Origin: Gelidibacter salicanalis
GTDB lineage: Bacteria > Bacteroidota > Bacteroidia > Flavobacteriales > Flavobacteriaceae
Length of the DNA: 43,632 nucleotides
NCBI RefSeq assembly: GCF_016469035.1
Contig: NZ_JAEHJZ010000033.1
Span: 8,037 to 51,668, forward strand
Reading direction: 5' to 3'
Positions 1 through 43,632 of the stretch are shown piece by piece. Both the position numbers and the translations under genes were made by a program. How positions within the stretch are numbered: the stretch's first letter is position 1; the number at the start of each line of letters is the position of its first letter. The notes below the pieces were generated by a model. The model made no database searches. It worked only from the letters and a program-made list of their open reading frames with translations, and had not been told where the DNA came from.

Positions 1-265
1 GGAACTTCTACTTGATACCTCGTGCCCTTGGGTCGAGGTTGTTCATTAGAAATCGTAAAACTAATGGAGGCCAGCATGGCATCCCTACGATTTTTGTATA
101 AAAACCGTTTTAATAGAGATCATAATGCGAGTTGTTATCTTGCGATATATTAGCTCAAGGTCATTCTTCAATTTCAAAAAAGTCTTTGATTAACTTGGGA
201 AGGCTTCTATTTATCACTAATATTGTGATTATCCGTATATAAATCCAAAACCCTTAAATTATTTG
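1..265. other. Leader region at the window edge, no confident gene
   Basis: This stretch precedes the symporter gene and holds no gene I can support. An inverted repeat pairs AAATCGTA at 50-57 with TACGATTT at 86-93 across a 28-base loop. A smaller dyad, ATCAC at 213-217 and GTGAT at 225-229, lies about 40 bases before the symporter start and could be an operator. Short open frames run off the left edge on both strands (plus strand ending at 101, minus strand beginning at 77), but neither gives a recognisable protein. Confidence 0.4.
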
Positions 266-2365
266 ATGATAAAATCTAGGCTATTTGCCCTTGTGGCGCT
301 GTTGTTCATTACTTTTAATAATTCTATAGCTCAAGGTCAATCTTCCGGCACTATGGCCGTTACCCTAGAGCTGCATAACCCCTCTACCGAAATTAATGAT
401 GGTGTTGCAAAAGTTGTCGTAAAAGGTGGCTTAGCGCCTTATCAATACAAGTGGAGTAATGTAAACACCTCTTTGGATGACGCAGAATCTGTGGGGTTAA
501 TTGAGGGGATGAAACACTCAGTATCGGTAAGTGATGCCAATGGAAACACCATTTCAGAAACGTTTAAAATTTCGGCAAAATCAATAACTGAAATTTTCAA
601 CAGTAAAGTGCAACCCGCAGTTGATGTGCTGGGTGCCGTGCTTTTTTGGGATGCTTTTGCAACGCTCGGGCTTTATGATCCTGTAGTATACGCCTCTCAT
701 AGAAATTTACCGCTGTCGGCAAAAGATATCACCTCTGATCAGAAATATACATTTAAAAAATGGGTAGTTGCTGAAGGTAGTCGTGTTAAGGTAGGTGACC
801 AAATTGCAATTTTAGAAACTAAGGCTAACCAAGAAATTTTGGTTTATGCCACGGCGGAAGGTACATTAGAACAGGTGACTAAAGAAGGTACTATTGTATC
901 GAGAAAACCTGAAACTGGTTCTTTTAAATCGCCGCTCTTGGCAAAAATTAATTTCGATACACCACAACCTCTTTTACATCCCAATGGCGATGTAAAAACT
1001 AAAAACATCCCGTTTATTGTCATTTGGCTTATTTTAGGAAGTATATTCTTTACGCTGCGATTAAAATTTGTCAACATCCGCGGATTTAAACATTCGTTAG
1101 ATTTGGCAAGAGGAAAATATGACGACCCTAATGCGCCCGGAACCATTACGCACTTTCAAGCCATGGCCACAGCAGTGTCTGCTACTGTTGGATTGGGTAA
1201 TATTGCAGGAGTTGCAGTAGCGATTTCTTTAGGTGGGGCAGGAGCTACTTTTTGGATGTTTCTTGCCGGATTTTTTGGAATGTCTTTAAAGTTTGCCGAA
1301 TGTACCTTAGGTGTGAAATACCGTATTATTGATGAGGACGGCAGGATTTTTGGCGGACCCATGAATTATTTGCGCTATGGCCTGGAAAAACGCAATCTAA
1401 AGAAATTAGGAAAATTCTTAGCCATACTTTTTGCGGTTCTTGGTGTAGGCGCATCGTTTGGCGGTGGTAACATGCTACAGTCCAATCAGGCTTTTAAAAT
1501 AGTGTCAGAAGAACTTCCTTTTTTACAAGGTCACGGCTTTTGGTTCGGGATTGGGTTTGCGTTATTGGTGGGTGCCGTTATTATTGGTGGTATTAAAAGT
1601 ATTGCCAAAGTAACTGCCAAAGTCGTTCCTATTATGGCTATTTTTTATGTGTTGGGTTGTTTGGTGGTCATCGGGTATCATTTTGAATTTATTGGAGGTG
1701 CTTTTATGGCCATTGTAGATGGTGCTTTTTCTGCGGAAGCTTTAAAAGGTGGATTTATTGGGGTGCTAATTATAGGTTTGCAACGTGCTGCCTTTTCCAG
1801 TGAAGCTGGTGTTGGTTCAGCTGCCATTGCCCATAGTGCGTCCAAAACGAACCACCCAATTGCCGACGGATTTACGTCTTTAGTAGAACCATTTATTGAC
1901 ACCATGTTGGTGTGTACCATGACGGCCTTGGTGCTTATATTTACCGGTATGCACGAAACCAGTAGCGGATTGGGCGGTGTAGAACTTACTGCTGATGCCT
2001 TTGGTAGTGTGGTATCGTGGTTTCCTTCAGTGTTGGCGGTTGCCGTGTTTTTATTTGCGTTCTCTACCATGGTATCTTGGTCCTATTACGGCATGCGTTC
2101 TTGGAGCTACCTTTTTGGGAGAAGTAAAAAATTAGAGATAATTTACAAAGTCCTGTATTTGTTGTTCGTGGTGTTAGGGGCTTCAGTAAGTTTAGGCGCG
2201 GTGTTAAGTTTCGCCGATATGATGATTCTGGCCATGTCCTTTCCAAACATTATAGGTTTATATATTATGGCACCTGAAATTAACGCTGATATGAAGGTGT
2301 ATTGGAAGAAACTAAAAGAAGGAAAACTCTATGTCAATCCGAAGTTTATCAAAGCTGACGATTGA
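266..2365 (+). CDS. AGCS-family sodium/amino-acid symporter with SprB-like and lipoyl-like N-terminal domains
   Basis: This is an inner-membrane Na+-coupled amino-acid carrier of the alanine/glycine:cation symporter family. The AGCS core starts near residue 250, shown by FFTLRLKFVNIRGFKHSL and then ATAVSATVGLGNIAGVAVAI and GGPMNYL. It continues as hydrophobic segments to the end. The N-terminus is unusual. A signal peptide (to about residue 23) is followed by a SprB-like repeat (about 35-105, with GGLAPYQYKWSN and VSDANGN). Next comes a membrane helix (about 118-142) and then a lipoyl/biotinyl-like hairpin domain (about 160-235, with VAEGSRVKVGDQIAILETKA). At about 699 residues it is far longer than typical AGCS carriers of 450-500. 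I chose the ATG at 266; a TTG lies one codon upstream. It appears monocistronic and ends at a strong terminator. The substrate is not evident. Confidence 0.88.
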   Translation: MIKSRLFALVALLFITFNNSIAQGQSSGTMAVTLELHNPSTEINDGVAKVVVKGGLAPYQYKWSNVNTSLDDAESVGLIEGMKHSVSVSDANGNTISETFKISAKSITEIFNSKVQPAVDVLGAVLFWDAFATLGLYDPVVYASHRNLPLSAKDITSDQKYTFKKWVVAEGSRVKVGDQIAILETKANQEILVYATAEGTLEQVTKEGTIVSRKPETGSFKSPLLAKINFDTPQPLLHPNGDVKTKNIPFIVIWLILGSIFFTLRLKFVNIRGFKHSLDLARGKYDDPNAPGTITHFQAMATAVSATVGLGNIAGVAVAISLGGAGATFWMFLAGFFGMSLKFAECTLGVKYRIIDEDGRIFGGPMNYLRYGLEKRNLKKLGKFLAILFAVLGVGASFGGGNMLQSNQAFKIVSEELPFLQGHGFWFGIGFALLVGAVIIGGIKSIAKVTAKVVPIMAIFYVLGCLVVIGYHFEFIGGAFMAIVDGAFSAEALKGGFIGVLIIGLQRAAFSSEAGVGSAAIAHSASKTNHPIADGFTSLVEPFIDTMLVCTMTALVLIFTGMHETSSGLGGVELTADAFGSVVSWFPSVLAVAVFLFAFSTMVSWSYYGMRSWSYLFGRSKKLEIIYKVLYLLFVVLGASVSLGAVLSFADMMILAMSFPNIIGLYIMAPEINADMKVYWKKLKEGKLYVNPKFIKADD

Positions 2366-2400
2366 TGTAGCGTTCTCAATTTGAGGACTGGCATTAATAA

Positions 2401-2453
2401 AAATAGAAAACCCGACGAGAACATGTAGTTTGTTTCCGTCGGGTTTTCTATTT
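2401..2453. terminator. Bidirectional intrinsic terminator
   Basis: A perfect 17-bp inverted repeat pairs 2401-2417 with 2437-2453 (core AAAACCCGACG / CGTCGGGTTTT) around a 19-base loop. It has A-rich and T-rich flanks. It sits between the convergent symporter and copper-ATPase genes and can serve both strands. Confidence 0.85.
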
Positions 2454-2526
2454 GTTGGGTCTTCCAAGCTTTAGATAAATGTCAAGCTTGTAAATTTATT
2501 AAACTGACACTTATTTTACGTAATGA

Positions 2527-5253
2527 TTAATTAATTGATTTTGTTCTAAGTCTCAGCGCATTTGCAATTACGGATACAGAACTAAAGCTCATCGCAAGTG
2601 CTGCGATCATTGGTGAGAGTAAGATTCCGAAAAACGGAAACAATACCCCGGCCGCAATAGGGACGCCGAGTGTGTTATAGATTAAAGCAAAAAATAAATT
2701 CTGCTTGATATTTCGCATGACGGCGTGGCTCAAATTCCGCGCTTTGACAATGCCGTGTAAATCGCCTTTTACCAAGGTAATCATGGCGCTTTCAATAGCA
2801 ACATCAGTTCCTGTGCCCATGGCAATCCCCACATCACTTTTGGCAAGGGCTGGGGCATCATTGATACCGTCGCCTGCCATAGCCACCACCTTGCCTTGTT
2901 GCTGCAGTTTTGTGACTTCTTTCAGCTTGTCTTCCGGAAGCATTCCTGCTTTAAATTCGGTGAGATTCAATTCGGTTGCAACCGCTTGGGCTGTATCATG
3001 GTTATCGCCTGTAAGCATTATCACCGCGATACCCTTATCTTGTAGTTCCTTAATCGCTTTTGCGCTTGTTTTTTTGATTTTATCACTAATCACGACATAC
3101 CCAGACACCTTGCCCTCAATGGCTAAATAGGATACTGTTTTGCCCTGTTTTTGGAACGCCTGTACTTCAGCTTCCATTTCAGGAGAAATCGTCGCATTCG
3201 CGTGGGCCATCATTTTGGCATTGCCTAAATCCAATTTTTCTTCGTTAACCGTGCCTTCCACACCTTTACCCGTGACGGCGCTAAACTTGTCGGTTTTTGA
3301 AATGCTGACCTTTTGTTCTTTAGCGTATTTTACAGTAGCTTCCGCAAGTGGATGTTCGCTAGAACTGTTTAGCGAAGCGATGCGTTGCGTAATGTCAGTC
3401 TCAGATAGAGATTCATTAAAGGATCCCATCTTTTCCACCGTGGGTTTGCCTTCAGTAATGGTACCGGTTTTGTCGATAATTAAAGTATCAACCTTATCCA
3501 TTTTTTCAAGAGCTTCAGCATTTTTAATCAACACCCCATTTTGTGCGCCTTTACCAACACCTACCATAACGGACATTGGTGTAGCCAATCCTAGGGCACA
3601 TGGGCAGGCAATAATTAATACGGCAATAGCGTTGACCAAACCGTACACATACGCGGGTTCTGGCCCCCAAAGTACCCAGACGACAAACGTAATTACAGAT
3701 ATGATCACGACTACCGGGACAAAATATCCAGAGACGGTATCAGCTAATTTTTGAATGGGTGCCCGACTGCGACTCGCGTCGTTGACCATTTGTATAATTT
3801 GGGAGAGTAGGGTATCACTCCCCACTTTTTCGGCTTTCATTAAGAACGATTGATTCCCATTGATTGTGCCGCTGCTGACCTGGTCATCTAACACTTTATT
3901 GACAGGAATAGGCTCCCCGGAAATCATGGATTCATCAACGGTGGTTTCACCTTCTGTGATAACGCCATCCACGGGGATTTTATCACCGGGTTTGACACGT
4001 AAAATGTCGCCTTTTTCAATTTGGCCAATAGACACTTCTTGTTCGACGCCGTCAACTACCCGCACTGCTTTGTTAGGGGCGAGTTTTAGTAATTCTTTAA
4101 CGGCAGAATTGGTTTTACTATGAGCGCGAGCTTCTAAAACTTGACCCATCAACACTAAGGTAAGAATAACGGTAGCCGCCTCAAAATATACATGAACGGC
4201 GCCAAAATGCGTCTTAAATTGTTCAGGAAAAAAATCAGGGAACACCATTCCAAAGACACTAAATATCCACGCCACACCAGCACCAATGCCAATCAGGGTA
4301 AACATGTTGAGGTTCCAGGTTTTAATGCTGCGATAGGCACGTTCAAAGAACATCCACGTGGCATAAAACACTACAGGAATGGATAATCCGAATTGAATCC
4401 AGTTCCACCATTTCTGATCCATCATCTCATATAATGGATTGTTAGGAATCATTTCGCTCATGGCGATAAAGAAAATGGGTAGCGTAAATGCTCCTGCTAT
4501 CCAGAACTTTTTTATTAATTTTTTATAAGTCTTTTCTTCGGACGACAGATCTGGTTCCATCGGCACGAGATCCATCCCGCAAATAGGACAGGCCCCAGCT
4601 TCGTCTTTTATAATTTCCGGATGCATGGGGCAGGTCCATTGTTCGCCTGATGTGGGCGATAAATTTTGTTCTTCCACCAAATCCATTCCACACACGGGAC
4701 AATCGCCAGGTTTATCGTAGGTTTTATCGCCTTCACAATGCATCGGACAGTAAAACGTTCCGGTTCCTTTTGCTGCTGCTGTGGCAGGAGATTTTTCAAC
4801 TGGTTTTGTACCTAGCGGATGAATACTATAACTATCCCCATCATCTTTTAGCGCTTTTTGCAAGGTTTTAAGAGGAATGTGGGATGCCATTACAATGGTA
4901 GCTTCGGCTTTTTCCAAATCGACCATAGCATTGGATACACCCTCCACCTTAGAAAGTACTTGCTCTACGTGGTTACGGCAACCGTTGCAGGTCATACCTT
5001 GAATCTGGTACGTGTGGGTCATTTCACCGTTCTCATTCATCTTTGGCATATGGATACTATAAGTGCCCCCATCATCTTTTAGTGCTTTTTGAAAAGTTTC
5101 TAGAGGAATATGGGAAGCCATTTCCATAGTCGCTTCGGATTTTTCTGAATTTACTACAGCATTAGATACACCGTTCACTTTAGAAAGTACTTGCTCTACG
5201 TGGCTGCGGCATCCGTTGCAGGTCATGCCTTGAATAATATAAGTGTGTTTCAT
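2527..5253 (-). CDS. copA: Copper-exporting P1B-type ATPase with two HMA and two HMBD domains
   Basis: This inner-membrane heavy-metal ATPase most likely exports Cu(I). Two N-terminal HMA domains (about residues 3-68 and 79-145) each carry GMTCNGC. Two Cys-rich heavy-metal-binding modules follow (about 167-192 and 206-230, pattern CPMH...CPxCGMDL). The core has the actuator SGEP (about 445), the transmembrane metal site CPC (550-552), the phosphorylation site DKTGT (594-598), the SEHP nucleotide-binding motif and GDGINDAP. I start it at the ATG at 5253, right before the first HMA domain; a TTG at 5280 would add nine residues. The two HMA domains are nearly identical to each other, so they probably arose by a recent duplication. 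It is the last gene of a minus-strand run with the channel and DUF3347 genes, which fits a copper-handling cluster. Silver export is possible. Confidence 0.95.
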   Translation of the reverse strand: MKHTYIIQGMTCNGCRSHVEQVLSKVNGVSNAVVNSEKSEATMEMASHIPLETFQKALKDDGGTYSIHMPKMNENGEMTHTYQIQGMTCNGCRNHVEQVLSKVEGVSNAMVDLEKAEATIVMASHIPLKTLQKALKDDGDSYSIHPLGTKPVEKSPATAAAKGTGTFYCPMHCEGDKTYDKPGDCPVCGMDLVEEQNLSPTSGEQWTCPMHPEIIKDEAGACPICGMDLVPMEPDLSSEEKTYKKLIKKFWIAGAFTLPIFFIAMSEMIPNNPLYEMMDQKWWNWIQFGLSIPVVFYATWMFFERAYRSIKTWNLNMFTLIGIGAGVAWIFSVFGMVFPDFFPEQFKTHFGAVHVYFEAATVILTLVLMGQVLEARAHSKTNSAVKELLKLAPNKAVRVVDGVEQEVSIGQIEKGDILRVKPGDKIPVDGVITEGETTVDESMISGEPIPVNKVLDDQVSSGTINGNQSFLMKAEKVGSDTLLSQIIQMVNDASRSRAPIQKLADTVSGYFVPVVVIISVITFVVWVLWGPEPAYVYGLVNAIAVLIIACPCALGLATPMSVMVGVGKGAQNGVLIKNAEALEKMDKVDTLIIDKTGTITEGKPTVEKMGSFNESLSETDITQRIASLNSSSEHPLAEATVKYAKEQKVSISKTDKFSAVTGKGVEGTVNEEKLDLGNAKMMAHANATISPEMEAEVQAFQKQGKTVSYLAIEGKVSGYVVISDKIKKTSAKAIKELQDKGIAVIMLTGDNHDTAQAVATELNLTEFKAGMLPEDKLKEVTKLQQQGKVVAMAGDGINDAPALAKSDVGIAMGTGTDVAIESAMITLVKGDLHGIVKARNLSHAVMRNIKQNLFFALIYNTLGVPIAAGVLFPFFGILLSPMIAALAMSFSSVSVIANALRLRTKSIN

Positions 5254-5301
5254 AATGTTTAATTTATTGGGTTTTACCAAAAATAGGAGTTAAAAAATGA
5301 T

Positions 5302-6303
5302 TTACTGTATGACATCATTCCACTCCCAGCCATCATACTTTATTAGAGTATAAAGTACTGATTGTCGGCGCTGCATTTTTTTATCGGGTTTTTTATTTTG
5401 GAGATTAGGTTTTAACAGACCTTTTCTTTTGAGTTCATTCATTTTTATTTTATCCACATTATAATCTTTCAGTTGCGCGCTACCCACTTCTATAACAACT
5501 TCTATATAATTATTTATAGCGGATTCCATATTGGATAGGAGTCTTATATTGGCCTCAACATCTGTGTTAACATAATTTTTAATGATATATATGGCTTCAT
5601 TCAATTTAGCGATTTGGAGAATTATAGCGTTTTCTTTATTGTTATTATGAAAGAAATGAATAACTGGATAGGCCTTATGGTTTTCACTGTGTTCTACCAA
5701 ATCACTGGATAAGGTGAGCATATGAAATTTAAAATGATCAAAATCATTAACACTCATAGCATTTATAACTATATCTTGAGGACTATCTCCTAAACTGCTC
5801 AGTTCTATACCCAACTTTCGTTTTTTTATAACTGCACTTAGGACGGGTATAAAATAAGTAATAGACATTGTTATAAAAATTAATCCCGTAAATGAGAATA
5901 ATATAGTAACGATTCTCCAAAAATTGCTCGAGGGTATATAATCACCTAAACCAAGTGTAGAAAGAACAAAACCCGAATAGTAAATTTTTTGCCAAATATC
6001 TGCGGGTAATTTTGTTGTACTATTTATAATAGCATCTGTTTCTGACATCAAAATTAGGATAAAACTTGAATTTAGGGCTATCACCCATACCATCATAACG
6101 GTGACTAATAAGACATAACCAGCGTGTGTTAACAGCGAAGATTTTCCATTTCTCCCCGAAAGCACAAAAAATACGTTCCATAACCAGTGAGAAATTTTAC
6201 TCGTCATCCATCCACCTCCCTTTACGGTAAGTGTTGTCATTATAATATCACTAATGACACCAAAATATAATAGAGCTCCGACGCTCAACAAAATATAATT
6301 CAT
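5302..6303 (-). CDS. Potassium-channel family membrane protein with TLGLGD filter
   Basis: This 333-residue protein has about four hydrophobic segments in its first 160 residues. A pore-loop selectivity filter, TLGLGDY, is at 116-122, flanked by a pore helix (YYSGFVLS) and an outer helix (about 129-156). The filter is a variant of the canonical TVGYGD, so K+ conduction is likely but ion choice is uncertain. The soluble C-terminal half (about 165-333) is mostly polar and helical; I see no RCK or cyclic-nucleotide domain. It starts with ATG at 6303, 40 bases after the haem-binding pseudogene, and is followed 48 bases later by copA. The position suggests co-transcription with the copper genes, perhaps for charge balance, but that link is an inference. 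Confidence 0.78.
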   Translation of the reverse strand: MNYILLSVGALLYFGVISDIIMTTLTVKGGGWMTSKISHWLWNVFFVLSGRNGKSSLLTHAGYVLLVTVMMVWVIALNSSFILILMSETDAIINSTTKLPADIWQKIYYSGFVLSTLGLGDYIPSSNFWRIVTILFSFTGLIFITMSITYFIPVLSAVIKKRKLGIELSSLGDSPQDIVINAMSVNDFDHFKFHMLTLSSDLVEHSENHKAYPVIHFFHNNNKENAIILQIAKLNEAIYIIKNYVNTDVEANIRLLSNMESAINNYIEVVIEVGSAQLKDYNVDKIKMNELKRKGLLKPNLQNKKPDKKMQRRQSVLYTLIKYDGWEWNDVIQ

Positions 6304-6343
6304 AATAACACTTTGTGAATAGCTTGTTTATTTTAAATAATTA

Positions 6344-6639
6344 CTATTTCCTAATAGTTACCCATTCATTAAAATTCAGTTCTGCTTTGCCCTTCTTCAC
6401 ATGGTCTTCCAAATACCAAACATTGGGCTGTATTTTATTGTACCACGGGTACGCTGTTTGGTTACTATGACAATCATAACAGGACACCGTCAATGTATTC
6501 TGAATATTAATTGGCACGTCATTTACCAACATAAAATCAGATTGAGGTGTAGTGTAGCTCTCATTTCTATCAGTAGGGAAAAATTGAATTAGTATAAATA
6601 AAATTAGGGCTACCCTGCTATGATTTTAAAAACCTTCAT
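6344..6639 (-). pseudogene. Frameshifted and truncated haem-binding domain protein
   Basis: An ATG at 6639 lies directly after the stop codon of the DUF3347 gene, but its frame stops after nine codons (MKVFKIIAG). One base out of phase, the frame reads on as a membrane anchor (SRVALILFILIQFFP) and then a c-type haem motif CYDCH within SCYDCHSNQTAYPWY. This matches the start of small flavobacterial haem-binding-domain proteins of about 140-150 residues. The C-terminal half is missing: after NFNEW the frame ends within five codons. A one-base loss near 6617-6621 plus a 3' deletion best explains this. A sequencing error could explain the frameshift but not the missing end. A shorter product starting at the ATG at 6532 would lack the membrane anchor. 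Confidence 0.7.
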
Positions 6640-7230
6640 TTAGTTAATTGTACGCTGTACTGAGCCGCATTTCAACATCGCGCTTCCGTAGTAAGGATTT
6701 CTTATTTCTTCCTTAGTGCTTAACCACGCTGAGCCACGATCGTACATTGGGCAAAACTGCTCGTATAAGGTCATTGCTGTTCCTGTTATGGCCACCATAT
6801 CAGCAATGTCTTTACTTAAGGTTTTAAAATGCTCACGTTGATGTTTGATGTCGCTTTCTCCAATATGCTCTGCATGCTCGGTAGCATCTTCAATAAGGTC
6901 GTTTAGCTCAGTTTGCTCGTTATCAGTATAATTTGAGACCTCAAAAGCCTTTAAAGAATTTGTTAAAGTAATTCCCAACGCTTTAGCTTTGTCATTATCA
7001 TCTCCTACCAATGCATCCTTTAAATTAAAATAATCTTTTAAAATATCCTCAGCTTTGGCATCTTGTTTATCAGTCTTAGTCACTGCTTCCTGTGAGTCTA
7101 CTGCATTTTCTGTTGTAATGTTATCTGTAGTAACAGAGGCTTCACTTTTGCTAGCGTCTTTGCAAGACATGGCTAACATTAAAGTTGCTGCAAGTGCTAC
7201 TGATCCAATACTTCTTTTAATTCTTTTCAT
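6640..7230 (-). CDS. DUF3347-type periplasmic lipoprotein of the copper cluster
   Basis: This 196-residue protein has a lipoprotein signal peptide ending in the lipobox AMSC (Cys23). A low-complexity acidic linker (about 24-60) leads to a DUF3347-like domain (about 62-190). Its hallmarks are [13 protein letters not shown], a final EQFCPMY and [12 protein letters not shown]. In other Bacteroidota this domain occurs as a stand-alone lipoprotein or at the C-terminus of CusB-like adaptors, next to metal-efflux genes. The conserved Met, Cys and His residues suggest copper binding, but this is not proven. Its stop codon directly abuts the haem-binding pseudogene start, so the two were translated as a coupled pair. 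Confidence 0.8.
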
Positions 7231-7286
7231 TTGATTAGTGTTTAAAGGTTGTTTTGATTTATAAGTAATTACTATTTAAAATGCGA

Positions 7287-7490
7287 CTAAAATCTCACTG
7301 CTAGACCACCACCAGCTCCGAAACGGTTGTCATAACTTGCTGTAAGTGAAAAATCCCGTGACAGGTAATATTCTATACCGGTATTCCAAGTGACTTCATT
7401 GGCAATATCTTCTCCTGTTGGAGGTTGGTAACCCAGCCAAAATCTCTTAAAATTGAACCCGGCCATATGCGATGGCACAACCAAAAAAGA
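7287..7490 (-). pseudogene. C-terminal remnant of an outer-membrane beta-barrel protein
   Basis: Only about 68 residues remain, with an in-frame stop at 7491-7493 just upstream. The sequence contains AGFNFKRFWLGYQPPTG, then EVTWNTGIEYYLSRDFSL and a terminal DNRFGAGGGLAVRF. It looks like the last strands of an outer-membrane barrel: alternating hydrophobic residues ending in a C-terminal Phe. No proper start or signal peptide is present; the only in-frame near-starts are a TTG at 7484 and internal GTG/ATG codons. I infer a decayed gene that once headed the copper cluster. The exact family is not identified. Confidence 0.5.
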
Positions 7491-8268
7491 CTATCCATAA
7501 TATTGGTTTGCTTTATTAATTAAATGTTATTCTATTCACGTCGCCGCTATTTATTGATCTCAAAAATAGTTAAAACTATGCACTTTAATTCATCTCGTTT
7601 TAGCTTCTTAAACTACCTGCTTTTTTATATAATAGAATTAAAAGATATTCGGTCATTCGGTTTTCTGGGGTGACCGTAGATATATTGTGGAGAACAAGAT
7701 GTCGTTCTTGTTGTGGATCTCCAAAAGCGGTGCCGGAAACTTTTGGTGTAGGTTTGTGATGCAGCGGGCGTTAATATTTTGAAGAGTGTTAAATTAAGCA
7801 AGCGCTATTGGGGTCCTTATTTTTTGGCCATAACGTTTGGATGTTGAAGTGTTCTGAATATTACTGATAAAATGGTGAATGAGGAGTTGGAGCATTCCAT
7901 AAAATCGTATAACGATACGGACGTTTTTATAGCTTGACTAATTACGTGCTGCAGACTTTAGTTAGATATAAAAACCTATGGCACTTTAGTGCATAGTTGT
8001 TAAGTTTATAGACAAATCACTACTGACAATTTACTTTTTGGAGTTTAATGAATTTTTATAGGGCTGCTGGATAGTTTCTAATCTTGATATAATTATCATA
8101 GATGAGAGATTGGAAAACGGATCAGTTGTAGGTGCCTTACTGAAGTTTTGACATACAAGGAAAAGGGATATTATAGGGGTGTCCTGATTTCCGAATCAAC
8201 TTTTGCACATGTATTTTTTCTTCCCTTCTAATTAGTATATTCGCATTCCTATTTAAATTTTTTAAATT
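7491..8268. other. Unusually long intergenic region, no gene recognised
   Basis: About 780 bases separate the barrel remnant from the M1 peptidase. Stops are frequent in all frames; the longest fragments are a few tens of codons. One piece, near 7871-7938, reads MVNEELEHSIKSYNDTDVF before a stop, and might be decayed coding sequence. A short hairpin, AACAAG...CTTGTT, lies near 7694-7713. Close to the peptidase start, TATATTCG at 8236-8243 resembles a Bacteroidota -7 element. Confidence 0.4.
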
Positions 8269-10203
8269 ATGAAGTGTTTTAGACATACAATTGCTTTAGG
8301 GCTTTTCGCTTTTGGTTTTTTCTCTACAGTATACGCTCAAGAGGTAGCTACGAATAATCAACATTTATTTGATAATGTGTCCTATCGCCAAGGCAATACC
8401 TATCGTACGGCTTCAGGCAAACCTGGGCCAGAATACTGGCAAAATTCAGCCGATTATAATTTGGAAGTGGCATTAGACGATAAAAATCATACCGTCTCCG
8501 GTACTGTTACAATTGATTATACTAACAACAGCCCAGAAGCCTTAGAATTTATTTGGCTTTATTTGGAACAGAATCGTTTTACTGAAACCTCTCGTGGGAC
8601 CTTAACGACTTCTGTTTTAGGAAGCCGTTACGCAGGGGATGTTGAAGGCGGATTTGAATTGTCCAATGTCTCTGCAAAAACGGAATCGGGGACTTCTTCA
8701 AAATATTTGGTAACTGATACCCGTATGCAACTTTTTCTTGACAAGCCTTTGGCACCTAGAGGAGGCCAGGTAACTATAAGTATGAACTTCAAATTTAAAG
8801 TTCCTGTAGAAGGGATGGATCGTATGGGACGATTAGAAACGGAAGCCGGAACCATTTATGCACTCGCACAATGGTACCCACGCGTGGCGGTATTTGATGA
8901 TGTTATGGGCTGGAATACGGAACCGTATTTAGGAGCCGGAGAGTTTTATTGTGAGTATGGAACCTTTGATGTCAAAATTACCGCTGCGGCAAATCAGACG
9001 GTGGTATGTTCTGGGATTTTACAAAATCCAAAAGAAGTGCTTACAAAAACGCAACAAGAGCGTTTTGCGAAGGCAGAAAAAAGTGATGAAACCGTTTATA
9101 TTATTAAGCCTGATGAGGTAGGCAAACTTAGGTGGCAAGCGAAACCGAATGGCACCCTGACCTGGCATTATAAAATGGAAAACACCCGCGATGTGGCTTG
9201 GGCTGCTTCAAAGGCATTTATCTGGGATGCCGGCCGTATGAATCTTGGAGATGGCAAAACCGGTTTGGCTCAATCAGTATATCCAAAAGAGAGTGCGGGA
9301 AAGGCTGCTTGGACACGGTCAACTGAATTTACTAAAGCTTCCGTAGAATTTTATTCCAATACCTACTTTCCTTATCCATATCACAACGCTATTAATGTAG
9401 CGGCAAGTGTAGGGGGGATGGAATATCCGGGCGTTAGTTTTTGTCATTATCAAAGTGTAGGCGCAGATTTATGGGGTGTTACAGATCACGAATTTGGGCA
9501 CAATTGGTTTCCGATGATTGTAGGGAGTAATGAGCGTCTCTACCCGTGGATGGATGAAGGTTTTAACACCTTTATCAATCATTACAGTACGGCGGCATTC
9601 AATAAAGGTGAATTCTCAACCTCAATAGATAAACCCCGTAATTTGGTTAATTATCTAACTTATGATAAACGCGAAGGTATTGAGACTGCTCCAGATGTCG
9701 CCAATGCCAGAAACTTAGTTTACACGGCCTATTATAAACCGGCGTCTGGATTGTTTATGCTTCGCGAATACATCTTAGGACCTGAGCGTTTTGACAATGC
9801 TTTTAATAGCTATATACGCCATTGGGCCTATAAACACCCACAACCCAACGACTTCTTTAATCATATGGAAAATGTAGCGGGTGAAAACCTGTCCTATTTC
9901 TGGAAAGGCTGGTTTTATGGGAATGGCAATATTGATATGGGAGTTGCCTCAGTGGAGGAGTATCAAGGTAATTACTTGATAACGGTTGAAAATAATGGCG
10001 AAATTCCGATGCCAGTAGAACTTCAGGTGATTTATTCAGATAACTCTACTGAAAATGTAAGACTTCCTGTTGAAATTTGGCAACGCGGGAATAGCTGGAG
10101 CCATCTCTTAAAAACGACCAAACAAGTGCAACGTGTAGTGTTAGACCCAAATAAAATGTTGGCGGACGTCAATATATTGAACGACACTTGGAATAAATTG
10201 TAA
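8269..10203 (+). CDS. Secreted M1-family zinc metallopeptidase
   Basis: This is a 644-residue aminopeptidase-type protein of the gluzincin M1 family, predicted to be exported by a signal peptide ending near residue 24 (VYAQ). The zinc site is complete: HEFGH at 407-411 followed by Glu430, exactly HEXXH-X18-E. An upstream GGMEYPG motif corresponds to the GAMEN-type substrate-binding loop. The N-terminal half (about 55-290) forms the usual beta-sandwich, and Tyr residues after the zinc site (YTAYYKP) may supply the transition-state tyrosine. The C-terminal 90 residues form a small beta domain. It is likely periplasmic or outer-membrane-associated and would trim peptides for nutrition. It stands alone and is followed by a terminator at 10455-10492. 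Confidence 0.93.
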   Translation: MKCFRHTIALGLFAFGFFSTVYAQEVATNNQHLFDNVSYRQGNTYRTASGKPGPEYWQNSADYNLEVALDDKNHTVSGTVTIDYTNNSPEALEFIWLYLEQNRFTETSRGTLTTSVLGSRYAGDVEGGFELSNVSAKTESGTSSKYLVTDTRMQLFLDKPLAPRGGQVTISMNFKFKVPVEGMDRMGRLETEAGTIYALAQWYPRVAVFDDVMGWNTEPYLGAGEFYCEYGTFDVKITAAANQTVVCSGILQNPKEVLTKTQQERFAKAEKSDETVYIIKPDEVGKLRWQAKPNGTLTWHYKMENTRDVAWAASKAFIWDAGRMNLGDGKTGLAQSVYPKESAGKAAWTRSTEFTKASVEFYSNTYFPYPYHNAINVAASVGGMEYPGVSFCHYQSVGADLWGVTDHEFGHNWFPMIVGSNERLYPWMDEGFNTFINHYSTAAFNKGEFSTSIDKPRNLVNYLTYDKREGIETAPDVANARNLVYTAYYKPASGLFMLREYILGPERFDNAFNSYIRHWAYKHPQPNDFFNHMENVAGENLSYFWKGWFYGNGNIDMGVASVEEYQGNYLITVENNGEIPMPVELQVIYSDNSTENVRLPVEIWQRGNSWSHLLKTTKQVQRVVLDPNKMLADVNILNDTWNKL

Positions 10204-10234
10204 GTTTTAATTGTAAATCATTGTTGTCCAATAA

Positions 10235-10267
10235 AGAATCAAGACCGCTACGCTTCTAGAATCAAGA
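10235..10267. repeat. Short interspersed-type repeat with paired AGAATCAAGA
   Basis: Two direct copies of AGAATCAAGA (10235-10244 and 10258-10267) flank the 13-base spacer CCGCTACGCTTCT. Elements of this look occur between genes in some flavobacterial genomes, from general recollection and not checked. It lies in the 3' intergenic region of the M1 peptidase gene. I see no other copy in this window. Confidence 0.45.
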
Positions 10268-10454
10268 ATAAAGATGTGCTTGCAACTAACTGACAAACAA
10301 CGATCGTTTAAATTGCAATCACCAAATCAATCTCCGTAGAAATAGTTTCTAAAAAGCAAGGTCTCATTTCGAAATTGTTATAATGTCTCTTGCTTTAAAT
10401 GGGTTTGTTAATTTATAATTTGTTTTTACTGGACACTAAATGATTATAAATAAT

Positions 10455-10500
10455 AAAATGCCTCTATAATCTTTTGAATGTAGAGGCATTTTTTTGTTTT
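10455..10500 (+). terminator. Intrinsic terminator after the M1 peptidase
   Basis: AAAATGCCTCTA (10455-10466) pairs perfectly with TAGAGGCATTTT (10481-10492) over a 14-base loop, followed by a run of T. It is the likely end of the M1 transcript. The rest of 10204-10745 holds no gene I can support. Confidence 0.85.
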
Positions 10501-10745
10501 TATATTTTTTTAGGTGATTGAAGTACGCACTTGATACTCATAACTTCACTGTACAATGCCTCCAAATTAGGGATGCAACTGAGATTTTATTCTAAATAAC
10601 TTTTGTCATTTTCAATAAACGGAATATCTTTATAGGTTAAGTCATTAGTGTCTGACCTTCATAATCCTCGTTGTGGTTATTGACTTGTCTCTATTTTCTA
10701 ATGATTTTTGAAGTTAGAAATTTATATACAACTAATACCTACACG

Positions 10746-12161
10746 ATGAGTAATTCAAATAACAGAAGAAATTTTTTAAAGCTAACTGGATTAGCAGGAC
10801 TTGGTGTTGCAACGGGCGGATTTGTGAGTTGCAGTTCCACTTCGGGGATTATAGCCCCACCAAACATGGGGACTTCTCGTTTTAATATGTCAGGCTACGC
10901 TGCGCCTAAAATTGAAACCGTAAAGATTGGCTTTATCGGATTGGGAATGCGAGGTCCCGGAGCAGTGAAAAGGATGAGTTATATAGAAGGTGTTGAAATA
11001 AAGGCCTTATGCGATTTGCGACCTAAACAGGTAGAAACTGCCAAAAAATTATTGGATGGAACGCCGCACGACCCAAAGGTGTATAGTGGTAATGAAGATG
11101 CTTGGAAACAGATGATCGATACTGAAGATTTAGACCTGATCTATATCGCTACGCCGTGGGATTTGCACGTGCCCATGGCGGTATATGCAATGAATGCAGG
11201 ACGGCATGTAGCTGTTGAGGTGCCTGCAGCAAAAACTATAGATGAGTGCTGGGAATTGGTTGAGACTTCAGAAAGAACAAAAATGCATTGTATGATGCTT
11301 GAAAACTGTTGTTATGACTTTTTCGAATTATTGACACTTAATATGGCGCGCCAAGGTTATTTTGGAGATATTGTACATGGTGAAGGTGCCTACATCCATG
11401 ATCTTGTGGATTTAAATTTTGATAAGAACGGCTATGAAGATATGTGGCGCTTAAAGGAAAACATCGGACGTGACGGCAATCTTTATGCCACTCACGGATT
11501 GGGCCCTATTTGTCAGATTATGAATGTAAATAGAGGTGATCAAATGGATTACTTAACATCGCTTTCCAGCGCTGATTTTTCAATGCATAAAAAAGCGACG
11601 CAATTAGCTGCTAAAGATCCGTTTTTCAGTGAATTTGAAAATGCTAAGTACCGCGGAAATATGAACACTACCATCATTAAAACAAAGAATGGTAGAAGTA
11701 TGATGATGCAGCATGATGTCAGTTCGCCAAGACCATATTCTCGAATTCATATGGTGAGTGGTACGGAAGGTTTTGCTCAAAAATATCCAGAACCAGCTAA
11801 AATTTCAAAAGGGCACTCGTGGTTAAGTGAACAAGACTATAAAGCGGTAGAAGAAAAATATACACCAGAAATTGTGAGAAAAGTGGGCGACCTGGCAAAA
11901 CGGGTCGGCGGTCATGGCGGTATGGATTTTATTATGGATTGGCGATTAATTGACTGCTTGCGTAACGGACTTCCATTAGACCAAGACGTGTATGACGCGG
12001 CATTGTGGAGTGCTGTGACGCCTTTGAGCGAGCAATCCGTAGCCAACCGTTCAAATTCTATTGATGTACCAGATTTTACCCGAGGCCATTGGAAAACAAA
12101 TGCTCCTGTAGATATTAGCTTGACCGGTGGTGGGACTACCAATGTGCTTTTGGCTGATTAA
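10746..12161 (+). CDS. Tat-exported GFO/IDH/MocA-fold glycosidase, GH109-like
   Basis: This 471-residue protein looks like a GH109 family glycosidase (alpha-N-acetylgalactosaminidase type). That family uses NAD+ in a redox-assisted hydrolysis. The N-terminus has a twin-arginine signal (RRNFLK at 7-12) and a Cys at 29 that may be lipidated. A Rossmann motif GFIGLGMRG follows at 62-70. EVPAAKTIDECWELVE and GEGAYIHDL are typical of GH109 rather than of ordinary dehydrogenases. I start at the ATG at 10746, because upstream in-frame codons give no sensible signal. GH109 members vary in substrate, so the specificity here (GalNAc or otherwise) is not certain. It has its own terminator. Confidence 0.85.
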   Translation: MSNSNNRRNFLKLTGLAGLGVATGGFVSCSSTSGIIAPPNMGTSRFNMSGYAAPKIETVKIGFIGLGMRGPGAVKRMSYIEGVEIKALCDLRPKQVETAKKLLDGTPHDPKVYSGNEDAWKQMIDTEDLDLIYIATPWDLHVPMAVYAMNAGRHVAVEVPAAKTIDECWELVETSERTKMHCMMLENCCYDFFELLTLNMARQGYFGDIVHGEGAYIHDLVDLNFDKNGYEDMWRLKENIGRDGNLYATHGLGPICQIMNVNRGDQMDYLTSLSSADFSMHKKATQLAAKDPFFSEFENAKYRGNMNTTIIKTKNGRSMMMQHDVSSPRPYSRIHMVSGTEGFAQKYPEPAKISKGHSWLSEQDYKAVEEKYTPEIVRKVGDLAKRVGGHGGMDFIMDWRLIDCLRNGLPLDQDVYDAALWSAVTPLSEQSVANRSNSIDVPDFTRGHWKTNAPVDISLTGGGTTNVLLAD

Positions 12162-12203
12162 GATTTGCAAAAGAACCATTTGTTATGGCATTTGTATATG
12201 AGT

Positions 12204-12246
12204 AGCGTCCTTCTTAATTATTAACACAAGAAGGATGCTTTTTTTT
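12204..12246 (+). terminator. Intrinsic terminator after the GH109-like gene
   Basis: AGCGTCCTTCTT (12204-12215) pairs with AAGAAGGATGCT (12228-12239), with a single G-U pair, followed by an eight-T run. It separates this gene from the convergent antiporter gene. Confidence 0.85.
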
Positions 12247-12302
12247 ATTGTAGTGGATGATCCTGACGTCATTTAATTAATTTGCCCTGGTCAATAAACA
12301 AT

Positions 12303-14159
12303 TTATTCTTCTGATTTATGGCTGTCAATGGCGCTGCTGCTGATGTTAAGATCGCCTTCCAATACTTTTTCTTGCATGGCCATTTCCTCACGGGCCTTAA
12401 AAATATAATCCTTCCTGTCAGAGGATGTTTTGGCGAGACGTTCAAAACTTTCCATATCCAATTTGATGAATTTCTGAGCTTGCTCTTCAGTGGCTTTTTT
12501 ATCGAACCCCATATGGTATAATAAATCGCTAGCCAGCTTTACTGAGGTTAAAAAAGATTCTCTATAAATATGCTGTACCCCCATATTATAAAACTCGTAC
12601 GCGTCATATCTGTTTTTTGCGCGCACCATCAGTTGCAATTTCGGATATTTGGTCTTCAGTTTCTTTACTAAGTTCATGCTCACTTCCGGATCGTCTATTG
12701 CAGAGATCAAAAAATCGGCATCTGCAATTCCTGCGGATTCCAACAAGTCAAGTCGTGAAACATCGCCATAAAAAACATCAAAACCCATTTCTCTAAGATA
12801 ATCGACACGGTTAGAATTGGAGTCGATAACTGTGGACTCAATGCCATGGGCACGTAAAAATCGGCCGATGGTACTTCCAAAATGGCCAAAACCTAAAAGA
12901 ATAATCTTATGGTGTTTTTCAATTTTATCCATAGATTTCTCCTTTTCCTTAGTTCCAATTCTTGGTAAAAGTAAGCGCTCATTCATCATCCATAAAATTG
13001 GAGTGAGCGTCATGGTAAGTGCCGTAACCACCAAGAGGATATCATGTTCTTCTTGGCTGAAAATATTGAGTTGAAAAGCAAAGGATAGGAGGACAAACGC
13101 AAATTCTCCAATTTGAGACAGTCCCACTACCAGTAGCATACGTTGGTCTATTTTGAGTTTAAAAATCCATCCTACCAAAAAAAGCACCAGGGCTTTAACG
13201 ACAATCACACCAAGTACTAAAGAGATGATCAAAATTGGCTGTTCGGCAATCACTATAAAATTGATAGAGGCGCCTACTGCCATAAAAAACAATCCCAGGA
13301 GCAATCCTTTAAAGGGGTCTAAAGAGCTTTCCAGTTCATGCTTAAATTCGCTCGAGGCCAGAACCACGCCGCCAAGAAAGGCACCTAGGGCAGGACTCAA
13401 GCCTACCAATTCCATTAAAAAGGAAATCGAAAAAACAATTAATAATGCTGAAGCCACTAAGAGTTCGCGAACTCCTGTGCGAGAAACCAAACGCAACATA
13501 GGAACAATCAAATAGCGTCCAGATACAATAATGAGTACAATAGGCACAAAAATTGCCAAAGCATGCAACGCGATAGGTAAACTGTCAAGTAGGTTGGCTG
13601 ATGAGGTAGTAACCCCTTCATCCGTCAATTGTACTTCTGGAACAGTAGATAGGAGAGGGAGTGCGGCAATCATGAAAATAACCATGATATCCTGAAATAA
13701 TAATATTGAAAAGGATGAAGCGCCGTAAGTGGTGTTCATCAGGCCTTTTTCTTTATTGGTTTGAAGGGTAATGGCAGTAGAAGATAATGCCACAGCCATT
13801 GCAGCGGTTAGCGCCATTTTCCATTCCAGCCCAAAAAAATAACTAATTGCAAAAGTCAATGCCATGGTAGCAAAGACCTGTATGCTTCCCAAACCCAAAA
13901 TGGATTTTCTCATTTTCCAGAAGCTCCGAGGTTCTATTTCCAATCCAATTAAAAAAAGCATCATGACGACGCCAAATTCGGCAAAGGCCAGAATGTCTTC
14001 ACCTTCATGTTTTATAAATCCTAAAAGAAAAGGTCCAATCAACATTCCGGCCAAAAGATAACCGATGATAGAGCTGAGTCCAATTTTTTTTGCAATGGAT
14101 ACACAAATGACTCCACCAGTCAGGAAAATGATAGCTTCTAGAAGAATATTTCCGTTCAT
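12303..14159 (-). CDS. Monovalent cation:proton antiporter-2 (KefB/KefC-like)
   Basis: This 618-residue inner-membrane protein has about twelve transmembrane segments (residues 1-385) of the CPA2 Na+(K+)/H+ exchanger fold, beginning LLEAIIFLTGGVICVSIAKK. A cytoplasmic RCK/TrkA-N nucleotide-binding domain follows from about 415 (HKIILLGFGHFGSTIGRFL, with the GxGxxG Rossmann loop and acidic VIDSN). The last 80 residues are charged and helical, without a clear TrkA-C domain. It probably exchanges K+ or Na+ for protons in pH or osmotic control. Gating by glutathione adducts, as in Kef, is not supported by any accessory gene here. The gene is alone and divergent from the collagen-like gene. Confidence 0.9.
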   Translation of the reverse strand: MNGNILLEAIIFLTGGVICVSIAKKIGLSSIIGYLLAGMLIGPFLLGFIKHEGEDILAFAEFGVVMMLFLIGLEIEPRSFWKMRKSILGLGSIQVFATMALTFAISYFFGLEWKMALTAAMAVALSSTAITLQTNKEKGLMNTTYGASSFSILLFQDIMVIFMIAALPLLSTVPEVQLTDEGVTTSSANLLDSLPIALHALAIFVPIVLIIVSGRYLIVPMLRLVSRTGVRELLVASALLIVFSISFLMELVGLSPALGAFLGGVVLASSEFKHELESSLDPFKGLLLGLFFMAVGASINFIVIAEQPILIISLVLGVIVVKALVLFLVGWIFKLKIDQRMLLVVGLSQIGEFAFVLLSFAFQLNIFSQEEHDILLVVTALTMTLTPILWMMNERLLLPRIGTKEKEKSMDKIEKHHKIILLGFGHFGSTIGRFLRAHGIESTVIDSNSNRVDYLREMGFDVFYGDVSRLDLLESAGIADADFLISAIDDPEVSMNLVKKLKTKYPKLQLMVRAKNRYDAYEFYNMGVQHIYRESFLTSVKLASDLLYHMGFDKKATEEQAQKFIKLDMESFERLAKTSSDRKDYIFKAREEMAMQEKVLEGDLNISSSAIDSHKSEE

Positions 14160-14633
14160 TAATTTTTTTTATAAAATTAATCTTTTTAAAAAGAAAATTG
14201 AACAAACACTACACATCTCACCAAAGATTCCAAATTGAAGCCCCATAAAGGCATCAATCTATAGCCTAAAAACACTGTTCAACGCACTTTAATCCGTTTT
14301 ATTGCCTGACAAATTTTAGTTTTTCATCGAAAAAAGATGTCTTTTTAACGGAATTATTCAGAAATAGGCGTGCATTTCATCGAAAATATTGACAAATTAT
14401 TTTATTAAAATTAACATAAATACCTAGTTTATAAATTGTTACAAAACAAAATTAGAATATTTGTTTGACACTTTGTATTTTATTTAACACAAAGCTTGTA
14501 TAGGTATAAAATTCAGTATATTTTTGATACGTAATCTTTCAAGATGGTCTTTTTAAATTTTGAGCAAGGGATTACTCAATTTAAGTGCTTTCAACAAAAA
14601 TTATAATAAGAACATTTCTCACTTTAATTCACT
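14160..14633. other. Divergent promoter region with spaced direct repeats
   Basis: This 474-base gap between the divergent antiporter and collagen-like genes has no coding sequence I can support. It contains TTTCATCGAAAA twice (14322-14333 and 14375-14386), five helical turns apart (53 bases). Each copy is flanked by a GACAAATT element, placed before the first copy and after the second. This layout is typical of regulator-binding sites. It is very AT-rich toward the collagen-like gene start. Confidence 0.5.
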
Positions 14634-16175
14634 ATGAAAAAACTATTACTACTACTTACTTTACTAACAGGTAACTTTATTTTCGCACAGGTTGGCATTG
14701 GTACGGATGTGCCAAATGCTTCCTCACAATTAGAAATAAAATCTTCTAATAGAGGGGTTTTGATCCCGCAAATAGCATTAACGGGTACTACAGATCAAGA
14801 GACCATTACAGCAGGTAATGTCGAAAGTTTACTTGTTTACAACACGACTGACGGGAATGCTATGACTCCTGGTTATTATTATTGGAGTCAGGACAGCTGG
14901 AAAAAATTGTCTACAGGTATTGATGTGCCAGATAACATCGTTTATTACGATATTGTAAATAATCAATTTACAAGTATCAATCAAGATGGAGATGTTATAA
15001 TCATTGGCGATGCAGATCCTGAAACACTGACATTTTTGCGTCTTAATGCAGACGGATTTACTTTAGAGTATTCAGATGAAAAAGGCGCGCTGTCCCAAGT
15101 GGATTTAAGAGCGATTGTTAAAAATTTTGAAACTGTAACTTCGCTTGTCGACAACACAGATGGAACGATTACCTATACTAATGAAAGTAACGATAAAGTT
15201 GTTATTGACGTTGCTACGGGAATTCAAGGTCCAAAGGGAGATCCAGGTGAGCCAGGTGTTCAAGGGCCACAAGGTCCATTAGGACCAGTAGGTCCAAAAG
15301 GGGAAGATGGCATTAATTTTGGTGAACCAGGTCCTAAAGGAGATAAGGGTGATCCAGGTGTTGCAGGTCCAGCAGGTCCTCAAGGCCCAGCAGGCCCGAT
15401 AGGTCCACAAGGAGATTTAGGTCCAGAAGGTCCGGAAGGCCCAGTAGGTGATGAAGGCCCAAGAGGTATCCAAGGTTTACAAGGCATTCCTGGCCCACTG
15501 GGTCCAGCAGGTCCTGTAGGTCCAAGAGGTGAGACAGGTTTAGCCGGGCCACAAGGAATAAGAGGTCCAGAGGGTCCTCAAGGCTCTACAGGCCCTCAAG
15601 GTCCAATAGGTCCAGATGGTATTAGAGGTCCAGAAGGCCCTCAAGGTGCAACTGGTCCAGCAGGTCCTCAAGGTGATCAGGGTATAACAGGCGCAACTGG
15701 TGCAGCAGGACCCGAAGGTCCAGTGGGACCAACAGGATTGCAAGGTCCTAGAGGTTTGCAAGGTTTAAAAGGCGATACTGGAGCTCAAGGTGAAAAAGGA
15801 GATAAAGGTGATAAAGGAGATCAGGGAGAGCCAGGCGTTGGACAGCCAACTTTTTTCTATATGCCCCCAGTAATGATTTATACTGAAGCAAGTCAGGTTC
15901 CAGCAGGTGAAACCTTTGGCACAATTGATCTGTATGCTGAATACCAACAACAATTTGGTACGCCATTAGTTGTTAATCCTGGTGCCACCACTACAATTCC
16001 TGTACTTCCAAGTAGTCAATTGGACTATTCCGTGACCTGGTATGATACAACAATATTCGAAAATGTGGCTGTAAGCGATAGTGGAATATTAACGTATTCA
16101 GTAAAAGCTACTGCAGCTCCTGAAGATACAAGTAGCCCGTCAGAAATGACGATTGTACTGACTGTTAAACCATAG
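14634..16175 (+). CDS. Secreted collagen-like triple-helix repeat protein
   Basis: This 513-residue exported protein has a signal peptide ending at residue 19 (FIFAQ). A head domain common in flavobacterial surface proteins follows, with [19 protein letters not shown] and GVLIPQIAL. Residues 196-403 are 69 Gly-X-Y triplets ([12 protein letters not shown] and similar), broken only once, by one Phe after GIN around residue 229. This predicts a collagen triple helix and therefore a trimer. A C-terminal beta-like domain (about 405-513) follows. No T9SS sorting signal is obvious by eye. It heads a group with the CHU_C, PorP/SprF and OmpA-like genes, which suggests a surface fibre or adhesin. Proline is not expected to be hydroxylated in bacteria. 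Confidence 0.92.
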
Positions 16176-16215
16176 CTAAGCGTGTTTTTTATATATAATT
16201 TAAATTAACCCAATC

Positions 16216-16304
16216 ATCATCCTGACTTTAGTTGGTTATATAAACGTCCATGGTTACTATTATTTAGCAAGCAAAGACGTGACTGATAAACTTGTCAGGG
16301 TGAT
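16216..16304 (+). other. Candidate structured RNA between the collagen-like and CHU_C genes
   Basis: In the 195-base gap, ATCATCCTGAC (16216-16226) pairs with GTCAGGGTGAT (16294-16304) with one wobble. A nested stem pairs ACGTC (16244-16248) with GACGT (16276-16280). The nested arrangement resembles a folded leader rather than a simple terminator, as no T-run follows. I do not recognise a known riboswitch class. Confidence 0.35.
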
Positions 16305-16394
16305 CATTGAAAGTTTAAAACGGCAAAATTTTAGCTGTTTGTATTTAAATTTTACCACTTAAAAAACACCATGCTCATAAAATATTATAGATTA

Positions 16395-17639
16395 ATGAAA
16401 AAATCTTTACTCCATTTAAGTGCCTTTTTACTATTTACCGGGGGTATGATGGCACAGACCACCAATGAAGGGATGCTTTACATAAGTGAAGGCACCCAAT
16501 TATCTACATTGGAACGTTTTAACAACCTTACTTCTGGAACATTTTATAATGACGGTGATGTATTGATCTATAGCCACTTTCAGAATGAAGGTATTGTAGA
16601 TTTTTACAAAAATACGGGACTTACCCGTTTTATCGGAACTGCCAGTCAAGAAATTAGCGGATCAAAAACGAGTTTTCTTTACAACGCGTTTTTCGACAAT
16701 AGAAGTAACAGTGTTCCTTTTAACATTTCCGGTAGTATAGACATTAGCGGACAAGCCAATTTATTTACTGGTATCCTAGACAATGACAATTTTGGAGGAG
16801 AAATTACCTTCAATACAGATGGCAATCATATCAATACTTCAAATGACAGCCATGTTGATGGTCCCGTTATCAAAGTTGGTAATAAAGACTTTACGTTTCC
16901 TATTGGAGATGCAGGGTATTATCGCTTAGGTGGTATTTCATCACCTGCGAATGCAACCGCCATTTTTGAAGGAAAATACTTTTTTGAAAATAGTAATGTC
17001 ATGTATTCCCACGATTTGAGAGCTGGGGTGATCTTAGAAATAGACAACCAAGAATATTGGACTATTGAAAAGCAATCTACAGCCGACGAGGATATCATGA
17101 TTACCCTGTCATGGGATGAGGCTACCACGCCACAATCTATGTTAGATGCTGCAGCCGAAAATGCACTTACTATTGTGCGTTGGGATGAAGCAACCAACAT
17201 GTGGGTAGATGAAGGTGGAGCTATAGACCTTACCAACAATACCGTTACTACTGCTGTAAATGATTTTGGTGTTGTAACATTGGGTCGTGTGCAATCTGAC
17301 TTAATTTTGCCATGTGGTCTTGTTATTTATAATTCTGTCACACCAAACGGGGATGGTCTTAATGACTTTTTCCTTATTGATCAATCCAATAATGATGACT
17401 GCGCAAGAAATATAAATGTGCAAGTCTTCAATAGATGGGGTGTTAAGGTTTTTGAAACCAATAACTATGGTGTTAATGGGAATGTCTTTAGTGGTTATTC
17501 TTCAGGAAGATTAACGCTTAAGGACTCTGAGTATTTACCATCCGGAACCTACTTCTACATTATTGAATATCAATACGGACCTGATGCAGAGAATAATTTT
17601 CACAAACAAGCTGGATATTTATATTTAAGTTCCAACTAA
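16395..17639 (+). CDS. Surface protein with gliding-motility-type C-terminal (CHU_C) domain
   Basis: This is a secreted protein of about 414 residues. I prefer the ATG at 16395 because MKKSLLHLSAFLLF is a clean signal peptide; an ATG at 16371 adds eight residues. The middle (about 30-300) is beta-rich, with FPIGDAGYYRLGGIS, a form seen in flavobacterial surface proteins. The C-terminus carries the CHU_C/gliding-motility-associated domain: NSVTPNGDGLNDFF, then VQVFNRWGVKVFE and PSGTYFYIIEY. That domain is a type B sorting signal for T9SS export in many members. The stop codon is one base from the next gene's start, so it is coupled with the PorP/SprF gene, which is known to assist export of such proteins. 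Confidence 0.88.
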   Translation: MKKSLLHLSAFLLFTGGMMAQTTNEGMLYISEGTQLSTLERFNNLTSGTFYNDGDVLIYSHFQNEGIVDFYKNTGLTRFIGTASQEISGSKTSFLYNAFFDNRSNSVPFNISGSIDISGQANLFTGILDNDNFGGEITFNTDGNHINTSNDSHVDGPVIKVGNKDFTFPIGDAGYYRLGGISSPANATAIFEGKYFFENSNVMYSHDLRAGVILEIDNQEYWTIEKQSTADEDIMITLSWDEATTPQSMLDAAAENALTIVRWDEATNMWVDEGGAIDLTNNTVTTAVNDFGVVTLGRVQSDLILPCGLVIYNSVTPNGDGLNDFFLIDQSNNDDCARNINVQVFNRWGVKVFETNNYGVNGNVFSGYSSGRLTLKDSEYLPSGTYFYIIEYQYGPDAENNFHKQAGYLYLSSN

Positions 17640-17640
17640 A

Positions 17641-18585
17641 ATGAATCGACTTCTAATGACTTATAAAACTACAAATTTATTACTACTTGCACTTTTTGTG
17701 AGTTTGTTCTTCAGTGTGTTCACCACCCAAGCGCAACAAGACTCTCAATACACGCAATACATGTATAATACGGTATCTGTTAACCCGGCCTATGCTGGCT
17801 CGAGAGGCTCGCTAAGTATCATGGGTATTTACAGAAATCAATGGGCTGGTTTAGACGGCGCTCCAGAGACTCTTAATTTCACATTACATTCTCCAATTGG
17901 TGTTAGAGGTGTTGGATTAGGACTCGGGGTTGTCAGTGACAAAATTGGACCCTCTGATGAAAGCATGGTAACTGCCGATTTTTCATACACGCTAGATCTG
18001 GCGCGAGATGTAAAACTATCTTTTGGTATGAAAGGTGGCGTGTCTATCTGGAATCTTAATCCTGATAAGTTGACCATTTATAATCCTAATGATTATAATT
18101 TACGACGCGAAAATAACACATCTCCTGTCATAGGAACGGGATTGTATCTGTACACACAAAAATGGTATATGGGGCTATCTTCACCAAATATTTTACAGAC
18201 AGAGTATTATGATGATGTTCAAGTGTCTACCGCAAGCGAGAAGACCCATATCTATTTAATTGGTGGATACGTTTTTGATATCAATCCTAATTTAAAACTA
18301 AAACCAGCTTTTATGGCAAAAGCGGTGGTGGGTGCTCCTTTAGCTATTGATGTTTCTGCAAATGCCTTAATGTATGATACCGTAACCTTTGGTTTAGGAT
18401 ATAGAGTGGACGCCGCTGTGAGTGCAATGGCAGGATTCCAAATTTCAGACCACATCATGATGGGTTATGCGTATGATTATGATACCACTGAGTTTGGTAA
18501 TTATAACAACGGTTCTCATGAAATATTTTTACGCTTTGAACTGGGAACGAGATTAAGAGCAAAAGTTAATCCGAGATTCTTTTAA
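17641..18585 (+). CDS. PorP/SprF-family T9SS outer-membrane protein
   Basis: This 314-residue outer-membrane barrel protein of the PorP/SprF family has a signal peptide of about 31 residues ending in TQAQ. Family marks follow directly: QQDSQYTQYMYNTVSVNPAYAGS, then IYRNQWAGLDGAP. Strand-rich repeats continue to a C-terminal FELGTRLR. In Flavobacterium, such proteins sit beside a T9SS substrate and help its secretion and surface attachment. Here the partner is probably the CHU_C protein one base upstream, with the collagen-like protein a possible second client. This pairing is inferred from gene order. Confidence 0.92.
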   Translation: MNRLLMTYKTTNLLLLALFVSLFFSVFTTQAQQDSQYTQYMYNTVSVNPAYAGSRGSLSIMGIYRNQWAGLDGAPETLNFTLHSPIGVRGVGLGLGVVSDKIGPSDESMVTADFSYTLDLARDVKLSFGMKGGVSIWNLNPDKLTIYNPNDYNLRRENNTSPVIGTGLYLYTQKWYMGLSSPNILQTEYYDDVQVSTASEKTHIYLIGGYVFDINPNLKLKPAFMAKAVVGAPLAIDVSANALMYDTVTFGLGYRVDAAVSAMAGFQISDHIMMGYAYDYDTTEFGNYNNGSHEIFLRFELGTRLRAKVNPRFF

Positions 18586-18604
18586 CTATCTTAAAAAAGA
18601 TTTG

Positions 18605-20548
18605 ATGAAAAATAAAATTACTACCTATAGTTTCTTCTTGTTTCTCCTTTGCTTTTCAAATATAGCATTGCTTTATGGGCAAGAGAACAAAATGAAAAAG
18701 GCCGCTGAAAATTATGAGCAATTGAATTATGTCAATGCTCAAAAAATTTATTTGGATGTTGCTGCAAAAGGCTATAAATCTGAAGAGCTTTTTACAAAAC
18801 TGGCAAACAGCTATTATTTTAATGCCGAATATGACCAAGCTGTCATATGGTATGAGCGTTTGTTTGATTTTAATGCAAATCCTGATCAAGATATCGTTTA
18901 CTTGCGTTACTCCCAAGCTTTAAAAGCGACGGGTCAACCTGAAAAAGCGGCGAAGTTTTACGATACTTACGTGGTGAAGAACGGTACTAAAATGCATTTG
19001 AGAACCACCGTCGATTATGAAAAATTGATTCAGGAAAATTCTGGCAGGTATGACATGAAGACTCTAGAACGTCTGTATCATGAAGGGAAAATCACGTTTG
19101 GTCAATTTAAGCAAGGAAGTACACTGTATTTTGCATCTACTGATGACACCAAAACCTTTTACAACAGAAGAAGTGCGTGGGATGGTCTTAGCTTTTTGTC
19201 GCTATATACCATTACCTTAGACTCGTTAAACCAAGCTCAAGAAGGTCCAAAAAGACTTAAGGCTAATTTGCAAAGTAAGTTTCATGAATCTACACCAGTT
19301 ATTTCTGCTGATGGGAACACGATGTACTTTACAAGAAGCAATACTACAAGTGCAACCGAGAATGAGGATCAAAAATTAAAAATTTATAAGTCAGTCAAGA
19401 GTAATGACATGTGGCAAGATGCTGAAGAGTTATCAATAAATAGCGATTATTTTTCTTCTGCACATCCTGCTTTGAGTCCTGATGGTAAAAAGTTATATTT
19501 TTCATCAGATAGACCTGGCGGATTTGGAGAATCAGATCTTTACGTGTCAGCCATAAATAGTGATGGAAGTGTAGGTGCGCCTGTTAATTTAGGATATAAG
19601 ATCAACACACGTGGTAAGGAAACCTTCCCATTTGTGTCTGCTGAAAATGAGTTGTATTTTTCATCTGACGGTCATTTTGGATTGGGAGGATTGGATGTGT
19701 TCTATGTTAAAATTGCGGATTACGGTTACGGTAATTTGAATAATGTTGGCCAACCCGTAAATTCTTATGCAGACGATTTTGCCTTTGGAATTGATTTTAA
19801 AACAAAACGTGGCTTTATAAGTTCCAATCGGTCAGAGAAAATAGGGGAATTTGTTCATGACAATGTCTATACATTTCTTGAAACAGCTCCTATTGTTGAT
19901 CTCTATGCTGGGATTATTGAGGGTACGGTTACGGATAAACAAACAGAGTTGCCATTACAAAACGCACTTGTAACCTTAACGGATCCTGACGACAACATGT
20001 TCAGACAAGTCAAAACTGACAGTGCTGGTTATTATATAGCTGAGACCAACAAGTTTGATGCCTATTTGGTAAGAGTGACTAAAGATAAATATGATGCTGA
20101 TGAAGTGTTATCCAAACCAAATGTTGAACGCCAAGAAATAAATTTCCAATTGCAACCTAATGAAGTTGCTATTGAAACTGGCATAGATTTGTCTAAAGTG
20201 CTTAACATCCCAATGATATATTTTGATTTTGACAAGGCAAACATTAGACAAGATGCTAAAGTTGAATTGGAAAAAGTATTGGCTGCACTGAATCAATACC
20301 CACAGTTAAATCTTGAAATTCGTGCGCATACAGACAGTAGAGGAAATGATGCCTATAACCAAAAGTTATCCCAACGTCGTGCCACAGCAACTTTAAAATA
20401 TTTAGTTGATAACGGTGTGTCTGAATCACGTTTGAGTGCCATTGGTATGGGAGAAACCAATCCTGTTAATAAGTGTACTAACGGTGTAAGATGTTCTAGA
20501 GCCGAACATCAGAAAAATAGACGTTCTGAATTTATTATTAAAGACTAG
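18605..20548 (+). CDS. OmpA-family protein with TPR-like, PD40 and carboxypeptidase-regulatory-like domains
   Basis: This is a 647-residue cell-envelope protein. A signal peptide (to about 25) is followed by a TPR-like helical stretch (about 30-150). WD40-like PD40 repeats come next (about 230-370, with HPALSPDGKKLYFSSDRPGG). A beta-sandwich of the carboxypeptidase regulatory type (about 437-515) leads to the OmpA domain (about 535-647). The OmpA part has FDFDKANIRQDA, RAHTDSRG and NRRSEFII, the peptidoglycan-binding signature. I use the ATG at 18605; a TTG lies one codon earlier. This architecture is standard beside PorP/SprF genes and probably anchors the surface module to the cell wall. 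A terminator follows. Confidence 0.92.
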   Translation: MKNKITTYSFFLFLLCFSNIALLYGQENKMKKAAENYEQLNYVNAQKIYLDVAAKGYKSEELFTKLANSYYFNAEYDQAVIWYERLFDFNANPDQDIVYLRYSQALKATGQPEKAAKFYDTYVVKNGTKMHLRTTVDYEKLIQENSGRYDMKTLERLYHEGKITFGQFKQGSTLYFASTDDTKTFYNRRSAWDGLSFLSLYTITLDSLNQAQEGPKRLKANLQSKFHESTPVISADGNTMYFTRSNTTSATENEDQKLKIYKSVKSNDMWQDAEELSINSDYFSSAHPALSPDGKKLYFSSDRPGGFGESDLYVSAINSDGSVGAPVNLGYKINTRGKETFPFVSAENELYFSSDGHFGLGGLDVFYVKIADYGYGNLNNVGQPVNSYADDFAFGIDFKTKRGFISSNRSEKIGEFVHDNVYTFLETAPIVDLYAGIIEGTVTDKQTELPLQNALVTLTDPDDNMFRQVKTDSAGYYIAETNKFDAYLVRVTKDKYDADEVLSKPNVERQEINFQLQPNEVAIETGIDLSKVLNIPMIYFDFDKANIRQDAKVELEKVLAALNQYPQLNLEIRAHTDSRGNDAYNQKLSQRRATATLKYLVDNGVSESRLSAIGMGETNPVNKCTNGVRCSRAEHQKNRRSEFIIKD

Positions 20549-20584
20549 TACCCTAGACACTAGTTCTAAATTCATATGAAACAG

Positions 20585-20613
20585 AAGCCGGAGATTTATC
20601 TTCGGCTTTTTTC
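20585..20613 (+). terminator. Intrinsic terminator ending the surface-module operon
   Basis: AAGCCGGAGA (20585-20594) pairs with TCTTCGGCTT (20599-20608), with one wobble, over a four-base loop and runs into T residues. It closes the 14634-20548 gene group. Confidence 0.8.
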
Positions 20614-20815
20614 TGTCTTTAAATTGCTGAAACAACTATTGCCGACGTTTAGGTATATGTTTTATGGCATTTTAAAGTAGAATAAGGTTTTCCTTAAAAT
20701 TAATATCTTAGCAAAAAAATATTGACACAGTTGTATTCATATTTTTTAGATATAATTTTTAATTCTTTATTGTTAATCAATTAAATTTGGATTTCACAAT
20801 TTATTAGTTTTAGTT

Positions 20816-21628
20816 ATGATAAAACACAATTATAATCATAAAGTAGCCGTCATTACGGGTGGTTCAGGAGTCATTGGATTTGCCATAGCCAAAGGATTGG
20901 CGTTGGAAGGTGTAAAGGTTGTTATTTTGGGAAGAACTCAAGAAACCATTGCTTCTAAAGTCAAGCAAATCGAAGATGTTGGCGGCATTGCTTTAGGAAT
21001 ATCTGCAGATGTGCTCAGCAAAACATCTTTGGAAGGTGCAAAAACCAAAATCATTGAGACTTTTGGTAAAATTGATATTTTGATCAATGCCGCTGGGGGC
21101 AATGTAAAAGGCGCAACCATACAGCCCGATGAAGATTTTTTTGACATGGAAATGGACGATTTTGACACCGTTACCAATCTCAATTTGAAAGGGACGGTAT
21201 TGGCATGTTTAATTTTTGGACGAGAAATCTCAAAACAAGAACAAGGCTGTATTATCAATATCTCATCACTAGCCGCGCAACAAGTACTAACACGAGTGGT
21301 AGGCTATTCTGCTTCAAAGGCTGCGGTTGAAAATTTTACCAAATGGCTCTCAGTTGAAATGGCGCAAAAATTATCTACTAATCTAAGAGTCAATGCCATA
21401 GCACCAGGTTTTTTTATAGGTGAACAGAATAGAAATTTATTATTGAATACTGACGGATCCTTAACATCTCGAGGACAGACCATCATCTCTAATACACCTA
21501 TGAAACGCTTTGGAGAAGCTGAAGAATTGATAAGTACTGCTTTGTGGCTGTGCTCCGATGCTTCTCGGTTTATTACAGGTGTTGTGGTACCTATAGATGG
21601 TGGATTTAGTGCGTTTTCAGGAGTTTAG
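20816..21628 (+). CDS. uxuB: SDR-type fructuronate (D-mannonate) reductase
   Basis: This 270-residue short-chain dehydrogenase has the cofactor loop TGGSGVIG (14-21), the NAG-like NAAGG, and catalytic Ser in NISSLAA with Y164-xxx-K168 (YSASK). It probably reduces D-fructuronate to D-mannonate with NADH or NADPH in the cytoplasm. The assignment rests on the next gene, uxuA, five bases downstream. Many Bacteroidota and Bacillus use an SDR of this kind (YjmF type) in place of the long-chain UxuB. On sequence alone it could be another SDR such as a gluconate 5-dehydrogenase-like enzyme. Upstream, TATCTTAG near 20704 resembles a -7 element. Confidence 0.78.
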
Positions 21629-21633
21629 AAGAT

Positions 21634-22818
21634 ATGAAATTAGAAGAAACATTTAGATGGTACGGTCCAAAGGACCCCGTTTCCTTGTCAGATATTAAAA
21701 TGACCGGAGCTACAGGTATTGTGACCGCTTTGCATCATATTCCGAATGGTGAGGTTTGGCCAATATCTGAAATTGAAAAACGAAAAACTGAAATTAAAAA
21801 TGCAGGTTTAAGATGGTCTGTGGTAGAAAGTGTACCTGTTCATGAAGCCATCAAAACAAGAACTGGGAATTATAAAGAATATATTGACAACTACAAGCAA
21901 ACACTTATCAACCTAAGTCAATGCGATATCAATGTCATCTGCTATAATTTTATGCCCATATTGGACTGGACGCGCACCAATTTAGATTACGAATTGGAAG
22001 ATGGCTCAACGGGATTGCGATTTGACACCCTTGATTTTGCTGTTTTTGAATTGTTTTTGTTGAAAAGACACGATGCGGAAAAGCGTTACCCGCAAGAGAT
22101 CATTTCGCTTGCCAAAACTCGATTTTCCGAAATGAGTCGGGATGAACAAGATTCCCTAATTCACAATATTATAGCGGGTTTGCCAGGTACGGAAGAAGGC
22201 TATTCGCTGAGCCAATTCAATTTGGCCTTAAATACTTATGACAATATTGACGCGGATCAATTAAGAGAAAACTTGGTTTATTTCTTAGAACACATCATTC
22301 CAACTGCTGAACAAGCTAATGTGTTTATGTGCATCCATCCGGATGATCCACCATATCCTATTTTAGGCTTACCAAGAGTGGTGAGTACCAAAGCAGATAT
22401 TTTATATTTATACAAGTCTGTAGAAAGCATTCATAATGGATTGACGTTTTGCACAGGGTCATTTGGTGTCCGATCAGACAATGATTTACCAGCAATGATT
22501 GCCGAACTTGGGGAACGCATTCATTTTTTACACTTGCGCAATGTTCAAAGTGATGAAAATGGCAATTTCCATGAAGCAAACCATCTTGAAGGCAATACTG
22601 ATATGTTCGCAGTCTTAAAGACGATCATTAAGGAACAAAAAAGAAGAAAGTCTGAAGGACAAACCAACTTTAATATTCCAATGCGTCCAGACCATGGCCA
22701 TAAGATGTTGGATGATTTATCTAAGGAGACAAATCCTGGTTACTCATGTATTGGCAGATTACGCGGGCTTGCCGAATTGAGAGGGCTTGAAATGGGAATT
22801 CGAAAAAGTTTAGATTAA
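21634..22818 (+). CDS. uxuA: Mannonate dehydratase
   Basis: This 394-residue cytoplasmic enzyme dehydrates D-mannonate to 2-keto-3-deoxygluconate, a shared step in glucuronate and galacturonate breakdown. It matches UxuA from end to end. The N-terminus has [19 protein letters not shown], followed by [31 protein letters not shown] is a conserved stretch, and metal-binding sequences include CIHPDDPP and the terminal MRPDHGH. Its length fits the family. It forms an operon with the SDR upstream and probably the arylsulfotransferase-like gene 33 bases downstream. No uronate isomerase (UxaC) or KDG kinase is in the window. Confidence 0.95.
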
Positions 22819-22851
22819 CACAACTTTCTTTTTGTTTTAAAAAAAATTGTT

Positions 22852-24453
22852 ATGATAAAAAAAATAACGTTTGTAATCCTTTTAACTGTTTCATTTGTAA
22901 GATCACAGACCCCGACCGTTGGTTTACTTTATTCAGATAGCCAGGTTACTGAGGGCTACACGCTGTTTACCCCTGAAGTCAACCAAAGTGTATATTTAAT
23001 TAATAACTGTGGTGAAAAAATAAATGAATGGACGTTTAAGGAGTTGCCAGGAGCAACCTGCTATCTTTTAGAAAATGGAACATTACTACGAGCAGGGAAG
23101 AATGCTATTGAAATTAGAGACTGGGATAATAATGTTTTATGGAGCTACGAGATGCGTGCAAATGGATTAAACCAACACCATGATATTGAACCGCTTCCTA
23201 ATGGGAATATTCTATGTATAGTTAGAGATAGTTATTCTAACATAGAGATCATTGCTAATGGAAAGGATCCTCTTAAAGTAGGAGGAACCATTGACCTTGA
23301 TAAAATAGTGGAATTAAAACCAATTGGAACAAATGATGCTGAAATTGTTTGGGAATGGAAATTTATAGATCACCTCATTCAAGATTATGATGATACAAAA
23401 GCAAATTATGGGAGTGTTGAGAATCACCCTGAACGTATTGATATCAATTATATAGATCCCTATTTTGAGGATTTCGATAGAGGTTTTACTCATGTAAATG
23501 GTATTGATTATAATTCACAACTTGACCAAATTATTATTTCTGCAAGACATCTCAATGAAATTTATATTATTGACCATAGCACCACAACTGCTGAAGCTTC
23601 TGGTCATACCGGCGGTAATTCAAATCGTGGAGGAGATATTTTATGGAGATGGGGTAACCCTATGGTTTACAGACAAGGAGGAGTTGAAGACCAAAAACTG
23701 TTTTTACAACATGATGTAAAATGGGTAGAACCAGGGTATTTGGATGAAGGCAAACTATCTGTTTTTAACAATGGAGGTGATGGTATTAGGTCCTTTAGCT
23801 CAGTTCACTTATTAGATTCAGAGATTTCTGGCAATACGTATACAAAAGAGAAAAATAAATTTAAACCATTAGACTTTAACTGGTCATGGACTGGCTCTAT
23901 ATTAGGAAGAACTATTTACGAAACAAAAAAATCTGGAACTCACAGTCTTCCAAATGGTAACTTTATAATTTGTGAAACTTCTCTAGGACAAGTTTCAGAA
24001 ATAACCAAAACGGGCGAGCATATATGGACGTATAAAAATCCATCAGGAAAAGATATATTTAATCAATTTGATGACGTTTCACCAAATTTCAATTCCATCT
24101 TTAGGGCTGAAAAATATCCCAGTAATTATATCGGTTTTTTGGGAAAAGACTTAACACCAAAAGGTGTTATTGAAAATGAAAATTCCCTTTCAAAAACTTG
24201 TACTACTTTAAGCATATTTACCTCTGACGTTGATAATCTCAAAATATTAAATCCAGTTTATGACAATATTCTAAAATTCAACAAAGAGATAAAACTAGAT
24301 GCTATAAAAATAATTGATGTTAATGGCAGGACTGTGTTCACGACTAAAAACTTTTTAAATGACCACATAGTTGTTGACATAAATTCAGGTTTTTATTTCA
24401 TTGAACTTCGAGAAGCAGAAGTAATTAAACGAATAAAAATTATAATCATCTGA
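22852..24453 (+). CDS. Arylsulfotransferase-like (ASST) secreted protein with T9SS sorting domain
   Basis: This 533-residue secreted protein has a signal peptide ending near residue 18 (FVRSQ). The body resembles ASST beta-propeller proteins: repeated LPNGN turns (IEPLPNGNILC, HSLPNGNFIICE), an early QHHDIEPL, ILWRWGNP and QHDVKW. These carry the His residues expected for sulfuryl transfer, though I cannot assign the catalytic one by eye. The last 70 residues (IKIIDVNGRTVFTTKNF, then SGFYFIELREAEVIKRI) fit a type A T9SS sorting domain, so it is probably exported to the surface. Its coupling with uronate genes is unusual. Sulfotransferase activity is plausible but not certain, since many relatives are uncharacterised. 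Confidence 0.82.
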   Translation: MIKKITFVILLTVSFVRSQTPTVGLLYSDSQVTEGYTLFTPEVNQSVYLINNCGEKINEWTFKELPGATCYLLENGTLLRAGKNAIEIRDWDNNVLWSYEMRANGLNQHHDIEPLPNGNILCIVRDSYSNIEIIANGKDPLKVGGTIDLDKIVELKPIGTNDAEIVWEWKFIDHLIQDYDDTKANYGSVENHPERIDINYIDPYFEDFDRGFTHVNGIDYNSQLDQIIISARHLNEIYIIDHSTTTAEASGHTGGNSNRGGDILWRWGNPMVYRQGGVEDQKLFLQHDVKWVEPGYLDEGKLSVFNNGGDGIRSFSSVHLLDSEISGNTYTKEKNKFKPLDFNWSWTGSILGRTIYETKKSGTHSLPNGNFIICETSLGQVSEITKTGEHIWTYKNPSGKDIFNQFDDVSPNFNSIFRAEKYPSNYIGFLGKDLTPKGVIENENSLSKTCTTLSIFTSDVDNLKILNPVYDNILKFNKEIKLDAIKIIDVNGRTVFTTKNFLNDHIVVDINSGFYFIELREAEVIKRIKIIII

Positions 24454-25033
24454 ATTCTTAATAAGTATAGTGTCATAACCCGCGTTGTGCATTATAATTT
24501 AAAACTAAATTGGTCTCTTTTTTTAATGAATTTGAAGGCTGTTTTATAGTGGAACGTATGCCTCTATAGGTTTGTAAATTATCACGGAGTTCTCATTCAA
24601 AATATAATATCTGTGTCCGCTCAATACTGTATGTTGTAATTCTTTATATGCAGTTTGTTTTGATTAATCTTAAACCTAAGAAGATTAACAGACGATAATG
24701 CATCTTATCTAGCGGCTGTTCTATTTTATTACAGAGTTTTAACTGTGCTAAAAAAAGAGATCTTTCGTAGAAACTTTCTAAGCTAAATCCATTCTCTACT
24801 TTATAAAAAGCTTTAATTTTTAATAGGATTGACTGGCATCTCCATATTCTATATTTAGCGCTAATTTTCATTCTGGTAAGGTGCTCTTGTAGCGTCATCG
24901 TTGAAAAATTATAATTACAAAAATTTCATTTTTTTCATATACAAAGCGTTTAAGAAACTAAAATCTTAACAAATTCAGGTCAATAATGTGGATTTGTAAA
25001 TATTAATGGCTTTTAGCAATTTAATAACATTTT
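24454..25033. other. Intergenic region before the susC promoter
   Basis: About 580 bases carry no gene I can name. An 84-codon minus-strand open frame (24644-24898) has a basic, Leu- and Ile-rich product with no motif I recognise. It starts 135 bases from the susC operator and could be chance. No terminator with a clear stem follows the ASST-like gene. Confidence 0.4.
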
Positions 25034-25075
25034 TAATGCAAACGTTTGCATTAAACATATATTTTACTATATTTG
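25034..25075 (+). promoter_or_regulatory. LacI-type operator overlapping the susC promoter
   Basis: A perfect 20-base palindrome, TAATGCAAACGTTTGCATTA, spans 25034-25053. Its right half contains TTTG (25045-25048), which fits a Bacteroidota -33 element. TATATTTG, a match to TAnnTTTG, follows 19 bases later at 25068-25075. Transcription would start about 25 bases before susC. The centre CG and inverted halves are typical of LacI-family sites. The same core is found before the symporter gene at 35590. Confidence 0.85.
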
Positions 25076-25106
25076 AGTACACAAACACTATAATCACTCG
25101 ATATTT

Positions 25107-28100
25107 ATGAAAAAAACTATGCACTCATACCCTCTATCGCGGTGCAAACGAGAACTGACAAAACGCACAGTTTTGGGCATTTTATTCCTCGTTTGTTGCG
25201 CTTTTAGCAATGGGTACTCCCAAAATCAATCAGTTTCGGGAAGAATAACAGATGAGGCTACTGGAGAGCCTTTGTTTGGGGTTAATGTCATTGTTAAAGG
25301 AACTCTCAATGGCGTATCTTCTGATCTTAATGGTAATTATAGCATTAAGAATGTGACTCCGGAAAATATTTTAATGTTTTCATATATGGGGTTTACAGAC
25401 CAAGAAATTAGAATAGGCAACACTACTGAAATTAATGTGATCCTGATACCTTCCGTCGATCAGCTCGATGAATTGGTCATTGTTGGTTATGGTACGAAAA
25501 AGAAAAGAAACTTAACAGGTGCGATAGTTTCAGTGGGCAGTGAGGACATTGATAAATCGAATTTACAGGATCCGATATCCATTTTGCAAGGACGTGCTGC
25601 TGGAGTGCAGGTCACCTCTAACTCTGGTGCTCCAGGTGGAGGCATGAGTATTAAAGTAAGAGGGAATTCTTCTTTAAATTCTGGCAACTCGCCATTGTAT
25701 GTCGTTGATGGTGTTCCTATAGAATCAAGCTCATTGTCCTCCTTAAACGGAAGTGAGAATTTTGGTCTGAATCCTTTGGCTGATATTAACCCTGGAGATA
25801 TCCAATCCATAGAAATCTTGAAAGATGCTGCGTCAACAGCCATATATGGCTCACGTGCTGCCAATGGCGTTGTTCTGATTACAACAAAAAGAGGTATTTC
25901 AGGGAAAGCTCAGGTAGATCTAAATATATCCTCGGGTGTTAGTGAGATTCCTAGAAGACTTAGCGTTTTAAACGCCAGTCAGTATAGACAGGTTATTCTA
26001 GATTCCTATAGAAATATGGACAATCCTGTGACTCCAAATGGAATTATTTTAGATTCCTTAAATCCCAAAAACAATGGTGATGTTGATTGGCAAAAGGAAT
26101 TATTAAGAATAGCACCGCAAAATAAAATAGATCTTTCCGTACGTGGTGGAACCGATGATTTAAAATATGCGTGGAGTTCTTCATTTTTGGATCAGGATGG
26201 GATCATCTTAAATTCAAATTACAAAAGAGTTACTACAAGGTTAAACGTTGATTTTAAGGTTTCGGAGAAAGTTACTTTCGGGCAAAGTATATCTTATACC
26301 AACGGTGTTAATAATAGAATTAATGCAGGTGGTACGGGTAACCTAAGTGTGATTCGAGAGCTGCTAGTTCGTCCACCAATTTTTGCTGCGTATTTACCTG
26401 ATGGCTCCTATAATGGATACCAATTTGGAAGAAGAAATCCTATAGGTCTTGCAGAATTGGCAACACACCTGAACAAGAGCAATCGTGTAATTGGCAATCA
26501 ATATGTTGAATATAATATCTTAGAGAGTCTTAAATTAAGGAGTAATTTAAATTTGGATTATACGTCCATCAAGGAAGACGAGTTTATACCTTCTACATTA
26601 GACTATCGTGAAGGTTATAATTCAGGTTCAGTACGTTCAATAAACAACTTAACATGGGGGAATGAAACTTTTTTAAGTTTTAATAAACAACTTGGAGAAT
26701 CCCACAATTTATCGGCTCTTGCAGGACTTAGTTTTCAGGATTGGAAATACGAAAGAGTTGGTTTGGATGGGATGTTCTTTTCAAGTGATAATATAACCAC
26801 ATTAAATGGAGCAGGAACAATTTCAAATCAAGAGGTGAACATCACTACAGAGCATTCCATGCTTTCTTATTTTGGAAGGGTTTCCTATGATTATAAGGGA
26901 AAATACTTGTTTGAAGCCAATTTGAGAGCGGATGGGTCTTCCCGATTCGGCGAAGACCAACGTTTTGGTTATTTTCCATCTGCAGCGGTTGCATGGCGTT
27001 TTTCAGATGAAGCATTTTTAAAGAATGTCGACCTCCTCAATGACGCAAAGTTACGTTTAAGCGTTGGACAGACTGGTAATGAGTCTATTGGCAATTACAC
27101 CTCGCGGGGTGAATTTATGGTAGGAGCAAATTATTTGGACTATTCTGGAGCAGCTCCGTCTGTAATGCCAAATTCAGGTTTGACTTGGGAAACAACAACG
27201 CAGTATAATGGTGGTTTGGATCTTTCTTTCTTAAATAATAGATTGACGTTTAATGCCGATGTTTACTTAAAAATAACCGAAGATCTGCTTTATAACGTTC
27301 CTATCCCAAGAACAACCGGTTTCTCATATGTGACCCAAAATATTGGTAGCATAGAAAACAAAGGTATTGAGCTTTCTTTGAATTCAAGAAATTTAGTAGG
27401 AGACTTTAAATGGGAAACAAATTTCAATATTAGCGCAAACCGCAACCAAATAAAAGAGCTTCCAGAAAACTTATTGACAAACGGCTTTATTCAAAATGGA
27501 GACTTTCACATTTTAAAAGAAGGTTTACCAATTGGAACATTTTATGGCTACAAATTTAACGGCGTCTACTCACGAGATGAAGACAATGTTAACCAAGTGA
27601 CCAATGGGGCATTAGGACAACAATTTAAGGGTGGTGATCCTATTTGGGACGATGTGAATGGTGATAATATTATTGATGAAAATGATAAGCAGATTATTGG
27701 AGATGCCACTCCTGACTTTTTTGGAGGTATAAACAATACGTTTTCTTATAAAGGTCTTAGTTTAGGTGTTTTCCTTCAATTTTCTTATGGTAATGATATT
27801 TATAGCGAAATTAATCACCAAAGAAATTCGGTGGTGAGATATAACAACCTTTCTACAGATGCCTTAGACAGATGGAGAGAACAAGGTGACGTTACAAACT
27901 TTCCTAAACCAGTGAGTGATGACCCACTACGTTCAGATAGTAGAGTCCAAAGTCGTTGGGTAGAAGATGGTTCTTACATCAAATTGAAAAATATCAATAT
28001 TAGATATCGATTTCCTGATAATATGGTTGACAATTTGGGCATGAGAAAATTAGAAGTCTATGCATCAGCGCTCAATGTGTTGACATGGACACATTATACA

Positions 28101-28208
28101 GGGTTTGATCCTGATGTTAATTCATATAGCGGATTAAGAGAGGGAATTGATGAAGGCTCCTACCCACAAAGCCGAACTATAATGCTTGGGTTGAATATTG
28201 GATTTTAA
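25107..28208 (+). CDS. SusC/RagA-type TonB-dependent outer-membrane transporter
   Basis: This 1033-residue outer-membrane transporter takes up oligosaccharides with the SusD lipoprotein encoded next. A signal peptide ends near residue 39 (GYSQ). A carboxypeptidase-D-like regulatory domain follows (about 43-118, SGRITDEATGEPLFGVNVIV), then the TonB plug (ELVIVGYGTKKKRNLTGAI, with the ST(A)IYGSRAANGVVLITTK motif) and a barrel ending in LGLNIGF. Length and order are normal for the family. Glycan specificity cannot be read from it. The gene heads a six-gene run and is preceded by a LacI-type operator, so expression is probably induced by the glycan. Confidence 0.96.
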   Translation: MKKTMHSYPLSRCKRELTKRTVLGILFLVCCAFSNGYSQNQSVSGRITDEATGEPLFGVNVIVKGTLNGVSSDLNGNYSIKNVTPENILMFSYMGFTDQEIRIGNTTEINVILIPSVDQLDELVIVGYGTKKKRNLTGAIVSVGSEDIDKSNLQDPISILQGRAAGVQVTSNSGAPGGGMSIKVRGNSSLNSGNSPLYVVDGVPIESSSLSSLNGSENFGLNPLADINPGDIQSIEILKDAASTAIYGSRAANGVVLITTKRGISGKAQVDLNISSGVSEIPRRLSVLNASQYRQVILDSYRNMDNPVTPNGIILDSLNPKNNGDVDWQKELLRIAPQNKIDLSVRGGTDDLKYAWSSSFLDQDGIILNSNYKRVTTRLNVDFKVSEKVTFGQSISYTNGVNNRINAGGTGNLSVIRELLVRPPIFAAYLPDGSYNGYQFGRRNPIGLAELATHLNKSNRVIGNQYVEYNILESLKLRSNLNLDYTSIKEDEFIPSTLDYREGYNSGSVRSINNLTWGNETFLSFNKQLGESHNLSALAGLSFQDWKYERVGLDGMFFSSDNITTLNGAGTISNQEVNITTEHSMLSYFGRVSYDYKGKYLFEANLRADGSSRFGEDQRFGYFPSAAVAWRFSDEAFLKNVDLLNDAKLRLSVGQTGNESIGNYTSRGEFMVGANYLDYSGAAPSVMPNSGLTWETTTQYNGGLDLSFLNNRLTFNADVYLKITEDLLYNVPIPRTTGFSYVTQNIGSIENKGIELSLNSRNLVGDFKWETNFNISANRNQIKELPENLLTNGFIQNGDFHILKEGLPIGTFYGYKFNGVYSRDEDNVNQVTNGALGQQFKGGDPIWDDVNGDNIIDENDKQIIGDATPDFFGGINNTFSYKGLSLGVFLQFSYGNDIYSEINHQRNSVVRYNNLSTDALDRWREQGDVTNFPKPVSDDPLRSDSRVQSRWVEDGSYIKLKNINIRYRFPDNMVDNLGMRKLEVYASALNVLTWTHYTGFDPDVNSYSGLREGIDEGSYPQSRTIMLGLNIGF

Positions 28209-28219
28209 ATAGAAATAAC

Positions 28220-29596
28220 ATGAGATACATAACAAATTATAAAATAATAATTACTGGAATTCTAGCCTTTTTTGCATTTTCCTGTTCAGATAGTATATTG
28301 GATAAAGATCCCGTGAGCAGTTTTTCTGGCCAAGGCTTTTATAAAACCTCAAGTGATGCCCAAGCAGGAGTCTATGGTATATATGACGCATTACAATCGA
28401 CATTTAGGGTGAATTTTGCCTATTGGGGCGAAGGAAGAGCAGATGCTGTTGCCACTAATCATGCGGGTGATCCTGTGGCCTTAATACAAAATAACCTTAC
28501 GCAATCTATAAGTTCAGCACGTTGGAACAATATTTACGAAACTGTCAGTCGCGCAAACTACGCTATTAAGTATATTCCTGATGTTTTTGAAAATGAAAGT
28601 GAATTTAGTCTTCAACTCATAGCACAAGCTAAAGCCCTTAGGGCATTATCCTATTTTTTTGCAGTAAGAGTTTGGGGAGATGTGCCCTTAATTACTGAGC
28701 CTTATGAAAGTGTAGACCAAGAATTTTTTGTTCCGAAAACGGATAAGGAAAAGGTGTTAGATCAAATAGTGGAAGATTTAATTTTTGCTTCCGAAAACTG
28801 TAAGGACAACTTCTCCGGCGATAAAACAAGAATATTATTCACCAAAGGCGGTGCCAATGCCTTGTTGACACAGGTATATATGTGGAGAAAACAATATAAT
28901 GAAGCTATTGAATCAGCCGAAAAAGTCTTGGATAATAGTCAATATTCGTTAGTATCCATGAATGATTGGTCTAAAATATTTACTTCTGGTTATTCCAATG
29001 AAAGTATTTTTGAAGTGGGGTATAATGAAACGCAAACCAATGCATTGAGAGTACTTTATGCTTTAGGTTCCGACAGTGATTATTTCCCAAGTGAGTCATT
29101 TAAGGCCGCTTTTGAAGATGGAGATTTAAGAAAGAATTTAATTTACGATACAACAAACGCCACACCTAAAAAGATTTGGAAATTCTTTGGCGAAGGCTTT
29201 AGTGATGAAAGTCCAGATCCTTCCTCCAACAATATCGTTCTATTGCGTTTAGCAGACATCATTCTTTTAAAAGCAGAAGCGCATAATAAATTGGGCAACA
29301 ATAGTGAGGCAATTAAATTATTAAATTTAATTAGAAAAAGAGCAGAGATTCCAGAATTGGACGAAACTCAAGCTACTGCTTTGTATGGCAGTGTAGAATC
29401 AGCTATTTTACATGAGCGACTGATCGAGTTGTCTTTTGAAGGACATCGTTGGTTTGATTTGGTAAGAACCGGAAGAGCCATTTCTGTTATGGGTCCTATT
29501 AATGGTTTGAGTGATGAAGGCAATTTTGTTTGGCCTATACATGAGGATGCTTTAAATAGAAATCCTAGCCTACAGCAAAATGACTTTTACAGATAG
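28220..29596 (+). CDS. RagB/SusD-family glycan-binding lipoprotein
   Basis: This 458-residue outer-membrane lipoprotein has the lipobox FSC near residue 22 and then the typical LDKDPVSSFSG. The body has the SusD helical fold: AQAKALRALSYFFAVRVWGDVPLIT in the middle, ILLKAEAHNKLGN, and LSFEGHRWFDLVRTG near the end. It starts 11 bases after susC and acts as the lid of the SusC channel. Its short size fits smaller members of the family. Nothing is truncated. Confidence 0.95.
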   Translation: MRYITNYKIIITGILAFFAFSCSDSILDKDPVSSFSGQGFYKTSSDAQAGVYGIYDALQSTFRVNFAYWGEGRADAVATNHAGDPVALIQNNLTQSISSARWNNIYETVSRANYAIKYIPDVFENESEFSLQLIAQAKALRALSYFFAVRVWGDVPLITEPYESVDQEFFVPKTDKEKVLDQIVEDLIFASENCKDNFSGDKTRILFTKGGANALLTQVYMWRKQYNEAIESAEKVLDNSQYSLVSMNDWSKIFTSGYSNESIFEVGYNETQTNALRVLYALGSDSDYFPSESFKAAFEDGDLRKNLIYDTTNATPKKIWKFFGEGFSDESPDPSSNNIVLLRLADIILLKAEAHNKLGNNSEAIKLLNLIRKRAEIPELDETQATALYGSVESAILHERLIELSFEGHRWFDLVRTGRAISVMGPINGLSDEGNFVWPIHEDALNRNPSLQQNDFYR

Positions 29597-29627
29597 AATG
29601 TGTTTTAAGAAAATAAATCCAAAAAAA

Positions 29628-31076
29628 ATGAAAAATTATAAATTAACCCCATACACGAAAATTGGAGTTTTTTTTACAATCGCTATGAGTCTCTTTTTCG
29701 GTTGTGAAATCCAAGATGGATTTTCCTATAAAGAATCCAATTCCAATAAACCTTTGGGTGTAACTGCATGGCAGTATATTCAAACACACGACTCATTAAA
29801 CCTATTGCAGGAAGCTATAAAACTGACTAATACTCAGGATTTATATGAGGCTAGCACAGGTAAAACATTTATTGCTCCTACAAATGAGGCTTTTAAGGAA
29901 TACCTTCAAAATAACACTTATCAAAGCTTATCAGAAGTGCCAGTACCAATTTTGCGTAATGCCCTAAAATATCACGTGGTGAACGCTTACGTTTCTTTTG
30001 ATGACCCCGATTTAATGGAAAGTAATAACCCCATAGCCTACACCAGTCAAAACGGACAGACTATATTTTTGTCGCACAGAAGTAACTTTACAGGTGTGGT
30101 CAATGAAGGTACAAGTAAACAATGGGAAATCGTTACCTCAAACCTCAAAGCTTTAAATGGTGTCATCCATGTGGTTCCGTCCATTGTTTATTTTTCTGCA
30201 CTTTCTTCAGGTTCAGAAGGACCCGATCCAACGGTTGTAAGAGATACTATTTTTCCAATAGCTGATGCTTACGTTAATGGAGGTAGTAGATCTTCACAAA
30301 ATTTTGGCGCAGATCCACTTTTGAAATTGAAAAATGTAACTGGCAATGGAGGATATGACAGGAAGTCTTTTTTAATGTACGACTTGAATGATTTTACCAA
30401 AGATGGGGTTATAGTAGATCTAAAACTTGAAATTGCGGTAAAATTTACTGCCGCAAAAGGAATTGACCTAGACGTTTATAATGTAAAGGATACTTTATGG
30501 ACCGAACTAGGCTTAACTTTTGATAATGCGACCCTTCCAACAACTTCTCCTGTATCTCGCATTACTTCAAGAAAGATAAGCACTTTTGAATTTGACATGA
30601 CAGATTACTATAAGAGCTTAGATTACAATGGGCGTATTTCTCTTATGATAGATCAAGAAGCAGGTAGAGATGAAACCGACGAATTTCATTCAAAGGAAAA
30701 CACAGGAGGATTCAATCCACCAATGCTGATTGCAAGATTTGCCTCAGGAGACACGGTATTGAGCATTGATAAAAACACAGGGTTCTCAGTAGAAAATGGA
30801 GAAGCTTATGTATTTAGTAATACTATTCTTCAGGTGTCAGGTTCGCCAGCGGGTGATGTGAAATTTATAATAAAAGAAGCGCCACAATATGGATGGTTGA
30901 TTCGCGGTGCCAGTATTTTGAAAGTTGGTGACTCCTTCACGCAAGAAGATGTTGATGTGATGAACTTGCTTTATATTCACAATGGTATAGGATCTTCAGA
31001 TAAAATTGTGGTTTCTGCTGAAGATAAAGCAGGTGCTAGTCTAAACAATTTTGAGATAGTGGTAACCGTACAATAA
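29628..31076 (+). CDS. Surface lipoprotein with FAS1, CBM96-like and cadherin-like domains
   Basis: This 482-residue lipoprotein has the lipobox FFGC at Cys26. A fasciclin (FAS1) domain follows (about 42-190, with FIAPTNEAFKEYLQ and NGVIHVVPSIV). Next comes a CBM96/DNRLRE-like carbohydrate-binding domain (about 205-360, with ADAYVNGGSRSSQNFG). A cadherin/CSPG-repeat-like C-terminal domain is at about 370-482 (QYGWLIRG, FTQEDVDVMNLLYIHNG). I chose the ATG at 29628; an upstream ATG at 29580 would overlap susD and gives no signal peptide. The place right after susD suggests a surface glycan-binding protein (SusE/SusF position). I do not know a described protein with exactly this order of domains. 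Confidence 0.78.
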   Translation: MKNYKLTPYTKIGVFFTIAMSLFFGCEIQDGFSYKESNSNKPLGVTAWQYIQTHDSLNLLQEAIKLTNTQDLYEASTGKTFIAPTNEAFKEYLQNNTYQSLSEVPVPILRNALKYHVVNAYVSFDDPDLMESNNPIAYTSQNGQTIFLSHRSNFTGVVNEGTSKQWEIVTSNLKALNGVIHVVPSIVYFSALSSGSEGPDPTVVRDTIFPIADAYVNGGSRSSQNFGADPLLKLKNVTGNGGYDRKSFLMYDLNDFTKDGVIVDLKLEIAVKFTAAKGIDLDVYNVKDTLWTELGLTFDNATLPTTSPVSRITSRKISTFEFDMTDYYKSLDYNGRISLMIDQEAGRDETDEFHSKENTGGFNPPMLIARFASGDTVLSIDKNTGFSVENGEAYVFSNTILQVSGSPAGDVKFIIKEAPQYGWLIRGASILKVGDSFTQEDVDVMNLLYIHNGIGSSDKIVVSAEDKAGASLNNFEIVVTVQ

Positions 31077-31086
31077 TTTGAGGCAA

Positions 31087-31842
31087 ATGTCATTTTTAAT
31101 AAAACCTGTCATTATATTTTTATTTTGGGTATCTGTTGCCATATTAACGTCTTGTTCGACGTCAGAAAGTGACACTAATGATCCTCCAACATTCACCACC
31201 AGAATTATTAAATTCTCTGGCTTTGAATGGATTGTGAGAACTTCAGATGAGAAGAAACAAGGCCCTGGACCGAATTTGTTCTCGGATTCTGCTGACAATG
31301 TTTGGGTAGATGAATATGGTAGGTTGCACTTAAAAATCGTTCAGCGCAATGGACATTGGTATTGTGCAGGGGTGACTTTAAAGCATTCGCAAGGTCATAA
31401 GAAATATGTCTTTTATTTATCAAGCAGAATAGATGAATTGGATGAAAACGTTGTTGGAGGTCTTTTTACCTATAAAAACGATAACGAAGAGATAGATATT
31501 GAATTTTCACGATGGTCAAAATTTGACAACCAGAACACGCAGTATGCAATACAACCGGGAGTCAATGCGGGAAATAAATACCGCTATGACATGGATTTAA
31601 CATCAAATCTCTCCACTCATTTCTTTGATTGGAAAGCGAAAGAAATTGAATTTGGGAGTTATGAAGGTCATACTTTAAATCCTGAAGATGATGCCATAAT
31701 CAATGCTTGGACTTATACAGGAAGTGATATCCCTCCCCTAAACGATGAACGCCTAAAATTAAATTTATGGTTGTTTAGAGGTCAAAGTCCTACGAATTCG
31801 CAGCCTGCAGAAATGATTATCGAACGGATTGAAATACTGTAA
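31087..31842 (+). CDS. Small GH16-like lipoprotein
   Basis: This 251-residue lipoprotein (lipobox TSC, Cys23) has a concanavalin-like beta-sandwich. At 135-139 it has EIDIE, the GH16 catalytic pattern with nucleophile Glu135, acid/base Glu139 and helper Asp137. Flanking marks include LHLKIVQRNGHWYCAG and a final ERIEIL. It starts with ATG at 31087, ten bases after the FAS1 gene; a TTG nine bases earlier is less likely. GH16 enzymes cut beta-1,3 or beta-1,4 glucan or galactan chains. Here, beside GH20 genes, it probably opens an amino-sugar-containing glycan. The exact substrate is unknown and a binding-only role is possible. Confidence 0.75.
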   Translation: MSFLIKPVIIFLFWVSVAILTSCSTSESDTNDPPTFTTRIIKFSGFEWIVRTSDEKKQGPGPNLFSDSADNVWVDEYGRLHLKIVQRNGHWYCAGVTLKHSQGHKKYVFYLSSRIDELDENVVGGLFTYKNDNEEIDIEFSRWSKFDNQNTQYAIQPGVNAGNKYRYDMDLTSNLSTHFFDWKAKEIEFGSYEGHTLNPEDDAIINAWTYTGSDIPPLNDERLKLNLWLFRGQSPTNSQPAEMIIERIEIL

Positions 31843-31866
31843 AGCATAAAGATAATTTAGAACTCG

Positions 31867-31907
31867 AAATTTAGGGGGATGGTAAAATTTTACTATTTCC
31901 CAAATTT
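31867..31907 (+). other. Long intercistronic dyad before nagB
   Basis: An imperfect 20-bp inverted repeat centred near 31887 pairs AAATTT (31867) through GGTAAAA with TTTTAC through AAATTT (ending 31907). It has one bulge and several G-U pairs. It is in the 112-base gap between the GH16-like gene and nagB. It may be an RNA-processing or attenuation site that lowers expression of the downstream genes. Confidence 0.45.
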
Positions 31908-31954
31908 CCTATTGAAACAAATAAAGAAGTTTAAAAATATAAAAACTATAAATA

Positions 31955-32719
31955 ATGCCAGATCTTAACCGAAATATTAATGTTTTTCCTGACAAAAAAA
32001 CGACTGGAATTGCCGCAGGAAAAGCTGTAGAAACTTGTATAGCAAAGTTGCAAAAGACCCAAGATACTGTAAGGATCATTTTTGCAGCAGCGCCTTCACA
32101 AGATTCAATGCTCGATTATTTAACGAAATCAACCTTAATAGATTGGAATAGAATAGTAGCATTCAATATGGATGAATATATAGGTTTAAAACCTAATGCT
32201 CCAGAGCTGTTTTCATCATACCTTGAGAATGCACTGTTTTCCAAAGTGCCTATTAAACACAAAAACACAATCCAGGTTGATAATGGTGTTTTAACTGAAA
32301 TTGAAAGGTATGCACAGCTATTAACGGATGAGCCTATAGACATTGTATGTTTAGGCATTGGAGAAAATGGTCATATTGCTTTTAATGATCCACCAGTAGC
32401 AGATTTCAATGATCCAAAAATCATTAAAGTGGTCGAGTTAGACAAGACCTGTCGCTTGCAACAAGTAAATGATGGATGTTTTGATTCCTTAAAGGAAGTA
32501 CCTGCAAAAGCAATCACATTAACTATCCCGACACTTTTAAGAGGAAAAAATTTGTTTTGTGTCGTGATCGGCATAAAAAAAAGCAATGCTGTTAAAAACA
32601 CGCTATTGGGGCCGATAAGCACCTCTTGCCCAGCCTCTATACTGACCACACACACCAACTGCAACTTTTTTATCGATGAAGATGCATATAAGGAAACTAC
32701 GAGACTTGAAAACGTATAA
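31955..32719 (+). CDS. nagB: Glucosamine-6-phosphate deaminase
   Basis: This 254-residue cytoplasmic enzyme converts glucosamine-6-phosphate to fructose-6-phosphate and ammonia. The general-base Asp is in FNMDEYIGL (Asp73), and the active-site His is in GIGENGHIAFNDPP (His140). Compared with E. coli NagB, the Asp before GH is Asn and the later Glu is Asp. The Asn form is also present in Bacillus-type NagB. It lacks the longer C-terminus of allosteric hexameric NagB. It sits within the SusCD operon beside a GH20, which supports a GlcNAc pathway. A 6-phosphogluconolactonase-like role is less likely. Confidence 0.88.
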   Translation: MPDLNRNINVFPDKKTTGIAAGKAVETCIAKLQKTQDTVRIIFAAAPSQDSMLDYLTKSTLIDWNRIVAFNMDEYIGLKPNAPELFSSYLENALFSKVPIKHKNTIQVDNGVLTEIERYAQLLTDEPIDIVCLGIGENGHIAFNDPPVADFNDPKIIKVVELDKTCRLQQVNDGCFDSLKEVPAKAITLTIPTLLRGKNLFCVVIGIKKSNAVKNTLLGPISTSCPASILTTHTNCNFFIDEDAYKETTRLENV

Positions 32720-32805
32720 GGCCAGTTGATGGCATCAATTTAATAATGATTAAAAAGTTTAATTGGCATGGTTGATGGCCATGTTTTAAACAAAATTACA
32801 GGAAG

Positions 32806-34368
32806 ATGAATTATAAATATATTTTTAAGTTTTTACTTTTTGCAAGCCTTGTTCTCATAGGAATCGAGGATGTTTCGGCACAAAAGCAGGCAAGAACTGA
32901 GAGTCATGATTTTAAAGTAAAAGGTTTCCATTTGGATTTACGGATACAAGTGATGACTCCAGCAGCTCTAAAAGCATTTGCTACTGAGCTTGCAGGTTTT
33001 GGAATGAACACCCTTGTGATGGAATGGGAAGGTACCTATCCTTTTGAAAAACACGCTACGATCTCCAATAAATACTCCTATTCGCGAGAGGAGGTGAAAG
33101 ATTTTATTGATCACTGCGAAAAATTAGGCATCAAAGTCATTCCGCTTCAACAAACCTTGGGTCATGTAGAATACATTTTGCGAAATTCCAGATATAGTGA
33201 TTTAAAGGAGGACAGGAAAGATATATCGCAATTGTGTCCTATGGAAGTTTTGGGTAACAAGGCGCTTTTTACTGATTTGTTTACTGATTTGGCGGAAATG
33301 CACAATTCCAATTATATCCATATAGGAGGTGATGAAACCTATTTATTGGGACATGACGAAAAATGTAAAGCAAAAGTAGAGAAAGAAGGAAAATCAAAAT
33401 TATTTGTTGATCACATGAAAATGATTGCTGAAATCGTTATTGGTTTAGGAAAGAAACCTGTCATGTGGGCCGATATCATTTTAAAATATCCAGAAGCAGC
33501 TGCAGAACTACCAGAAGAAACCATTTTTGTAGATTGGAACTACGGTTGGAAAGTTAATCATTTCGGAGATGTCTCTAAACTTCAAGGTTTGGGGTTTTCT
33601 TTTTGGGGAGCACCGTCAATAAGATGTCACCCAGACAACTGGTATGTTACGGACTGGCCTACGCATTTCAAGAATCAAAAGGAATTTATTCCTTATGCCC
33701 GCGAAGCCAATTATGAAGGTATGGTGATGACCTCCTGGTCTACCACCGGCCTGTACGGTTTTACGTGGGATGTAGGTTATGATGTCATCGATATGGTACA
33801 AATTAGAAACACGTATCCGTTATCTGGCTTCCGTATTTTAGTTGCAAGTTACGCTGAAGCCTTGGCTTCTAAAGATCCTATAGATCCTAAAGCTTTTATT
33901 TTAAACTATGGAAAAAAGCGGTTTGGATTAAAAAACAATGAGTCTCATACCTTGTATGATTTTTTATATGCCCCACCGGAATTGATCGCCAATGGCATAC
34001 CTACTAAAAGTCCAAGCATAGAATCTATGCTAAATGACTACGGTAAAATTAGAAGTCAATTAGTTTTGGTAAACCCAACAAAAAACAAAAAGGAATTTGA
34101 ACATTTTAAACTGATGGCCGATTTAAGAATACATTACATAGAATTTAAAGCGGTGGAATCGGAATATAATTCGGTTGATTTTACAACATCTCAAATCCCT
34201 CAGTTACTTAAAAAATTGACTAAAATATTAGATGATGCCGAGGTCTTGGGTGTAAGGTTTTCTGAACTGAACAAAGGGTTTCTTTACGATTCTGAATTAA
34301 ACGAACAAAATGAATTGAGAGTACAGCAAATGCGTGTTCTCCATGATAGGTTAGCGAAGTTAAAATAA
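32806..34368 (+). CDS. GH20-family beta-N-acetylhexosaminidase, catalytic domain without N-terminal GH20b
   Basis: This 520-residue exported protein has a signal peptide ending near residue 25 (VSAQ). The catalytic TIM barrel begins almost at once (KGFHLDLRIQVMTPAALKAF). The catalytic Asp-Glu pair is Asp176-Glu177 in HIGGDETYLLG. No GH20b-type accessory domain precedes it, unlike the second GH20 in this locus. The C-terminal 120 residues are helical. It would release GlcNAc or GalNAc from non-reducing ends in the periplasm. As the last gene of operon A it ends 23 bases before the end of the convergent lacI-type gene. Confidence 0.85.
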   Translation: MNYKYIFKFLLFASLVLIGIEDVSAQKQARTESHDFKVKGFHLDLRIQVMTPAALKAFATELAGFGMNTLVMEWEGTYPFEKHATISNKYSYSREEVKDFIDHCEKLGIKVIPLQQTLGHVEYILRNSRYSDLKEDRKDISQLCPMEVLGNKALFTDLFTDLAEMHNSNYIHIGGDETYLLGHDEKCKAKVEKEGKSKLFVDHMKMIAEIVIGLGKKPVMWADIILKYPEAAAELPEETIFVDWNYGWKVNHFGDVSKLQGLGFSFWGAPSIRCHPDNWYVTDWPTHFKNQKEFIPYAREANYEGMVMTSWSTTGLYGFTWDVGYDVIDMVQIRNTYPLSGFRILVASYAEALASKDPIDPKAFILNYGKKRFGLKNNESHTLYDFLYAPPELIANGIPTKSPSIESMLNDYGKIRSQLVLVNPTKNKKEFEHFKLMADLRIHYIEFKAVESEYNSVDFTTSQIPQLLKKLTKILDDAEVLGVRFSELNKGFLYDSELNEQNELRVQQMRVLHDRLAKLK

Positions 34369-34391
34369 TTGCTTAAAAAACAGTTACCTAG

Positions 34392-35417
34392 TTAAGCTCT
34401 TTTAGTAGATTCTCGAACAATTAACTCAGTTCTTATAGTGATGGTTTCTGAATTTACAGAATCATCTTTATCTTCAATTTGACGGATGAGCAGTTTGGCG
34501 GATGATTCCCCCATTTGGAAAGCACAGTCATTAATGGTCGTTAAATGAGGCTCGATAATCTTGGATATCGGATAATTACTAAACCCCACAATAGCCACCT
34601 GTTGTGGGATTTTTATATCGGCCTTTCTAAAAACTTGGATAAGACTCACTGCGGTATAATCATTGGCGCAAAAAATACCATCTGGTAATTCTGGAAGTTC
34701 TAAAAACCTATTTGCACAAGTAACACCCTCCTCATAACCAAGATTTTTTGTGTGTAAAATGAAATCTTCCTGTATGGGCAGGTTATGTTTCACGAGTGCT
34801 GCTTTAAAACCTTCCAAACGAGCTTTGAAAATGTTGGTTTTTTGGCTTCCTGCAATATGGCCAATCCGCTTACATCCGGAGGCGATCAAATGTTCTGTTG
34901 CAGTAAATGCAGATTCGAAATCATTGATAATTATTTTGTTGGCATCGAAATCGGTGGGCACCCGATCATAAAAAACTAGGGGCACACCTAATTTTTCAAA
35001 TTTCTTAAAATGATCGCATTTTTTGGTTTCAATACTTAAGCAGGCAATAACGCCATCCACCATTCTGTTTTGAAGGATTTTGACGATTTCTTTTTCTCTT
35101 TTAAGACAATCTTTAGACTGAAAAATGGTAACATTATATTCATTTTTATAAGCATAATCTTCTATACCACTAATTACCAGGGAATGAAAGTGAATATCAA
35201 TTCTAGGAACAATAATTCCAATGGATTTAGTTTTGTTCGTTCTAAAACTCGAGGCAATGGAATTTGGGATAAAGCCTAATTTCTCGGCCTTCTTTTTAAC
35301 CAATTTTTTTGTTGATTCGCTAATGGCAGGATGATTGTCTAAGGCTCTTGAAATCGTAGAAGCCGATAAGTTCAGGTCTTTAGCCAAATCTTTTAAAGTA
35401 ATCCTTCGATTTTTCAT
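34392..35417 (-). CDS. LacI-family transcriptional regulator of the amino-sugar locus
   Basis: This 341-residue repressor has an N-terminal LacI helix-turn-helix (about 6-28, TLKDLAKDLNLSASTISRAL), the hinge helix (NSIASSFRTNKTKSIGIIVP), and a periplasmic-binding-protein-like sensor domain to the end. It begins at ATG 35417. The gene lies between the two amino-sugar operons and points toward the first. Palindromes with core ATGCAAACGTTTGCAT before both operons are its likely targets, and a weaker copy lies 10 bases before its own start. The inducer is probably an amino sugar or its phosphate; this is an inference. Confidence 0.93.
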   Translation of the reverse strand: MKNRRITLKDLAKDLNLSASTISRALDNHPAISESTKKLVKKKAEKLGFIPNSIASSFRTNKTKSIGIIVPRIDIHFHSLVISGIEDYAYKNEYNVTIFQSKDCLKREKEIVKILQNRMVDGVIACLSIETKKCDHFKKFEKLGVPLVFYDRVPTDFDANKIIINDFESAFTATEHLIASGCKRIGHIAGSQKTNIFKARLEGFKAALVKHNLPIQEDFILHTKNLGYEEGVTCANRFLELPELPDGIFCANDYTAVSLIQVFRKADIKIPQQVAIVGFSNYPISKIIEPHLTTINDCAFQMGESSAKLLIRQIEDKDDSVNSETITIRTELIVRESTKRA

Positions 35418-35426
35418 GGTATCTTA

Positions 35427-35440
35427 GTCAAGCGTTTACA
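35427..35440 (-). promoter_or_regulatory. Degenerate LacI-type operator before the regulator gene
   Basis: On the minus strand, TGTAAACGCTTGAC matches the palindrome core TGCAAACGTTTGCA at 10 of 14 positions, including the AAACG centre. It is 10 bases from the regulator start, which is well placed for autorepression. Confidence 0.5.
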
Positions 35441-35589
35441 CATTCTTTTACTACACAATTCTCGAATGTAAATCTTTCACAAACAAAGGAAGGCGTATAA
35501 AGAGCTGCCTATCAAACAAAGTAATCAAAATAATAAAGCGAAATTATAAAAAATATCAGAATAAAAACAGATTATCAATAAAATTAGAG

Positions 35590-35630
35590 ATGCAAACGTT
35601 TGCATAAAAAATAAAAATAAAGTAGATTTG
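35590..35630 (+). promoter_or_regulatory. LacI-type operator and promoter of the symporter-nagA-GH20 operon
   Basis: The palindrome ATGCAAACGTTTGCAT spans 35590-35605. As before susC, its right half supplies TTTG (35599-35602) and a TAnnTTTG element (TAGATTTG, 35623-35630) follows after 20 bases. The leader to the symporter start is about 180 bases. The rest of 35418-35816 has no gene. Confidence 0.85.
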
Positions 35631-35816
35631 ACTAAACCTGAATTTAATTTATTGTGGTTTGGCTATATCTATTTTAATTTCACAACACGATTGTTAGTGT
35701 CTCCTCAGCGTAAAAAAGCGGTTGAAAGATATAATCTGGAAATAAAATTAGAACTTTATCTTTCGATTTTATTTATAGGTTATTAAAAACCCATAATTTT
35801 AAAAACATAGATTTCA

Positions 35817-37295
35817 ATGCAATTACTCGATTGGTTCGTTTTAGTCCTCTATTTTACCATGCTTTTATCCATTGGATTGTGGGCATATTCACGAGTTAAA
35901 AATTCAGCTGACTTTTATACGGCGGGAGGGAAGTTGCCCTGGTGGCTTTCTGGAATTTCACATCACGTTTCTGGTTATAGCGGCGCTGTTTTTGTGGCCT
36001 ACGCAGGGATTGCCTATACGCATGGCTTTACACTGTATGTTTGGTGGGCATTTACGGTTTCTATTGCTACTCTGTTGGCGGCATTTTATATTGCTCCAAG
36101 ATGGGCGCGTTTGCGGAAGTTTTCAAACATTCAATCTCCTACTGAATATCTACTTGTGAGATACAATGTTCAGACGCAACAACTTATTGCGTGGACAGGA
36201 TCAATTATTAAGGTGTTTGATACGGGCGGAAAACTTGCGGCAATTGCAGTTTTATTAAATGTGTTTAGTGGTGCTTCAATCACTTTTGGGATTTTACTGG
36301 TTGGTGCGGTATCCTTAATTTACATTACTATAGGTGGGCTTTGGGCCGATGTATGGAATGATTTTGCTCAATTTGTAGTCCAATTGATTGCAGGAATTAC
36401 CATGTTCATAGTCATTGTTATGAACTTGGAAGGTGGTGTTGCAAACATATTTACAATCTGGGAGAAACTTCCCGAAGGAAATTCAAGTTTTTTCAATGAT
36501 CCTTATACTATCACTTTTGCATTTACCATGCTATTAATTAATTTCTTTAGTTATAGTGGGGGTACATGGAATCTGGCTACTCGTTTTATTTCTTCATCTT
36601 CTGCAAAAGTTGCGAAAAAAGCTGGAGTTTTATCGTCCATTTTATACCTGATATGGCCTTTGGTGTTGCTTTATCCAATGTTTGCTGCACCTCTGTTTTT
36701 TGATTCACTTGCGGATCCTACGTTGTCATATGGTATGATGGCGAGGAAGTTTTTACCTGCAGGATTGCTTGGTCTCGTCCTTGCCTCTATGTTTGCTAAT
36801 ACCCTATCTATGACCGCGTCAGATTCGAATACGGTTTCCGCGGTTATCTGTAGAGATATTTTGCCTAAACTCTTCCCTAAATTTCAAAATCTGTCCAGAA
36901 AGAAAGAACTCAGACTCGCAAGAATCACCACATTCTGCTTTACGCTCATTACCATCCTCGTAGGGTTAAATGCCAGCAAATTTGGGGGTATTTTTGGTTT
37001 GATTGTAACATGGTTTGCTGCCTTACTTGGTCCAATCTCAGTACCTATGATCCTTGGACTTCTTCCTATATTCAAAAAAAGTGGAAGTACTGCGGCTATT
37101 GGATCAATAATTGGTGGCTTATCGGTTTTTATTATTCTTAAATTGGTAGAGGAAAAATCACTTGCTTTTGAAATGGGGGCACCGATTATGGCTTCTTTGA
37201 TTCTTTTTGTAGTCATAGGATTATTTAACAAGAAGCCGGTTCCAGAAAAAGTTACTGACTTGCATTTTAACTTATCGAATAAAATAAAGAGTTAA
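35817..37295 (+). CDS. SSS-family sodium/solute symporter, probable amino-sugar importer
   Basis: This 492-residue inner-membrane carrier of the sodium:solute symporter family (LeuT-like fold) has about 13 hydrophobic segments. Family marks are DFYTAGGKLPWWLSGISHHVSGYSG near the start, GGLWADVWNDFAQFVVQ, and SMTASDSNTVSAVICRDI in the later part. It heads operon B with nagA three bases downstream, so its substrate is probably GlcNAc or another amino sugar. A symporter delivers unphosphorylated sugar, so a separate kinase is needed. The start ATG at 35817 follows a long leader with the LacI-type operator. Confidence 0.9.
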   Translation: MQLLDWFVLVLYFTMLLSIGLWAYSRVKNSADFYTAGGKLPWWLSGISHHVSGYSGAVFVAYAGIAYTHGFTLYVWWAFTVSIATLLAAFYIAPRWARLRKFSNIQSPTEYLLVRYNVQTQQLIAWTGSIIKVFDTGGKLAAIAVLLNVFSGASITFGILLVGAVSLIYITIGGLWADVWNDFAQFVVQLIAGITMFIVIVMNLEGGVANIFTIWEKLPEGNSSFFNDPYTITFAFTMLLINFFSYSGGTWNLATRFISSSSAKVAKKAGVLSSILYLIWPLVLLYPMFAAPLFFDSLADPTLSYGMMARKFLPAGLLGLVLASMFANTLSMTASDSNTVSAVICRDILPKLFPKFQNLSRKKELRLARITTFCFTLITILVGLNASKFGGIFGLIVTWFAALLGPISVPMILGLLPIFKKSGSTAAIGSIIGGLSVFIILKLVEEKSLAFEMGAPIMASLILFVVIGLFNKKPVPEKVTDLHFNLSNKIKS

Positions 37296-37298
37296 GAT

Positions 37299-38450
37299 AT
37301 GATACTGAAAGCATTGGATTATAGAACAGGTAAACCTATTCGCGTTGAAGTAAACGAAGACTGCATTCATGATATTTCAGGATGTATCGCATTTGAGGAT
37401 ACACACTATTATATAGCTCCAGGTTTAGTTGATCTTCAAATTAATGGATTTAAAGGGATTGATTTTAACAAAGTAGGATTGGAGGTTGCTGATGTGTATA
37501 AGCTCACCCAAACACTATTTGGAAAGGGAATCACTACATTTTTTCCGACAATTATAACCAATAGTGACGAGGCTACCGTCTCCTTGATAAAAGTCATTTC
37601 TTTGGCTTGTGAGAGTAATACAGAAGTCAACGACTGCATTGGGGGCATTCATCTTGAAGGGCCTTTTCTATCGCTCGAGGATGGACCCAGAGGTGCACAT
37701 CCGAAACAATATATAAAAAAGCCTAATTGGGAGTTATTTGAAAAATGGCAAAAAGCTGCTGGAGGTAGAATACGCATCATAACTTTATCTCCCGAATGGC
37801 CAGAAGCGACCGATTTTATTAAACGTTGCACAGATACTGGCGTGATTGTTTCTATTGGACATACTGCTGCAAGTCCGCATCAAATTAATCAAGCCATTGA
37901 AGCGGGAGCTACGATGTCTACCCACTTAGGAAATGCATCACATGCGATGCTCCCTCGGCATGTGAATTATTTGTGGGAACAATTAGCTTCTGATGCGCTT
38001 TGGTCCACATTGATTGCGGACGGCTTTCATTTGCCCGATGCGTTGCTAAAGATTTTCTTAAGAACAAAACCGAACAAGAGCATTTTGGTGAGCGATGCAA
38101 CTTCTTATGCCGATCTGCCTAACGGTTCATATACTGGTCACATTGGTGGCGATGTTGTATTGGATCATTCAGGGAAATTATACATGAAAGATAGTCCTAC
38201 TGTGCTTGCTGGTTCTGCCCAATCCTTACTTTGGTGCGTTAATCAATTGGTCGCAAAGCATATCTTGCCATTATCTGAGGCCTGGAATATGGCCTCCATA
38301 AAACCGACGGTTGCGCTTTTTGGAAAAGTCCACAATGATTTAGAGGTTGGACGCCGAGCCGATCTCGTGATCTTTAAAAATGAAAATAATAATTTAAGAA
38401 TCGTTAAAACTATTAAAAGTGGGAAACTGGTTTATTCAGCGCTGGATTAA
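37299..38450 (+). CDS. nagA: N-acetylglucosamine-6-phosphate deacetylase
   Basis: This 383-residue cytoplasmic amidohydrolase removes acetate from GlcNAc-6-phosphate. Conserved sites are present in order: GLVDLQINGF, the metal ligand Glu in HLEGPFLS, IGHTAAS, the loop STHLGNASHAM, and the catalytic Asp in VSDATSYADL. E. coli NagA has a HTFNAM-type loop where this has HLGNASHAM, as in several Bacteroidota relatives. It is three bases after the symporter gene and 33 before the second GH20, so the three form one operon. It works with nagB of operon A. Confidence 0.92.
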   Translation: MILKALDYRTGKPIRVEVNEDCIHDISGCIAFEDTHYYIAPGLVDLQINGFKGIDFNKVGLEVADVYKLTQTLFGKGITTFFPTIITNSDEATVSLIKVISLACESNTEVNDCIGGIHLEGPFLSLEDGPRGAHPKQYIKKPNWELFEKWQKAAGGRIRIITLSPEWPEATDFIKRCTDTGVIVSIGHTAASPHQINQAIEAGATMSTHLGNASHAMLPRHVNYLWEQLASDALWSTLIADGFHLPDALLKIFLRTKPNKSILVSDATSYADLPNGSYTGHIGGDVVLDHSGKLYMKDSPTVLAGSAQSLLWCVNQLVAKHILPLSEAWNMASIKPTVALFGKVHNDLEVGRRADLVIFKNENNNLRIVKTIKSGKLVYSALD

Positions 38451-38483
38451 GCGCCAACATTTGAAACAAAAAAACGTCAAAAT

Positions 38484-40094
38484 ATGAATTATTTGAAAGC
38501 GAAATATTTAGGGGTAGTGATAATGATTTTTGTGACATCACTAAAAGCGCAAGTGGATATTATCCCGCAACCGATGGAGATAAACATAGGAGAAAATGTA
38601 TTTACTCTGAATTATAAAACTGCAATCATAGCCAGCGGTAAAACTGATAATTCTGTAAAATTTTTATCTGCTTTTCTAGAAAAGGGATTTTATCGAAAAC
38701 CAAAGCACAAAAAAAAAGGGAACGGTATTGAATTGGTGTTGAGCGCTAACTTGAAAGCAGAACTAGGGAAAGAGGGCTATCACTTAAAGACCACTTCCAA
38801 TAATGTCAAGATTGAAGCTGCTACAGAAACTGGCTTGTTTTATGGCATCCAATCCTTCCGACAGCTATTGCCCAGTGATTTTGAAACTCAAATCTATTCA
38901 AATAAATCTCTAGAGATTCCTGGCGTGGAATTAAAAGATAAACCTCGGTTTTCTTGGAGGGCTTTTATGCTGGATGAATCACGCCATTTTAAAGGTGTTG
39001 CTGCCGTTAAAGATTTATTGGATCAAATGGCGCTGCTTAAAATGAACGTCTTCCATTGGCACCTCACCGATGATCAAGGTTGGCGAATAGAAATAAAAAA
39101 ATATCCCAAACTCACTGAAATTGGAAGTCATAGATTGGATACCCAATCCAGTAGAAAAAGCCCAGAGCGCGTTGGTGCGCCTCACGAAGGTTTTTATACA
39201 CAAGAGCAAATTAAGGATATAATCCAATATGCTCAGGAAAGACATATTCAAATCATCCCTGAAATTGAAATGCCGGGTCATGCAACAGCTGCCATTGCTT
39301 CATATCCATGGCTTGGAGTTTTAGGGACAACAAAAGACGTTTCTGTGACTTTTGGTAAACTGGACGACTCTTTCAATATTTCAGATGATAAAGTATATGA
39401 ATTTCTGACAGATGTACTCAGCGAAGTCTTTGAACTCTTTCCAAGTAAAATTGTACATATAGGTGGAGATGAAGTACGGTTTGGAACTTGGGAGAACTCT
39501 AAAGAAATACAAAACAAAATCAAAAAAGAGGGACTGAAATCTCCCGCTGACCTTCAAATATTCTTTACCAATCAAATATCCAATTTTGTAGAATCTCATG
39601 GACATCGGATGATGGGCTGGAATGAAGTACTTGGTGATCAGGTTCATGAATGGGACGAAGGTTCCAATATGAATGTTAATGAGAAATTATCCGAAACAGC
39701 TATTATTCATTTTTGGAAAGGAAGTCTCGACCTCATCAAAAAAGCCGTTATCAATGGACATGATGTTGTAAATTCTTTACACTCCATGACCTATTTGGAT
39801 TATGATTATAAGTCTCTTCGGTTATCTAAGGCGTACTCTTTTGATCCGATACCAGAAGGATTAGAAGAAGAATATCATGATAAAATATTAGGACTTGGCT
39901 GTCAAATGTGGAGTGAATGGATCCCCGAGGTGAAACAAATGGAAAATCAAGTTTATCCTAGAATAGCAGCTTATGCTGAGGTAGGCTGGACAATGAAATC
40001 AAATAAGAATTACGAAAATTTTATTCAAGCTCTTGTAAAACTTGAAAAACGATGGGAGCTTTCTGGAATAAATTATCATGAAGGATTTGATTAA
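38484..40094 (+). CDS. GH20 beta-N-acetylhexosaminidase with GH20b domain
   Basis: This 536-residue exported enzyme has a signal peptide ending near residue 22 (KAQ). An N-terminal GH20b domain (about 25-150) precedes the catalytic barrel. The barrel has WHLTDDQGWRIEIKKYPKL, the catalytic pair Asp329-Glu330 in HIGGDEVRFG and, near the end, WSEWIPEV and YPRIAAYAEVGW. It follows the classical hexosaminidase plan and uses substrate-assisted catalysis via the N-acetyl group. Likely periplasmic. It is the last gene of operon B and is followed by a terminator. Confidence 0.95.
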   Translation: MNYLKAKYLGVVIMIFVTSLKAQVDIIPQPMEINIGENVFTLNYKTAIIASGKTDNSVKFLSAFLEKGFYRKPKHKKKGNGIELVLSANLKAELGKEGYHLKTTSNNVKIEAATETGLFYGIQSFRQLLPSDFETQIYSNKSLEIPGVELKDKPRFSWRAFMLDESRHFKGVAAVKDLLDQMALLKMNVFHWHLTDDQGWRIEIKKYPKLTEIGSHRLDTQSSRKSPERVGAPHEGFYTQEQIKDIIQYAQERHIQIIPEIEMPGHATAAIASYPWLGVLGTTKDVSVTFGKLDDSFNISDDKVYEFLTDVLSEVFELFPSKIVHIGGDEVRFGTWENSKEIQNKIKKEGLKSPADLQIFFTNQISNFVESHGHRMMGWNEVLGDQVHEWDEGSNMNVNEKLSETAIIHFWKGSLDLIKKAVINGHDVVNSLHSMTYLDYDYKSLRLSKAYSFDPIPEGLEEEYHDKILGLGCQMWSEWIPEVKQMENQVYPRIAAYAEVGWTMKSNKNYENFIQALVKLEKRWELSGINYHEGFD

Positions 40095-40165
40095 TTTTAT
40101 TATCAGTCTTTACCAGTTGGGATAATTCTGTATAAATATCCTTCTTAGGAACACCAAAAAAGAAT

Positions 40166-40208
40166 AAAGGGATTACAACTTTATAATTCTAAGTTGTAAT
40201 CCTTTTTT
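40166..40208. terminator. Bidirectional intrinsic terminator
   Basis: GGATTACAACTT (40170-40181) pairs perfectly with AAGTTGTAATCC (40191-40202), with an A-rich left flank and a T-run on the right. It serves the GH20 gene and the convergent FGE-like gene. Confidence 0.85.
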
Positions 40209-40223
40209 AGGCCCATACATTTT

Positions 40224-41351
40224 TTATTTATCAAGCATTTCCACAGTAATTACCGTCCTAAATCCGACATGGTCAGACCCAGAATCTATACTTGTACTCA
40301 TACGTGCTGAAATTCTGAAACTTGCGCAATAGGAGTCATGACATAAAAATGAGCCTCCTTTTATAACGTGTTCCTTTTGGTAGGGGTTGTTGGGGCTGTG
40401 AGCAGTTTTCGCTCCTCTGGGGTTGATGATCAATTTACTGGTGTCTATTTGCTTGTAATAGCCTTCATTAAACCAATCTTGAGTTAATTCCCAAACATTA
40501 CCGAGCATATCATAAATTCCTATGCTATTAGGCGGATAGGATTTTATCGGGGCGATAAGTGCAAAACCATCTTCACTTTCATTTTTTACAGGAAAGGTGC
40601 CTTGCCAGGTATTTGCCGAGGCATTAAGTGGACTGGCATCGCTGCCCCAAGTGTAAATTGAATTGGTATTAGTGCCTTGTGCTGCAGATTCCCATTCGGC
40701 TTCCGTAGGTAAACGCCTATTCGCCCATTTGCAATACGCCAGGGCATCATCATAGGCAATATGCACCACAGGATAATTGTCCTTACCTTCAATTGTACTT
40801 TCGGGTCCTTCTGGATGTTTCCAATTGGCGCCAATTTTCCAGGTCCACCATTGTTGGTAGTTGTGCATGTTTGCAACCGCATCAAGATGTTTATTAAAGA
40901 TTAAACTTCCCGGTTGTAAAATACTATCTGCGGGTTTAGGAGTCCCCTCAGGAAGATCATGTTTCATCACTTCCCAATCTATTGGACGTTCAGCAATGGT
41001 AATGTAGCCTGTAGCATCAACAAAATCTTTGAACTGTGTATTGGTCACTTCCGTAAGATCCATAAAAAATCCATCTACCGTTACTTCATGTGCAGGCTGT
41101 TCTCTTGGCATCGCATAAGCATCACCCGGTTTAGCACCTTGTGTGAATGTTTTTCCCTCTACCCAAACCATACCTTTTGGCGTTTTAATAGTATCGGGCT
41201 TCTCCTTTAATAACACATGCGTTGGAGTTTTAATGCTAGTATCTTTTTTTTCAGATGCAGGATTTTTACAGCTGACAAGAAAGAGGAGTATGAGCGTAAA
41301 AGATAGGGTTAGGATTTGGATTGGGATGTGCATAGCGTTTGATTTCTGCAA
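40224..41351 (-). CDS. Formylglycine-generating enzyme (SUMF1)-like lipoprotein
   Basis: This 375-residue protein carries a lipoprotein signal (SCK, lipobox Cys near 28) and a SUMF1/FGE domain from about residue 60. The C-terminal CHDSYC has both Cys337 and Cys342 in the spacing of the active-site pair of human SUMF1 (Cys336/Cys341). Other marks are RLPTEAEWE, GNVWELTQDW and DHVGFR. FGE oxidises a sulfatase Cys to formylglycine with O2 and copper. A lipidated form would act outside the inner membrane, after export. No sulfatase is in the window, so its client is unknown. Some SUMF1-like proteins have other roles. A later ATG at 41333 is an alternative start. Confidence 0.85.
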   Translation of the reverse strand: MQKSNAMHIPIQILTLSFTLILLFLVSCKNPASEKKDTSIKTPTHVLLKEKPDTIKTPKGMVWVEGKTFTQGAKPGDAYAMPREQPAHEVTVDGFFMDLTEVTNTQFKDFVDATGYITIAERPIDWEVMKHDLPEGTPKPADSILQPGSLIFNKHLDAVANMHNYQQWWTWKIGANWKHPEGPESTIEGKDNYPVVHIAYDDALAYCKWANRRLPTEAEWESAAQGTNTNSIYTWGSDASPLNASANTWQGTFPVKNESEDGFALIAPIKSYPPNSIGIYDMLGNVWELTQDWFNEGYYKQIDTSKLIINPRGAKTAHSPNNPYQKEHVIKGGSFLCHDSYCASFRISARMSTSIDSGSDHVGFRTVITVEMLDK

Positions 41352-41460
41352 ATAAATTGATTCGTGTAAAATTTAGAACGATAAATTTACCTAAATAATT
41401 TTCAATTCAAGTGCTTAGAACCGTCCAACCTAAAAGACGTAGTCGGTGATAAAAGTGAGA

Positions 41461-41844
41461 TTATAAAACGAAGGTTTCAAATAGGTATTCCAATTCTTGT
41501 TCTGGATCCATACATAAGCCTGAATGTGTTTTGGAGCTTTGAATGATTGTACTTCTACATGCGGCCAACCATCTAAAACGGTCAGAGACTTCAAGTTGCC
41601 CAATAGTCCCGCTGTCAGCAGTGCCTTCACATATGTTTTGCCAAGCTTCCAAATGGTCTTTTAACATCTGAATATCTAAATCCTCCGAAAAAGCCTCCAG
41701 CTTTTTTTTGTCAATTTTATATTTGACCCCCAAATAATTTTTTCGCTTAGAAAAAAGGAGCACGCCCACATTAAAGAATTCTTCACGTTCTACTTTGGGA
41801 ACAACCCTAATAATGGCATATTCATAAGTGACTTTATCTTGCAT
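41461..41844 (-). CDS. DUF3037 family protein
   Basis: This 127-residue cytoplasmic protein matches the DUF3037 family by its start (YEYAIIRVVPKVEREEFFNVGVLLFS) and by its length. It has no signal peptide or membrane segment. The biochemical role of the family is unknown to me. Its first codons overlap the last codons of the HipA-like kinase gene (41834-41844), so the two are translationally coupled and probably act together. Confidence 0.85.
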   Translation of the reverse strand: MQDKVTYEYAIIRVVPKVEREEFFNVGVLLFSKRKNYLGVKYKIDKKKLEAFSEDLDIQMLKDHLEAWQNICEGTADSGTIGQLEVSDRFRWLAACRSTIIQSSKTHSGLCMDPEQELEYLFETFVL

Positions 41845-42613
41845 CTTGCGCTTCTTTTGCTAAAATGTCAATCATTGATAGTTTCGTGGTCAGGTAACGC
41901 ATGTAAGCTGTTCTGATCTCCTCAGGAGATATGGTGTCTGCTTCATTTATCAACCAATCCTCAGGAATGCTTTCTATAATGCCCTCAATAGTAGTACTGT
42001 CTAGGGTTAGTTCAATACTCTTGGCGGCTGCAGGTAATTGTGTGGCTTGAGCCAACAACACATGATCTTTTATAAGTGGAAAGGTCCTGATCAAATGATT
42101 TTCCCACGTTGGCCAATTATGATGAAAGTAAAAACTGGCGCCATTATCGATGATCCATAACTCCTTGTTCCAAAAGAGCAAGTTCGGATTTTTTTGGGTT
42201 CGGTCAATATTACTGATGATACTGTCTAATAATACCACTTTGGAAGCGATGAGACCGTCAATTTTTGTGACCAATGGATCTATGGTGATGGCTCCAGACA
42301 GAAAGTGTAATCCCAAATTAAGACCCACGCTAAACTTTAATAAATCTTGAATTTCTTCGTCGGGCTCTGTTTTACTGAACGAATTATCCAGATTCATAAA
42401 AACGACTTCCGGAACTTTTAGTCCGATGGCCCTTGCTAATTCGCCTCCAATAAATTCGGCGATTAATGCTTTTTTGCCTTGTCCGGCGCCCCGAAATTTT
42501 AGGACATATAAAAAGCCGTCGTTGGCTTTAACAATGGCGGGCAAAGAGCCGCCTTCGCGTAAAGGGGTAACATATTGCACCACATCTACGGTGCGAATAT
42601 CAAGTGCATTCAT
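41834..42613 (-). CDS. HipA-like family kinase
   Basis: This 259-residue protein resembles the compact HipA-like kinases. Candidate nucleotide-binding Lys39 is in YVLKF. A catalytic stretch SNIDRTQKNPNLL gives Asp137 with Asn142 and Asn144, and DNG at 156-158 stands for DFG. These marks suggest an active kinase. It lacks the longer HipA N-terminal subdomain, and no HipB-like DNA-binding partner is nearby. I chose the ATG at 42613; a GTG two codons upstream is the alternative. It overlaps the DUF3037 gene by 11 bases, as in many other genomes as far as I recall. Its target is unknown. Confidence 0.85.
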   Translation of the reverse strand: MNALDIRTVDVVQYVTPLREGGSLPAIVKANDGFLYVLKFRGAGQGKKALIAEFIGGELARAIGLKVPEVVFMNLDNSFSKTEPDEEIQDLLKFSVGLNLGLHFLSGAITIDPLVTKIDGLIASKVVLLDSIISNIDRTQKNPNLLFWNKELWIIDNGASFYFHHNWPTWENHLIRTFPLIKDHVLLAQATQLPAAAKSIELTLDSTTIEGIIESIPEDWLINEADTISPEEIRTAYMRYLTTKLSMIDILAKEAQDAR

Positions 42614-42638
42614 AAGCACGAAGGTACTAAAAATGTCA

Positions 42639-42699
42639 ATTGCTCAGGCACCATAAAAGGTATAAAATAAGATCAGTTTTTTATAGTGCCCAAAGCAAT
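42639..42699 (-). terminator. Imperfect long hairpin after arsM
   Basis: ATTGCT, GGCAC and ATAAAA (42639-42658) pair with TTTTAT, GTGCC and AGCAAT (42679-42699), with small internal loops. In the minus direction it lies 13 bases after the arsM stop and before the kinase gene, followed by ATTTTTAG. It is a likely arsM terminator, though the T-run is short. Confidence 0.55.
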
Positions 42700-42711
42700 C
42701 ATTTTTTTATT

Positions 42712-43599
42712 TTAGCAACAACCAGTCTCTGGCTTGCAAGCTGAGCCTTCTGAAAGCTCAGAAAATTTCAGTTTTGGTTTATGTAATGCCGTACCTTCTT
42801 TTTCGGCATACACTGTAATGCTAAAAATGCCGGTGGCTGCGGTGTTGAAGGTCTTTATGCCGTCTTCCGAAAGATATTTATTAAGAATATCCTCAGGAAT
42901 CGTAATAGGTTTCTCTTTTTGTATAGTGACATTTTGAAAACCTTGATCTGTGATCATTTTAAGATAAGCTGATCTCTGAATGGCGCCTGCTACACAACCT
43001 GCATACATTTCGGCATCATTTTTCAGTGCTTCAGGAAGATCGCCCACCAATACAATATCAGAGATGCTAAAGTGACCACCCGGTTTTAATACACGGTGAA
43101 TTTCTTTAATTACGAGGGCCTTATCAGGAACAAGATTCAGGACGCAATTACTGACAATCACGTCTGCAATAGCATCACTTACTGGCATGGCATCAATATC
43201 ACCCTCTCTAAATTCGATATTATTATAACCCAATTTTTCTGCGTTAATGCGTGCCTTTTCAATCATTATCGGCGTAAAATCTATACCGATAACTTTCCCT
43301 TCCACACCAGTTTCATGACGTGCAACAAAGCAGTCATTACCTGCCCCTGAACCAAGGTCGATAACAGTATCTCCTTTTTTAATTTTCGCAAACTGCGTTG
43401 GAAGTCCGCATCCCAATCCCAAATCGGCATCTTCATTATAGCCTTTGGTTTCAGAATAGTCATCCATCATAATATTGTAAATTTTATTTGAGGGCGTAGT
43501 CGCGCCACAACAAGATGCAGCATTTTCAGCTTTCCCTTGTTCTGCAATTTTGGCGTAACGTTCCTTGACGATGTCTTTTAATTCTTGTGCTTTTTTCAT
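42712..43599 (-). CDS. arsM: Arsenite S-adenosylmethionine methyltransferase
   Basis: This 295-residue cytoplasmic class I methyltransferase methylates arsenite using SAM. The SAM-binding motif is VIDLGSGAGND (79-89). Cysteines for As(III) are Cys64 (GLGCGLPT), Cys152 (SNCVLNLV) and Cys202 (AGCVAGA), corresponding to the conserved trio of known ArsM, with an additional CC at 30-31. The C-terminus has another Cys cluster (ACKPETGCC) as in many related proteins. It starts at ATG 43599 and has no ars repressor or efflux gene beside it within the window. Upstream sequence is cut by the window edge. Confidence 0.94.
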   Translation of the reverse strand: MKKAQELKDIVKERYAKIAEQGKAENAASCCGATTPSNKIYNIMMDDYSETKGYNEDADLGLGCGLPTQFAKIKKGDTVIDLGSGAGNDCFVARHETGVEGKVIGIDFTPIMIEKARINAEKLGYNNIEFREGDIDAMPVSDAIADVIVSNCVLNLVPDKALVIKEIHRVLKPGGHFSISDIVLVGDLPEALKNDAEMYAGCVAGAIQRSAYLKMITDQGFQNVTIQKEKPITIPEDILNKYLSEDGIKTFNTAATGIFSITVYAEKEGTALHKPKLKFSELSEGSACKPETGCC

Positions 43600-43632
43600 T
43601 TTAATTTTATGTTGATTAAATTAGTGAAACTC

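Follow-up and report, generated by a model that had tools for sequence, protein, structure and literature searches.

Between two rows of genes of the amino-sugar type in Gelidibacter salicanalis lies a gene for a LacI-family regulator, and the same palindrome stands in front of both rows. The arrangement, found in the 43,632-nucleotide stretch of DNA analysed here (the window), raises the question of whether the palindromes are the operators of this regulator and, if so, how a bound regulator would act on the promoters beside them. We consider it probable that this LacI-family regulator, encoded at 34392–35417, is a repressor with the palindromes as its two main operators, through which both putative operons would be blocked.

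Results

Genes of the two putative operons and their regulator

The genes concerned are as follows.

25107–28208, plus strand: SusC-type TonB-dependent receptor (TIGR04056, 917 bits)
28220–29596, plus strand: SusD-type lipoprotein
29580–31076, plus strand: surface-type protein with Fasciclin, CBM96, and Cadherin_3 domains
31078–31842, plus strand: 254-aa lipoprotein-like protein with an EIDIEF motif and a weak GH16 match (E 0.36, below the cut-off)
31955–32719, plus strand: NagB-like sugar-6-phosphate deaminase/isomerase, below the NCBIfam nagB cut-off
32806–34368, plus strand: divergent GH20-type protein
34392–35417, minus strand: LacI-family regulator gene (P0001), between the two putative operons
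35817–37295, plus strand: sodium:solute symporter (SSF)
37299–38450, plus strand: NagA-like N-acetylhexosamine-6-phosphate deacetylase (209.9 bits, cut-off 225.65)
38484–40094, plus strand: GH20 beta-N-acetylhexosaminidase

The regulator belongs to the LacI family by its N-terminal helix-turn-helix domain (PF00356, 39.1 bits, cut-off 27) and its periplasmic-binding-type effector domain (PF13377, 103.3 bits), and it matches CcpA and PurR chains over its full length. The genes downstream of the palindromes, which include a NagA-like, a NagB-like, and two GH20-type genes, correspond to a NagR-type set of targets, with the NagA- and NagB-like proteins scoring below their NCBIfam cut-offs. A BadF-type kinase (PF01869) was represented by one match, which was under the cut-off, and a PDB search with the 254-aa lipoprotein-like protein gave no match.

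Palindromes and predicted promoters

The elements upstream of these genes are listed below; the palindromes of operators 1 and 2 have no strand assigned.

25032–25055: putative operator 1, a 24-bp perfect palindrome TTTAATGCAAACGTTTGCATTAAA, with the 16-bp core ATGCAAACGTTTGCAT at 25036–25051
25045–25075, plus strand: predicted promoter 1, TTTG at 25045–25048, 19 bases, and TATATTTG at 25068–25075
35590–35605: putative operator 2, the 16-bp perfect palindrome ATGCAAACGTTTGCAT
35599–35630, plus strand: predicted promoter 2, TTTG at 35599–35602, 20 bases, and TAGATTTG at 35623–35630
35426–35441, minus strand: putative third operator GTGTAAACGCTTGACT in decayed form, spanning −24 to −9 relative to lacI, with 5 mismatches (2.5 bits)

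Both copies of the 16-mer are exact and lie where the original prediction had placed them, while the palindrome around the first, which had been given as 20 bases, is in fact perfect over 24 bp; that of operator 2 is perfect over 16 bp only. Each is an even palindrome with a central CG upstream of the target genes, which is the form of a LacI-family operator as defined from PMC4052901. The prediction that the right half supplies the −33 TTTG, with TAnnTTTG following after 19 or 20 bases, also held at both sites, and these read as predicted promoters of the Bacteroidota sigma-A type, whose consensus is TTTG at −33 and TAnnTTTG at −7 (PMC6847099); confirmation of TAnnTTTG in F. psychrophilum is reported in PMC9723704. 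In F. johnsoniae, G at −10 is virtually absent from promoters (PMC6847099), and under the corresponding rule without G at −10/−9 (TAHHTTTG) site 1 fits and site 2 carries a G at −10; G at −10/−9 is found in 9 of 35 boxes across the operon sites. When an auxiliary operator was sought near operator 1, nothing besides operator 1 itself scored above −2.0 bits in 24454–25106. A second site 118–122 bp upstream is present in the Aureibaculum loci (L005–L007), unlike the surroundings of operator 1.

Conservation beside LacI orthologs

An operator-type site was found upstream of lacI in all 29 ortholog loci (LacI identity of at least 56%), which are akin to one another, so that the counts do not represent independent events. 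The scan covered L005–L050, or 46 of the 80 loci, with L051–L084 (25–30% identity) outside it, and G129 (LacI 56%) stood outside the comparison. In 28 of the loci the site has at most 3 mismatches; L020 has 4 and, for that reason, is absent from the 28-locus counts given below for spacing and for the lacI start, but is included in the 29-locus and 39-site counts. The gene neighbouring the site varies, being that of the symporter-nagA-GH20 row, susC, or GH20, and the site stays with the operon through such changes of gene order. The site of operator 1 also precedes susC in relatives, and that of operator 2 is likewise present in them. A close NagB homolog was not detected in the locus DNA examined for 9 of the 29 loci. 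The regulator of Gelidibacter algens is 94% identical to that of the window. A hinge-helix exchange of F for L was considered as the cause of the motif and rejected, because orthologs with L, among the loci listed, have similar operators.

Eight family genomes, the own one among them, have an ortholog with 68% identity or more. Each of the 8 carries a site of 21 bits or more upstream of lacI, and the exact palindrome occurs in 5 of them, versus 2 of the other 141 genomes (Fisher p 2e-6). The relaxed pattern WNGCAAACGTTTGCNW, which is found in the same 8 genomes and in 16 others, is hardly informative as evidence by itself (24/149 genomes versus 13/149 for the backwards control). In G144, the match to this pattern and lacI are on different contigs.

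A further site lies over the start of lacI. With a matrix built from the operon sites only, 26 of the 28 ortholog loci have a lacI-start site of at least 9 bits, versus 1/28 for the reversed search and 3/2674 for random slices. These sites are weaker than the operon sites, and their position matches that of the decayed copy at 35426–35441 in the window. Judging from this pattern, the regulon of most relatives seems to include lacI itself; autoregulation is reported for 72% of the LacI-family survey in PMC4052901. Within 120 bases upstream of the lacI-start site, the full TTTG/TAnnTTTG pair was found in none of 27 loci and TAnnTTTG alone in 12.

Spacing between the palindrome and TAnnTTTG

Across 39 operon sites, including those of the window and L020, 35 have TTTG followed operon-ward by TAnnTTTG after 19 or 20 bases. 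In the 36-site set this spacing is seen 32 times toward the operon and never away from it, and the background is 41 of 7302 TTTGs, with a mean of 0.12 and a largest value of 3 in 2000 shuffles. The exact spacing or the box is absent from 4 of the 39 sites (L009, the first site of L024, L028, and L031), two of which, L028 and L031, read TAGATTTA after 20 bases. In the away direction, TAnnTTTG lies at 22 or 23 beside two sites (L008 and L024).

One possibility is that this spacing is just a by-product: the core holds TTTG anyway, and the repressor would act by sitting upstream of −7, with the −33 contact being unimportant. The −33 motif of F. johnsoniae is indeed weak, and the AT-rich −18 and −28 motifs are more pronounced (PMC6847099). 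We regard this explanation as rather unlikely but deserving serious attention, because all but four sites keep the 19 or 20 bases, and because mismatches across the 39 sites number 15 in the promoter-side half and 25 in the far half, a difference given as plain counts.

Rarity of the palindrome and sharing of its core

The exact 16-mer occurs at two places only in the 5.16-Mb genome, both in the window. Shuffles of the window gave a mean of 0.44 matches with up to 3 mismatches, and 8 of 100 shuffles reached two such matches, whereas both real copies have 0 mismatches. Allowing up to 2 mismatches genome-wide yielded 4 places (3 with the backwards control). Those other than operators 1 and 2 both overlap ORFs and were rejected as members of the regulon: one falls within an ORF of 626 aa, and the other is at the opening codons of an ORF that closely follows another gene. 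The 12-bp core within one mismatch has 16 sites in the genome. Of the 15 inspected (all but that on C662), 11 fall within ORFs of 100 aa or more, and the remaining 4 are operators 1 and 2 and two sites upstream of other LacI genes.

Another possibility arises from these last sites, namely that a different LacI-family protein of the genome, for example that of C423 or C314, binds the palindromes, either by itself or competing with the local repressor. The genome has ten LacI-type helix-turn-helix matches; CGCAAACGTTTGCG stands directly upstream of the C423 paralog and adjoins a row of TonB receptor, MGH1-like, and symporter genes, and CGAAAACGTTTGCG stands upstream of the C314 paralog. Sites with GCAAACGTTTGC adjoin two paralogs of the own genome and also LacI relatives of 39–40% identity in G020, G026, and G113; from the near-identical site to the start of the relative the distance is 64 bases in G026 and 92 in G113. 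One exact 16-mer among the genomes without a close ortholog precedes an inositol-type operon next to a different LacI gene. In G018 the exact palindrome is flanked by an AraC-type and an ECF sigma gene, and the three listed LacI matches of this genome are located elsewhere. Because the core is common to other LacI genes, sequence alone cannot name the binding protein. Nevertheless, binding by a paralog in place of, or beside, the local repressor appears improbable, given that the site recurs upstream of the local lacI in every ortholog locus and over its own start in nearly all of them.

Among LacI relatives of 40–44% identity (16 loci, L034–L050 without L039; 330 bases before lacI), 9 have a CG-centred palindrome containing CAATCGATTG, which in 6 reads GCAATCGATTGC, and AAACGTTT was found in none of the 16 at up to 3 mismatches. 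As proof of specificity, this motif swap is weakened by the cases of G020, G026, and G113.

Discussion

The proposed control by the local LacI protein can be described as follows. Without inducer, a repressor dimer would sit on each palindrome, the promoter-side half of which coincides with the predicted −33 position contacted by the housekeeping sigma factor, and would keep RNA polymerase off the susC-susD...nagB-GH20 and symporter-nagA-GH20 operons. An amino-sugar signal, such as GlcNAc, GalNAc, or a derivative, would then release it. In most relatives the repressor may also limit itself through the weaker operator at the lacI start, the copy of which has apparently decayed in the own genome. 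The match between regulator and operator proposed in the original prediction gains support from the sites upstream of lacI, their persistence through changes of gene order, and the lacI-start sites, and direct repression by blocking the −33 box is likewise favoured by the one-directional spacing. The regulon of two operons agrees with the genome-wide confinement of the 16-mer to these operons, but in most relatives it would have to be widened by lacI itself. A wide occurrence of the palindrome without the regulator, which had been named as evidence to the contrary, is seen in part, in the two genomes that have the exact 16-mer and no close ortholog, and in G026 and G113, where the near-identical site adjoins more distant LacI relatives.

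Activation is known for some LacI-family proteins, and the regulator might activate, or both activate and repress, instead of acting purely as a repressor. We think this very improbable, since the overlap with −33 at a kept spacing fits occlusion. That the palindromes arose by chance is practically negligible: short inverted repeats are frequent in AT-rich DNA, but the genome-wide count and the conservation next to lacI speak against it.

Repression by the local LacI protein would be an ordinary, expected kind of LacI-type sugar control. More tentatively, half of the operator may double as the −33 contact, leaving repressor and polymerase to compete for the same bases, and the palindrome with TAnnTTTG at 19–20 may be kept as a unit from Flavobacteriaceae to Bacteroidales, forming a portable amino-sugar switch together with the weaker autoregulatory copy. 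The regulon, with its operator, predicted promoter, targets, and 29 related loci, offers a testable model of how TTTG/TAnnTTTG promoters of Bacteroidota may undergo simple repression. It might also supply flavobacteria with an inducible promoter part and give access to the question of which cargo the SusC/SusD system imports.

The local sugar regulators of the LacI family described in PMC4052901 likewise combine a CG-centred 16-bp even palindrome, an adjacent lacI, and local sugar operons. That survey has a single Bacteroides group, its main text contains neither "nagr" nor "glucosamine", and, unlike the sites described there, the present one is tied to the TTTG/TAnnTTTG promoters of Bacteroidota. 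Shewanella NagR, also of the LacI family, represses nagA and nagB together with transport and hexosaminidase genes, as is proposed here, and its gel shift is suppressed by GlcNAc (PMC3223726); NagR is described for gammaproteobacteria in PMC5343134. The likeness is drawn from gene content, not orthology, and the present regulon, unlike that of Shewanella NagR, would include SusC/SusD genes. Bacteroides NanR, for which control of sialic acid and N-acetylglucosamine use is predicted, is of the ROK family and not of the LacI family (PMC3878776). Nearly the same core, GCAAACGTTTGC, appears in the putative H. influenzae sites listed for PurR (PMC3739930) and in S. pneumoniae sites of MalR (PMC4451989), in each case with another regulator and other genes.

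Results

Palindromes at two predicted promoters

The 16-mer ATGCAAACGTTTGCAT is found exactly at 25036-25051 and at 35590-35605, in agreement with the original prediction. The first copy had been placed within a 20-base palindrome; it is indeed enclosed in a larger one, the true length of which is 24 bp. As had also been stated, the right half of each palindrome supplies TTTG, TAnnTTTG follows after 19 or 20 bases, and a LacI-family gene lies between the two gene rows.

25032-25055, perfect 24-bp palindrome with copy 1 of the 16-mer as its core (probable operator 1)
25068-25075, TATATTTG of predicted promoter 1, 19 bases after the TTTG of palindrome 1
From 25107, gene row behind predicted promoter 1, in order: susC, susD, Fasciclin/CBM96/Cadherin_3 protein, 254-aa lipoprotein-like protein, NagB-like gene, GH20-type gene
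34392-35417, opposite strand to both gene rows, LacI-family gene
35590-35605, copy 2 of the 16-mer, palindrome perfect over 16 bp only (probable operator 2)
35623-35630, TAGATTTG of predicted promoter 2, 20 bases after the TTTG of palindrome 2
Gene row behind predicted promoter 2, in order: sodium:solute symporter, NagA-like gene, GH20 gene

The own genome (5,163,451 bases in 682 contigs) has no third exact copy of the 16-mer. When 2 mismatches were allowed, two more sites came up, but as both overlap ORFs they were rejected as regulon members. Allowing at most 1 mismatch in the 12-bp core gave 16 matches, little above the 14 of a backwards control. Of the 15 matches whose surroundings were retrieved, 11 fall inside ORFs (100 aa or longer), and the other four are both window palindromes and two sites upstream of other LacI-family genes (contigs C423 and C314). 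The C423 site, CGCAAACGTTTGCG (L144:4874-4885), has a second similar stretch alongside and directly precedes another LacI gene and a row of TonB receptor, MGH1-like and symporter genes. Cross-talk between this site or its LacI protein and the LacI-type regulator of the window is possible.

Conservation at ortholog loci

A search of named genomes gave 80 loci. The LacI identity is 56-94% in 29 of them (L005-L033), all in Bacteroidota-titled records (Flavobacteriaceae, Bacteroidales and some further groups), and the closest protein is that of Gelidibacter algens (94%). In 28 of the 29, a site with 3 or fewer mismatches lies upstream of lacI, and the remaining locus, L020, has two sites there with 4 mismatches each; the search of the genome and its relatives that had been proposed thus came out in favor of the original prediction, with a site in 29 of 29 loci. 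The distance to lacI is mostly about 120-260 bases (495 in L029). In some loci, as in the window, symporter-nagA-GH20 is the neighbor of lacI and susC lies roughly 10 kb off, and in others susC or GH20 adjoins lacI; in L010, nagB downstream of lacI carries a site of its own. That gene order changes while the palindrome stays at the operon start is strong sequence evidence that the palindrome would serve as an operator. Twenty of the 29 loci have a NagB homolog with 54% identity or more. In the remaining nine (L009, L019, L021, L024, L026, L028-L031) the homolog is more distant or outside the sequence examined; two of these, L021 and L026, are short loci that have a close SusC.

Spacing between the probable operator and the predicted -7 element

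At 36 operon-facing sites of 28 ortholog loci, TTTG-N19/20-TAnnTTTG was found 32 times toward the operon versus 0 times in the opposite direction, which serves as an internal control because the palindrome has TTTG on both sides; a box stands there at 22 or 23 in two cases. For TTTGs in general, the background in these loci is 41/7302, and shuffling the 40 bases downstream of the sites gave a mean of 0.12 and a maximum of 3 (n=2000 shuffles). With L020 and the window added, the spacing is kept in 35 of 39 sites (N20 in 24, N19 in 11), the exceptions being L009, the first site of L024, and L028 and L031, which have TAGATTTA at N20. Mismatches to the consensus over the 39 sites, as plain counts, number 15 in the promoter-side half versus 25 in the far half. 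Counting against a strict -33 reading of TTTG, promoters of Flavobacterium johnsoniae are described as having a weak -33 motif and virtually no G at -10/-9 (PMC6847099); G occupies -10/-9 in 9 of the 35 boxes of operon sites, including the box at 35623.

LacI proteins accompanying the core

Of 149 family genomes, 7 have the exact palindrome and 8 have a LacI of at least 68% identity, the own genome being counted in both; a ninth genome, G129, has a LacI of 56%. Upstream of lacI, each of the 8 has a site scoring 21 bits or more, and 5 have the exact palindrome, versus 2 of the 141 others (Fisher p 2e-6). The original prediction had named wide occurrence of the palindrome without the regulator or amino-sugar genes as evidence against itself; this applies in part, as two genomes without a close ortholog, G020 and G018, have it. 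In G020 it lies between a LacI gene (39% identity) and a row of aldolase, PfkB kinase, TPP enzyme, aldehyde dehydrogenase and xylose-isomerase-type genes, which we read as inositol-type; the core is found there at L155:3508 and L155:18504, before a 1020-aa ORF with a SusD gene behind it and before the inositol-type row. In G018 (L156:5658) it lies between AraC-type and ECF sigma genes, with none of the LacI matches of the family-panel search nearby. In G026 and G113, too, near-identical sites directly precede genes of LacI relatives (39-40% identity). In 16 loci of relatives of 40-44% identity, CAATCGATTG-type palindromes precede lacI in 9 and no AAACGTTT-type site was found. The AAACGTTT core is thus judged to accompany close LacI orthologs, yet not exclusively. 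Nearly identical cores are described for putative PurR sites of Haemophilus (PMC3739930) and for MalR of Streptococcus pneumoniae (PMC4451989).

The hinge helix of the window LacI (residues about 52-60) reads NSIASSFRTNK. Its F, common to the listed orthologs of 68% and more, aligns with the leucine of CcpA, which has a minor-groove role; the listed L020-L031 proteins have L, with a similar operator core.

A weaker site at the start of lacI

With a weight matrix built from operon sites only, a site of at least 9 bits was found in the lacI-start region of 26 of 28 loci (all except L008 and L015), compared with 1 of 28 reversed slices and 3 of 2674 random slices. In most Flavobacteriaceae loci it begins 18-26 bases ahead of the start of lacI; the figure is 41-43 in L021-L027, 25 in L029 and L030, and 51 in L028 and L031. 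These 26 sites are poorer, with a mean of 3.1 mismatches versus 1.0 for the 39 operon sites, and weak negative autoregulation is their likely role. As a caveat, no full TTTG/TAnnTTTG pair that would define a lacI promoter was found upstream of the site in the 27 loci searched. The window copy seems to be lost or very weak, because GTGTAAACGCTTGACT at 35426-35441 has 5 mismatches and scores 2.5 bits; the site of the Gelidibacter locus L012 scores 13.7 bits.

Discussion

The two palindromes are very probably operators at which the local LacI-type repressor would cover the -33 region and repress both amino-sugar operons, and the direct repression originally proposed is very probably right in view of the 29 of 29 loci and the 35 of 39 spacings. 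The assignment as a LacI-type amino-sugar switch is well supported. Its novelty is small, the switch type itself being known, and lies in how well the spacing between operator and -7 element is kept and in the additional, weaker operator at the start of lacI. Even, CG-centered palindromes and common autoregulation are described in a LacI survey that covers one Bacteroides group and has neither "nagr" nor "glucosamine" in its main text (PMC4052901). Shewanella NagR is a LacI-family GlcNAc repressor, as shown by gel shift (PMC3223726), and the predicted GlcNAc regulator of Bacteroides is NanR of the ROK family (PMC3878776). No description of this regulon was recognized in our literature search, outside which lay supplements, RegPrecise and most subscription papers.

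The NagA-like, NagB-like and two GH20-type genes in the rows point to an N-acetylhexosamine as the inducer. The NagA-like protein scores 209.9 bits (NCBIfam cut-off 225.65) and the NagB-like protein 123.4 bits (cut-off 236.9), both under the cut-off. A GH109-type protein, from a family of N-acetylgalactosaminidases, is encoded at 10671-12161, and a profile search of the own genome gave no BadF-type kinase over the cut-off. The inducer may be GlcNAc, GalNAc or a derivative.

Flavobacterial copies of the locus encode homologs (56-89%) of the 254-aa protein (31078-31842). A Pfam search with this protein gave zero families over the cut-off; given its EIDIEF motif and a weak match to GH16, it is possibly a divergent GH16-type enzyme. 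Elsewhere in the window, 14634-20548 encodes a collagen-repeat protein followed by a type IX secretion signal protein, PorP/SprF and an OmpA/PD40 protein, and at 41461-42619 a HipA_2-type kinase gene adjoins a DUF3037 gene.
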